37,045 bases of DNA from a virus. The DNA lies in the IMG/VR virus record IMGVR_UViG_3300025138_000124, positions 1-37,045 of that record; one strand, 5' to 3'. Within the stretch, counting starts at the first letter, position 1; the number at the start of each line of letters is the position of its first letter. A model generated the notes under the pieces. It had not been told where the DNA came from. It ran no database searches and was given only the letters and a program-made list of their open reading frames with translations. Below, piece after piece: positions 1-37,045 of the stretch. The position numbers and the translations under genes were made by a program.

Positions 1-1314
1 ACCACTTGCGTTACTTCCTGCACTAGATACTGCTGTTGTTCCAAAATATCCGTTGCCGAAGTTTGCTTCAACTATTGCATATTGGCTTTGACTTGTACTT
101 CCTACTATAAATCCTTGATGGCTAGAAGTAGTAAACCAAGATTGAGCTGATATATTTGTAGCTCCTGTTCTTGATGAGCCTGATGTTGGTACTCCAACAA
201 CTCCACCGATAGTTCCCCAAGTTCCATTTCTACCAGCATAAAAAGCTCCATTGTCGGCATCATAAGCAATCATACAAATATCATTTGTTGCTACAGTAGG
301 TATAACACCAGATACTTCTGAACCATTCATTAGAACATTACCATCTTTTCTTACAGAAACTGCACCATTAAAACTTGTGTTATAAATTGTTGTATTTGCT
401 GTTCTTAATGCTTCTGTTCCTTTGTCCATATCACAAATACCAACAGCAAAATTTTGTGTTCCTACATTTTTAAATTCTGCATAATATTTTCCACTTTTTG
501 GAATAGCTAATGTTGAAATTGCATTAGGATAAGTTGCATCATGAGTACCATTCATTTTAGTATTTCCATTAGAAAAAACAGGATAAGCTTTTGATTGAAC
601 AAAATTTAAATTATTCCAAACACTAAAAACATTACTAGGACAATCTTCAGTTTTAGTTAGTGTACCACTAGCTAATGTAAAGTTGTTAGAATTAGATGAT
701 TGGTCTGTAATTGTGTTTCCATCTTTTAAAATTGTAAAACCATTATTACCTAATGTAAAACTAGGAGAAGTGTTTATTTTCCATTCGCCAGTTGTTGAAT
801 CTGTAGAACCAAATACTGTTGGTGCTAATTGTGTGCCATCACAAAAATGAATATGAGACATTGAACCATCAAAAGCATTACTACCACCTTGATAATCACC
901 TATAGATATTGTTGCACCACTTTCATTAATTACATTGTTAGCTAAATTTATTGATGGAGAGTTGTTAGTAGCTAAATCAGTTTCTTGAACTCCATTAACA
1001 TATAATTTTACTCTGTTAGTGTCTGTTGATTGTGTTGTATCTACTGCAACAACTATGTGATACCATGCAGAAGTATCTCTAAATTTTCTATTGGTTATAA
1101 CAGTATATGTATAACTGCCACCATGAGTGTTGTAACATTCTAATCTATCACTAGAATCAAATGATAACTTAAATCTATTATTTCCGTCTTGATAACCATC
1201 TATAAGAAAACAATCTCCATAAGATAGTTTACTTCTTTTAAACCACATAGATATTGTATGTTTGGTATTTAAAGTTGGTGTTCCTGCTGTTCTTGATAAT
1301 CTTGTACTAGCCAT
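1..1314 (-). CDS. LamG/SPRY tail-associated protein, copy 1 (3' end cut by window)
   Basis: The frame is open from the ATG at 1314 to base 1, so 438 codons are present and the C-terminus is missing. The N-terminal half reads as a LamG/concanavalin-like beta-sandwich (MASTRLSRTAGT start, then KFRDTSAWYHIVVAVDTTQS and VKLYVNG). The second half looks like a SPRY domain (GKYYAEFKN, then AFYAGRNGTW) and ends near FGNGYFGTTAV. It is a clear paralogue of the 445-aa protein at 34614-35951; judged from that copy only about 25 residues are missing. Its ATG overlaps the stop of the tail fibre (TAATG). LamG and SPRY folds bind glycans or proteins, so receptor binding at the tail tip is inferred. Domains are well supported; the role is inference. 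Confidence 0.85.
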   Translation of the reverse strand, partial: MASTRLSRTAGTPTLNTKHTISMWFKRSKLSYGDCFLIDGYQDGNNRFKLSFDSSDRLECYNTHGGSYTYTVITNRKFRDTSAWYHIVVAVDTTQSTDTNRVKLYVNGVQETDLATNNSPSINLANNVINESGATISIGDYQGGSNAFDGSMSHIHFCDGTQLAPTVFGSTDSTTGEWKINTSPSFTLGNNGFTILKDGNTITDQSSNSNNFTLASGTLTKTEDCPSNVFSVWNNLNFVQSKAYPVFSNGNTKMNGTHDATYPNAISTLAIPKSGKYYAEFKNVGTQNFAVGICDMDKGTEALRTANTTIYNTSFNGAVSVRKDGNVLMNGSEVSGVIPTVATNDICMIAYDADNGAFYAGRNGTWGTIGGVVGVPTSGSSRTGATNISAQSWFTTSSHQGFIVGSTSQSQYAIVEANFGNGYFGTTAVSSAGSNASG

Positions 1315-4292
1315 TAGTTAAATTGTCCTCCACCTGTTGCACCGAATGAGCTTGTTAAACTAAAATCTCTAGTTACAAACTGACCCTCAGCATCTGTAAT
1401 TTTTAATGTAAAATTGTATGTAGTTGGTGTTGTAGAACTACCTCCAAAATCAGTTGTAGATATTACACCATTTGTAGCTAAACTGCAATTTGCTTGACTT
1501 CCACCACTTCCAACTAAAACACTTGTTGTTTCTGTAAATGTTATTGCACTATCTGATGAACCTACAACTGTAAATACTGTACCTGAAAAATTACCAGCTA
1601 CTGATCCTAATGATCCTGCTGCTGTTGTAAATGATGGTGCAGTAGATGCAGTAATAATATTATTTGTACTTCTTCCTGCGTTACCATCAGGGTTTTCTAT
1701 TCTTACAAAATAGTTTCCACTTGCTAAAGTACAATTAACTGAAAGTGTTGTAGCATTAGTAAATGATACTGTATTGGCATTTGTAACTGCACCAGTAGAA
1801 CCATTAATAAATTGTACTTGTGGTATGGAAACAAAGTTTGTTCCTGTAATACTTATTGTTGTTGCTGTAGCTGGAGCAATCGTTTGAGATACATTAGCTA
1901 CAGTTGGTTTAGTTTCTGCTGCTGTAATCCAAGATAATTGATTTGTGCTTGAACCATTACTAGCTAAAACTTGATTTGCTGATCCAACAGAAGTTGGTAA
2001 AATTAAAGTATATGATTGACCAGCAGAGTGAGCTGGAGATTGTATTTTAACTCCATGAGTATTTTGACTACAGTTTAAAGTAATTTTTCCATCTGCTGAA
2101 GAACCATCTCCTCTAGCAGTTAAACTGTTTGCTTCAACAGTAGCAGTAGTAAGTGTTTTACCTGCCATTGTTGTAGGTAATCTTGCATCATTTAGTGTGC
2201 CTGAAGTAATAGATGAAGCTGCTATTGCTGATACATTAAATGTTCCGTAAGCTACAATATCAATAATATCACCAGCAACTGCACCTGTTGCTAAAACAAC
2301 TGATGTGCCTGATGTTACAGTAACATCTGTTCCATTTACTAGCTTACTTCCATTTTTATAAATATCAATAAATCCTGCATCATAAGCTAAAGTATTTCCG
2401 TTATCATCTGAACCTGTAAATGTAGTTTGGTTTGCTGAAGCTGTGTATTTAAATCTAGCTGAAGTTCCGTTTACTGTACTTCCAGCTGCTGCCCAACCAC
2501 TTGATTTATAAACTTTTAATTCATTTGCAGTTGTGTCAAAATATAAATCTCCAACATCTAGTGAAGAAGATGGAGCTGAACTTGCAACTCTGTATCTTTC
2601 GCCAAAACTATTGACACCAGTTATGTTTGCTGCTGTTGTATTAACATTAGAGATTGAACCAGCTACTGTATTTACATTAGCAATAGAACCACCAACATTT
2701 GTTACATTTGAATTATTAGAAGCTACTGTACTAATATTTGTATTATTACCAGCAACAGTTGTTACATTAGAACTGATACCAGCAACAGCTGTTACATTAG
2801 AAGATATACCAGCTACTGTATTAATATTAGTAGAATTTCCTGCAACTGTATTTATATTTGATGAGTTTGAATTAACATTTGAAATTGCAGTTGATATTCC
2901 AGCTACTGTTGTTACTTCAGTTGCTTTAGGAACTAATCTATGAAAATTGTATGTGTGTTGAGTTGTTGTTGATTCAACTAAGATACCATAACCAGCAGGT
3001 AAAGAAGAACCATTAGCAACTCCATTTAATGTAACTGTTGAATTACCAACTGTACCATTAGGTATAGTTACAACACCTGATCCACTTGCAGTATAAGAAT
3101 TTGCAAGTGCTTCAACACTAACAATAGTTCCTACACCATTATTGACATCAGGATTTACATTTGGAAAACTTGTTTCATTTGCTATCGGAACAAAGCCACC
3201 TACATCATCTACTAAATCTATAACTCTAGCTGATATAGCTGCTGTTGTTGCAATAAACGAATCACTATCTGACCATGTTTGTCCTGAACTAATTGTTTCA
3301 GAACTATCTACATTAAAAAATCTATTATTAGCTGCTGAAGTTGTAAATACTGTAACATCATCAGGTGTAGATCCTGATTGTTCAGAAGCTGTAACTAAAA
3401 CTGCATCTGCTATTTTAGCAGCAGTAACTGCATCATCAGCAATTTTAGCTGTTGTAACATTTGAATCTAATATTTTTGCAGTTGTAACATTAGCATCTGC
3501 TATCTTAGCAGTTGTTACATTTGCATCTGTAATCTTAGCAGTAGTAACAGCGTTACTAGCTAACTTATCAGCAGTAACATTTGAATTAGTTATTTTTGCA
3601 GTAGTAACTGCGTTGTCAGCTAATTTAGCAGTAGAAACATTAGCGTCTGTAATCTTTGCAGTTGTTATAGCGTCATCTGCTATCTTTGTTGTTGTAACAG
3701 CATTAGCATTTATTTTAGCTTCTGTTACTGCATTTGCATTTAGTTGTGATGCTTGAACTGCATTGTCTGCAATCTTATCATTATTAATTGCATCATTAGC
3801 AATCTTAGCAGTAGTAACAGATCCATCTGCAATTTGAGCTGAACCAATAACACCTAAAGGAATTGAAGTATTAGTTGGTGTTAAAATACCAATATAAATT
3901 CTTAATGTTTCTGAAGAAAGTTGTCCTGAATCCCAAGTAACATTTACTGTAGTTGTTGTTACACCATTAAAAGCAGAAGAAGATATTGTTCCGTAAATTG
4001 TTCCTGTTGAAGAACCAATAGCTTTAACTCTCCTATTTGCAACATATTGAGATGTTGAATTTGCACCTGTTAAAGTAAATGAAGTTGCTGAAGCATAAGC
4101 TACAACTGGAGTTCCTGATCCAACACCATACTCTACCCATTGTGCATCATTATACCAATCTCTAGTATTTTTCATTAATGCTCTAATGGCATTATTAAGA
4201 TTGGATGGTAACATTCCCTCTGCAACATTAATTGTATTTAATGTAGTGTTGCTAGATTGGGTTGTTGAATAATCTTTAATGTTACTTGTCAT
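1314..4292 (-). CDS. Tail fibre with two decapeptide-repeat shafts and a TIG-like C-terminus
   Basis: A 992-aa Ser/Thr/Asn/Ala-rich fibre. The N-terminus (about residues 15-60, with NVAEGMLPSNLNNAIRAL and RDWYNDAQW) is the particle-attachment type seen in many phage fibres. Residues ~151-296 are tandem 10-residue repeats of the form NAVTTAKITD. Residues ~459-562 are a second 10-residue repeat of the form NINTVAGNST. Around 690-780 is a beta-rich neck. From ~790 there is a TIG/IPT-like Ig domain (FINGSTGAV, YFVRIEN) and a second Ig-like domain ending GGGQFN. The C-terminus is paralogous to the 237-aa protein at 35961-36674. The protein lies between the tail nozzle and a LamG/SPRY protein, as expected for the receptor-binding device. 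A trimeric fibre is inferred from the repeats. Confidence 0.9.
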   Translation of the reverse strand: MTSNIKDYSTTQSSNTTLNTINVAEGMLPSNLNNAIRALMKNTRDWYNDAQWVEYGVGSGTPVVAYASATSFTLTGANSTSQYVANRRVKAIGSSTGTIYGTISSSAFNGVTTTTVNVTWDSGQLSSETLRIYIGILTPTNTSIPLGVIGSAQIADGSVTTAKIANDAINNDKIADNAVQASQLNANAVTEAKINANAVTTTKIADDAITTAKITDANVSTAKLADNAVTTAKITNSNVTADKLASNAVTTAKITDANVTTAKIADANVTTAKILDSNVTTAKIADDAVTAAKIADAVLVTASEQSGSTPDDVTVFTTSAANNRFFNVDSSETISSGQTWSDSDSFIATTAAISARVIDLVDDVGGFVPIANETSFPNVNPDVNNGVGTIVSVEALANSYTASGSGVVTIPNGTVGNSTVTLNGVANGSSLPAGYGILVESTTTQHTYNFHRLVPKATEVTTVAGISTAISNVNSNSSNINTVAGNSTNINTVAGISSNVTAVAGISSNVTTVAGNNTNISTVASNNSNVTNVGGSIANVNTVAGSISNVNTTAANITGVNSFGERYRVASSAPSSSLDVGDLYFDTTANELKVYKSSGWAAAGSTVNGTSARFKYTASANQTTFTGSDDNGNTLAYDAGFIDIYKNGSKLVNGTDVTVTSGTSVVLATGAVAGDIIDIVAYGTFNVSAIAASSITSGTLNDARLPTTMAGKTLTTATVEANSLTARGDGSSADGKITLNCSQNTHGVKIQSPAHSAGQSYTLILPTSVGSANQVLASNGSSTNQLSWITAAETKPTVANVSQTIAPATATTISITGTNFVSIPQVQFINGSTGAVTNANTVSFTNATTLSVNCTLASGNYFVRIENPDGNAGRSTNNIITASTAPSFTTAAGSLGSVAGNFSGTVFTVVGSSDSAITFTETTSVLVGSGGSQANCSLATNGVISTTDFGGSSTTPTTYNFTLKITDAEGQFVTRDFSLTSSFGATGGGQFN
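2607..2918 (-). repeat. 30-bp tandem coding repeats (decapeptide type 2)
   Basis: Ten units of 10 residues (fibre residues ~459-562), for example NINTVAGNST, NINTVAGISS, NVTTVAGNNT and NVNTVAGSIS. This NTVAG repeat is a familiar shaft element of marine phage fibres. It keeps the same 10-residue period as the first block although the sequence differs. Confidence 0.9.
3405..3842 (-). repeat. 30-bp tandem coding repeats (decapeptide type 1)
   Basis: About fourteen consecutive 10-residue units (fibre residues ~151-296) follow the consensus x-N/D-A/N-V-T-T-A-K-I-A/T/L, giving a 30-bp period in the DNA. Units such as NAVTTAKITD, ANVTTAKIAD and DAVTAAKIAD recur in strict register. The repeats probably form a coiled or beta-helical shaft. 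The long plus-strand open frame over this stretch is an antisense by-product of the repeat. Confidence 0.9.
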
Positions 4293-4301
4293 TTATTTTT
4301 T

Positions 4302-4451
4302 TTAATCTCCTAAAAACCAAGCAAATGCTTTATTGTTTTCTGTATTTTTTTCGTTAATCAAAACATTAACAGCTTCTTCTACTTGTCTTTGAAAAAATTC
4401 CTGTGTGTCTAAACTGTATCGTACATTGTCTATATCAGTTTTATCTGTCAT
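4302..4451 (-). CDS. Small protein (49 aa) between nozzle and fibre genes
   Basis: The frame runs MTDKTDIDNVRYSLDTQEFF at the start and ends AFAWFLGD. Its ATG overlaps the nozzle stop codon (ATGA at 4451-4448), and the next gene starts 10 bases after its stop, so it sits in the coupled late operon. It is acidic and Gln/Glu-rich with a likely central helix. No family is recognised. A small virion or fibre-assembly factor is possible from context only. Confidence 0.6.
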   Translation of the reverse strand: MTDKTDIDNVRYSLDTQEFFQRQVEEAVNVLINEKNTENNKAFAWFLGD

Positions 4452-5914
4452 CTTCCACCTGCTTTTGAAGCTACAAAATTAACCCCTTGTGCATCTTTCC
4501 AAGCAGTACCTGCTGGGATTTTAACACTTGCTCTTACATATCTTCCTGATTGTCTTACTGGTACACTACCACTTGTAACCATAGATGAATAACTAGATGT
4601 AACTGGTTGATCTACTAATTTTTCTCTTTTTGTTATTGCTACTGTTGCATTGGCATCAACAATCGGTCTTACTTCTGTAATATCACTTCTTAATCCTGGA
4701 AACAACTCTAATTCTGAAGTTTCTAAAGTTACTTCACCTGAATCACCTGAAAAGATAGCTGACTCAAAACTTGAATTTATTGCTCCTAAAGATAACTGTC
4801 CTCCATCCCAAAATGTAGTATCTAAAGAAATGTTAATGTTATCTAGGTTTCCTGAAATCAAATCCATTTGTTCTACTGTGTAAGCTCCTAAAAACTGTGT
4901 AAAAATTGTAGAAGCAGAAGCATCAGCTATACTCCATTTTTCTGTAACATAATTATATACAATAACTCTATCACATATACCTGTAGTATTTGCTGTGTCT
5001 TGAGATGATGGATATAACCAAATAGCTAATTGATTAAAAGGATCTACAGCAGCTACTATTCTATCTGAGAATGCTTTATTTAAATCTACATCAAAAAATC
5101 TATTTACTTTTTCTGCACCAATAGCTTTTACTTGATCGCCACTTACTTCAAAGAAACCATCATCAGCATAAAAGAAAGCTCTCCTGTTATCTTGGCAAAC
5201 TGTCTTTCCATAAACTGCACCTCTATTAGGAGATACAACTGAAAATCTAAATACTGTTGCACCACCTACATAATCCATTCTTACTATTTCGTTTTGTCTA
5301 AATACATAACCATACTCACCTGATGTTATAGCTACGATCTGACCACCTGAACCTGGTAAGTCTTGTGAATCTGCTTGTTTAGTTCCTGGAGTCCAAGTTG
5401 TTATATCGTTAATACCTGACCATTGAACTCTATTACGATTTGCATTTTGATTACCTGTAACTAAAAAATCTCTGATAACACCTGATGTTCTAAATACTGG
5501 TGGAGTACCACTTGTTGCAATAGTGCTTAGATTAGCAAAGCTATTAGATGTTCCCATTAAAAAATATTGAGGAGCATCTTTACCATTACTTGCAATAATA
5601 TGATCTCCAAATTGTGTAAAGGTAAAAAAATCTGTATCTGTTCCTGTTAATCCTGATTTAATAGAAGTAAAAGAACCTTGTTCTAATTTATAAATATTAG
5701 TTTTTGTTGCAGCAAAGTTATTAGCTACATTAGAAGTTGATCTAAAAGAACCTGCTCCTTTTGAATTTGCACCAATATTGTTTGTTGAAAATTTTACTAA
5801 AGATGGAAAAGGTTTATATGATCTTGCAGCGTAGTAAACATTGTTAGCTTCATTAGCACCAGGATTTAAATATGCTGGTTGGTCAGGAAGCCATTCGCCA
5901 AAAGGTACTTGCAT
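4448..5914 (-). CDS. Tail nozzle/hub protein, P22 gp10-like
   Basis: A 488-aa beta-rich protein of the size and character of the P22 gp10 hub or nozzle family, which closes the bottom of the portal channel. The N-terminus (VPFGEWLPDQPAYLNPGANE, then NNVYYAARSYKPFPSL) is typical of marine podovirus nozzles. Recurrent W, Y and G positions (WSGINDITTW, GYVFRQNEIVRMDYVGG, RRAFFYADDGFFEVSG) suggest propeller-like beta blades. It follows the adaptor and one tiny gene and precedes the fibre, the expected order. Its start abuts the previous stop (TAAATG), and its TGA overlaps the next ATG. Family assignment is from pattern recognition. Confidence 0.85.
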   Translation of the reverse strand: MQVPFGEWLPDQPAYLNPGANEANNVYYAARSYKPFPSLVKFSTNNIGANSKGAGSFRSTSNVANNFAATKTNIYKLEQGSFTSIKSGLTGTDTDFFTFTQFGDHIIASNGKDAPQYFLMGTSNSFANLSTIATSGTPPVFRTSGVIRDFLVTGNQNANRNRVQWSGINDITTWTPGTKQADSQDLPGSGGQIVAITSGEYGYVFRQNEIVRMDYVGGATVFRFSVVSPNRGAVYGKTVCQDNRRAFFYADDGFFEVSGDQVKAIGAEKVNRFFDVDLNKAFSDRIVAAVDPFNQLAIWLYPSSQDTANTTGICDRVIVYNYVTEKWSIADASASTIFTQFLGAYTVEQMDLISGNLDNINISLDTTFWDGGQLSLGAINSSFESAIFSGDSGEVTLETSELELFPGLRSDITEVRPIVDANATVAITKREKLVDQPVTSSYSSMVTSGSVPVRQSGRYVRASVKIPAGTAWKDAQGVNFVASKAGGR

Positions 5915-6067
5915 TTATACTCCTACTTTTTTTAATGCTTTTTTATGTGCTTTAGAAAAACTAGATCCTTGCATCATAGCTTCACCCATTTCTTCCATGT
6001 GTTTTCTTGTATGATGAGATGAATGTTTTTTTAATAAATCTTTTTGTTTTGTTGTAAGTTTTTTCAT
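5915..6067 (-). CDS. Small basic conserved phage protein (50 aa)
   Basis: Starts MKKLTTKQKDLLKKHSSHHT and ends SKAHKKALKKVGV. It is rich in Lys and His, and resembles a short helical protein often found between the adaptor and nozzle genes of environmental podoviruses (pattern SKxHxxKHMxxM...SFxxAHxxAxKxVG). Its stop is directly followed by the nozzle ATG. Function is unknown. A structural accessory role or binding to packaged DNA is inferred only from charge and position. Confidence 0.75.
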   Translation of the reverse strand: MKKLTTKQKDLLKKHSSHHTRKHMEEMGEAMMQGSSFSKAHKKALKKVGV

Positions 6068-6070
6068 TTG

Positions 6071-6745
6071 TTATCCATTATTACTGGTTGATCTTACATT
6101 GTCAGAAAAAGGAGATTCAACTGTTACATCTCCTCTTATTTGTAATGGTGAACCACTAAATTGATCTTCTCTATCATTTCTTTCTAATCTTTCTAAAGCT
6201 GTAACATATAGTTGTTGCCATTGTTGTACTCTTTGAGGATCAACACCACCTAAAAAATTAGAAGCATGATATAATGCACCATATAAATAAATAGATGGAT
6301 GATTAGTTAATATATAGTTTGTTGCATTTGATGAAGATAAAGCATCAAATTCTTTGTAGAAATTTAAATAACCTGTGTATGTAGCATCAGGTAATGGTGA
6401 AAATCTAAATGTATCTCCAAGTATAGTATAAACTCTTGGCATACCACTTGTATTAGTTCCTCTTATCTGATCCATTTGTGGAGGAGTCATATAAGTTAAA
6501 GAATGTTTTTGTGTTCCTGATAAAATATAAAAATCTCTTACTTGTAAAAATCCTGTTGGTAAATTTTCAGTTTCAGCATTAATAGTAATTGTTGTTTGTG
6601 ATATTTGTTTTCTAACTCTTAATTTAGAATTAAAATCTTTTTCTGTTAAAACAATGAAATCATTTGCAATCTCAGTTGTTAAGTCTGATCGGTTTAACCA
6701 ATTTGCTAAAGATGCTTGTAATTCTATATAATTAGATAATGCCAT
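6071..6745 (-). CDS. Head-tail adaptor (portal adaptor / P22 gp4-like role)
   Basis: A 224-aa protein, mainly helical at the N-terminus (MALSNYIELQASLANWLNRS) with a beta-rich middle (LPTGFLQVRDFYI) and a helical C-terminal part (YLYGALYHASNFLGG, RVQQWQQLYVTALERLERND). This matches the adaptor family that docks under the portal of short-tailed phages (SU10 and P22 type). It is encoded just upstream of the nozzle, and its ATG overlaps the stop of the 111-aa gene (TAATG). Fold assignment is by recognition of the family pattern. The exact P22 equivalent is less certain. Confidence 0.8.
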   Translation of the reverse strand: MALSNYIELQASLANWLNRSDLTTEIANDFIVLTEKDFNSKLRVRKQISQTTITINAETENLPTGFLQVRDFYILSGTQKHSLTYMTPPQMDQIRGTNTSGMPRVYTILGDTFRFSPLPDATYTGYLNFYKEFDALSSSNATNYILTNHPSIYLYGALYHASNFLGGVDPQRVQQWQQLYVTALERLERNDREDQFSGSPLQIRGDVTVESPFSDNVRSTSNNG

Positions 6746-7080
6746 TATAATTTTCCTTCTGCTGTTCTAAAATATTTAAACTCACTACTGTTTAATTTAA
6801 GTTTTAGTATTTTACTTTGAGTTTCTTTTGGAAGTTTCCACCAGTTTCCTTTACAACTTGGATCATATTCTAAAGCCCAAATTTGTAATGCACCTAAAGG
6901 TATAGAAGCAACTCTTTTTAAATCTCTTGTTTTAGAGTACCCATCATTAAGATTTAATAATCTTTTATTATGTTTTAAATGAGGATCAATATTTGTTTCT
7001 TCTTTTACAACAACTCTTTCTTCTTGCTTATCTAAATCATAAGTAGTTGTTTGTAAGCCGTCTTTAATAATGTCCTTCAT
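6745..7080 (-). CDS. Hypothetical late protein (111 aa)
   Basis: Not assigned to a named family. The N-terminal ~50 residues are charged (DLDKQEERVVVKEETN) and probably flexible. The C-terminal half looks folded, with LGALQIWALEYDPSC and GNWWKLPKETQSKILKL. It lies between a basic mini-protein and the adaptor, with a TAATG overlap to the adaptor, so it is likely a structural or assembly protein of the head-tail connection. No catalytic motif is visible. Confidence 0.65.
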   Translation of the reverse strand: MKDIIKDGLQTTTYDLDKQEERVVVKEETNIDPHLKHNKRLLNLNDGYSKTRDLKRVASIPLGALQIWALEYDPSCKGNWWKLPKETQSKILKLKLNSSEFKYFRTAEGKL

Positions 7081-7212
7081 TTATCCTTGACCTCTACTTT
7101 TTTTTCTACTTGGTATTCTTTTACTATAACTTTTTGCATGACGACCAGGTCTTTTTCTAGGTTTAGTTTTAACATAATTGCTAATACCATATAAACCTTT
7201 TTTTTTAGCCAT
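7081..7212 (-). CDS. Very basic mini-protein (43 aa)
   Basis: Starts MAKKKGLYGISNYVKTKPRK and ends SRKKSRGQG, with about 15 Lys/Arg and no acidic residue. The ATG overlaps the stop of the 100-aa gene (TAATG), and its own stop is directly followed by the next gene's ATG, so it is embedded in the coupled head operon. Similar MAKKKGLY-type peptides occur in head gene clusters of environmental phages. Nucleic-acid binding in the capsid is inferred from the charge. Confidence 0.7.
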   Translation of the reverse strand: MAKKKGLYGISNYVKTKPRKRPGRHAKSYSKRIPSRKKSRGQG

Positions 7213-7514
7213 TATGCACTTAGTTCAACAATAGAAATAACATCACCATTAGTTGCAGTTAAACCTGAACACTTAGAACCTGGAGTAACTTTAAATATTT
7301 CAGGTTGGTCGGCAGGTATAAATATACTTGTTGCACTAGCAGTTGGAGGTGCAATAGTTGCAGTTCCACCAAATACAATATGACAATCAACTGGACTACA
7401 AACTCTTACATATTCAGTTTGTGAACCAAAAGCAGCAGTTGCTGTTGAAGCTGCTGGACTAGGCATTGTTATATTATTTATTGTTATAGGTCTTAATCCG
7501 TAATTAAAACTCAT
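7212..7514 (-). CDS. Small beta-rich virion protein (100 aa), possible head decoration
   Basis: Rich in Ala, Thr, Ser and Pro and predicted mostly beta (TEYVRVCSPVDCHIVFGG, TSIFIPADQPEIFKV, NGDVISIVELSA). Three Cys residues are present. It is separated from the 119-aa virion gene by a 74-base gap holding a hairpin, with a good ribosome site (AGGAGAAAAAAAT before ATG). Its place after the major capsid gene suggests a decoration, stopper or fibre-base protein. No specific family is recognised. Confidence 0.65.
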   Translation of the reverse strand: MSFNYGLRPITINNITMPSPAASTATAAFGSQTEYVRVCSPVDCHIVFGGTATIAPPTASATSIFIPADQPEIFKVTPGSKCSGLTATNGDVISIVELSA

Positions 7515-7540
7515 ATTTTTTTCTCCTATTTATTTTTTAA

Positions 7541-7570
7541 GGGGAAATTTGTCGCTAGACTAGCTTCCCC
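7541..7570 (-). promoter_or_regulatory. Nested hairpin between two virion genes
   Basis: The outer arms GGGGAA (7541-7546) and TTCCCC (7565-7570) enclose a perfect 11-base palindrome GCTAGACTAGC (7554-7564). On the minus-strand transcript the second arm is followed by an A-rich stretch, not a U-run, so this looks more like an mRNA processing or stability element than a terminator. It lies 27 bases upstream of the 100-aa gene. Confidence 0.5.
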
Positions 7571-7588
7571 AATTATTCTTATATACTA

Positions 7589-7948
7589 TTATCTTCTAAT
7601 AACAAAAGTACAATTTAAAGGACAAACTCCTGTTGAAGCTCCGTCTGTTGCTACTTTTATAAAGTCGCCTTCTGCTACTAAATTTACTGCTGATGGTGTT
7701 GATGTTCTTACATCTCCAACAGCATCTCCAGCATAAGGAACAGTTATTCCTGATGATGTCATAACTGTAGATCCACCTTGTTTAGTGAAAAAAGTTATTG
7801 CAGCATTTGAACCTGTAATTGCACCTTCTTGAACAGCATGAATTTTGATAACTCTACCACCATCAGGTATAGCAACAAATGCTACTCCACCTGTTGCTGA
7901 TATGTCAGCTAATCTTACTGTTATAAAGTAATCGTTTAATGTTCTCAT
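7589..7948 (-). CDS. Small beta-rich virion protein (119 aa), possible head decoration
   Basis: Begins MRTLNDYFITVRLADISATG and continues with alternating beta stretches (GVAFVAIPDGGRVIKIHAVQ, NAAITFFTKQGG, GDFIKVATDGAS) and a final CTFVIRR. It has the look of a single beta-sandwich of the kind that decorates capsids or binds the capsid/portal interface. It is the first gene after the major capsid protein, separated from it by a strong hairpin. The ribosome site is CGGAGAAATAAA before ATG. No named family; the role is inferred from position. Confidence 0.65.
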   Translation of the reverse strand: MRTLNDYFITVRLADISATGGVAFVAIPDGGRVIKIHAVQEGAITGSNAAITFFTKQGGSTVMTSSGITVPYAGDAVGDVRTSTPSAVNLVAEGDFIKVATDGASTGVCPLNCTFVIRR

Positions 7949-8005
7949 TTTATTTCTCCGTTTGTCGTTCCGTCTATAACCTATTTAAGACTTCAACTTG
8001 ATTAA

Positions 8006-8047
8006 GTGTGAGGAGTGTATTTTTTAAAAGGTTACACCCCTCAACAC
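8006..8047 (-). promoter_or_regulatory. Long imperfect hairpin after the capsid gene
   Basis: Arms GTGTGAGGAGTGTA (8006-8019) and TACACCCCTCAACAC (8033-8047) pair over 14 positions, with one bulged base and one G-U pair, around a 13-base A/T loop. It sits in the 110-base gap just after the major capsid gene on its own transcript. No U-run follows, so it probably stabilises or processes the capsid mRNA, or partly attenuates downstream transcription. Confidence 0.6.
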
Positions 8048-8058
8048 AATTAGATTGC

Positions 8059-9012
8059 TTATGAAGTAGTTATATCTGTAACCATTCCACTTGCAGCTTC
8101 GTTTCTTGACTCAAGAGTGTACTCAGCTACCATGAATCTCTGATCTGCGTCAGCAGTTTGTGCAGGATTCTGTAGAGAGAAATCTCTTAAGAAAGCAACA
8201 GCGAACATATCCATCTCTAATACTAGAGCATCTTGTCCTCTTTTTCCTGAAGTTGAGTTAGCTTGTCTAATGAATCTATTAGGAGCTACTTGCATAGTTC
8301 CGAAATCTGACTCATAAACATCAATAGAAGTTATTAATCTTCTATCTTCTGCTGCGTCAAATCTTGTAGATCCACCAGTAAAACCTGATAATCTTTGCTT
8401 GTTAAAAGCATTAACCATTATCATGTTTGGGTTGCCACCTGAATTGAAACATTGAACCAAAACACCTTTTAAAAGGTCTTCTGTAAATGCTCTTTGTGTT
8501 CCATCAGTTCTGATAGCTCCACCACCAGCTCCTGATCCACCAGCACCAGCAGATACATTAGTTGAAATCCATGTTTGAACTCCACCTAATTTTCTTGTTG
8601 GTGATGAAGCAGAACCAGCAGCAGCAGCTACATTAGATAAAAGAGCTGTTTCCATATCTCTTTTTAATTCTTTTGCAGATTTTGCTACTTGGTAAGCTAA
8701 TTCAGAGTTTCTACCAGCAGATGTTACAGCGTCATTAGTTCCAGTTACTTGTAGAGCTTTTGAGCTGATCTGTGTGTGGTTACCCAGTTTACTTGTTGCA
8801 CTTAGCGTAGGGTAACTTATTGTTGCTCCCTCAGCTTGTGCGTTTGCAGCTACATCAGCTAAGGCGTCTGTTTGCCATTGATGTAGTGTGTTTGTTGCTT
8901 TTGTTTTTGCAACACCTGACATAAAAGGAGTTTCAGTAGGTGATATACTATAAATAATATCAGCTAGATCCTCTCTTATACCAACTGTTGTATATGTTGC
9001 TAATGCAGGCAT
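8059..9012 (-). CDS. Major capsid protein, SU10/DUF5309-like HK97-fold
   Basis: A 317-aa protein. The N-terminus (TVGIREDLADIIYSISPTET followed by PFMSGVAKTKA) and the run TLHQWQTDALADVA are hallmarks of the DUF5309/SU10 major capsid family. The middle carries ELAYQVAKSAKELKRDMETA, the long spine-helix-like segment. It then has a Gly/Ala-rich loop and a C-terminal part with MIMVNAFNKQRLSGF and RFMVAEYTLESRNEAASG. It is preceded by the scaffold gene with a short gap, and the ribosome site is GGAGAACAACAAT. Assembly into the icosahedral shell is family knowledge. This is one of the safest calls in the window. Confidence 0.92.
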   Translation of the reverse strand: MPALATYTTVGIREDLADIIYSISPTETPFMSGVAKTKATNTLHQWQTDALADVAANAQAEGATISYPTLSATSKLGNHTQISSKALQVTGTNDAVTSAGRNSELAYQVAKSAKELKRDMETALLSNVAAAAGSASSPTRKLGGVQTWISTNVSAGAGGSGAGGGAIRTDGTQRAFTEDLLKGVLVQCFNSGGNPNMIMVNAFNKQRLSGFTGGSTRFDAAEDRRLITSIDVYESDFGTMQVAPNRFIRQANSTSGKRGQDALVLEMDMFAVAFLRDFSLQNPAQTADADQRFMVAEYTLESRNEAASGMVTDITTS

Positions 9013-9038
9013 ATTGTTGTTCTCCGTTAGGTTATTGT

Positions 9039-10055
9039 TTATAAATAACGCTTCAGTAAATCAGCAGCAATTTTTGGATCGCCTTTAGATTTCTTAAGCG
9101 TTTTAAATTGATCCAACCTTGATTGTGAAATCTTATCATCTTTTGTAACCTTAACGCCTGATCTAACAACTTTAGATGGTTTAACAATTTTTTTAGCAAT
9201 ATTAGGTCTTGGTCTATTTGCTGAATTTAAATGTTTCATTCCATCCATAACCACATCAAACATTCTGCTATCATAAATACTAGAAACTTCTTTATCGTTG
9301 AAACCTCTTTGTACTAAATAATTTCTCATGTTTGTTTTTAGCGTAGCTCCTTTTATAGGATCAACAAAGTCAGGATGTTTTAAAGCAACCTTATTTTGTT
9401 CTTCGGCTAAAATTTTCTGAAACTGTTGCTCTTGATGTTGTCTAAGTTTTACTTGACTTTGAGAAATCGTTTCTTTTCGTCTTCTCAATTTTCTTTCAAT
9501 CTTAGCAGCTTCAGTAGGGTCTTCTTCAAAAAGTTTATCCAACTCTTTTGAATTTAACTCATTGTTTACTTCTGCGTTAAGAGTAGCATTAAGATTATTT
9601 AATTCTTCAATCTTAGTTGAATACTCTTGCGTTAGACGATCTTGCTCAGAACGAACTTGTCTTTTTTCTATAGCTAGTTCTTCGGTCTTTCGTCTATAGT
9701 CCGCATCTTTCTGATAACCTGCTTTTAATTCTTCAAGTTCAACTTCAATTACTTCACCATTAACTTTAACTTGGTGGTAATCAGTTTCTTGTTCTTCAAT
9801 CGCATTTTCTTTTGATGCTTCTTCTTGATCTAAAGATTCTTGAACTTTATCTTCAAGTTGTTCTTCAGGTTTTTGTTTTACCTCTTGAGTATCTTCAGTA
9901 GCTTGTGCTTCTGTAGGTTCTTTTGGTTCAACTGGTGCTGCTTCTTCTTGAGGTTTTTTGCTAACTCCTTCTTTAGAGTCCAACAAACCTTCAATAGATT
10001 TTGCTGCACCTATTACTGACTCAGGTTTGTTCAGTAATGGGTTTTGATTTGACAT
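9039..10055 (-). CDS. Capsid scaffolding protein
   Basis: A 338-aa, highly charged, Glu/Lys/Gln-rich protein with low-complexity acidic stretches at residues ~30-90 (KKPQEEAAPVEPKEPTEAQA). A long coiled coil follows at ~115-230 (KRQVRSEQDRLTQEYSTKIE and RRRKETISQSQVKLRQHQEQ). The C-terminus is basic (KKIVKPSKVVRSGVKVTK, then DLLKRYL), as in scaffolds whose tail contacts the coat protein. It lies between the portal/96-aa pair and the major capsid gene, the classic scaffold position. No protease motif was seen. Family is inferred from composition and synteny rather than a sequence motif. Confidence 0.85.
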   Translation of the reverse strand: MSNQNPLLNKPESVIGAAKSIEGLLDSKEGVSKKPQEEAAPVEPKEPTEAQATEDTQEVKQKPEEQLEDKVQESLDQEEASKENAIEEQETDYHQVKVNGEVIEVELEELKAGYQKDADYRRKTEELAIEKRQVRSEQDRLTQEYSTKIEELNNLNATLNAEVNNELNSKELDKLFEEDPTEAAKIERKLRRRKETISQSQVKLRQHQEQQFQKILAEEQNKVALKHPDFVDPIKGATLKTNMRNYLVQRGFNDKEVSSIYDSRMFDVVMDGMKHLNSANRPRPNIAKKIVKPSKVVRSGVKVTKDDKISQSRLDQFKTLKKSKGDPKIAADLLKRYL

Positions 10056-10112
10056 AATGTCTCCTGTTTGTGTTTAAGCTCCTAGATATTAGGTTGGCTT
10101 ATTCTAACTGTG

Positions 10113-10403
10113 TTAGAATTTTTTTCCTTGCTTATGAAAATCAGCTAATTGTTTTTGTGCTAATTTTCCTGTCTCAAGAATTTCTTTAAAATGATTCTCT
10201 ACTTTTCCTAGAACTTGATATGCTAACCATAATTTTTCTCTTGCATGATTATCATTCACTCCAGTTTGTTCAAATAGAGCATCAGAATAATTTTTTTTAA
10301 GAGTTACTAAACACTCTTTAAAAAGATCATTCTCTAATATTAGTTTCGCCTGAGATGATCTGCTCAACTCCAGCGTTCTTTTCGTTTGATCTTGGTTGTC
10401 CAT
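10113..10403 (-). CDS. Small helical head protein (96 aa), overlapping portal gene
   Basis: Begins MDNQDQTKRTLELSRSSQAK, with likely helices LILENDLFKECLVTLKKNYS and KLWLAYQVLGKVENHFKEIL. The pattern of a short helical protein with RExLWxAYxxxGKVxxH just after the portal gene recurs in environmental podoviruses; its function is unknown. The start at 10403 lies 77 bases inside the portal gene in another frame, and is supported by AAGGAATAA immediately before ATG. A role in portal or capsid assembly is inferred. Confidence 0.7.
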   Translation of the reverse strand: MDNQDQTKRTLELSRSSQAKLILENDLFKECLVTLKKNYSDALFEQTGVNDNHAREKLWLAYQVLGKVENHFKEILETGKLAQKQLADFHKQGKKF

Positions 10404-12546
10404 TTATTCCTTGTAACTGATCTGTAAACATATTAGCAGAATTTTGTGCTTCTTCAAGTATTTTACTGTTTTCAGATATAATCATTTTATCTAAATCAGC
10501 TTCTGCTTTTAATTTAGCTGTATCAAGTTGTGTTCCGTATTTTAAACCCATTTCTTTAATCTTAGCTTCAAAGTCTAATAACATTTCTTGTTGTTTTTGT
10601 TGTAATTGTTTGTAATCCAACTCAAGATCAGCAATTTTTCTCTTGTTCTCAGCATCAATTCTAGTCATTTCTATTTTTTCAATAGGTGGAACTGGTGGAG
10701 GTGGAGGAGGAGTTACATATTGTTTTCCTATATCAGGATTAATAAAGTAGCTATCTACTGTTTTTAATCCAGCATTTTCAATTATCTTAGCAAGAGTATT
10801 ATAAATATTCTTTAATCCTACCATAGGATATTCTCTTTGACCTTGTAATTGAAATGCTTGTAGTTGTTTATCTAAAATATTATTTAACATTACAATTTGT
10901 TGTTCTTTAGATCCTGTGCCAAGACCCACACTAATTGAAATATTAAATCTATCTTTCCATTCTGTAGGAAGAACAGGAATGTATTGTCCATTGATTGCAA
11001 TAATTTTTTCTTTATCTTGATACTTAACTGAAAGTTCAAACATCTTTCTAAACAAATCTTTAACACCTGTCTCAGCAAATATTCTAGCAATTAATTCAGA
11101 ACGCATTTGCGTTTGATTCATAATTGTATTTATTCCTGTAGCAGTTTTATTTAATGAATTAGAATCTAAACCTTGATTATATTTTGTAACACCAGTTCTT
11201 ACTTCTCTAACTGTGTCTAAGTATTCAAGTAATGGAAAGGCTTGTTGTGAAATAGGTTGATTAACAATCGGTTGCATAACTTGATTAGGTGGTTGTTTAG
11301 TTCTTACAACACCTCCAGGTCTAGTTGTTAAAAGATCATCCATGTTTACCATTCCATCCATAATCGCAACTCTATTATTATTTGTTAGATACATATTATC
11401 TAAAAGTTGTCTCATTACAGTTGATTTCATTAATTGAACATCTTCAACTAATTCTGAAACTGATCTACCATAAAATCTATGTGGCATTGGAACAGGAGTT
11501 ACTGAAACAAAAGGAATAGTATCACATGAAACATTTTCTAAAATAAATTCTGAAGATTCTCCTACTGAAGTTATCTTTCTAAGTTCTGCTATACCATCTC
11601 CATCATAATCATAACGAACATAATTTTCATATATAGTTATTCTTTGCGTAGAAGGATCTGCTGATGAGTTCATTGGAAAGTCATCTATGTTTTGAAACCT
11701 TGCCATTCTTTCTGTATTTAAAATTGAAGAATCGGATGCTGGAAGATTATAAACTTCATCTTTATCAAAACCCATACTTACTAATTCTGATCTAGTCATA
11801 TAAACTCTATGAGCAACATAATTTGCTTCATCAAGTTTAACTGCATCTTTATCAATTAAAAATTCTTCAGGTGGTACTGATTCAACTTTAATCTTTCCTT
11901 TTTTTGTAATTCTTTTTAATTTACAATTATGAAGCATAGGCAGAGGAAGGTCTAAGTCTATACCTTGCTGTGCTTCCATTTGTTCTTCAAACTGTTCTAA
12001 ACTTTCGGCAGCAGCTTCATCTTCTCTTTCAGTATGTTCTGTTGTTTCTACATTGGGATCGTTTTTAAGAATAGCATATTCTTCATCTGTTAAATTTTCA
12101 TAAGTTTCGTATTCAACACTTTCAGTTTTATCGTAGTAAACTTTTAGTATTCCATTTTTTTCTAATAGTGCATCTTTAAAAAAATTATATAATAATTGAA
12201 AGCCATCATTCTCTTTATAAAAGATATGATTTAAATATGCTGTTGCTTGTTCTGCTATAGCAGCATCATCTGCTCTAACTGGTTCACAAATAACAACTTT
12301 ATCTGATGCAGTAAAAACTCTTAAAAGATTTGGTAATAAACTTTCTACAGTATCAGCTACATCTGTACTTACAACTTGTGAACGACCATCTATTTCGTTG
12401 CCAAGACTATCACCTTGATAATAGTCTAATGCTTTTTCTCTTTGTGCTGAAAGTGTACCCCCCAAAAATCCTAAAGAATTATTTATGTAGTTTTGTAATA
12501 TTCCTCTTAATTCAGGATCTTCTATTCTTGTAATTTTTTTTGCCAT
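10327..12546 (-). CDS. Portal protein, P22-type
   Basis: A 739-aa protein close in length to the P22 portal (725 aa). The N-terminal region is typical of P22-like portals: REKALDYYQGDSLGNEIDGR, then SQVVSTDVADTVESLLPNLL. The stem/wing region includes FVSVTPVPMPHRFYGRSVSE and LMKSTVMRQLLDNMYLTNNN. A proline run (PPPPPPVPP, ~611-620) is followed by a long coiled-coil C-terminus (~625-715), resembling the barrel helices of P22. The dodecameric portal is the DNA gateway and docks terminase and adaptor. It follows terminase by two bases. The C-terminal 77 bases overlap the 96-aa gene. Confidence 0.93.
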   Translation of the reverse strand: MAKKITRIEDPELRGILQNYINNSLGFLGGTLSAQREKALDYYQGDSLGNEIDGRSQVVSTDVADTVESLLPNLLRVFTASDKVVICEPVRADDAAIAEQATAYLNHIFYKENDGFQLLYNFFKDALLEKNGILKVYYDKTESVEYETYENLTDEEYAILKNDPNVETTEHTEREDEAAAESLEQFEEQMEAQQGIDLDLPLPMLHNCKLKRITKKGKIKVESVPPEEFLIDKDAVKLDEANYVAHRVYMTRSELVSMGFDKDEVYNLPASDSSILNTERMARFQNIDDFPMNSSADPSTQRITIYENYVRYDYDGDGIAELRKITSVGESSEFILENVSCDTIPFVSVTPVPMPHRFYGRSVSELVEDVQLMKSTVMRQLLDNMYLTNNNRVAIMDGMVNMDDLLTTRPGGVVRTKQPPNQVMQPIVNQPISQQAFPLLEYLDTVREVRTGVTKYNQGLDSNSLNKTATGINTIMNQTQMRSELIARIFAETGVKDLFRKMFELSVKYQDKEKIIAINGQYIPVLPTEWKDRFNISISVGLGTGSKEQQIVMLNNILDKQLQAFQLQGQREYPMVGLKNIYNTLAKIIENAGLKTVDSYFINPDIGKQYVTPPPPPPVPPIEKIEMTRIDAENKRKIADLELDYKQLQQKQQEMLLDFEAKIKEMGLKYGTQLDTAKLKAEADLDKMIISENSKILEEAQNSANMFTDQLQGINGQPRSNEKNAGVEQIISGETNIRE

Positions 12547-12548
12547 AA

Positions 12549-13817
12549 TTAAACTATGTAACTTGTATCAACAGGAATTGCTTTTTTCCAATCTGACGAT
12601 TTTCCTCCAACAAAAGTACAACCATATCTAAAAGCATCTGCTGGATGTGAAGCGAAATTGTGAATCGGTCTGTTTTTAAAACATTGATTCTTTTCATCCC
12701 ATTTTTTCTGATATGCTTTTAATGCTTCTAGTCCTTTTGCTGTTTTATTTTTGTCAAAATAACATTTAGGTAAATCTTTTCTAACAGCTTCTATACCATC
12801 TTCAATAGAAAGTTTCGGAGCTATATCAAATGATATACCTAATTCTAATGCACTTTCAAGTCTTGATTTTCCAAATGCACCTAATTCTCTCACTTTTATA
12901 TCATGGGGAGCAATATGTCTATCATATTTATAAGGTTTGCTTTCTATAAGGTCTGCATAAAAATCTAATCCCTCACCTGAGTTCTCCTCATAATCAATTA
13001 CTCTTATTTCTTCATTGTGCCTTTGAACAAACCAAATAGCTGTTGAATCTTTAAGACCAAGATCCCACCATGTTTCTACATCTAAATTAGAATCATATTT
13101 AACTTCCTTGACTCTATCGGTTTTTTCTAAGGTTTCTATAATAGCTCCATAGTAGCTACCAGTAATAGCAGCTTGAAATGAGCATTCAAATTCTTGATCA
13201 TATAAGTCAGCAGACATTACATTCTGAGCTGCTTCTAATTCTTCCTTATCTAATATCTTGGTATCACTAGCCTTATATACTTCTGTCCACCAATCCTTTT
13301 TATCTAAGGCTTCTTTGTGTAATTTATAGAAATAGTTCTGACCTTTTGGTGTACCTATAAATATACACCATCCTTTTCTATCAGCTAAGGCAGGTCTAAT
13401 AATTTCAGGAAATAATGTTGGACTAATATTTTGCGTTTCATCCATGACACACCCATCTAAAAAGATACCCCTAAGTGCTTGATCATTCTCAGCTCCAAGA
13501 ATAGTTATCCTAGAACCATTAGGAAAATCACATCTAAGTTCTGACTCATTGAATTTTACATAAGGAATATTTTTGGCGAAATTTTTTATATAATCCCATG
13601 CTGTACTTTTACCCTGTTTGAATGTTGGCGAAATAAAGGCGTATCTTGGGTTTGGCAAAGGATTTGTAAGTGCATCTCTAATCATGTGATTAATAGTACA
13701 TACAGTTTTGCCTGACCTCCTATGTGCTACAACCACATTAAATCGGCTCTTAGGCATTTGTTTGTGCAAAATTTTTTGCAACTTTCTAGGTGTATAAGGA
13801 ATAACAATTTCAGACAT
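12549..13817 (-). CDS. terL: Terminase large subunit
   Basis: A 422-aa packaging motor with both domains. Walker A is AHRRSGKT (31-38), Walker B with the catalytic carboxylate is VMDE (124-127), and motif III is IFIGTPKG. The nuclease domain begins near residue 250 at WWDLGLKDSTAIWFV, which supplies the first metal-binding aspartate, and ends with HPADAFRYG. The length is typical. The gene is directly upstream of the portal gene. The small terminase lies about 0.5 kb upstream across a structured non-coding stretch and one 59-aa gene. Confidence 0.95.
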   Translation of the reverse strand: MSEIVIPYTPRKLQKILHKQMPKSRFNVVVAHRRSGKTVCTINHMIRDALTNPLPNPRYAFISPTFKQGKSTAWDYIKNFAKNIPYVKFNESELRCDFPNGSRITILGAENDQALRGIFLDGCVMDETQNISPTLFPEIIRPALADRKGWCIFIGTPKGQNYFYKLHKEALDKKDWWTEVYKASDTKILDKEELEAAQNVMSADLYDQEFECSFQAAITGSYYGAIIETLEKTDRVKEVKYDSNLDVETWWDLGLKDSTAIWFVQRHNEEIRVIDYEENSGEGLDFYADLIESKPYKYDRHIAPHDIKVRELGAFGKSRLESALELGISFDIAPKLSIEDGIEAVRKDLPKCYFDKNKTAKGLEALKAYQKKWDEKNQCFKNRPIHNFASHPADAFRYGCTFVGGKSSDWKKAIPVDTSYIV

Positions 13818-13839
13818 TTAAAAACAAAACCCCCATACC

Positions 13840-14019
13840 TTAGTGAATAGTATGATTTTTAGGATTATTCAAGTCTTCTATATTTAGTTCTTCCATAAGA
13901 TAATTGCTAAAGTCTTTAGCATCATAAGAATCTTCAAATCCGTCAAAGTGAACTGAGACAGTATTAGTCTTCTCTGAGATAAGAACTATTGCATAAATCT
14001 TTGATTTGTAATCTTCCAT
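13840..14019 (-). CDS. Hypothetical 59-aa protein between terminase genes
   Basis: Begins MEDYKSKIYAIVLISEKTNT, with a predicted beta-beta-helix layout (IYAIVLI, VSVHFDGF, AKDFSNYLMEELNIED), and ends NPKNHTIH. A good ribosome site (AAGGCTTTTT before ATG) supports it. It is acidic. The gene lies 22 bases before the large terminase start. No family recognised; a small packaging accessory is possible from position only. Confidence 0.6.
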   Translation of the reverse strand: MEDYKSKIYAIVLISEKTNTVSVHFDGFEDSYDAKDFSNYLMEELNIEDLNNPKNHTIH

Positions 14020-14325
14020 AAAAAGCCTTGTAATTTAACTATACATACCTCCTAACGTAATAACAACCAGCGTTAAAAAAATTTTAGCGTATGGGGTCTT
14101 TCTAAAACCCCCCTAAAAACAACGCAACTTCCAATTAGTAGTCATAATCATAAATTCTCAGAACAACCTAACACTAGAAAAAAACAATCTGCATTAGTGT
14201 TGTTCAATCTGTAGCTGAGATATATTTTTTTTTATTTCTATATGATTGATAGGCAACTTTGTGCAAGAAGGTACGAAGAAAACACACCTTAACATTGATT
14301 TACTTAGCTTATTTAATGATTGAGT
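14020..14325 (-). other. 306-base non-coding segment between terminase genes
   Basis: No credible gene on either strand. It holds several inverted repeats. A three-tier structure lies at 14156-14220. A CGTTAAAA/TTTTAGCG stem with one G-U pair lies around 14070-14090. A small GGGGT/ACCCC stem lies at 14093-14111. It also contains runs of T on the plus strand near 14223-14236. Its position beside the small terminase gene makes it a candidate for the packaging recognition site and/or an mRNA leader. Confidence 0.6.
14156..14220 (-). promoter_or_regulatory. Structured element, candidate pac/cos site or RNA leader
   Basis: The outermost arms TCTCAG (14156-14161) and CTGAGA (14215-14220) enclose a second stem. 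That stem pairs GAACAA and ACACTA (14161-14176, with a CCTA bulge) with the uninterrupted TAGTGTTGTTC (14195-14205). The motif CAATCTG occurs twice inside. Such a long non-coding structure between small and large terminase genes fits a packaging signal, but this is inference. The outer and inner stems share one base, so they could not both form fully. Confidence 0.4.
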
Positions 14326-14733
14326 TTATTTCTGCCACTTAACAACTAAAGGTTTATCATTATGATTTGATAAAGAAACATTAGTTTTATTAGAATATTT
14401 AGTAATTAAATGGCTTGCTTTCCATTTAGTTAAACCAACAATCTCCTTAATTAAGTGAGATATTGCAAGATCGCCTTTGCCATTTATTTTAAATTCATTA
14501 ATTGTACTTTGAAGCTGATCAGTACAAGAAGACAACAAGTAATCAATTCCGTCCTGTTGTGCTAATTCATATTCTTTTTTAACAGCTGGTTTTTTGTGTA
14601 ATAACTTTCTCCAGCCTTCCCAACTAGCATTAACTTCTTCATCTTCAAGGATCTTCTTTATACTTCTACCGATTGCAACCTGAGAGATTACATATTCTAT
14701 TGTCGATTGATTGAATTTTATTTTATTAGCCAT
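14326..14733 (-). CDS. terS: Terminase small subunit
   Basis: A 135-aa protein. The N-terminal region (residues ~8-60, VISQVAIGRSIKKILEDEEV then WEGWRKLLHKKPAVKKEY) looks like the helix-turn-helix DNA-recognition domain of small terminases. The C-terminal half has the family-like LTKWKASHLITKYSNKT. It is the first gene of the long late operon and the only late gene upstream of the large terminase. It is divergent from the early operon across a 103-base promoter region. The assignment rests on pattern and position; small terminases diverge strongly. Confidence 0.8.
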   Translation of the reverse strand: MANKIKFNQSTIEYVISQVAIGRSIKKILEDEEVNASWEGWRKLLHKKPAVKKEYELAQQDGIDYLLSSCTDQLQSTINEFKINGKGDLAISHLIKEIVGLTKWKASHLITKYSNKTNVSLSNHNDKPLVVKWQK

Positions 14734-14755
14734 GATATTTATTTAATCTTATCTA

Positions 14756-14784
14756 TTGACAATTAATTTACAAATCTTTATAAA
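14756..14784 (+). promoter_or_regulatory. Near-consensus sigma-70 promoter for early operon
   Basis: TTGACA at 14756-14761 and TATAAA at 14779-14784, separated by exactly 17 bases, followed by an AT-rich start region and a gene at 14837. This is the strongest bacterial promoter match noticed in the window and points rightward into the early genes. It shares the divergent gap with the small terminase, so leftward late transcription may start in the same region. Confidence 0.8.
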
Positions 14785-14836
14785 TTTACTTGTATTATGA
14801 ATATATACAAAAAACTAACAAAAGAAAGGGAAAAAA

Positions 14837-15070
14837 ATGACTGATAAAATTGTAATAAAAAAAACTACTGGGGATGGAACAATATTTTGTTACAGCCCAA
14901 TTCATGAAACATCAGCTTTCATGATTACTACTGATGATGACCAATTCTTCGCTGAAGATTTTGACTTAGATTTGTCATTATTTAAAAACAGAAATTGGCA
15001 GTCTGTTGCTGATCATATTTTAGAAAAATATGGAAAAAGGCATGAAATTGAAGAAATTGTTTCATGTTAA
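14837..15070 (+). CDS. Early protein (77 aa), unknown
   Basis: First gene behind the strong early promoter, with ribosome site AAAGAAAGGG before ATG. It is acidic (FAEDFDLDLSLF) with a beta-rich N-terminus (KIVIKKTTGDGTIFCYSPIH) and a C-terminal helix (SVADHILEKYGKRHEIEEIV). No family recognised. Phage genes in this location are often made first after infection and act on host proteins. That role is inferred from position. Confidence 0.65.
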   Translation: MTDKIVIKKTTGDGTIFCYSPIHETSAFMITTDDDQFFAEDFDLDLSLFKNRNWQSVADHILEKYGKRHEIEEIVSC

Positions 15071-15077
15071 TATTAAA

Positions 15078-15095
15078 GGGGGTGTCACAACCCCC
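15078..15095 (+). promoter_or_regulatory. G/C hairpin in early leader
   Basis: GGGGGT (15078-15083) pairs with ACCCCC (15090-15095) around a six-base loop, between the first two early genes. It is conspicuous in AT-rich DNA. No T-run follows, so it is unlikely to be a terminator. The following ribosome site repeats the leader motif CAAAAGAAAGGG seen before the first early gene (14819-14830 and 15100-15111). Confidence 0.5.
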
Positions 15096-15118
15096 ACAAC
15101 AAAAGAAAGGGGAAAACA

Positions 15119-15433
15119 ATGAGCGATAAAACAACAATGCACCAATTAGAAAAAGACCTAGTTGATGAGTTAAACGACAATAAAAAAGAAATATTAGAAC
15201 ATGAATATCCTAGTGATTTAATAACTGAGTATGCTGATGGTTATGTTCCAATATATAATTATGATCTAATAGAAGCATTATCAAGCGATCATACATTAGC
15301 CAACGTAGACGACACAGGATTACTACCTCAAAATCCTAGTGTTCATGATATAATAAGAATGGCTATTTATGAAAGACTTAGTAATGCAGCTTATACTTGG
15401 CTAGGTAACAACGAAAAAAAGGAGGTTGCTTGA
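15119..15433 (+). CDS. Early protein (104 aa), unknown
   Basis: An acidic 104-aa protein with helices at residues ~5-30 (KTTMHQLEKDLVDELNDNKK) and at the C-terminus (VHDIIRMAIYERLSNAAYTW). The middle contains YPSDLITEYADGYVPIYNYD. The ribosome site AAAGGGGAAAACA precedes ATG, and its stop overlaps the next start (TGATG). No family recognised. It could be an anti-host or regulatory early protein, from its place in the operon only. Confidence 0.65.
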   Translation: MSDKTTMHQLEKDLVDELNDNKKEILEHEYPSDLITEYADGYVPIYNYDLIEALSSDHTLANVDDTGLLPQNPSVHDIIRMAIYERLSNAAYTWLGNNEKKEVA

Positions 15434-15579
15434 TGCTTAAATCATTTATATTTGCACTTCACTTTGCTATGGCTTTTCTAGGCTTAGTCATAGCAATACA
15501 CATCAACTTGGCTTTAGGTTTAACAATGTTTATTTTCTTTATTGTTAAATTTTGGCTGCAATTACCACAATATAATTAA
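15433..15579 (+). CDS. Early membrane mini-protein (48 aa, one or two TM)
   Basis: Starts MLKSFIFALHFAMAFLGLVI and ends KFWLQLPQYN. Nearly the whole protein is hydrophobic, with two possible membrane helices (~5-22 and ~26-43). The start overlaps the previous stop and has GGAGG upstream inside the preceding gene. It is the first of four tiny membrane proteins in a row. Function unknown. Confidence 0.65.
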   Translation: MLKSFIFALHFAMAFLGLVIAIHINLALGLTMFIFFIVKFWLQLPQYN

Positions 15580-15588
15580 AGGGGAAAT

Positions 15589-15708
15589 ATGAAAACAATA
15601 ATTGAAGGAATAATATTTTTTGCGTTCATGTACTTCTTGCTTTTCTATGGTTTAGAATTTGCAATAATGTATGAGCAATCAATCTTAAATGAAAGGAACG
15701 GAATATAA
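15589..15708 (+). CDS. Early membrane mini-protein (39 aa)
   Basis: Starts MKTIIEGIIFFAFMYFLLFY and ends QSILNERNGI, a single membrane helix (~6-27) with a short polar tail. Ribosome site AAGGGGAAAT precedes ATG. The TAA overlaps the next ATG (TAATG). Unknown function; the position suggests an early effect on the host inner membrane. Confidence 0.6.
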   Translation: MKTIIEGIIFFAFMYFLLFYGLEFAIMYEQSILNERNGI

Positions 15709-15878
15709 TGAAATATCAAGTATTAAATAAAACTTTATTTGGTTGGGAAAGTATTTGGAATGGAGATAAATTTCAAACACTTGAAGAAGCAAAAGCACAA
15801 ATAAAAGATCATATAAAAACTTGCCATGAACATAATATGGAATGCAATTTATATGATTTTAAAATAGTAAAACAATGA
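15708..15878 (+). CDS. Early protein (56 aa), unknown
   Basis: Begins MKYQVLNKTLFGWESIWNGD, followed by FQTLEEAKAQIKDHIKT and a final LYDFKIVKQ. This beta-turn-beta-helix-beta layout, with a W-containing strand and an EEAxxxI helix, resembles small phage proteins of unknown role. The helix and strand pattern is similar to the 52-aa late protein at 23476-23634. TAATG and ATGA overlaps link it to both neighbours. Confidence 0.65.
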   Translation: MKYQVLNKTLFGWESIWNGDKFQTLEEAKAQIKDHIKTCHEHNMECNLYDFKIVKQ

Positions 15879-15970
15879 AGTTTGAACCTACAAAAAACTA
15901 TTTGCATTGGTTATTATATATAGCCATGCAAGTAGTTATTTTTTTAACACTAATAGAGGTGATCACATGA
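15875..15970 (+). CDS. Early membrane micro-protein (31 aa)
   Basis: Reads MKFEPTKNYLHWLLYIAMQV and ends IFLTLIEVIT, with one membrane helix at ~11-28. It overlaps the upstream stop by four bases (ATGA) and the next gene start at its own stop. No clear ribosome site of its own, so translation probably depends on coupling. Short, hence moderate confidence. Confidence 0.45.
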   Translation: MKFEPTKNYLHWLLYIAMQVVIFLTLIEVIT

Positions 15971-16128
15971 TGAAAGAAGTATTTTTTAATATGATAGCTG
16001 ACAAAGGTTTTCAATTATTGCTATTGACAATTATTGTCTTTGCAATTAGTCTTAAAGTCAATGAGAAGAAAAGAAGGGATAATGAAAGAAGAAGAAAACG
16101 AAGGGAAGCACAAGGGTTCTTTGATTAA
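15967..16128 (+). CDS. Early membrane protein with basic tail (53 aa)
   Basis: Starts at ATG 15967 (or the next codon, 15970), chosen because GAGGTG lies just upstream and the start overlaps the previous TGA. A longer TTG start at 15907 is in frame but has no such support. Residues ~14-31 (GFQLLLLTIIVFAISL) form a membrane helix, followed by a very basic cytoplasmic tail (KKRRDNERRRKRREAQG). Function unknown; the basic tail could bind nucleic acid or anionic lipid at the membrane. Confidence 0.6.
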   Translation: MMKEVFFNMIADKGFQLLLLTIIVFAISLKVNEKKRRDNERRRKRREAQGFFD

Positions 16129-16234
16129 AATTGAAGCAGCTATTGATACTTATGAGATCAAAACAGCTTTTATACTTTGGTTAGAAGAAGAAACAAGAAA
16201 AAACATAAATTATGGAAAGGAAAACAATGAATAA
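16082..16234 (+). CDS. Early protein (50 aa), unknown
   Basis: The ATG at 16082 follows GAAGGGATA and was preferred over an in-frame TTG at 16034 that would overlap the previous gene deeply. It begins MKEEENEGKHKGSLIKIEAA and ends with INYGKENNE. A helix with hydrophobic face (IKTAFILWLEEETRK) suggests a small folded or protein-binding helix. It overlaps the previous gene by 47 bases in another frame. Confidence 0.5.
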   Translation: MKEEENEGKHKGSLIKIEAAIDTYEIKTAFILWLEEETRKNINYGKENNE

Positions 16235-16370
16235 AAATACATTTTTTATATTTAAACTATTGAGCTTAATTAAGAAATGCAGGGAAAAGGGGAAGTATGG
16301 TTTATATAATAAATTAATTAAGAAATATAATATTGATCCTAGAAAACTAGAAGAAGACTACTATGATTAA
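16227..16370 (+). CDS. Early basic protein (47 aa)
   Basis: Begins MNKNTFFIFKLLSLIKKCRE and ends RKLEEDYYD. A hydrophobic-basic amphipathic N-terminus is followed by a helix (YGLYNKLIKKYNIDP) and an acidic tail. Ribosome site GGAAAGGAAAACA precedes ATG. The start overlaps the preceding stop (ATGA) and its 3' end overlaps the next gene by eight bases. No family recognised. Confidence 0.5.
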   Translation: MNKNTFFIFKLLSLIKKCREKGKYGLYNKLIKKYNIDPRKLEEDYYD

Positions 16371-16563
16371 AAAAGGGGATATTGTTTATCATACTGTAAA
16401 GGGTATTCATGGGTTTGTTTTACAAGCTCCAACTAAGGATAGAAGCCATTGTGTTATTTCTGATTTAGATAAAGAAATGATTGGGCTGCATTCAAGAATG
16501 GATTGTTCAAAACATGACCTTGAATTAGTATTAGAAAAAGAAGAAAACATAAAGGAGGGGTAA
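16363..16563 (+). CDS. Early SH3-like small protein (66 aa)
   Basis: Residues 4-30 (GDIVYHTVKGIHGFVLQAP) followed by VISDLDKEMIGLHS and DLELVLEKEEN give the layout of a small SH3/KOW-like beta-barrel of the GD-V...G-V...DLE-V type often found in phage early regions. The start overlaps the preceding gene. The next gene begins one base after its stop, with AGGAGG inside its 3' end as that gene's ribosome site. Function unknown. Confidence 0.65.
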   Translation: MIKKGDIVYHTVKGIHGFVLQAPTKDRSHCVISDLDKEMIGLHSRMDCSKHDLELVLEKEENIKEG

Positions 16564-16863
16564 ATGAGAAAAAGCAAAAAGCAAAAAGAACAAGACTTAA
16601 TTAAGCTACATAGCTTAGTTATGAAGAAGCTAGATGAAGCCATGATGTCGGTTGAAGCTAGTAAAAAATGGAAAAAAATTAAAGCAGATGGTGTAGAATT
16701 TACTTTAATTATGAGCTGGGTTGTTGAACAATGTCTTTATAGGTGGTTAGATAAAACTTGTATTCATACTGTAAAAGATAGTTTGAATGAGAAACTTCAA
16801 TCAATAACTTCACATAAAGTTATTCAAGCTAAAGCTGATAGAGAAGAAGCTACACTAAATTAG
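16564..16863 (+). CDS. Early basic helical protein (99 aa)
   Basis: Has a Lys-rich N-terminus (MRKSKKQKEQDLIKLHSLVM) and mostly helical segments (KLDEAMMSVEASKKWKKIKA; FTLIMSWVVEQCLYRWLDK). It is well supported by AGGAGG five bases before ATG. It is the last plus-strand gene before a strong terminator and the inverted cassette. No family recognised; two Cys and conserved-looking Trp residues suggest a compact fold. Confidence 0.65.
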   Translation: MRKSKKQKEQDLIKLHSLVMKKLDEAMMSVEASKKWKKIKADGVEFTLIMSWVVEQCLYRWLDKTCIHTVKDSLNEKLQSITSHKVIQAKADREEATLN

Positions 16864-16865
16864 TT

Positions 16866-16940
16866 AAGGAGGATTAGCCAGTATTTGAAAGGGTAAGAAA
16901 TAACTGGCTAGATCCGAACAGTATTGAGATACTGTTTTTT
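16866..16940 (+). ncRNA. Candidate small RNA: orphan Shine-Dalgarno plus two hairpins
   Basis: A perfect AAGGAGG (16866-16872) is not followed by any open frame; the nearest possible start gives only a three-codon reading. Immediately after it, TAGCCAGTATTT (16875-16886) pairs with AAATAACTGGCTA (16898-16910) with one bulged base. A second perfect hairpin and T-run then end the transcript. The unit could be the processed 3' end of the early mRNA or a stand-alone RNA that engages ribosomes. This is inference from sequence only. Confidence 0.45.
16917..16940 (+). terminator. Rho-independent terminator of first early operon
   Basis: AACAGTAT (16917-16924), a four-base TGAG loop and ATACTGTT (16929-16936) form a perfect 8-bp stem, followed by T's to 16940. 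It separates the plus-strand early genes from the convergent minus-strand cassette that ends at 16959. Confidence 0.85.
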
Positions 16941-16958
16941 AATACCTAGATATTGTGT

Positions 16959-17225
16959 CTAAACTTTGCCACTATACTTGATCCTGATTTTATCTGCAAT
17001 ATCTTTCTCAAACTTTGGGTCTTTTTCAACAGCTTCCCAATATTCCATGACTATTCTGTCTATAACTATTTCAGGTGTATTCTGATTATCTAAATGTCTA
17101 AGTAAGTTAATCAGGGGGGGGTTTTTTGGCTTATTAGCTTTATTCCTTCTAATAGCCAAATTATAGGCTACATTGGAAGACTTTCTAACTTTATCTAAAA
17201 GATACTTAAACTGCTTATTTTCCAT
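16959..17225 (-). CDS. Hypothetical basic protein (88 aa), third gene of inverted cassette
   Basis: Basic and helical (MENKQFKYLLDKVRKSSNVA), with the basic segment AIRRNKANKPKNPP then LINLLRHLDNQNTPEIVIDR and EYWEAVEKDPKFEKDIADKI. It contains an unusual homopolymer: the codons AAA AAC CCC CCC C. No family recognised. It lies last in a minus-strand trio, preceded by paired palindromes in the 88-base gap, and ends close to the early-operon terminator. Confidence 0.6.
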   Translation of the reverse strand: MENKQFKYLLDKVRKSSNVAYNLAIRRNKANKPKNPPLINLLRHLDNQNTPEIVIDRIVMEYWEAVEKDPKFEKDIADKIRIKYSGKV

Positions 17226-17264
17226 AACTGCTAACTAGTATATATTAATAGTATATCTTTATTC

Positions 17265-17305
17265 AGGTATAGTTTTTATACCCCTATAGGTACAATTTTT
17301 ATACC
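17265..17305. promoter_or_regulatory. Paired near-identical palindromes, candidate operator
   Basis: AGGTATAGTTTTTATACC (17265-17282) and AGGTACAATTTTTATACC (17288-17305) match at 16 of 18 positions, are spaced 23 bases start to start (about two helical turns) and are each inverted repeats around a GGTAtA core. They lie between the winged-helix gene and the 88-aa gene, with a TATACT-like -10 box (on the minus strand, near 17247-17252) just downstream. An autoregulatory site for the neighbouring winged-helix protein or the XRE regulator is the simplest reading. Confidence 0.6.
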
Positions 17306-17313
17306 TCCCAAAA

Positions 17314-17739
17314 CTATATCTTCTTACTGTTAATAAGAATAACTTTGTTAGTATTTATTCCTTTTCTCAATCTTCTTTCCTCATATAATTCTTTTTGCTG
17401 TAATGACATTTTCTTTCTTAAATTAATGTTTCTTGTAATAATAGATTGAAAATCTTCATCATCTCTAAAGTAATATTTATTAGTCTTATTCTTCCCCCTA
17501 TTTAACCATGTAATATAGCCAAATAATTGTAGTCTGTCCAAATGCCTAATTAAAGTATTCTTATGTTTAATCGCCAATCTTCTCTTTAGATAGGTATGAC
17601 TAGGACAACAACCATTAGGAGCTGTCCTGAGCCTTGTGAGGAGCATTAAAAGGCACTTCTCAACTGGTTTAAGAACCATGTTGTCCAGTAATTCATGCTC
17701 CAGTTTAAAGAAGGCTTTATTTGTAGGTGTGCTTTTCAT
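17314..17739 (-). CDS. Winged-helix DNA-binding protein (141 aa)
   Basis: Residues ~8-85 fit the HTH_36 or replication-O-type winged helix. FFKLEHELLDNMVLKPVEKC begins the fold, LLMLLTRLRTAPNGCCPSHT leads into the first recognition part, and HKNTLIRHLDRLQLFGYITW is the recognition helix plus wing. The C-terminus is basic and helical (NLRKKMSLQQKELYEERRLR). In phages such proteins act as replication initiators or as transcription regulators; no partner helicase loader is visible here. It overlaps the upstream nuclease-like gene by 23 bases. The domain is confident, the role is not. Confidence 0.75.
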   Translation of the reverse strand: MKSTPTNKAFFKLEHELLDNMVLKPVEKCLLMLLTRLRTAPNGCCPSHTYLKRRLAIKHKNTLIRHLDRLQLFGYITWLNRGKNKTNKYYFRDDEDFQSIITRNINLRKKMSLQQKELYEERRLRKGINTNKVILINSKKI

Positions 17740-18235
17740 ATTTAAATTGCTTTAATGGTTTAAGTTTATCAATGGGAACTGACCAAACATAAGGTCTATC
17801 AGTTTTATTAAAGTTAGTCCATTGACCATGTTTTTCTATATCTAGTGGTGGAATGTAGCCGAAAAATCTATATGTAGGGGTATCGTCTCCAACAAGAAAG
17901 TAATAATCAGTTTTCTTATAACCTTGTCTTATGATAAGATTATTGGTTTTTTTAGTCATAAGCTGAGACCTAACTTGGACACATTTATTATCTATGATTA
18001 AATCTGAGCCATGAAAATTATTTACAGTATGTCCAAAATAAGACGACATCTTTTTAGCTAAAGCCATCTCACATAAAGAACCTGAAATGGTCATACCCCA
18101 TTTATCGTACAGGTTGAAGTTAGCATTATGACCCCAACTTATATTCTGTCTCATGCTCTCTGTCTGCCTTAACATTCCAGTTAAACCACCTGACAATATT
18201 TCTTCCCAATTTAACTGTATTTTTTCAAGCTCCAT
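17717..18235 (-). CDS. PD-(D/E)XK nuclease-like protein with altered active site
   Basis: A 172-aa protein. SGSLCEMALAKKMS (E56) starts the fold, GSDLIIDNKCVQVRS supplies D78 and the Q-V-R motif (87-89) where an active enzyme usually has (D/E)-x-K, and NNLIIRQGYKKTDYYFLV and FFGYIPP complete a restriction-endonuclease-like core. Phage proteins of this G-E-D-(Q/E)VR type are common and may be nucleases or binding relics. It is the first gene of the inverted cassette and is transcribed from the divergent region shared with the exonuclease/ERF operon. The Lys to Arg change makes catalysis uncertain. Confidence 0.65.
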   Translation of the reverse strand: MELEKIQLNWEEILSGGLTGMLRQTESMRQNISWGHNANFNLYDKWGMTISGSLCEMALAKKMSSYFGHTVNNFHGSDLIIDNKCVQVRSQLMTKKTNNLIIRQGYKKTDYYFLVGDDTPTYRFFGYIPPLDIEKHGQWTNFNKTDRPYVWSVPIDKLKPLKQFKYEKHTYK

Positions 18236-18321
18236 ACTTATCCCAAATCAGTATAATATAAATTAAATTTAATCAATTCTTATATTGACTTATTTATAAA
18301 CAATCTGTAAATAGATTGTAA
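18236..18321. promoter_or_regulatory. Divergent promoter region with palindrome
   Basis: This AT-rich 86-base gap separates the minus-strand cassette from the recombination operon. Rightward, TTGACT (18285-18290) has a poor TAAATA -10 at 17 bases. Leftward, a TATACT-type box is present near 18250. CAATCT and AGATTG (18301-18306 and 18313-18318) form a perfect inverted repeat just upstream of the exonuclease start, a possible operator. The recombination gene at 18322 has no recognisable ribosome site. Confidence 0.55.
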
Positions 18322-19272
18322 ATGAAGGGTATTCAAAAAGAAAGATTTACAGACATAGCTTGGACACAAGGGGATTTTAATAAATCAACAATCTCATGCA
18401 GCCAAACAACATTAAGTAATTGGATGTACTTTTTAAAATATCATCTTTCCAAACATTTAGAATTTAAAAAAGAAGCTGATAGTATTAGTTTTAATGCAGG
18501 TACTTTTGTCCATGATTACTTTCAAGCTATATTGATTGGCATATATAAAATAGAAGATGTTGAAGCTAAGTTTAGAAACTTTATTAAAGGTAAAAACTAC
18601 GCAGAAAACGACAAAGCCAAATCAGAATTTTTAGCAGATAGAATAGTAGGGTATGTTCAAAATCATTTAGACGCAGTAAAAGAAATATCAGGCAAATCTT
18701 TTCCTAAAGGTTGGGATAAAGAAAAGCCTTTTTCTGATTGGTATGATGAACAATATATGAAGAAGACTTTAGGTGTAGCTTGTGAAGGTTATATTGATTG
18801 TTTTAATGATGAATTTAAAATGTTTTCAGAACATAAGAATAGATTTGGTTCAGTTAAAAAGAACCCAAACCCACTAACACAAAAGAAAAAACCATACACT
18901 TATGTAAGACCACAAAAAATTAATTCTCCACAATTTACGCATTGTATTCAAACTGCTGTTTATTCAAAACACTTTAACCATGAATATAAACCACATTTAA
19001 TTTATGGTTATGATGATCATTATAAAATATTTGACGCAAAAAATTGTTGGGAACTATCCCCTGAAGGTATTAACTATTTCTTTAATAAGTTTATTCAAAT
19101 CAATATTCAAAGACAAGAAATGCTTAGGATAGCTGACGGAAGTATTAAGAAGTTAGCCATGATGATTGGGATAGATTGGTCTGACATCAGACACTATAAA
19201 AGAAACTTTATGCTTAAAAGCATAGATGAAGGGGATATAAAAAAACTGGAGAACTTTTATGAAAACTTATGA
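18322..19272 (+). CDS. RecB/lambda-exonuclease-like PD-(D/E)XK nuclease
   Basis: A 316-aa protein with the ordered motifs of the PD-(D/E)XK recombination exonucleases. They are GTFVHDYFQ (60-68), GYIDC with D159, E170-H-K172 as the E-x-K pair, and the QTAVY motif (210-214, Q-x-x-x-Y). This family resects double-stranded ends to give single strands for annealing. The next genes (a 54-aa protein and an ERF annealing protein) make it a probable two-component phage recombinase. No ribosome site is obvious before ATG 18322. Family assignment is by motif, so exact substrate is unknown. Confidence 0.85.
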   Translation: MKGIQKERFTDIAWTQGDFNKSTISCSQTTLSNWMYFLKYHLSKHLEFKKEADSISFNAGTFVHDYFQAILIGIYKIEDVEAKFRNFIKGKNYAENDKAKSEFLADRIVGYVQNHLDAVKEISGKSFPKGWDKEKPFSDWYDEQYMKKTLGVACEGYIDCFNDEFKMFSEHKNRFGSVKKNPNPLTQKKKPYTYVRPQKINSPQFTHCIQTAVYSKHFNHEYKPHLIYGYDDHYKIFDAKNCWELSPEGINYFFNKFIQINIQRQEMLRIADGSIKKLAMMIGIDWSDIRHYKRNFMLKSIDEGDIKKLENFYENL

Positions 19273-19423
19273 TGGTTTATCGCCTGAAGATATAAAAAGA
19301 ATTATAAATAGTGAGGTCTTGGAAAAGATGATCAAGGACAAGGCTAAAGAAGTTTATGATGATGAGAAGGAAAAAGAACAAGAAGAAATTATTAAAAACG
19401 CAAGAAAGGAAGGAACAATTTGA
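19259..19423 (+). CDS. Small acidic-basic coiled protein (54 aa) between nuclease and ERF
   Basis: Begins MKTYDGLSPEDIKRIINSEV and ends NARKEGTI. It is charged and helical in the second half (KAKEVYDDEKEKEQEEIIKN). The start overlaps the end of the exonuclease gene by 14 bases and has a GGAG site at the right distance; its TGA overlaps the TTG start of ERF. It may tether or regulate the recombination pair, inferred from position. Confidence 0.6.
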   Translation: MKTYDGLSPEDIKRIINSEVLEKMIKDKAKEVYDDEKEKEQEEIIKNARKEGTI

Positions 19424-20082
19424 CAAAGAACATATATCAAAAACTAAAGACAGCTTCAGAAGAAGCTAGAATGGTTAAAAAAACTGAGAAAAAAGGTGGT
19501 ATGAATTTTAACCCACTTGAACATGACGCAGTACAATCAGTAGCTATGGAGGTCTTAAATAAAAATGGTCTCTATGCTTATTGTACTTACAAAGACTTTT
19601 TAATTAAAGAAATGTTTGTGCAAACGACTTGTAAAATGACAATCATAGATATTGATAAGCCTAGTTCTTTTATAGAAATAGAAACTCATGCTATCGCAAA
19701 AACAGATAAGTATGGATCAGGTAATTGTATGTCATACGCAAGAAAATATGCTTTCTTAAATGCTTTAAATTTAAGAACAGGAATGAAAGATGATGAGGAA
19801 GAAGCAAAAGATATGGAAGATGGACATAATGCAAAGCCACTTTATAATCATTCTAAAGTACAGCAACCTAAACAAAAGGTTGAGGTAGCTGACGAACTAC
19901 AAGTAATACAATTAGCTTTTGAACAAAAAGCAAAACCTAATTCTGTTTTAAGAAGCGATATAGCAAATCTTAAAACAAGAATAAATCAGAATGGCGTTTG
20001 GGATTCTTTCACTAAAACTGGTTTATATAAAAATATGAAAGACCTTGAACTAAGTATCAACAAAGCAAACAAAAGGAGCTAA
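19420..20082 (+). CDS. erf: ERF-family single-strand annealing protein
   Basis: A 220-aa protein. The residue block MSYARKYAFLNAL (104-116) followed by T-G-x-x-DD (120-125) is the characteristic ERF signature, and the N-terminal half (LNKNGLYAYCTYKDFLIKEM; FVQTTCKMTIIDIDK) fits the rest of the domain. The tail is acidic and Lys/Gln-rich. The start codon is TTG, with AGGAAGGAACAAT upstream; it overlaps the preceding TGA. ERF proteins anneal complementary strands and work with a resection nuclease, here the gene two positions upstream. The pair can serve recombination-dependent replication or genome circularisation. Confidence 0.9.
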   Translation: MTKNIYQKLKTASEEARMVKKTEKKGGMNFNPLEHDAVQSVAMEVLNKNGLYAYCTYKDFLIKEMFVQTTCKMTIIDIDKPSSFIEIETHAIAKTDKYGSGNCMSYARKYAFLNALNLRTGMKDDEEEAKDMEDGHNAKPLYNHSKVQQPKQKVEVADELQVIQLAFEQKAKPNSVLRSDIANLKTRINQNGVWDSFTKTGLYKNMKDLELSINKANKRS

Positions 20083-20085
20083 CAA

Positions 20086-20286
20086 ATGGGAACATTTGAA
20101 TTAAAAGAAGGTGAAGGTTATCTTAACAGAGATAATGAGAACCCTGAGAAATTTTGGGGATCTTTTAAAATACCTAAAGACATGAAGAAAGGTGAAACAA
20201 TTAACCTAACTGAATGGATAAATACTAAAGATGATGGAAAGGTAATTCACAAATTAGTAGAACGAAAACCTAAACAACAAGTTTAG
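20086..20286 (+). CDS. Small conserved phage protein after ERF (66 aa)
   Basis: Reads MGTFELKEGEGYLNRDNENP, then FWGSFKIPKDMKKGETINL and a short Lys/Gln-rich tail. The beta-rich short domain resembles a family often beside ERF genes; no function is known. Ribosome site AAGGAGCTAACAA precedes ATG. It is probably an accessory of the recombination operon, inferred. Confidence 0.65.
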   Translation: MGTFELKEGEGYLNRDNENPEKFWGSFKIPKDMKKGETINLTEWINTKDDGKVIHKLVERKPKQQV

Positions 20287-20296
20287 TTTTACTGAT

Positions 20297-20348
20297 ATAG
20301 GGGTGGTGGTATTCTTTTTTCCCTTGAGTCGTTGTTCACTACCCCTAT
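20297..20348 (+). promoter_or_regulatory. Long hairpin ending just before a start codon
   Basis: ATAGGGGTGGTG (20297-20308) pairs with CACTACCCCTAT (20337-20348) over 12 positions with one G-U pair, enclosing a 28-base loop. The following TTTTATT is a weak U-tract, so it may be a leaky terminator. The hairpin ends six bases before the ATG of the next gene, covering the place where a ribosome site would be. Confidence 0.6.
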
Positions 20349-20354
20349 TTTATT

Positions 20355-20567
20355 ATGAAGATATTTTTTTTATTTCTTTACATGACTACTGGAGGAACGA
20401 CTTACGCATTAAAGAAAATTCCAATAATGAGTGCTACATCTTTAACTTGCAAACAAGCATTAAAAAAGAACGCAGTAATAGAACATGAGCCACATGGAGT
20501 TAGATATAAAGGACAAAAAGTATTTAAGTATTATTGTAGAACTTCATCAGGAGATTGGGTTCAATGA
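20355..20567 (+). CDS. Small secreted-type protein (70 aa)
   Basis: The N-terminus MKIFFLFLYMTTGG resembles a signal peptide or membrane anchor, and the rest (LTCKQALKKNAVIEHEPHGV, VFKYYCRTSSGDW) has two Cys residues that could pair in the periplasm. No ribosome site is seen before 20355, because the upstream hairpin occupies that region. A later ATG is possible but not better supported. No family recognised; the end overlaps the next gene (ATGA). Confidence 0.55.
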   Translation: MKIFFLFLYMTTGGTTYALKKIPIMSATSLTCKQALKKNAVIEHEPHGVRYKGQKVFKYYCRTSSGDWVQ

Positions 20568-20710
20568 ACGACAGAGGTTATAACGATTTAGAAGAAACAA
20601 TAGAAAGATTAGAAAAGAAAATTTATGAGTTAGAAAAAAAAATAGATTTAAAAGATGAGGAGATACAAATATTAAATATACAATTAACAAAAAAGGAGAC
20701 ACATGAGTAA
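20564..20710 (+). CDS. Coiled-coil protein (48 aa)
   Basis: Begins MNDRGYNDLEETIERLEKKI and continues YELEKKIDLKDEEIQILNIQ in clear heptads, ending KKETHE. It overlaps the upstream TGA and the next gene's ATG by a few bases, so it is translationally coupled. A short parallel coiled coil; function unknown. Confidence 0.65.
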   Translation: MNDRGYNDLEETIERLEKKIYELEKKIDLKDEEIQILNIQLTKKETHE

Positions 20711-21041
20711 AGATGATAATATACAATGGATAGACATAGGGGATAAATTAACAAAACAAATGCTAAAGAATAAGCAAAAGGAATATGGAAACTTTACTAA
20801 CAACTCTTATGTTATAGCCAATTTTATACAAAGCACATTAGAAGTTATTAATAAAAAATCAATCAAAGTACCAGTAACTATTGTTCCTCAACTTATGATT
20901 GTACTTAAACTTACAAGAACAATAGATGATGGAAGTAAGCAAAACTTATATAAAGCTGACACACATAACGATATAAATGGATATAATCATCTGTTAAAAA
21001 TAATGATGCAGGAATTGAAGGAGGATAAAAATGGCAAGTAA
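20703..21041 (+). CDS. DUF6378-like phage protein (112 aa)
   Basis: KQKEYGNFTNNSYVIANFIQ, then VPQLMIVLKLTRTIDDG and DTHNDINGYNHLLKIM match the pattern of the DUF6378 family (YGxxxxNxxxIAxxxxxxL, K(L)xR, DxxxDxxGY), short proteins with unclear function common in phage early regions. It has AAAGGAGACAC before ATG. It overlaps the winged-helix gene by 11 bases. Family identification is by pattern memory. Confidence 0.75.
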   Translation: MSKDDNIQWIDIGDKLTKQMLKNKQKEYGNFTNNSYVIANFIQSTLEVINKKSIKVPVTIVPQLMIVLKLTRTIDDGSKQNLYKADTHNDINGYNHLLKIMMQELKEDKNGK

Positions 21042-21300
21042 TGGTAAGGTTTTTTATAGTCCACAGATAAAAAAGATTATAAATTTTATGAATAATTATT
21101 ATGAAGAAAATGAATGCTATCCTAAACTACATGAGATAGGTGTTGAATTAGATGTTACTAAACAAAGAATAGGTATCTTAATGAAAGACGCATTGAGACT
21201 AGGATTGGTAAAATCAAATAATGTATTTATGAGAAAATATAGCTTGATTAAATTATCAAAAAACAGTAAATTGAAAGTCAATAATTACTATGAGTTGTAA
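21031..21300 (+). CDS. LexA-type winged-helix protein (89 aa)
   Basis: The residue pattern PQIKKIINFMNNYYEENECY, KLHEIGVELDVTKQRIGILM and DALRLGLVKSNN matches the N-terminal DNA-binding domain of LexA-type repressors (helix, P-tt-EI-x-x-L-V-t, then the wing). No LexA peptidase domain follows, so it is a stand-alone DNA-binding domain, possibly a regulator of early or host promoters. Ribosome site AAGGAGGATAAAA precedes ATG. It overlaps both neighbours. Confidence 0.75.
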   Translation: MASNGKVFYSPQIKKIINFMNNYYEENECYPKLHEIGVELDVTKQRIGILMKDALRLGLVKSNNVFMRKYSLIKLSKNSKLKVNNYYEL

Positions 21301-21517
21301 AAAAATATACAATATGGAAATGGCAGTAATTATGGAGGAGGATTTTGCAACTGTTGAGGAAGCTGCAAATCAAAAGATGCCTTCAACTAAGGCGTTTGTA
21401 AGTAGAGTTAGCGACATGAAGTTGATTAACTCTCTTGTAAAAAAAAAGGAGGATAATGATGGAGAACATCAGAAGTCGTCTGCAGAAGCTGATGGACAAA
21501 CAGAGGGAAAAAAGTGA
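21290..21517 (+). CDS. Early protein (75 aa), unknown
   Basis: Begins MSCKKIYNMEMAVIMEEDFA and ends GQTEGKK, acidic then basic. The core VEEAANQKMPSTKAFVSRVS looks helical. Start at 21290 overlaps the preceding gene; an inner ATG at 21314 (MEMAV) is also possible. The 3' end overlaps a 54-aa gene in another frame by 59 bases. Function not recognised. Confidence 0.5.
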   Translation: MSCKKIYNMEMAVIMEEDFATVEEAANQKMPSTKAFVSRVSDMKLINSLVKKKEDNDGEHQKSSAEADGQTEGKK

Positions 21518-21623
21518 GAAGTATGTCCAAGCAGTACAAGAAGCTAATAAATTAAAAGCTGAAAGTTATAGCTTATATTTAAAAGTTTCAGAATGCAGAG
21601 AACAATTAATGACAAATAGGTAG
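21459..21623 (+). CDS. Small basic coiled-coil protein (54 aa)
   Basis: Starts MENIRSRLQKLMDKQREKSE and ends VSECREQLMTNR. It is supported by AGGAGG six bases before the second of two adjacent ATGs (21459). The helical heptad pattern (QAVQEANKLKAESYSLYLKV) suggests a coiled coil. It lies nested in the end of the previous frame, so its reality depends on the strong ribosome site. Confidence 0.6.
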   Translation: MENIRSRLQKLMDKQREKSEKYVQAVQEANKLKAESYSLYLKVSECREQLMTNR

Positions 21624-21688
21624 TCGTTAATTAACATAAACAAGTACAACATAAAGTTGCACAACAACTAGAAAGGTAAGCTGTCGTT

Positions 21689-22069
21689 ATGGGTAAAATA
21701 CAAAAAGAAAGTGATACTTCATTCAATATTCATGCTGGTAAAAGATTAAGAAAAGCTAGAATAGAATTAGGTAAAACTCAATCATGGGTTGGAGAACAAA
21801 TAAAAGTTACTTTCCAACAAGTTCAAAAATATGAAAAAGGTACTAATGGCATGAGTGGTGCTACATTAGGTAGATTGGCAATCGCTTTAAATGTAAAGGT
21901 TACTTATTTTTATGAAGGTTATGACATTGTAAAAGGTGTAAGTAGCTTTTCATATAAAGATAATCCACCTGAATTACATAGGGGTAATCAAGTTAAGAAT
22001 GAAGCTATGTACCCTGACCCTCAACAAACACCATTGTTGAATGGTACTAATATTAAAATAGGATATTAA
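21689..22069 (+). CDS. XRE/Cro-CI-type transcription regulator
   Basis: A 126-aa protein with a helix-turn-helix at ~16-78: GKRLRKARIELGKTQSWVGE, FQQVQKYEKGTNGMSGATL, then LAIALNVKVTYFYEG. This arrangement (FQQxQKYExGxNxxS...LAxALxVxVxxFxEG) is typical of alphaproteobacterial XRE regulators. The C-terminal tail (HRGNQVKNEAMYPD, then INGTN-like end) is short, so there is no peptidase domain. Last gene of the early region, followed by a terminator. No integrase or second repressor is present, so it more likely switches early to late expression than keeps lysogeny. Confidence 0.85.
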   Translation: MGKIQKESDTSFNIHAGKRLRKARIELGKTQSWVGEQIKVTFQQVQKYEKGTNGMSGATLGRLAIALNVKVTYFYEGYDIVKGVSSFSYKDNPPELHRGNQVKNEAMYPDPQQTPLLNGTNIKIGY

Positions 22070-22075
22070 ATTAAT

Positions 22076-22103
22076 AAGGCGATCAGAAATGGTCGCCTTT
22101 TTT
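22076..22103. terminator. Convergent rho-independent terminator
   Basis: AAGGCGATC (22076-22084) pairs with GGTCGCCTT (22091-22099) over nine positions with one G-U pair and a six-base loop; T's follow at 22098-22103. It ends the early region on the plus strand, while the stop of the minus-strand late operon overlaps it (22102). Reverse use is weaker, with only a short T run. Confidence 0.85.
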
Positions 22104-22287
22104 ATATCTGTTCTAAACTTCTATTTTCATCATCTTTTTTCATACAAGAATAATGAGCTGGTTCTTTAGTTGCAAAAATAACAAAGGCTTCATCAGATAT
22201 AATCATTTGATCACAATATTTACATAGACCAACATCTCTAATAATACCTCTAGTATTTTTCTTCCAAGTTTTTTTATGTCTTAGCAT
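22102..22287 (-). CDS. Small zinc-binding-type protein (61 aa)
   Basis: C22-x2-C25 and H45-x2-C48 (LCKYCDQMI ... EPAHYSCMKK) form a treble-clef-like or C2HC metal site, with a basic N-terminus (MLRHKKTWKKNTRG). It is the last gene of the late minus-strand run. Its start overlaps the preceding gene by 14 bases. No specific family; a nucleic-acid or protein-binding zinc protein is inferred. Confidence 0.7.
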   Translation of the reverse strand: MLRHKKTWKKNTRGIIRDVGLCKYCDQMIISDEAFVIFATKEPAHYSCMKKDDENRSLEQI

Positions 22288-22513
22288 AGTTTGGTTTTTT
22301 TCCTTTTCTAGTTTTTCTTTCTGCTGTTTTTTTTCTTGATACAGCAGCTCTCCTTTGACTTGAACTCATGGATCTAGCTTTAGATGACTTAACACATTTA
22401 GGATAGTTCTTTCTTTTCTCACCCTTTGATCTTCCACATGGAGGAAAACCACCACCTTTTTTAGGATTAGCAATATCAACCCACTTTTCTGATGTCCATT
22501 TTCTTAATGACAT
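22274..22513 (-). CDS. Basic Gly/Lys-rich protein, DUF5872-like (79 aa)
   Basis: Begins MSLRKWTSEKWVDIANPKKG, then FPPCGRSKGEKRKNYPKCVK and KARSMSSSQRRAAVSRKK. This W-S-E-K-W-V-D-I ... CGR ... YPKC pattern recalls the DUF5872-type proteins of aquatic phages and large viruses; function unknown. Two Cys sit in the conserved block. It shares TAATG with the upstream gene. The DUF number is from memory. Confidence 0.7.
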   Translation of the reverse strand: MSLRKWTSEKWVDIANPKKGGGFPPCGRSKGEKRKNYPKCVKSSKARSMSSSQRRAAVSRKKTAERKTRKGKKPNYAKT

Positions 22514-22650
22514 TATCTTTTCTTTTTATTTTTCTTAGGTTTTATTCTACCACTACATACACCTGAAGCATACATATTTGCATAAGCTGAAGGATATACC
22601 TTGAACTTTCTTTTAGCAGCAGCTTTACCTCTTGCACATAATTTAGCCAT
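22513..22650 (-). CDS. Basic mini-protein with YPSAYAN motif (45 aa)
   Basis: Starts MAKLCARGKAAAKRKFKVYP and ends IKPKKNKKKR. The central KFKVYPSAYANMYASGVCSG is a recurring motif of tiny proteins in marine phages and some large eukaryotic viruses. Ribosome site GGAGGGAAAAATATT precedes ATG. TAATG overlap to the next gene. Function unknown; DNA binding is suggested by charge. Confidence 0.75.
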   Translation of the reverse strand: MAKLCARGKAAAKRKFKVYPSAYANMYASGVCSGRIKPKKNKKKR

Positions 22651-22694
22651 AATATTTTTCCCTCCAACAACCCAGCTTAATGAATAAGCTACAC

Positions 22695-22775
22695 CTAGTA
22701 TTTACTTTTTAATTTTTTATTTTTCTTCTTCTTCTTTTTATTTTTATTTTTTTTCATTACTTTTTTTCCGTACAT
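22695..22775 (-). CDS. Lysine-rich micro-protein (26 aa)
   Basis: Reads MYGKKVMKKNKNKKKKKKNK and ends KLKSKY, with 16 Lys in 26 residues. The ribosome site AGGAGAAAACT before ATG is excellent, which argues for translation. In the DNA it appears as a long oligopyrimidine tract. It is unlike ordinary folded proteins and may be a counter-ion for packaged DNA or a translated leader; both are inference. Confidence 0.5.
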   Translation of the reverse strand: MYGKKVMKKNKNKKKKKKNKKLKSKY

Positions 22776-22790
22776 AGTTTTCTCCTATTG

Positions 22791-23030
22791 TTACCAGTTT
22801 TTGCAAGACCAATATCTTGCACTAAATTTATCATTAGCAGTATCACATCTATGTCTTGCTCTAAATGATTTTCTTCTTGCAGGATTGTTTTTTTTAATTG
22901 TCATATTAGCATCCCCATATCTAATAATCTTTTCTTTACCATCTTTACAAGCCTTAACAACAAACTTCTTACCACCTGATATTTGTCTTTTAGGTGAGTT
23001 GCATTTCATTTTAGCTTTGTTTATTGCCAT
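22791..23030 (-). CDS. Basic Cys-containing conserved phage protein (79 aa)
   Basis: Begins MAINKAKMKCNSPKRQISGG, then KFVVKACKDGKEKIIRYGDA, KKNNPARRKSFRARHRC and ARYWSCKNW. It resembles a compact family seen in cyanophages and other aquatic viruses (KVKxCxxGxEKxIRFG ... RRxSFRARHxC ... YWSCxxW), often listed as DUF6321. Four Cys residues at conserved positions suggest a metal site. The start overlaps the endolysin gene by 10 bases. Family number is from memory. Confidence 0.7.
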   Translation of the reverse strand: MAINKAKMKCNSPKRQISGGKKFVVKACKDGKEKIIRYGDANMTIKKNNPARRKSFRARHRCDTANDKFSARYWSCKNW

Positions 23031-23479
23031 ACCTTATAACCTTCGCCTTTATTTTTAGTTAAAGATTGTTTTCTGTTAGTGCCATCTCTTTTAAAACTAA
23101 CATGAATCCAACCACTATCAGGAATACCATCTTCATAATATTCTAATATCAGTTGGTCAAAGTCAAAGTTGTTCTTAATATGTGAAGCTAAATTTTTATT
23201 ATCAAAACCTGAAATTTCAAAGTCTACAGCTTCGCCTTTACAATGTTGTGATTTAGAAGATGATCCTATAGCTTCTGATAATTTTTCTGATCTAAAACCT
23301 GAGCTAATACTTACAGGTCTTGACTCATAATATTCTCTAAGTGGTTCTAGTATGTTTTCACATAGAGCTTTTAAATTTTCTATTTGTTCTTCATTAGGTG
23401 TGTTATCCAAGCCAAGCCTTGAAGCTGTACCTGAATTAATCATCTCTTGTAAGGAGAAATGTTTAGATATTTGTGTCAT
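23021..23479 (-). CDS. Endolysin, M15-type D-Ala-D-Ala peptidase
   Basis: A 152-aa protein. Residues 59-64 (SSGFRS), H79 and D86 in SQHCKGEAVDFEI, E113 and H126 in GWIHVSF give the zinc and catalytic residues of the M15A family. The N-terminus ISKHFSLQEMINSGTASRLG, with EEQIENLKALCENILEPL, is standard. It cuts peptide stems of peptidoglycan; no signal peptide is visible, so it needs a holin. It belongs to the lysis set with the putative holin about 0.6 kb upstream. Its start lies three bases past the preceding small gene's stop (overlap ATGA-like). Confidence 0.92.
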   Translation of the reverse strand: MTQISKHFSLQEMINSGTASRLGLDNTPNEEQIENLKALCENILEPLREYYESRPVSISSGFRSEKLSEAIGSSSKSQHCKGEAVDFEISGFDNKNLASHIKNNFDFDQLILEYYEDGIPDSGWIHVSFKRDGTNRKQSLTKNKGEGYKVWQ

Positions 23480-23634
23480 ATAAAATACTTTCTATCATAT
23501 TCAACAACTTTCCATTGAATAGATTTTTTAAATTTATTTCGTTTACCATAATCTTCAGCTTCCTTTTTACTACTCCAAACCTCATTTGTAAAGATTTTCC
23601 ATTGATCGTCTTGAAACCAAATTAAAGAAAACAT
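23476..23634 (-). CDS. Small late protein (52 aa), unknown
   Basis: Begins MFSLIWFQDDQWKIFTNEVW and ends VEYDRKYFI. It shows W-containing beta stretches and a helix (SSKKEAEDYGKRNKFKK) like the small early protein at 15708-15878. Its ATG overlaps the previous TAA; its TGA overlaps the endolysin start. No family recognised; location in the lysis cluster. Confidence 0.6.
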   Translation of the reverse strand: MFSLIWFQDDQWKIFTNEVWSSKKEAEDYGKRNKFKKSIQWKVVEYDRKYFI

Positions 23635-23846
23635 TATGAACTTATTGATCTAATACAAGCAAATTTAATATGAATCATATTATTGTTTACATCTATAGTT
23701 TTAAAATCAGCCATTTTTTTAATAGCTTCTTCATGACCACCTAATACACAATCTTTAAAAGTATCATAACCTTGTGGCATTTGGTGTGGGTCAGTACACT
23801 CTTGATAAACAATAGAGCATATAATCATTGTTAGTGCAAACTTCAT
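23634..23846 (-). CDS. Small secreted-type Cys protein (70 aa)
   Basis: MKFALTMIICSIVYQECTDP is a short signal-like N-terminus, followed by a region with C33 and C64 (FKDCVLGGHEEAIKKMAD; IKFACIRSISS) that may form a disulfide. It overlaps the coiled-coil gene by four bases and the next ATG by one (TAATG). It is similar in style to the 67-aa protein at 25759-25962. Function unknown; a periplasmic accessory of lysis is possible. Confidence 0.6.
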   Translation of the reverse strand: MKFALTMIICSIVYQECTDPHQMPQGYDTFKDCVLGGHEEAIKKMADFKTIDVNNNMIHIKFACIRSISS

Positions 23847-24067
23847 TCTTTTTCTTTCGGTTTTATTTCTTTTAATTTATCTTCTAATTCTTTTACTCTT
23901 TTATTTGATCTTTCTAAATCTTCATTAGTGTTCTCAAGTTTTTGCAAACACCTTTTATTGGCAGCATCTTTAGTCTTACCAGCGTCTTGAAGTTCAGCAA
24001 CTTCTTCCCTTAGTAACCTTACTTGATCTTTATACTCAAGTATAATTTCTTTAGATGTGTCAGACAT
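23843..24067 (-). CDS. Coiled-coil lysis-region protein (74 aa)
   Basis: Heptads from residue ~7 to 68 (YKDQVRLLREEVAELQDAGK; QKLENTNEDLERSNKRVKEL) with no membrane segment. It is placed between the holin-like gene (three bases upstream) and a small secreted protein. Soluble coiled coils in this setting can be structural linkers or antiholin-like partners; neither is shown. No family recognised. Confidence 0.65.
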   Translation of the reverse strand: MSDTSKEIILEYKDQVRLLREEVAELQDAGKTKDAANKRCLQKLENTNEDLERSNKRVKELEDKLKEIKPKEKE

Positions 24068-24070
24068 AGA

Positions 24071-24460
24071 TTATTTTTTTTTGAAAGTAGATACACCCTT
24101 GATACCAAGTATCGTACTAAATGCTCCTACAACAAGAGCTTGATAAAACATTGGAAGATTAGAAAACTTATTAAAAAAAATATCTATCTTTGCTTGTATA
24201 TCAGGATCATCACTAAATACAGACCAAGCTAAAAGTAATAAAGGAATACTAATAAGGATAAGACAAAATTCATCTTTCCAATCGTTCCTATGAGAATCAA
24301 TTACTGCTTTTTTAAATTCAACTTCTCCATTAGCCATCTTCTCAGCCAACTTAAGTTCAGCAACAGATTCTAATTCTTTAGTTCTTCTTCTATTGGAAGC
24401 AATAGACATACCTGTCTTAATCATGCCTGGAACTAATTTAGCTGCAATATTTAACCACAT
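24071..24460 (-). CDS. Probable holin (129 aa, two TM helices)
   Basis: Membrane helices at ~65-83 (FCLILISIPLLLLAWSVF) and ~104-122 (FYQALVVGAFSTILGIKG) are preceded by a charged N-terminal half containing a coiled region (RRTKELESVAELKLAEKMAN). It ends KKK. The arrangement resembles holins of the gene-transfer-release three-TM type, though only two clear helices are seen. Position beside an endolysin supports it. It would form the inner-membrane hole that lets the M15 enzyme out. Confidence 0.65.
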   Translation of the reverse strand: MWLNIAAKLVPGMIKTGMSIASNRRRTKELESVAELKLAEKMANGEVEFKKAVIDSHRNDWKDEFCLILISIPLLLLAWSVFSDDPDIQAKIDIFFNKFSNLPMFYQALVVGAFSTILGIKGVSTFKKK

Positions 24461-24463
24461 AGT

Positions 24464-24529
24464 CTATTTATAAAAGTCTTTGAATAACCATTCAAGATAT
24501 TTCTTCCACATTTTTCTAATAAAACCCAT
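24464..24529 (-). CDS. Amphipathic micro-protein (21 aa)
   Basis: Reads MGFIRKMWKKYLEWLFKDFY then Lys. It is amphipathic, with three aromatic-basic turns that could form a membrane-lying helix. AAGGAGTAAAACACT before ATG is a strong ribosome site. It sits between the SET protein and the holin-like gene, so a role in lysis timing is conceivable but unsupported. Confidence 0.4.
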   Translation of the reverse strand: MGFIRKMWKKYLEWLFKDFYK

Positions 24530-24547
24530 AGTGTTTTACTCCTTTTT

Positions 24548-24832
24548 TTAAGGTTTATACAATACATAAGTTAATGTTAGTTCTTGGTTAGGCATAATAT
24601 CTTCTGTAGTTTTAAGTAACCACTTATTACCATTCTTTATTCTGACACAATTAGGTTTATCTGAATGATTTAAAAATCCTCCTAATGGCGTTCTGTGTAA
24701 TTCTTCTTCAAACTCAATATGTGATACACCTAGCTCTGTATCTTTTCTAATTTCTTTTGTTGCAAAAATACCTAACCCCTCTATCCAACTAGGTCTTATA
24801 GTACAGTAAATAGGTAAAGGATTATAGCTCAT
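24548..24832 (-). CDS. SET-domain protein (94 aa)
   Basis: Residues 19-24 GLGIFA with TKEIRKDTELG, 53-62 FLNHSDKPNC and 84-89 ELTLTY are the first, NHS and last SET motifs. The length is close to the minimal SET fold without pre- or post-SET. SET enzymes transfer methyl groups from S-adenosylmethionine to Lys; phage copies could act on host or virion proteins. ATG at 24832 was chosen because GAGGAAAAATAAT precedes it; an in-frame TTG at 24847 lies upstream. It sits in the lysis region of a late operon. Domain identity is strong, target unknown. Confidence 0.85.
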   Translation of the reverse strand: MSYNPLPIYCTIRPSWIEGLGIFATKEIRKDTELGVSHIEFEEELHRTPLGGFLNHSDKPNCVRIKNGNKWLLKTTEDIMPNQELTLTYVLYKP

Positions 24833-24833
24833 A

Positions 24834-25331
24834 TTATTTTTCCTCAAATATAGGTCTGTCAGGATTTTCTTCTTTCCATTTATCTTTTAACACAATCCAA
24901 TAACTAATACTATTATCTCTTTTCTGAAAATCATTCACTTGCATTACTCCCAATTCTAAACAAGCATTTATAAGTTCTGCAAATGCTGGAGGTGGTGGAT
25001 TTATTCTAGGAACATTTTTACATTGTTTAATTAATTCTAATTGTGTTTTAAGTTTCTGTTTTTTTCTTTGTTCAGCAATATATTCATCATCACAAGTAGC
25101 ACCTAAAGGTATTCTAAATCTAAAACCTAACATTTGATCTTGGTTTTCATCAGATGTTCCTTTTTTATATTCTCTTTGTCTTATCTCTGCATAAGGTTCA
25201 AAACTACCTCTTTCACAGGCATAACTACCATCATTTAAATATTCGTTCTTTGCTTGAGTTGATGTAACAACTAGCAAGAAAAATATAATCCAAAATGTAT
25301 TACCTGTTAAGATCTTTAATATCGTATTCAT
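24834..25331 (-). CDS. Secreted late protein (165 aa), unknown
   Basis: A signal peptide (TFWIIFFLLVVTSTQA, cleavage likely after residue 27) is followed by a charged region with a beta-rich part (YAEIRQREYKKG, MLGFRFRIPLGATCDDEY), a helix (RKKQKLKTQLELIKQC), a proline-rich stretch (INPPPPAF) and a tail with YWIVLKDKWKEENPDR. Four Cys after the signal suggest disulfides in the periplasm. The beta part could reach the outer membrane. In this operon it may be a spanin-like or outer-membrane lysis protein, which is only a guess from context. Confidence 0.6.
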   Translation of the reverse strand: MNTILKILTGNTFWIIFFLLVVTSTQAKNEYLNDGSYACERGSFEPYAEIRQREYKKGTSDENQDQMLGFRFRIPLGATCDDEYIAEQRKKQKLKTQLELIKQCKNVPRINPPPPAFAELINACLELGVMQVNDFQKRDNSISYWIVLKDKWKEENPDRPIFEEK

Positions 25332-25611
25332 GTTGCCTTACCTGATCGCTTAATGTTTGAAAAATATTTTCTGCCATATCCCATGTAGCTTCTGCTCTAG
25401 CAAGTCTTTGTTTAATATCATTAACCATTTCTTTTTGTATTTCTAAATCTTTACTAATGTTTTGAACTATCTCTTTGTTAATAGAAACAGTATCTGTTAA
25501 AGTTAATACATATCTTACAGATGTAAATGTTCCAGCTAATACTGCACCTACCACAGGAACTATAACTATATTTTTTTTAAACCAATCTAATTTACTTTTT
25601 TGTTTTCTCAT
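25300..25611 (-). CDS. Membrane-anchored coiled-coil protein (103 aa)
   Basis: One membrane helix at ~14-36 (NIVIVPVVGAVLAGTFTSVR), then a long coiled coil to the end (DLEIQKEMVNDIKQRLARAE). This single-TM plus coiled-coil plan recurs twice more upstream (25962-26294, 26580-26786) and resembles inner-membrane spanins or XhlA-type proteins. The first 32 bases of the secreted protein gene overlap its end. Function unknown but lysis-linked by position. Confidence 0.6.
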   Translation of the reverse strand: MRKQKSKLDWFKKNIVIVPVVGAVLAGTFTSVRYVLTLTDTVSINKEIVQNISKDLEIQKEMVNDIKQRLARAEATWDMAENIFQTLSDQVRQHEYDIKDLNR

Positions 25612-25757
25612 TCTTTTCCTTTGAAAAATTTACTTAAAAATTTATAATAATCTTTATCTTCTTTACAAGCACAAGTATCGCAAGTACATAGACCATATTC
25701 ATCTGCATGAAGATCCTCTTTACAATGACAATTATGATAACATTTTTTACATTTCAT
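25608..25757 (-). CDS. Cysteine-rich metal-binding mini-protein (49 aa)
   Basis: Starts MKCKKCYHNCHCKEDLHADE and continues CTCDTCACKED, with eight Cys (positions 3, 6, 10, 12, 24, 26, 29, 31) and three His in the first 31 residues, then a basic tail. Arranged as CxxC, CxC, CxC, CxC, it may bind Zn or Cu/Fe in two sites, or act like a small metallothionein. Its TGA overlaps the start of the next gene (ATGA). No family recognised. Confidence 0.65.
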   Translation of the reverse strand: MKCKKCYHNCHCKEDLHADEYGLCTCDTCACKEDKDYYKFLSKFFKGKE

Positions 25758-25758
25758 A

Positions 25759-25962
25759 TTAATTGTCTTTTGCTATTCTTATAATTTTACCATCTTTTAC
25801 TTCTGCTTTTACTTTACTACAAACATAGCTTACTCTTATACCACTATTTCTAGTTGCTATCCTTTTTAATTCTAAACATTTTGAAACATTTGGCATAAGC
25901 ATATGTTCTTTAAGAACAGCAGGTTCTCCAAGAAACATAAGTAAAGCAATTACGGAAGTCAT
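25759..25962 (-). CDS. Small secreted-type protein (67 aa)
   Basis: MTSVIALLMFLGEPAVLKEH begins like a signal peptide, followed by MPNVSKCLELKRIATRNSG and a Cys at SYVCSKVKAEVKDG, ending in a beta-strand-like tail. C44 and C57-type residues could pair. It overlaps the upstream gene at TAATG and is separated by one base from the Cys-rich mini-protein. Style matches the 70-aa protein at 23634-23846. Confidence 0.6.
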   Translation of the reverse strand: MTSVIALLMFLGEPAVLKEHMLMPNVSKCLELKRIATRNSGIRVSYVCSKVKAEVKDGKIIRIAKDN

Positions 25963-26294
25963 TAGTGATTACCATTCATTTTTTTCTGTAACATATCTAC
26001 CTGTTCTTTAAGATGATCTATGTTTACTTTATTATATCTACTAGCATTTATTTCTTTTTCAATAGATTCTATCTGCTTTGCTAAATGTTCTATAAGCATA
26101 TACATTTCTAAGTTCTTAGGTTCTTGTTCTGCTTTTTTTAAAAGGTCAGCTTGAAATAAAGTATCTGCTGTTTCTAATCTGTTAAGTCTTTCTTCAATTC
26201 CAAAGTAAACCCAAACACCAATAGCAACTCCTGCAACAATAGATAAAATTGTTTTAAGATCCGTACTTACTTTTGTTCCTTCATTTATCTTCAT
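25962..26294 (-). CDS. Membrane-anchored coiled-coil protein (110 aa)
   Basis: The membrane helix is at ~14-32 (KTILSIVAGVAIGVWVYF), followed by coiled coil (ERLNRLETADTLFQADLLKK; MLIEHLAKQIESIEKEINA; LKEQVDMLQKKMNGNH). It overlaps the next gene by one base and the nuclease-like gene upstream by 14. It belongs to the three-member set of single-TM coiled coils in the lysis region. Specific role unknown. Confidence 0.6.
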   Translation of the reverse strand: MKINEGTKVSTDLKTILSIVAGVAIGVWVYFGIEERLNRLETADTLFQADLLKKAEQEPKNLEMYMLIEHLAKQIESIEKEINASRYNKVNIDHLKEQVDMLQKKMNGNH

Positions 26295-26643
26295 AATTAA
26301 CCATCAATAATTTTATGCCTAATTTTTTTTGTTCTTTAGTTGGACTTCTAAAAATTTTGCGTTTATTTTTTAATGCCTTACCTTTGAAATTATATCTATA
26401 GGTATTTGTTTTAATGTCTAGTAACTGTATTTTACCATTTTTATCTACAATAACAATATCAAATGGACAATGTGGATCGCATGATTTTGCTACATAATAA
26501 CCAGCTTTTGTTAGTTCTGATATAGCATGGTACTCACTAGCAGTTCCTTTAATGGAAGTTTTCTTTTGTCTTTCAGATATTAACTTAGAAGATTTATGAT
26601 TAGATTTACTAAGCCTGATAGACTTATTGTTAGAATCACCCAT
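26281..26643 (-). CDS. PD-(D/E)XK endonuclease-like protein (120 aa)
   Basis: KGTASEYHAISELTKAGYYV (E37), HCPFDIVIVDKNGKIQ (D62) and LLDIKTNTYRY (D76-I-K78) match the minimal PD-(D/E)XK core used by group-I-intron-type and Holliday-junction endonucleases. The N-terminus is basic and probably disordered. The start has no dedicated ribosome site, but it overlaps the 68-aa gene by 64 bases in another frame. A late nuclease in an operon of particle and lysis proteins could resolve DNA junctions before packaging or degrade host DNA. Both are inferred. Confidence 0.7.
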   Translation of the reverse strand: MGDSNNKSIRLSKSNHKSSKLISERQKKTSIKGTASEYHAISELTKAGYYVAKSCDPHCPFDIVIVDKNGKIQLLDIKTNTYRYNFKGKALKNKRKIFRSPTKEQKKLGIKLLMVNYEDK

Positions 26644-26786
26644 ATAATTTTATATATATTATTTACCTTTATATCAAGGTGTGCCAAGTGATTATCTTTA
26701 ATGGTGTTGATCTTTTCATGCACAAGTTTTATTTCGCCTTGAAGTTTAATTATCTCTTGAGAATTTTTTTGCGATTGAGTAGTCAT
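26580..26786 (-). CDS. Membrane-tail coiled-coil protein, XhlA-like (68 aa)
   Basis: N-terminal coiled coil (EIIKLQGEIKLVHEKINTIK), then a C-terminal membrane helix at ~47-67 (IIWVILTISLSGLVNLII), as in XhlA/hemolysin-type phage lysis accessories. It starts just after the large internal virion gene (two bases) and overlaps the nuclease-like gene. Function inferred from topology. Confidence 0.65.
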   Translation of the reverse strand: MTTQSQKNSQEIIKLQGEIKLVHEKINTIKDNHLAHLDIKVNNIYKIIWVILTISLSGLVNLIINLLS

Positions 26787-26788
26787 TA

Positions 26789-29700
26789 TTATTTTTTTTG
26801 GAACTCCAATATTAAATTATTTAAGTAATCTTTTCCTATTATATCGTTTATTACAGCTCTTTGTGATTTAGGAATATTGTTTAATTGATACTCCATTAAA
26901 TAAGGAACTAAAGAAGCGTCAGATTGTAATTCTTTTGTAGTTTGTTTTTTAAATTGTTTTATGCTTTCTTTGATTGTGTAATATTGTAAACTCAATGGTA
27001 AAGATTTATAGGCATCAGTTTGAACTAATTCAGATAATTTATTATGAACTAATGGAGCAAATACATTTTTGTATGCTCTGTCTAATACTGGTATTCCTGT
27101 GCTTTTAAATATTTCACTATAGGTAAAATTCAATCTATCTAATTCTTTTTCAGCAGCATTTTTATCTTGTCTAACTGTAACACCAGTTAATTCTGCTAAA
27201 ATAGGATTAGGATTTTTTAAAGGTCTTGCAACATATTTTCCTGTTTTTTCATCTAGCACAGCATGAGTAATAGATGTTAAATCTTGAAGTTCTCCAGGAT
27301 TAAATATGGCTTTAAAGTTATTTACTATTGATACTCTAGGATCTAGCTTAGCGTTTTCTAAAGTGGAAGTTTTTGTATCTTTTGCTGCTTGAATATTGCC
27401 ATCAGAAGCATCAAGAAATCCCATGTAAGTTTTAAATGGTGTTAAGTATTGAGCAGCAATTTTACCAACAAATTCATTCATAGCCCTATATCCTTTATTA
27501 GTTCCAAATCCTCCTACTGAATTTACCATTTGATCCACTAAATACAAACCAGTTCCACCCCTAGTTCCTGCAAATACTTTTGCAAATTCTTTTACATTAA
27601 AAGTTTGCTTAGTTAAAGTTCCATTTTGTTGTCTATTAACTAAATCAGCTACATATAAATATGCTGCTAATGGGTTATAAGGAAGAACATCTATAGTTTT
27701 ATCTCCTACTTTTAATTCGTTCCATTTTTCTCCAGCAATTTTAGAATTTCTAATTTGAAAAGCAGTTCCCATTAAACCCCATCCTGCAAGTGCTTTTACC
27801 ATTCCAGTAGTATCACCTTCTTTTAATTGTCTCATAAGAGCTTTTGTATAAGCTCCTTCTGTTGAAGCAGTTAATAAGGCTATAGGTAAATCTGCTGCTA
27901 TTCTTATACCACTTACAAATGTTGGTGCAGGACTATAATCGTATAAAAATTTTAAAGAATTTACTAAGAATCTTGGAAAAGGAACTATTAAAGAAAATGT
28001 AAAAGGAACTGCATTAATAAATCCAACAAATTTCTCTCCTACACTTCCTTTTTTAGGTTGTTTGGCATAAGTCATTTCCAAAGATTGATCTATTGCTGTA
28101 CCTATATCTTCTTGTCTTATCGTTTTTAATAATTTTTCATCAGCAACTAAATCTTTTAACTTTAATCCTTTGTAAATATCAGGTCTTCCCCTAACAATTC
28201 CATCTAACGAAGAAAAGAATACAGACCTTCTTGTAATAAATTCTTGAAATCTATTAAGAAAATTTAATAAGTTTGCACCTTTCTCCATAAAAGATATAGG
28301 AGACCAACTTTCTAACATAGGTTTATTTGCAACATCAGAACTATATCTTAAAAATAAACGATCATTTTCTTTTGGATAAAATTTTAAAATATTTTCTGTA
28401 TCTTTTTTAAGTCTTGCTCTTACTGAATTTTTTTTAAAGTTTAATATGTTAGCCGATCTCCATGTATTTAAAAAACCTTCCATAGCAGTTAAGGGATTGA
28501 CTTGTCTTTGTAAAGTTTTACCACTTAGTTTTTGCCAAAGTTTATCTGCACCATATTGCATACCTTCGTATAAAACATTCATACCTACTCTTGCTTGTTG
28601 AGATATAAAGTTTCTCATAGCTGTACTCCATCTTCCAACCATAGAAGCTCTCCTAACTCCATCTAATCTTCTTCCTGCTGTAGCAAGTAATATCTCAGAA
28701 TCTAATCCTGAGTTTTTCATAGATTTAGCTAAATCTTCAGTAATCTTTCCATCACCTAAAAACTTTCCATAGTTTCTTGCTAATACACTTAATTGTTGTA
28801 AGTTTTGTGCTGAAGTTCTAGCACCTGAAACAAAATAATCTGCAAGATCAGTTTGTGTTAAGCCATTTTTTTTAAGTATAGATTGAATAGATTTAGAACC
28901 TTTTTGCATCATAACACTTTGAGATGTTAGTACATCATACATTTGCTGGCTAATTCTAATATTAGTATTTCTTGCTAAATTATTACTTTTTAATAATTCA
29001 TCAAAAAATTTAACTATTTTTTTTTGTACTGGTTGGCTTATTATATTTTCTGATATGTCATCAAAAGGATCTTTTTTAATATTTAAATTAACTTTATCTT
29101 CAAAAGATTGAGCTGTTACACCTGTGTCTTTTTTTATTTTTTCGTTTTTAATCTTTCTATCTTTATTTAATTCTTTTGCAGGAACTGAATCATCTTTTAT
29201 AATATTTGTTTTTACCCCAGCTTGTTTACCTCTAACTACAAAACTTAAAAGTTTATCAAAAGCAACACCAACAATACCACCTTCAATAGCCATTTTTAAT
29301 CTAGCTTTACCTTCTGAATCTTCATTATCAGCTTGAAGATATTCTGTTATAGGATTTGCAAGTGTAGGAAAGGCTTGTACTAAATCTGATAATCTTTGTT
29401 CGTAAGGTGAAAAAGCAAATTGAACTGCAACTTCTCCTTTTAAACTAGCTCTAAATGATTGACCTAAAAAAGTTGTAGCTTTAGGAATTTTAGTTACAGT
29501 ATTTATAGCTGATGCAACTTTACTAACTCCTAAAAAAGGAACAGCAAAACCAAGTAAGTCTCTTGATAATCCTCCACCAAAATAAGTTGGTTCTTGTACT
29601 GGATCAAGTTTAACAAATTCTAATGGTTGTTCGTCAAAAAATTTATCTCCTAAAAAATTTACAAATCCAGCAGTATTTTGTATTAAATCTCTTGCTGCAC

Positions 29701-30097
29701 CACCATAGGTTCTTTTAATTAAATTTTCGTAAAAATTTTCTGCACTATAATAACCATTATCTTCAATTATTTTTTCAGCATCAATGGGTCTATCTCCATC
29801 AAGAACAGACCCCTCCATAACATTGGAACTTGAAGTTAAATCTTTTAAAGGAACAAGATTATTGTTTTCTTCCTTTTGTTCTGATCTTAAACTTTCTAAT
29901 GAAAAAAGATTATTATTTTCTTGTTGTGGTTCTAATTTTATTTCTTTTGCAGCATCAGATATTGGGGATAATTTAATATTAGTTTCTTCTATAGGAATAA
30001 AATCTTCATCTTGAGATTCTTCTTGTAAAAGAATATTTAAATTTTTTTTTCTTTCTTCTTCTTCAAGTCTTTTATTAACTTCTTGAATACTAGACAT
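26789..30097 (-). CDS. Large ejection/internal virion protein (1102 aa)
   Basis: Longest gene of the window. The N-terminus (~1-130) is charged and low complexity (EESQDEDFIPIEETN; EEERKKNL). A mostly helical remainder follows, with hydrophobic segments near 690-750 (FINAVPFTFSLIVPFPRFLV; LPIALLTASTEGAYTKALMR) and the end IIGKDYLNNLILEFQKK. Its size and position after three other ejection-type genes fit the largest internal protein of a podovirus, pushed out with the DNA to bridge the cell envelope. No transglycosylase motif was recognised. Family is inferred from layout rather than a signature. Confidence 0.75.
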   Translation of the reverse strand: MSSIQEVNKRLEEEERKKNLNILLQEESQDEDFIPIEETNIKLSPISDAAKEIKLEPQQENNNLFSLESLRSEQKEENNNLVPLKDLTSSSNVMEGSVLDGDRPIDAEKIIEDNGYYSAENFYENLIKRTYGGAARDLIQNTAGFVNFLGDKFFDEQPLEFVKLDPVQEPTYFGGGLSRDLLGFAVPFLGVSKVASAINTVTKIPKATTFLGQSFRASLKGEVAVQFAFSPYEQRLSDLVQAFPTLANPITEYLQADNEDSEGKARLKMAIEGGIVGVAFDKLLSFVVRGKQAGVKTNIIKDDSVPAKELNKDRKIKNEKIKKDTGVTAQSFEDKVNLNIKKDPFDDISENIISQPVQKKIVKFFDELLKSNNLARNTNIRISQQMYDVLTSQSVMMQKGSKSIQSILKKNGLTQTDLADYFVSGARTSAQNLQQLSVLARNYGKFLGDGKITEDLAKSMKNSGLDSEILLATAGRRLDGVRRASMVGRWSTAMRNFISQQARVGMNVLYEGMQYGADKLWQKLSGKTLQRQVNPLTAMEGFLNTWRSANILNFKKNSVRARLKKDTENILKFYPKENDRLFLRYSSDVANKPMLESWSPISFMEKGANLLNFLNRFQEFITRRSVFFSSLDGIVRGRPDIYKGLKLKDLVADEKLLKTIRQEDIGTAIDQSLEMTYAKQPKKGSVGEKFVGFINAVPFTFSLIVPFPRFLVNSLKFLYDYSPAPTFVSGIRIAADLPIALLTASTEGAYTKALMRQLKEGDTTGMVKALAGWGLMGTAFQIRNSKIAGEKWNELKVGDKTIDVLPYNPLAAYLYVADLVNRQQNGTLTKQTFNVKEFAKVFAGTRGGTGLYLVDQMVNSVGGFGTNKGYRAMNEFVGKIAAQYLTPFKTYMGFLDASDGNIQAAKDTKTSTLENAKLDPRVSIVNNFKAIFNPGELQDLTSITHAVLDEKTGKYVARPLKNPNPILAELTGVTVRQDKNAAEKELDRLNFTYSEIFKSTGIPVLDRAYKNVFAPLVHNKLSELVQTDAYKSLPLSLQYYTIKESIKQFKKQTTKELQSDASLVPYLMEYQLNNIPKSQRAVINDIIGKDYLNNLILEFQKK

Positions 30098-30100
30098 AAT

Positions 30101-30907
30101 CTATTTAACAGGAACAAATTTATTCTTCTCTTTATTCCATCTCTCAGGTTTTGCTCCACCAACATTATATATAAGTCCGTCTTGCAATTTACTTGTATCT
30201 ATTAATCCAGTTTTCTTATCAATAGGTATTTGATTGGCATTTTTATTTGCTATTATTTCGGCTTCTGATTTAGCTCCTACCATACCAGGAACATCAAAAC
30301 CTTGAGTTTTTTTAACATAAGATGTATATAAATCTTTTTCTACAGTAGATAATTTTTTAAATGCTGCCTTAAAATTATCTCCTGATAATCCTTTTAATTT
30401 ATTAACAACTGCTAGAGCTTCTTTAGATAAAGTTGGTGTGCTTAATCTAGTTTTTAACATAGCATCAACATATCTTTCAGGAAAAGCTAAGAACATTTGT
30501 TTGTCTGATTCAGGAACTTGATCTGCGTATTTTTTAATAAAGTCTTGTTTCTTTTTTGCTGCTTGAATTTTTTTAGAACTTTCAGATAATGATAAACCTT
30601 CTTTGATAGAAGGCATAATTGCTTTACTTATATTTTCACCTTGCATACCTTTTAAAACAGCAGAACCTCCAATAGTATAGAAAGGATTTGATAAAGCATT
30701 AAACAATCCATCTGTTTCAGGTTTTGTAAAAGTATTTAATAAACCATCACCTGATTGACCACCTTGTCCAAACAAACCTTTTGTTCCTTCAGTTACATTT
30801 GTAATACCAAGATTTTTACCATCTAAATAATCTTGTTCAGATCCATCTAGCATCATACTTGGTCTTTTTCCATACATATATCTTTTATATAAATCTAAAA
30901 GTGCCAT
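30101..30907 (-). CDS. Internal virion/ejection-type protein (268 aa)
   Basis: Begins MALLDLYKRYMYGKRPSMML, Gly-rich at residues ~40-70 (GLFGQGGQSGDGLLNTF), then helical (LSLSESSKKIQAAKKKQDFI). It ends with YNVGGAKPERWNKEKNKFVP, a small beta motif seen at the ends of several phage internal proteins. It overlaps the 346-aa gene by one base and precedes the 1102-aa gene by three. Role inferred from position and low-complexity helices. Confidence 0.65.
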   Translation of the reverse strand: MALLDLYKRYMYGKRPSMMLDGSEQDYLDGKNLGITNVTEGTKGLFGQGGQSGDGLLNTFTKPETDGLFNALSNPFYTIGGSAVLKGMQGENISKAIMPSIKEGLSLSESSKKIQAAKKKQDFIKKYADQVPESDKQMFLAFPERYVDAMLKTRLSTPTLSKEALAVVNKLKGLSGDNFKAAFKKLSTVEKDLYTSYVKKTQGFDVPGMVGAKSEAEIIANKNANQIPIDKKTGLIDTSKLQDGLIYNVGGAKPERWNKEKNKFVPVK

Positions 30908-31947
30908 TAAATTAATCCTTTATTTCTTGCATCTTGAAATATCCCATAAGAAGCAAAACTTGTTTGGGGTGATGCGATTGTTGTTGTTACATTTTGTTTT
31001 GCCATATCGTATTTGCTCATTATATCTGCTCCTACAGTACCGATAGTCTGACCAAAGAAAGTATCAAATACTGAAGTTGGTGTAGATTCTCCACTTATTA
31101 ATCCAGGTGCTTGAGATATATATTGATTAATATTTTGTCTTGTATCTCCACCTAAAGTTTGTCCTCTTAAATAATCTTCAGTTGTTAATATTCCACCTGA
31201 GTCAGCGTAAGTTGGACTTAATCTTGTACCATCATATCCTAATGCTTTCAATGCTTGATCATTCTTATAAGCATCTAATCCTGATTTTACCACAAGACTT
31301 GTTAAAGACAAACCTGATTTTGCAAATGTTTTAATAGGATCGTCTGCCAATGTATCAAGATAAGTAGATGATTCAGGATCTATTTGACTTGTATAATCTT
31401 GTAATAAAGGATCATTTTTTAAGTTTTCTAATGAACCTGAAAGATTAGTTTCTAAATATGTTTTAGCTTCCTGATCTACATTAGGTATGCCAATCCCTCT
31501 TTCTGAATTTGATATACCTTGAAGTTGGTTAAGCATATCTACTTTAGCTTTATCAGATACAGTAGAGTCTAATAAGTAACCTTTAATGTTAGCTGTGTTA
31601 TATTCTAAACCACTAACTGTTCCTGCTCCTTGAGTTTCAACTCCAGTAAATTTTCCTGTGCCTTGTTCAAATGTTGGAACAGCTCTTGTTTCAATTCCTT
31701 GATAGGCTTGTGTTTCGTAATCTTGTAAATTAATTTGTTCTTGTGTTAATGCTGCTGCGTCTGCTGCTCTTTCAGCTCCAGCAGTATTCATTATCTCATT
31801 ATAAGTTTCTTGATCTCCACCTGAACCACCTTCAGCTACAGAAAAATCACTAATAGATTCTAAGGAATCACTATAAGCAGCAGATTCATAATCATAAGAT
31901 GCAGATGATGATGAACTACCTGAGTCTGAACTTGAACCTGAACTCAT
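30907..31947 (-). CDS. Internal virion/ejection-type protein (346 aa)
   Basis: Starts with a Ser-rich stretch (MSSGSSSDSGSSSSSASYDY), then Glu/Gln/Ala-rich helical segments with GGSGGDQETYNEIMNTAGAE and ALTQEQINLQDYETQAYQ. It ends with FASYGIFQDARNKGLI. A disordered N-terminus plus helical bulk is typical of podovirus ejection proteins. Ribosome site AAGGAGTATTA precedes ATG, contributed by the end of the tiny TM gene. The family is not named; the role is inferred from the cluster. Confidence 0.65.
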   Translation of the reverse strand: MSSGSSSDSGSSSSSASYDYESAAYSDSLESISDFSVAEGGSGGDQETYNEIMNTAGAERAADAAALTQEQINLQDYETQAYQGIETRAVPTFEQGTGKFTGVETQGAGTVSGLEYNTANIKGYLLDSTVSDKAKVDMLNQLQGISNSERGIGIPNVDQEAKTYLETNLSGSLENLKNDPLLQDYTSQIDPESSTYLDTLADDPIKTFAKSGLSLTSLVVKSGLDAYKNDQALKALGYDGTRLSPTYADSGGILTTEDYLRGQTLGGDTRQNINQYISQAPGLISGESTPTSVFDTFFGQTIGTVGADIMSKYDMAKQNVTTTIASPQTSFASYGIFQDARNKGLI

Positions 31948-31956
31948 TAATACTCC

Positions 31957-32067
31957 TTATAAGATTATTGAAATACAGAAAAGAATAAATAAACCTATTA
32001 AAAATTTTGATGGATGTTTTTGTATGTAAACATCAAAGTTGTAATATAATTTTTTTAATTTATCCAT
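31957..32067 (-). CDS. Small membrane protein (36 aa)
   Basis: Reads MDKLKKLYYNFDVYIQKHPS, then KFLIGLFILFCISIIL, a single C-terminal membrane helix. Its ATG overlaps the stop of the 237-aa gene (TAATG). Its stop is 9 bases before the next start, and it provides that gene's ribosome site. Function unknown; a tail-anchored accessory of DNA entry is possible. Confidence 0.5.
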   Translation of the reverse strand: MDKLKKLYYNFDVYIQKHPSKFLIGLFILFCISIIL

Positions 32068-32780
32068 TATAATAATCCTCCTAAGTAACCAAGTCCTGCT
32101 CCATATAAAGCACCCATTCCTCCACCTAGTCCATAACCTATAGCACCACCACCTAAAGCAGTTGTCATAGGATTAGCTTGTGTTTGTGTTTGTTGGCTTT
32201 GTATTGGAAAACCTGAAGCTATAGGTGAAACGATACCAGCGTATTGTTGTAAATTTTGAAAAGGAGATAACTGAGCTTGACTTTGTAGTTGTTCTAATTG
32301 CTGTCCTGTTTGAACTAAACTTGGTGCTGATCTTGCTACACCTAATTGTCTTGCTCTTTCTGCTTCAGAAGCATTAAAGGCATAAGGTAATGCAGCTTGT
32401 GCAACTTGTGTTGCTACTTGATTTTGCATCATTGGTGAACCTGGTGTTCTTCCTGCACCTGAAAATTGTTGTGCAACATTAGTATAAACATTTCCTGCTG
32501 CTTGTTGAATTAAAGGATTTAAATAAGGATTAGAATAATTACCAGCTAAAGTATCTTGTAGTTGTTGTTGTGCTGCTGTTCCTAAAGTCTCTTGTTGTGC
32601 AAGTCCTGTTAAAGTTTGTTGTGTTGGAGCTACATAACCACCTACACCACTTCCATAAATATTACCTGCTTCAGATATAATCTGATTTAATGCTGGTTGT
32701 GCTGCTGCGTAAGGTTGAACATTTGTTTGTACTGTTCCTGAACCTCCTGAACTTCCTCCACTTGATCCTCCAAAACTCAT
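32067..32780 (-). CDS. DNA-ejection/injection-type protein (237 aa)
   Basis: Gly/Ser-rich start (MSFGGSSGGSSGGSG), then Ala/Gln-rich helices: YSNPYLNPLIQQAAGNVYTN, SGAGRTPGSPMMQNQVATQV, and ALPYAFNASEAERARQLGVA. The layout of a NPYL-type motif, followed by a GRxGS loop and ER-containing helix, then a Gly-rich membrane-like C-terminus (GGGAIGYGLGGGMGALYGAG), matches ejection proteins of P22 gp7 or N4-like type in many podoviruses. It begins after the GNAT-like gene. Role inferred from family resemblance. Confidence 0.75.
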   Translation of the reverse strand: MSFGGSSGGSSGGSGTVQTNVQPYAAAQPALNQIISEAGNIYGSGVGGYVAPTQQTLTGLAQQETLGTAAQQQLQDTLAGNYSNPYLNPLIQQAAGNVYTNVAQQFSGAGRTPGSPMMQNQVATQVAQAALPYAFNASEAERARQLGVARSAPSLVQTGQQLEQLQSQAQLSPFQNLQQYAGIVSPIASGFPIQSQQTQTQANPMTTALGGGAIGYGLGGGMGALYGAGLGYLGGLL

Positions 32781-33217
32781 TTTTTCTCCTTATTTAATTT
32801 TTTTTCTAATACTACATGGGTCATCTTGTAATCAAAGTTGTTTAATATTCTTTTCCAACCTGGTCTTGCAATTAACTCCATCATTAAACAATCTTCATCT
32901 TTAGCAAACTGTTCAATGTCTTTAACTAGGAATTGCCATTTGTGTCTTTGTCTGCCTGTCATAATATATATGTGGCAAACTTTTCCTAATTCTCTTTTGA
33001 TAAGTTCTGTAACAACTACACCAAAATATTTTTCTCTTGTCGTTTTCTTATCTTCATCCCAAAGAACCCAAACTTGAAACTTATTTTCTTTTGACTTCTC
33101 TAAAACAAAACTTGAGCTTGTTAAATTACCTGAATAAGCTAAAGCATCTTTAATATCTTTTTCAATTAATGACCAAACTGTGTCTAATTGTTCAGCAGGT
33201 ATTCTAACTAATTTCAT
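32777..33217 (-). CDS. GNAT-like protein, T7 gp13-type (146 aa)
   Basis: Short acyltransferase-like fold. LVRIPAEQLDTVWSLIEKDI begins, FQVWVLWDEDKKT and GVVVTELIKRELGKVCHIYI form the central strands, and MMELIARPGWKRILNNFDYK ends as in GNAT acceptors. T7-type podoviruses have an analogous small protein in their internal cluster. No clear acetyl-CoA P-loop (Q/RxxGxG/A) is seen, so enzymatic activity is doubtful. It overlaps the ejection gene start by four bases. A particle-assembly role is inferred. Confidence 0.7.
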   Translation of the reverse strand: MKLVRIPAEQLDTVWSLIEKDIKDALAYSGNLTSSSFVLEKSKENKFQVWVLWDEDKKTTREKYFGVVVTELIKRELGKVCHIYIMTGRQRHKWQFLVKDIEQFAKDEDCLMMELIARPGWKRILNNFDYKMTHVVLEKKLNKEKK

Positions 33218-33241
33218 AAATAGCTAATATCTATACTATAC

Positions 33242-33583
33242 TTAAGCACTCTTTTCGTCAAATATTTCTAATACACTTACTATTCCTGCAATATCATCAG
33301 CAGTTTGAGCTTTTAATTTTAAAACATCTCCTGACTCCAAAACCAAAGTACCTTTAACCAAATTCTCAACTGTCTTAGAAGCTAGATTAATATGAGCCAC
33401 TTCATGTTCAGCATTAGAATCAGATGCGTCAGTAGTAAATGCTTCTATTTCATTAGCACCTGAATGAATATTAGTTACCTGTATAGATTTGACTAAAGCT
33501 GTTCTATCTGTAGGACAAGTATATACAGTTGTTTTGTTTGTCGTTGTCAAATCAAACATAGCATTTTTATATATATTAGCCAT
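33242..33583 (-). CDS. Small virion protein (113 aa), tail-adjacent
   Basis: ATG at 33583 (MANIYKNAMFDLTTTNKTTV) overlaps the stop of the fibre-associated gene (TAATG) and was chosen over an upstream in-frame start that would extend a poor Cys-rich N-terminus into that gene. The core is beta-rich (YTCPTDRTALVKSIQVTNIH; GTLVLESGDVLKLKAQTADD). This is a common form of small structural protein in phage tail clusters. Specific role unknown. Confidence 0.7.
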   Translation of the reverse strand: MANIYKNAMFDLTTTNKTTVYTCPTDRTALVKSIQVTNIHSGANEIEAFTTDASDSNAEHEVAHINLASKTVENLVKGTLVLESGDVLKLKAQTADDIAGIVSVLEIFDEKSA

Positions 33584-34614
33584 TATCTTGCTGTAGCTGC
33601 TACACCATTTGATGCTACAAAAGGTTCTTCTGCAAATGCCATATAAATATAACTTCCACCAGAAGCATTCCAAGCATTTGAACTTGTACCTCTTAATTTA
33701 AAACCATTAGAAAGAAAATCAACTCCTTGTGTTGTTGAGTTTTCTTCTGGAGCTGGTTCATTAGGATAAACTCTTTTTATAGTTTCATTATAACCATCTC
33801 TTTTATTATCCCATATTATCCAATCACTTACACCACTTGTTTTTTTAGCAATAATTATAGCTGGAGAAAATCCAGTATAAATAAAACTACCATTTACATT
33901 TCCATTTCCTTTGTAGGAAGCCATAGCTGAAAAACCTTTTATTGGTGCAAAGCAGTAAGCTACATAAGTTGCACTACTACCATTTACTACATCATCATTA
34001 TTTACAGAAAAAACCGAAGATGTTGGAGTTGTTGAGTTCCATTCACTTCTTGATGTTTCTACTGCATTAGTTAAATTTAATAAAAGTCTTGAAGTGTTAC
34101 CAAGATTAGAATTATACATACACCAATGTTGTTGTGCTGATGTACTTTTTACTAATACAATATTTGGAACAACACCTAATCCATGACCAACAGTAGCATT
34201 TGAACCTGTACCTGTATAAGTTGATATTGAAAATCCTGCTGTAGTATTAACTGAAGTTGCAGTTGTGTTTATACTTCCGTCTGTGTTTGCTGAACCTGCA
34301 CCATTTGCTTTCCAGTTCCAAGAAACCATAGTTCCACTATTACCTGCACTATCACTACCTACTGTAAATCCATCACTATCAAAAGAAGTTACACCACTAG
34401 AAGTATTTTCAGCATTATCTTGGTTTGACCTAAGTCTTTTTGTTACACCTCTAACTGCATCAAATATTGTGTGATTGTTTGAATCTGACCTAGTTTTAAT
34501 CCAAACCCAATCAGGTTGAAAACCTACTCCAGTTATTGAATGTCCTGCTGAACCATTTCCTGTGTAAATTTTTGTATTAAAATAATCTTTTGGTTGAAAT
34601 GAAATATAAGCCAT
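33583..34614 (-). CDS. Fibre-associated beta-rich protein, copy 2 (343 aa)
   Basis: Repeated W-rich beta stretches: GFQPDWVWIKTRSDSNNHTI and VRGVTKRLRSNQDNA, then SFDSDGFTVGSDSAGNSGTM and SWNWKANGAG. A second similar block follows from ~130 and a third from ~227 (GFSAMASYKGNGNVNGSFIY, WIIWDNKRDGYNETIKRVYP). This pattern recurs in aquatic phage tail modules (DUF7483-like, number from memory). The C-terminal ~117 residues are paralogous to the truncated protein at 36681-37045. TAATG joins it to both neighbours. It is probably part of the receptor-binding tip or its chaperone. Confidence 0.8.
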   Translation of the reverse strand: MAYISFQPKDYFNTKIYTGNGSAGHSITGVGFQPDWVWIKTRSDSNNHTIFDAVRGVTKRLRSNQDNAENTSSGVTSFDSDGFTVGSDSAGNSGTMVSWNWKANGAGSANTDGSINTTATSVNTTAGFSISTYTGTGSNATVGHGLGVVPNIVLVKSTSAQQHWCMYNSNLGNTSRLLLNLTNAVETSRSEWNSTTPTSSVFSVNNDDVVNGSSATYVAYCFAPIKGFSAMASYKGNGNVNGSFIYTGFSPAIIIAKKTSGVSDWIIWDNKRDGYNETIKRVYPNEPAPEENSTTQGVDFLSNGFKLRGTSSNAWNASGGSYIYMAFAEEPFVASNGVAATAR

Positions 34615-35951
34615 TATCCAAACTCCTTTATGTTTTTAGTGTTAAGTGTGTAATATCCTGTTGGTACTGCATATTCCATTTTACCAACTCCATTACCATC
34701 TGCATTAGCTGAAGCTACTGCTGTTGTTCCGAAATATCCGTTACCAAAGTTCATTGAACAACTTTGTGAACCATAATGAGAAAAAGTAATTAATCTTGTA
34801 AATCCACTAGGTACATCTATTGCTCCTGTTCCTGTTGAACCTGAAGTTGGAACTCCTGAATTTTGATATGTTCCATTTTTACTAAAATATAATTTATTAT
34901 TTGTAAGGTCTAGAGCTATTCCTAAAATATCGCCAGTTGTAAAAGAATTGCCATAAGAACTAGCAGAATTAGCAATAATTTTTTGACCATTAGACCCATA
35001 ACCAATACCAGTTGAGGCATTTCCAGCAAAATTATCACCAGGACTTGTTGAATTAATATTATTCCAACTATCTGCAACTATACCAAACATAATGTTATTA
35101 CTGCCATTCCAACTATTTACTTTCATTTCAGCATACCATTTACCTGAATCTACCGCTATTGTAGAATGATAATTTTTATGACTATTACCTGTTGATGTTG
35201 CTGTTATATTGCCATTTAATAATCCAGTTGAAGAATAGTAAAGTGGATTTATTGTAGCAAAGTTATTATCAGGTGTATCTACATTTTGAGTTAGTGTTCC
35301 TGATACTGTAAAATTATTTGAGTTACCTGAACTGTCTGTACCCATAGCACCACTATTTTCAAATTTTAAAAAGAAACCATTATTTCCATAAGTTACTGAT
35401 GCTGACGACTTTGCTTTCCAAATTCCTGATGTAGCATCTACTTCACCAAAACTTGTTGGTGTATAAGCTGTTCCGTCTATAAAATTAAAGTGTGTCATAG
35501 AACCATCAAAGTAATAACTATTTCCTACAGTTGAACCTATTTTATGAACAGTATTATTTGTGTTCATATCTCTATTTTGATTTGGATAAGTTACTGATGA
35601 AAAAGTTTGTAATTCACCATTAACATAAAGTTTCATTCTGTTTGTATCAGTTGCCTGTGTTGTGTCAAAAGCAAGAACTATATGCATCCAAGCAGAAGTA
35701 TCTCTAAATCTTCTATTTGTATAAAATTCAGCAACTACACTACTGCTTACTTTTGCATTAAAATATAATTTATCTTCTGCACCTGAGTCAGCAAGAAAAG
35801 CTAAATAATCTCTATCAGTTGAACTATTAGTACCAGCACCATAAATAGAATGATTATTTGCTGTTAAACCTGACCTTTTTATCCAAGTAGAAATAGTAAA
35901 TGTTTTCCTGTTTGATGCTGTAAATGTTTTCTCTAATCTTGTTGAAGCCAT
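34614..35951 (-). CDS. LamG/SPRY tail-associated protein, copy 2 (445 aa)
   Basis: The LamG half (~1-190) includes MASTRLEKTFTASNRKTFTI, FRDTSAWMHIVLAFDTTQAT and NRMKLYVNGELQTF. The SPRY-like half (~255-390) includes GKWYAEMKVNSWNGSNNIMF, FTTGDILGIALDLTNNKLYF and SKNGTYQNSGVPTSG. The end is YAVPTGYYTLNTKNIKEFG. It is paralogous along its length to the truncated protein at 1-1314. It overlaps the next gene by one base. Likely glycan binding on the tail tip. Confidence 0.85.
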   Translation of the reverse strand: MASTRLEKTFTASNRKTFTISTWIKRSGLTANNHSIYGAGTNSSTDRDYLAFLADSGAEDKLYFNAKVSSSVVAEFYTNRRFRDTSAWMHIVLAFDTTQATDTNRMKLYVNGELQTFSSVTYPNQNRDMNTNNTVHKIGSTVGNSYYFDGSMTHFNFIDGTAYTPTSFGEVDATSGIWKAKSSASVTYGNNGFFLKFENSGAMGTDSSGNSNNFTVSGTLTQNVDTPDNNFATINPLYYSSTGLLNGNITATSTGNSHKNYHSTIAVDSGKWYAEMKVNSWNGSNNIMFGIVADSWNNINSTSPGDNFAGNASTGIGYGSNGQKIIANSASSYGNSFTTGDILGIALDLTNNKLYFSKNGTYQNSGVPTSGSTGTGAIDVPSGFTRLITFSHYGSQSCSMNFGNGYFGTTAVASANADGNGVGKMEYAVPTGYYTLNTKNIKEFG

Positions 35952-35960
35952 AATATTATC

Positions 35961-36674
35961 CTAGTTAAATTGTCCTGAGTTGTTAATTACAAAACTAAAT
36001 GTCATAGTAAACTGTCTAACAGCAGTTTGTCCTTGAGCATCTGTCGCTGTGATAGAAAAAGTTGAAGTCGTATCAGAAGTAAATTGTGTCTGTGTTCCAG
36101 CTATAGTACAAGATCCTGTGCCACTTGTAAAAGTTAATCCTGTAGGTACTGAACCTGTTGTTACTGCAAATGATGTAGCATCTGTTGCAGATAATGTAAT
36201 TGTTGGAACTGTGCTATCGCCTGAATAAATAGAACCAGCAGCAGTAGTCCAAACTGGGTCATCTGAAACTGTAAGTAAAGCACTTCCACTTCTAACAGCA
36301 GTTCCATCATTGTTTTCTACTCTTATAAAATATGTGCCATCAACTGGTAAAGTTGCTCCAGCAGTTAATGATGATGAGCTGTTAAATGATACAGATGTTG
36401 CTGGTGTAATTGCACCAGTAGAACCATTAATAAAATCTACAAAAGGAACTGATTGATAATTAGCTCCACTTATTGTTATGTTAGTTGCATTGTTACTTAT
36501 GACAGCAGGACTTATTCCTGTGATTGTAGGATAGACAACAGTTGTTATAGTAACACTTCCACCTAAAGATACTGCCGAACCATTAATTGAAATACTACTG
36601 TTTTGCAGTTTGTTATTATCAATTAAGGAATCTGCTCCTGAAACTAAACTACCTAAATCATTTGCTTTTGTCAT
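35961..36674 (-). CDS. TIG/Ig-like tail protein (237 aa)
   Basis: The N-terminus (LQNSSISINGSAVSLGGSVT) is a fibre-type beta motif. A TIG/IPT-like domain follows at ~48-135 (TITGISPAVISNNATNITIS; FINGSTGAITPATSVSF; TYFIRVENNDGTAV). A second Ig-like domain (VPTGLTFTSGTGSCTIAG; TFSITATDAQGQTAVRQF) ends GQFN. It is a paralogue of the last ~200 residues of the 992-aa fibre, including the terminal QFN. It is separated from the preceding gene by six bases and from the next by nine. Probably a short fibre or base of the second LamG module. Confidence 0.8.
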   Translation of the reverse strand: MTKANDLGSLVSGADSLIDNNKLQNSSISINGSAVSLGGSVTITTVVYPTITGISPAVISNNATNITISGANYQSVPFVDFINGSTGAITPATSVSFNSSSSLTAGATLPVDGTYFIRVENNDGTAVRSGSALLTVSDDPVWTTAAGSIYSGDSTVPTITLSATDATSFAVTTGSVPTGLTFTSGTGSCTIAGTQTQFTSDTTSTFSITATDAQGQTAVRQFTMTFSFVINNSGQFN

Positions 36675-36680
36675 AATTAA

Positions 36681-37045
36681 TTACCTTGCGTTTGCTGGTA
36701 CGTTGTTACTTCCTACTAATGGTGCTTCTGCAAATGCCATATAGATATAAGTTTGTGTGTTTTTATTATACCAATTATCATTGTTCTGTAATTTAAAACC
36801 ATTGGATAAAAAATCAGGATTAACTAAAGATGTTACCTCTGCACCAGAATCATCAGCTCTTAAAACAGCTGAACTTCCATTATAACCTAATCTTCTATTA
36901 TCAATCATTATCCAACTTTCAGCATAAGTTGAACTTTTTAACATAACAAAAGCTGGTTTAAATCCTGTGTAAATAAATGGTGCATCACCTGCTGGTTCAC
37001 CATTACCAACATAAGAACCAAATTTACTGAAGCCTTGTTTTTCTG
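36681..37045 (-). CDS. Fibre-associated beta-rich protein, copy 1 (5' end outside window)
   Basis: The open frame continues without a start to the window edge: EKQGFSKFGSYVGNGEPAGD, then APFIYTGFKPAFVML and ESWIMIDNRRLGYNGSSAVL, ending AEAPLVGSNNVPANAR. The internal ATG at 36944 is not the true start. It aligns with the last ~117 residues of the 343-aa protein at 33583-34614, so ~225 N-terminal residues lie beyond 37045. It is the missing member expected after the truncated LamG/SPRY gene at the left edge. Confidence 0.85.
   Translation of the reverse strand, partial: EKQGFSKFGSYVGNGEPAGDAPFIYTGFKPAFVMLKSSTYAESWIMIDNRRLGYNGSSAVLRADDSGAEVTSLVNPDFLSNGFKLQNNDNWYNKNTQTYIYMAFAEAPLVGSNNVPANAR

Follow-up and report, generated by a model that had tools for sequence, protein, structure and literature searches.

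Two putative three-gene fibre modules with slot-specific stalks and divergent lectin-like heads in a pelagiphage-like contig

Gene content of the locus

The DNA analysed here (the window) is a virus record of 37,045 bases (IMG/VR record IMGVR_UViG_3300025138_000124), which is linear, lacks end repeats and encodes portal, major head protein and terminase genes. It is a pelagiphage-like contig: the nearest isolate found is Pelagibacter phage HTVC106P, with about 70-73% nucleotide identity across the structural genes, and the host of the virus is therefore probably SAR11, judging from these relatives. On the minus strand, the gene order TIG/Ig, LamG/SPRY, DUF7483 is present twice, first fused to a 992-aa fibre and then as a free unit. 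The genes concerned are the following:

1314-4292, minus strand: tail fibre of 992 aa (PHROG tail-fibre families).
About 1961-1317, minus strand: TIG/Ig socket of module 1, residues 778-992 of the 992-aa fibre, ending in GGGQFN (Ig profile 5e-81).
1-1314, minus strand: LamG/SPRY head protein of module 1, with 438 aa inside the window and a C-terminus that lies outside it, completed in contig L009 (Pfam Laminin_G_3 2e-16; phrog_27411 E 2e-67).
36681-37043, minus strand: DUF7483 head protein of module 1, the final 120 aa of a protein that begins outside the window and has 352 aa in L009 (PF24299 E 4e-39).
35961-36674, minus strand: free stalk and TIG/Ig socket of module 2, 237 aa, slot-specific start MTKANDLGSLVSGADSLI, ending in SGQFN.
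34614-35951, minus strand: LamG/SPRY head protein of module 2, 445 aa (Pfam SPRY 5e-9; phrog_27411 E 7e-97; structure model, pLDDT 88).
33583-34614, minus strand: DUF7483 head protein of module 2, 343 aa, with repeats at residues 8-112, 120-224 and 226-334 (PF24299 E 1e-119; structure model, pLDDT 92; repeat test).
33242-33583, minus strand: 113-aa protein downstream of the slot, used as boundary marker and lying outside the head (syntenic with HTVC106P gp46; phrog_1276).

Module 1 is split between opposite ends of the window (1-1961 and 36681-37043). The range given for the repeated order in the initial annotation (33583-37045) takes in all of copy 2 but no more than the end of copy 1, the remainder of which is located at 1-1961. 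Since the record is linear and without end repeats, that annotation relied tacitly on the two window ends being adjacent. Contig L009, which is 99.94% identical to the window over 26617-37045 and 99.9% identical over 1-850, bridges this junction, where 762 bases are missing from the window. The whole module order is also found within one contig in the same-backbone relatives L014 and L196, and in a third, L258, it lies in one contig but is cut within the second DUF7483. The double occurrence of the order is confirmed.

The two Ig copies of the window are 43% identical (84/197, 25 SD above shuffled sequence), the LamG/SPRY copies 45% (182/404, 47 SD) and the DUF7483 copies 47% (55/118, 30 SD). 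These values rule out chance similarity and agree with the earlier statement that the copies have diverged throughout; the window does carry two different heads, as had been proposed. The shared QFN ending also proved correct, GQFN being the C-terminal end of both Ig proteins. The protein initially described as a W-rich fibre protein is DUF7483 (PF24299; 399.5 bits for copy 2 and 135 bits for copy 1, cut-off 27 bits). With respect to LamG/SPRY, Pfam calls copy 1 Laminin_G_3 and copy 2 SPRY, and both copies match phrog_27411 over nearly their full length.

Occurrence of the module in related phages

Profiles of the Ig region, LamG/SPRY and DUF7483 were used to annotate 329 loci, of which 183 with a LamG/SPRY gene remained once duplicates had been taken out. 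The exact Ig-LamG-DUF order is present twice in 14 of these 183 loci and three times in nine, further loci being cut by contig ends; as the loci were retrieved by similarity to module genes or their neighbours, these figures are counts and not natural frequencies. Altogether, two or three modules are found in more than 20 contigs. Among isolates, HTVC103P and HTVC104P carry two modules and most others one; the comparison of copy number in related genomes that the initial annotation had suggested thus gives one, two or three modules. The slot between the fibre and the 113-aa marker is occupied in relatives by two modules, by one module or by other genes. The QFN end is present in 121 of 152 Ig proteins. 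Ig is fused to LamG in L013, and LamG to DUF7483 in L029, L163 and L178; these gene fusions argue for contact between the proteins.

In HTVC106P, the slot contains other fibre genes instead of the module. Positions 19608-23503 of this phage encode two short free fibres, gp52 with a C1q-like tip and gp49 with an S74 chaperone tip, together with two phrog_9114/XkdW-like genes, gp50 and gp47, and constitute a second kind of doubled fibre module. Unrelated gene order in related genomes had been named beforehand as an observation that would speak against the duplicated module. Such an order is indeed seen in HTVC106P, but it fits a replacement of slot content rather than a refutation of the module.

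Several other arrangements were observed. In HTVC200P (MH598801, 3149-8017) there are two LamG/SPRY genes with the first DUF7483 gene between them; this gene is inverted relative to every other and extends into the end of the first LamG gene, which is shortened, possibly as a result of inversion or decay. An extra short ORF lies between two modules in L019 (2835-3197) and L228 (9242-9685); it comprises the TIG part of the socket only and ends in LLTVS. The three-module array of L211 (4955-15080) is near-identical to that of L205 (99% where compared) and several of its head genes are fragmented, which suggests sequencing errors or decay. Finally, the record of the cyanophage S-B68 of Synechococcus (MK016664) contains six separate DUF7483 matches, indicating that DUF7483 multiplication extends beyond pelagiphages.

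Conserved stalks and variable heads

Within each phage group, stalk identity over the first 40 residues is 62-97% for proteins of the same slot versus 27-35% for those of other slots; the corresponding values for the Ig domain are 66-92% and 45-58%. The slot effect is slight for SPRY and absent for LamG and DUF7483. The typical stalk starts are:

Window group, slot 2: MTKARDLANFVSG
HTVC103P group, slot 1: MPYIGRTPANAA
HTVC103P group, slot 2: MAYIGQNLDRF
Largest three-module group, slot 1: MSQIEVDKIIPQSG
Largest three-module group, slot 2: MSEVKVNKISPRSG
Largest three-module group, slot 3: MSSILKVDTIQDQ

Different heads are found on near-identical stalks. For instance, the flanks and the three stalk/Ig genes of L016 and L126 are 89-99% identical at the nucleotide level, whereas all six head genes are only 54-60% identical. 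HTVC103P and HTVC104P show the same pattern at slot 2 and, more weakly, at slot 1; both phages were isolated on the same strain, HTCC7211, yet both heads differ. The LamG 2 of the window is closest (64%) to a head carried on the fibre-fused stalk of L011, which is another phage type.

The head proteins vary together. Over 102 modules, SPRY and DUF7483 distances are correlated (rho 0.39, p 0.002), part of which could be due to linkage alone; the correlation between LamG and SPRY, which are parts of one gene, is 0.22, and Ig and DUF7483 distances are uncorrelated (0.02). Variability along the LamG/SPRY protein peaks at residues 31-75, 121-150, 286-330 and 376-390, and residues 166-225 and 406-445 are conserved. 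The two latter regions could be recombination joints.

Comparison of L009 (1-1520) with the window (850-2000) shows identity after LamG residue ~150, whereas the stalk/Ig and the LamG start that precede it in L009 are unrelated to those of the window. At this breakpoint, which is located at the start of the first joint, protein identity within LamG 1 jumps from ~45% to 100%. L009 may be a recombinant or an assembly chimera, and this single sharp breakpoint may reflect an assembly error. The breakpoint was rejected as proof of recombination because L009 starts at that stalk gene and its stalk resembles that of another phage group (85% like slot 2 of L016).

No match to a reverse transcriptase, a tyrosine integrase or a serine recombinase (PF00078, PF00589 and PF00239) was found in the record, which misses at least 762 bases; a diversity-generating retroelement or a recombinase switch was rejected on this basis.

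Structure of the head proteins

The model of LamG/SPRY copy 2 (mean pLDDT 88) consists of two beta sandwiches, LamG and SPRY, and matches SPRY domains (Ash2L, RanBP10) and, at lower rank, the LG4-5 pair of laminin. The model of DUF7483 copy 2 (pLDDT 92) is almost entirely beta. In profile comparisons, the three thirds of this protein are mutually homologous (probability 98-99%, E ~1e-14 to 1e-15; scrambled control, 0.3%). Three homologous repeats of ~105 residues, which the Pfam name does not reflect, characterise DUF7483 in general (window 36681-37043, L009, L016). No convincing match of the DUF7483 model to a solved structure was obtained, since a single weak hit, 7pln with a TM-score of 0.27, came from Foldseek and a second structure comparison gave nothing above Z 5.5; consequently, no fold is assigned. 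A chain with three such repeats could cap a trimeric fibre.

Origin and role of the two modules

LamG identity within genomes (52 pairs) has a median of 42% and reaches at most 51.5%, and the between-genome median is 41%. For DUF7483, the within-genome median is 45.5% (maximum 61%) and the between-genome median 48%. A recent tandem duplication was rejected on this similarity of within- and between-genome values. Some within-genome Ig pairs, in turn, are up to 80% identical, and sockets may therefore be more recent copies in some lineages.

In the trees, window copy 1 falls with the first module of HTVC103P-type phages and window copy 2 with the second; the genome of these phages is a different one. 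For the window and HTVC103P groups combined, slot changes number 3 on the LamG tree (shuffled mean 9.3), 2 on the Ig tree (9.7) and 3 on the DUF7483 tree (6.8), near-copies inflating this clustering somewhat. The clustering suggests that the two module lineages predate the split of these phage types or passed between them, and the slot signal kept in the LamG trees of these groups points to limited exchange between slots there. In the three-module group, slot labels cluster only weakly on the LamG and Ig trees and not at all on that of DUF7483. As the resolution of the DUF7483 tree is poor (stars on 5 of 45 branches), statements on slots are based mainly on pairwise identities.

The initial annotation had interpreted the locus as a tandem module duplication. 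Two homologous modules of one fold (45% full-length identity) are indeed present. An origin by tandem duplication within this lineage was not supported: within no genome does any LamG or DUF7483 pair look recently copied, heads look exchanged between genomes, and the two copies have their counterparts in a different genome. An older event has to be weighed separately, namely a tandem duplication in the ancestry of the phage, after which point mutations would have adapted each slot where it stands to one of two receptors, with no exchange of heads. An ancient duplication at the root is likely, and the common gene order and QFN ends, the clustering of slot labels on the Ig and LamG trees of the window and HTVC103P groups and the most similar Ig pairs are in line with this scenario. 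Nevertheless, divergence in place is unlikely, given that heads are as similar between genomes as within them, that same-slot heads are no closer than other-slot heads, whereas sockets are, and that the heads of L016 and L126 all differ despite nearly identical stalks.

Somewhat less probable still is a division of labour in which one module binds the receptor and the other functions, e.g., in assembly, capsid decoration or binding to extracellular particles. Although a related fused protein, phrog_19943, is annotated as a virion structural protein and filed under head and packaging in PHROG, the domain set and the degree of head variation are the same at both slots, and both have fibre-type stalks. 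That the fibre regions of two co-occurring phages were joined during assembly, as the break of the window inside module 1 and the identity switch of L009 within LamG 1 could indicate, is very improbable, because the link from LamG 1 to module 2 is confirmed by L009 at 99.9% and arrays of modules recur in other contigs, and for the arrangement as such it is ruled out by the isolates HTVC103P and HTVC104P.

Comparison with known systems

In Skadi (Polarivirus skadi, HTVC010P-type pelagiphages), a hypervariable lectin region has been published as an arms-race region (PMC10504331). Its positions 13,646-15,713 in Skadi-1 lie within DUF7483 and LamG/SPRY genes (13353-15730), that is, the same head pair. 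These two genes are located behind a fibre with the same Ig end, but, unlike the window, these genomes carry a single module each; the consulted passages of that paper (PMC10504331) mention neither the Ig socket nor slot-specific stalks or multiple copies. Work on metaviromic islands in marine phages shows that variation between otherwise similar genomes is greatest in fibre-tip, C1q and lectin-like genes (PMC3909814). The variable fibre/lectin genes are shared with the window, and the consulted passages of the paper do not describe repeated modules or a socket/head split.

HTVC103P and HTVC104P (GenBank MN698242 and MN698243) each contain two Ig-LamG/SPRY-DUF7483 modules, all annotated as "hypothetical protein". 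Unlike the window, they have 54-kb genomes of another type, two further genes between the modules and a short stalk instead of a long fibre at slot 1.

The branched multi-RBP complexes of E. coli phage CBA120 and Klebsiella phage RaK2 combine conserved N-terminal docking parts with variable binding parts (PMC7506556, PMC10253068). The window resembles the CBA120 type in its several RBP genes, slot-specific conserved N-termini and variable binding parts. The likeness is one of analogy: no homology was found between the window modules and the receptor-binding proteins of CBA120 or RaK2. Those phages have contractile tails and beta-helical enzymatic tailspikes, whereas the window has separate lectin-like heads on Ig sockets and belongs with podovirus-like genomes. 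Beta-helical depolymerase bodies, typical of CBA120 tailspikes, are absent from the window heads, which are LamG/SPRY and DUF7483. The modules may thus work like a CBA120-type complex without being a member of that class.

In the open-licence papers searched, a scope that makes this weak evidence, no description was found of a repeated three-gene module or of slot-specific sockets with exchangeable heads; DUF7483 is not mentioned there and "pelagiphage" and "SPRY" occur together in no single paper. What is already known is the single-copy head as a hypervariable region in Skadi, and no account of the multi-slot array was found in those papers.

Proposed function and significance

SAR11 are among the most abundant bacteria of the ocean and, to our knowledge, the receptors recognised by their phages are largely unknown. 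The reading that we favour, and consider probable, is that a virion of these phages carries several slot-specific fibres, each tipped by an exchangeable LamG/SPRY-DUF7483 head that is varied by recombination. This pattern points to a standing adhesion kit with several heads and not to genes duplicated recently.

According to this proposal, the locus would encode two receptor-binding fibres of one virion, each a three-gene module. The slot-specific N-terminus of the stalk/Ig protein presumably docks it on the tail; the stalk of slot 1 is fused to the long fibre, and that of slot 2 is short and free. The socket would be the Ig domain, whose QFN end is nearly invariant, and the exchangeable head would consist of the two-domain LamG/SPRY protein plus DUF7483, with the three repeats of DUF7483 capping a trimeric tip. 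Heads would be swapped by recombination at conserved joints, namely the Ig end, the middle and end of the LamG protein and the DUF7483 end.

The function, stoichiometry and receptors of the heads are inferred: the module proteins would form the fibre tip, both heads may be present on one virion and they would bind host surface structures, although a particle need not carry both modules. The suggestion that the two heads serve two receptors or hosts is kept conditional because HTVC103P and HTVC104P, from a single host strain, differ in both. A wider generalisation is offered tentatively, as somewhat less than an even chance: a multi-slot adhesion system of marine phages with one to three slot-specific sockets per genome, independently exchangeable heads drawn from a pool shared across phage types, DUF7483 capping a trimeric tip, and several specificities per virion.

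If two or three interchangeable heads do sit on fixed sockets, host range would evolve as heads are exchanged at individual slots, and the heads would form a countable and testable set. DUF7483 gains a proposed role and architecture, and the module array may account for assembly breaks in this part of such phage genomes.
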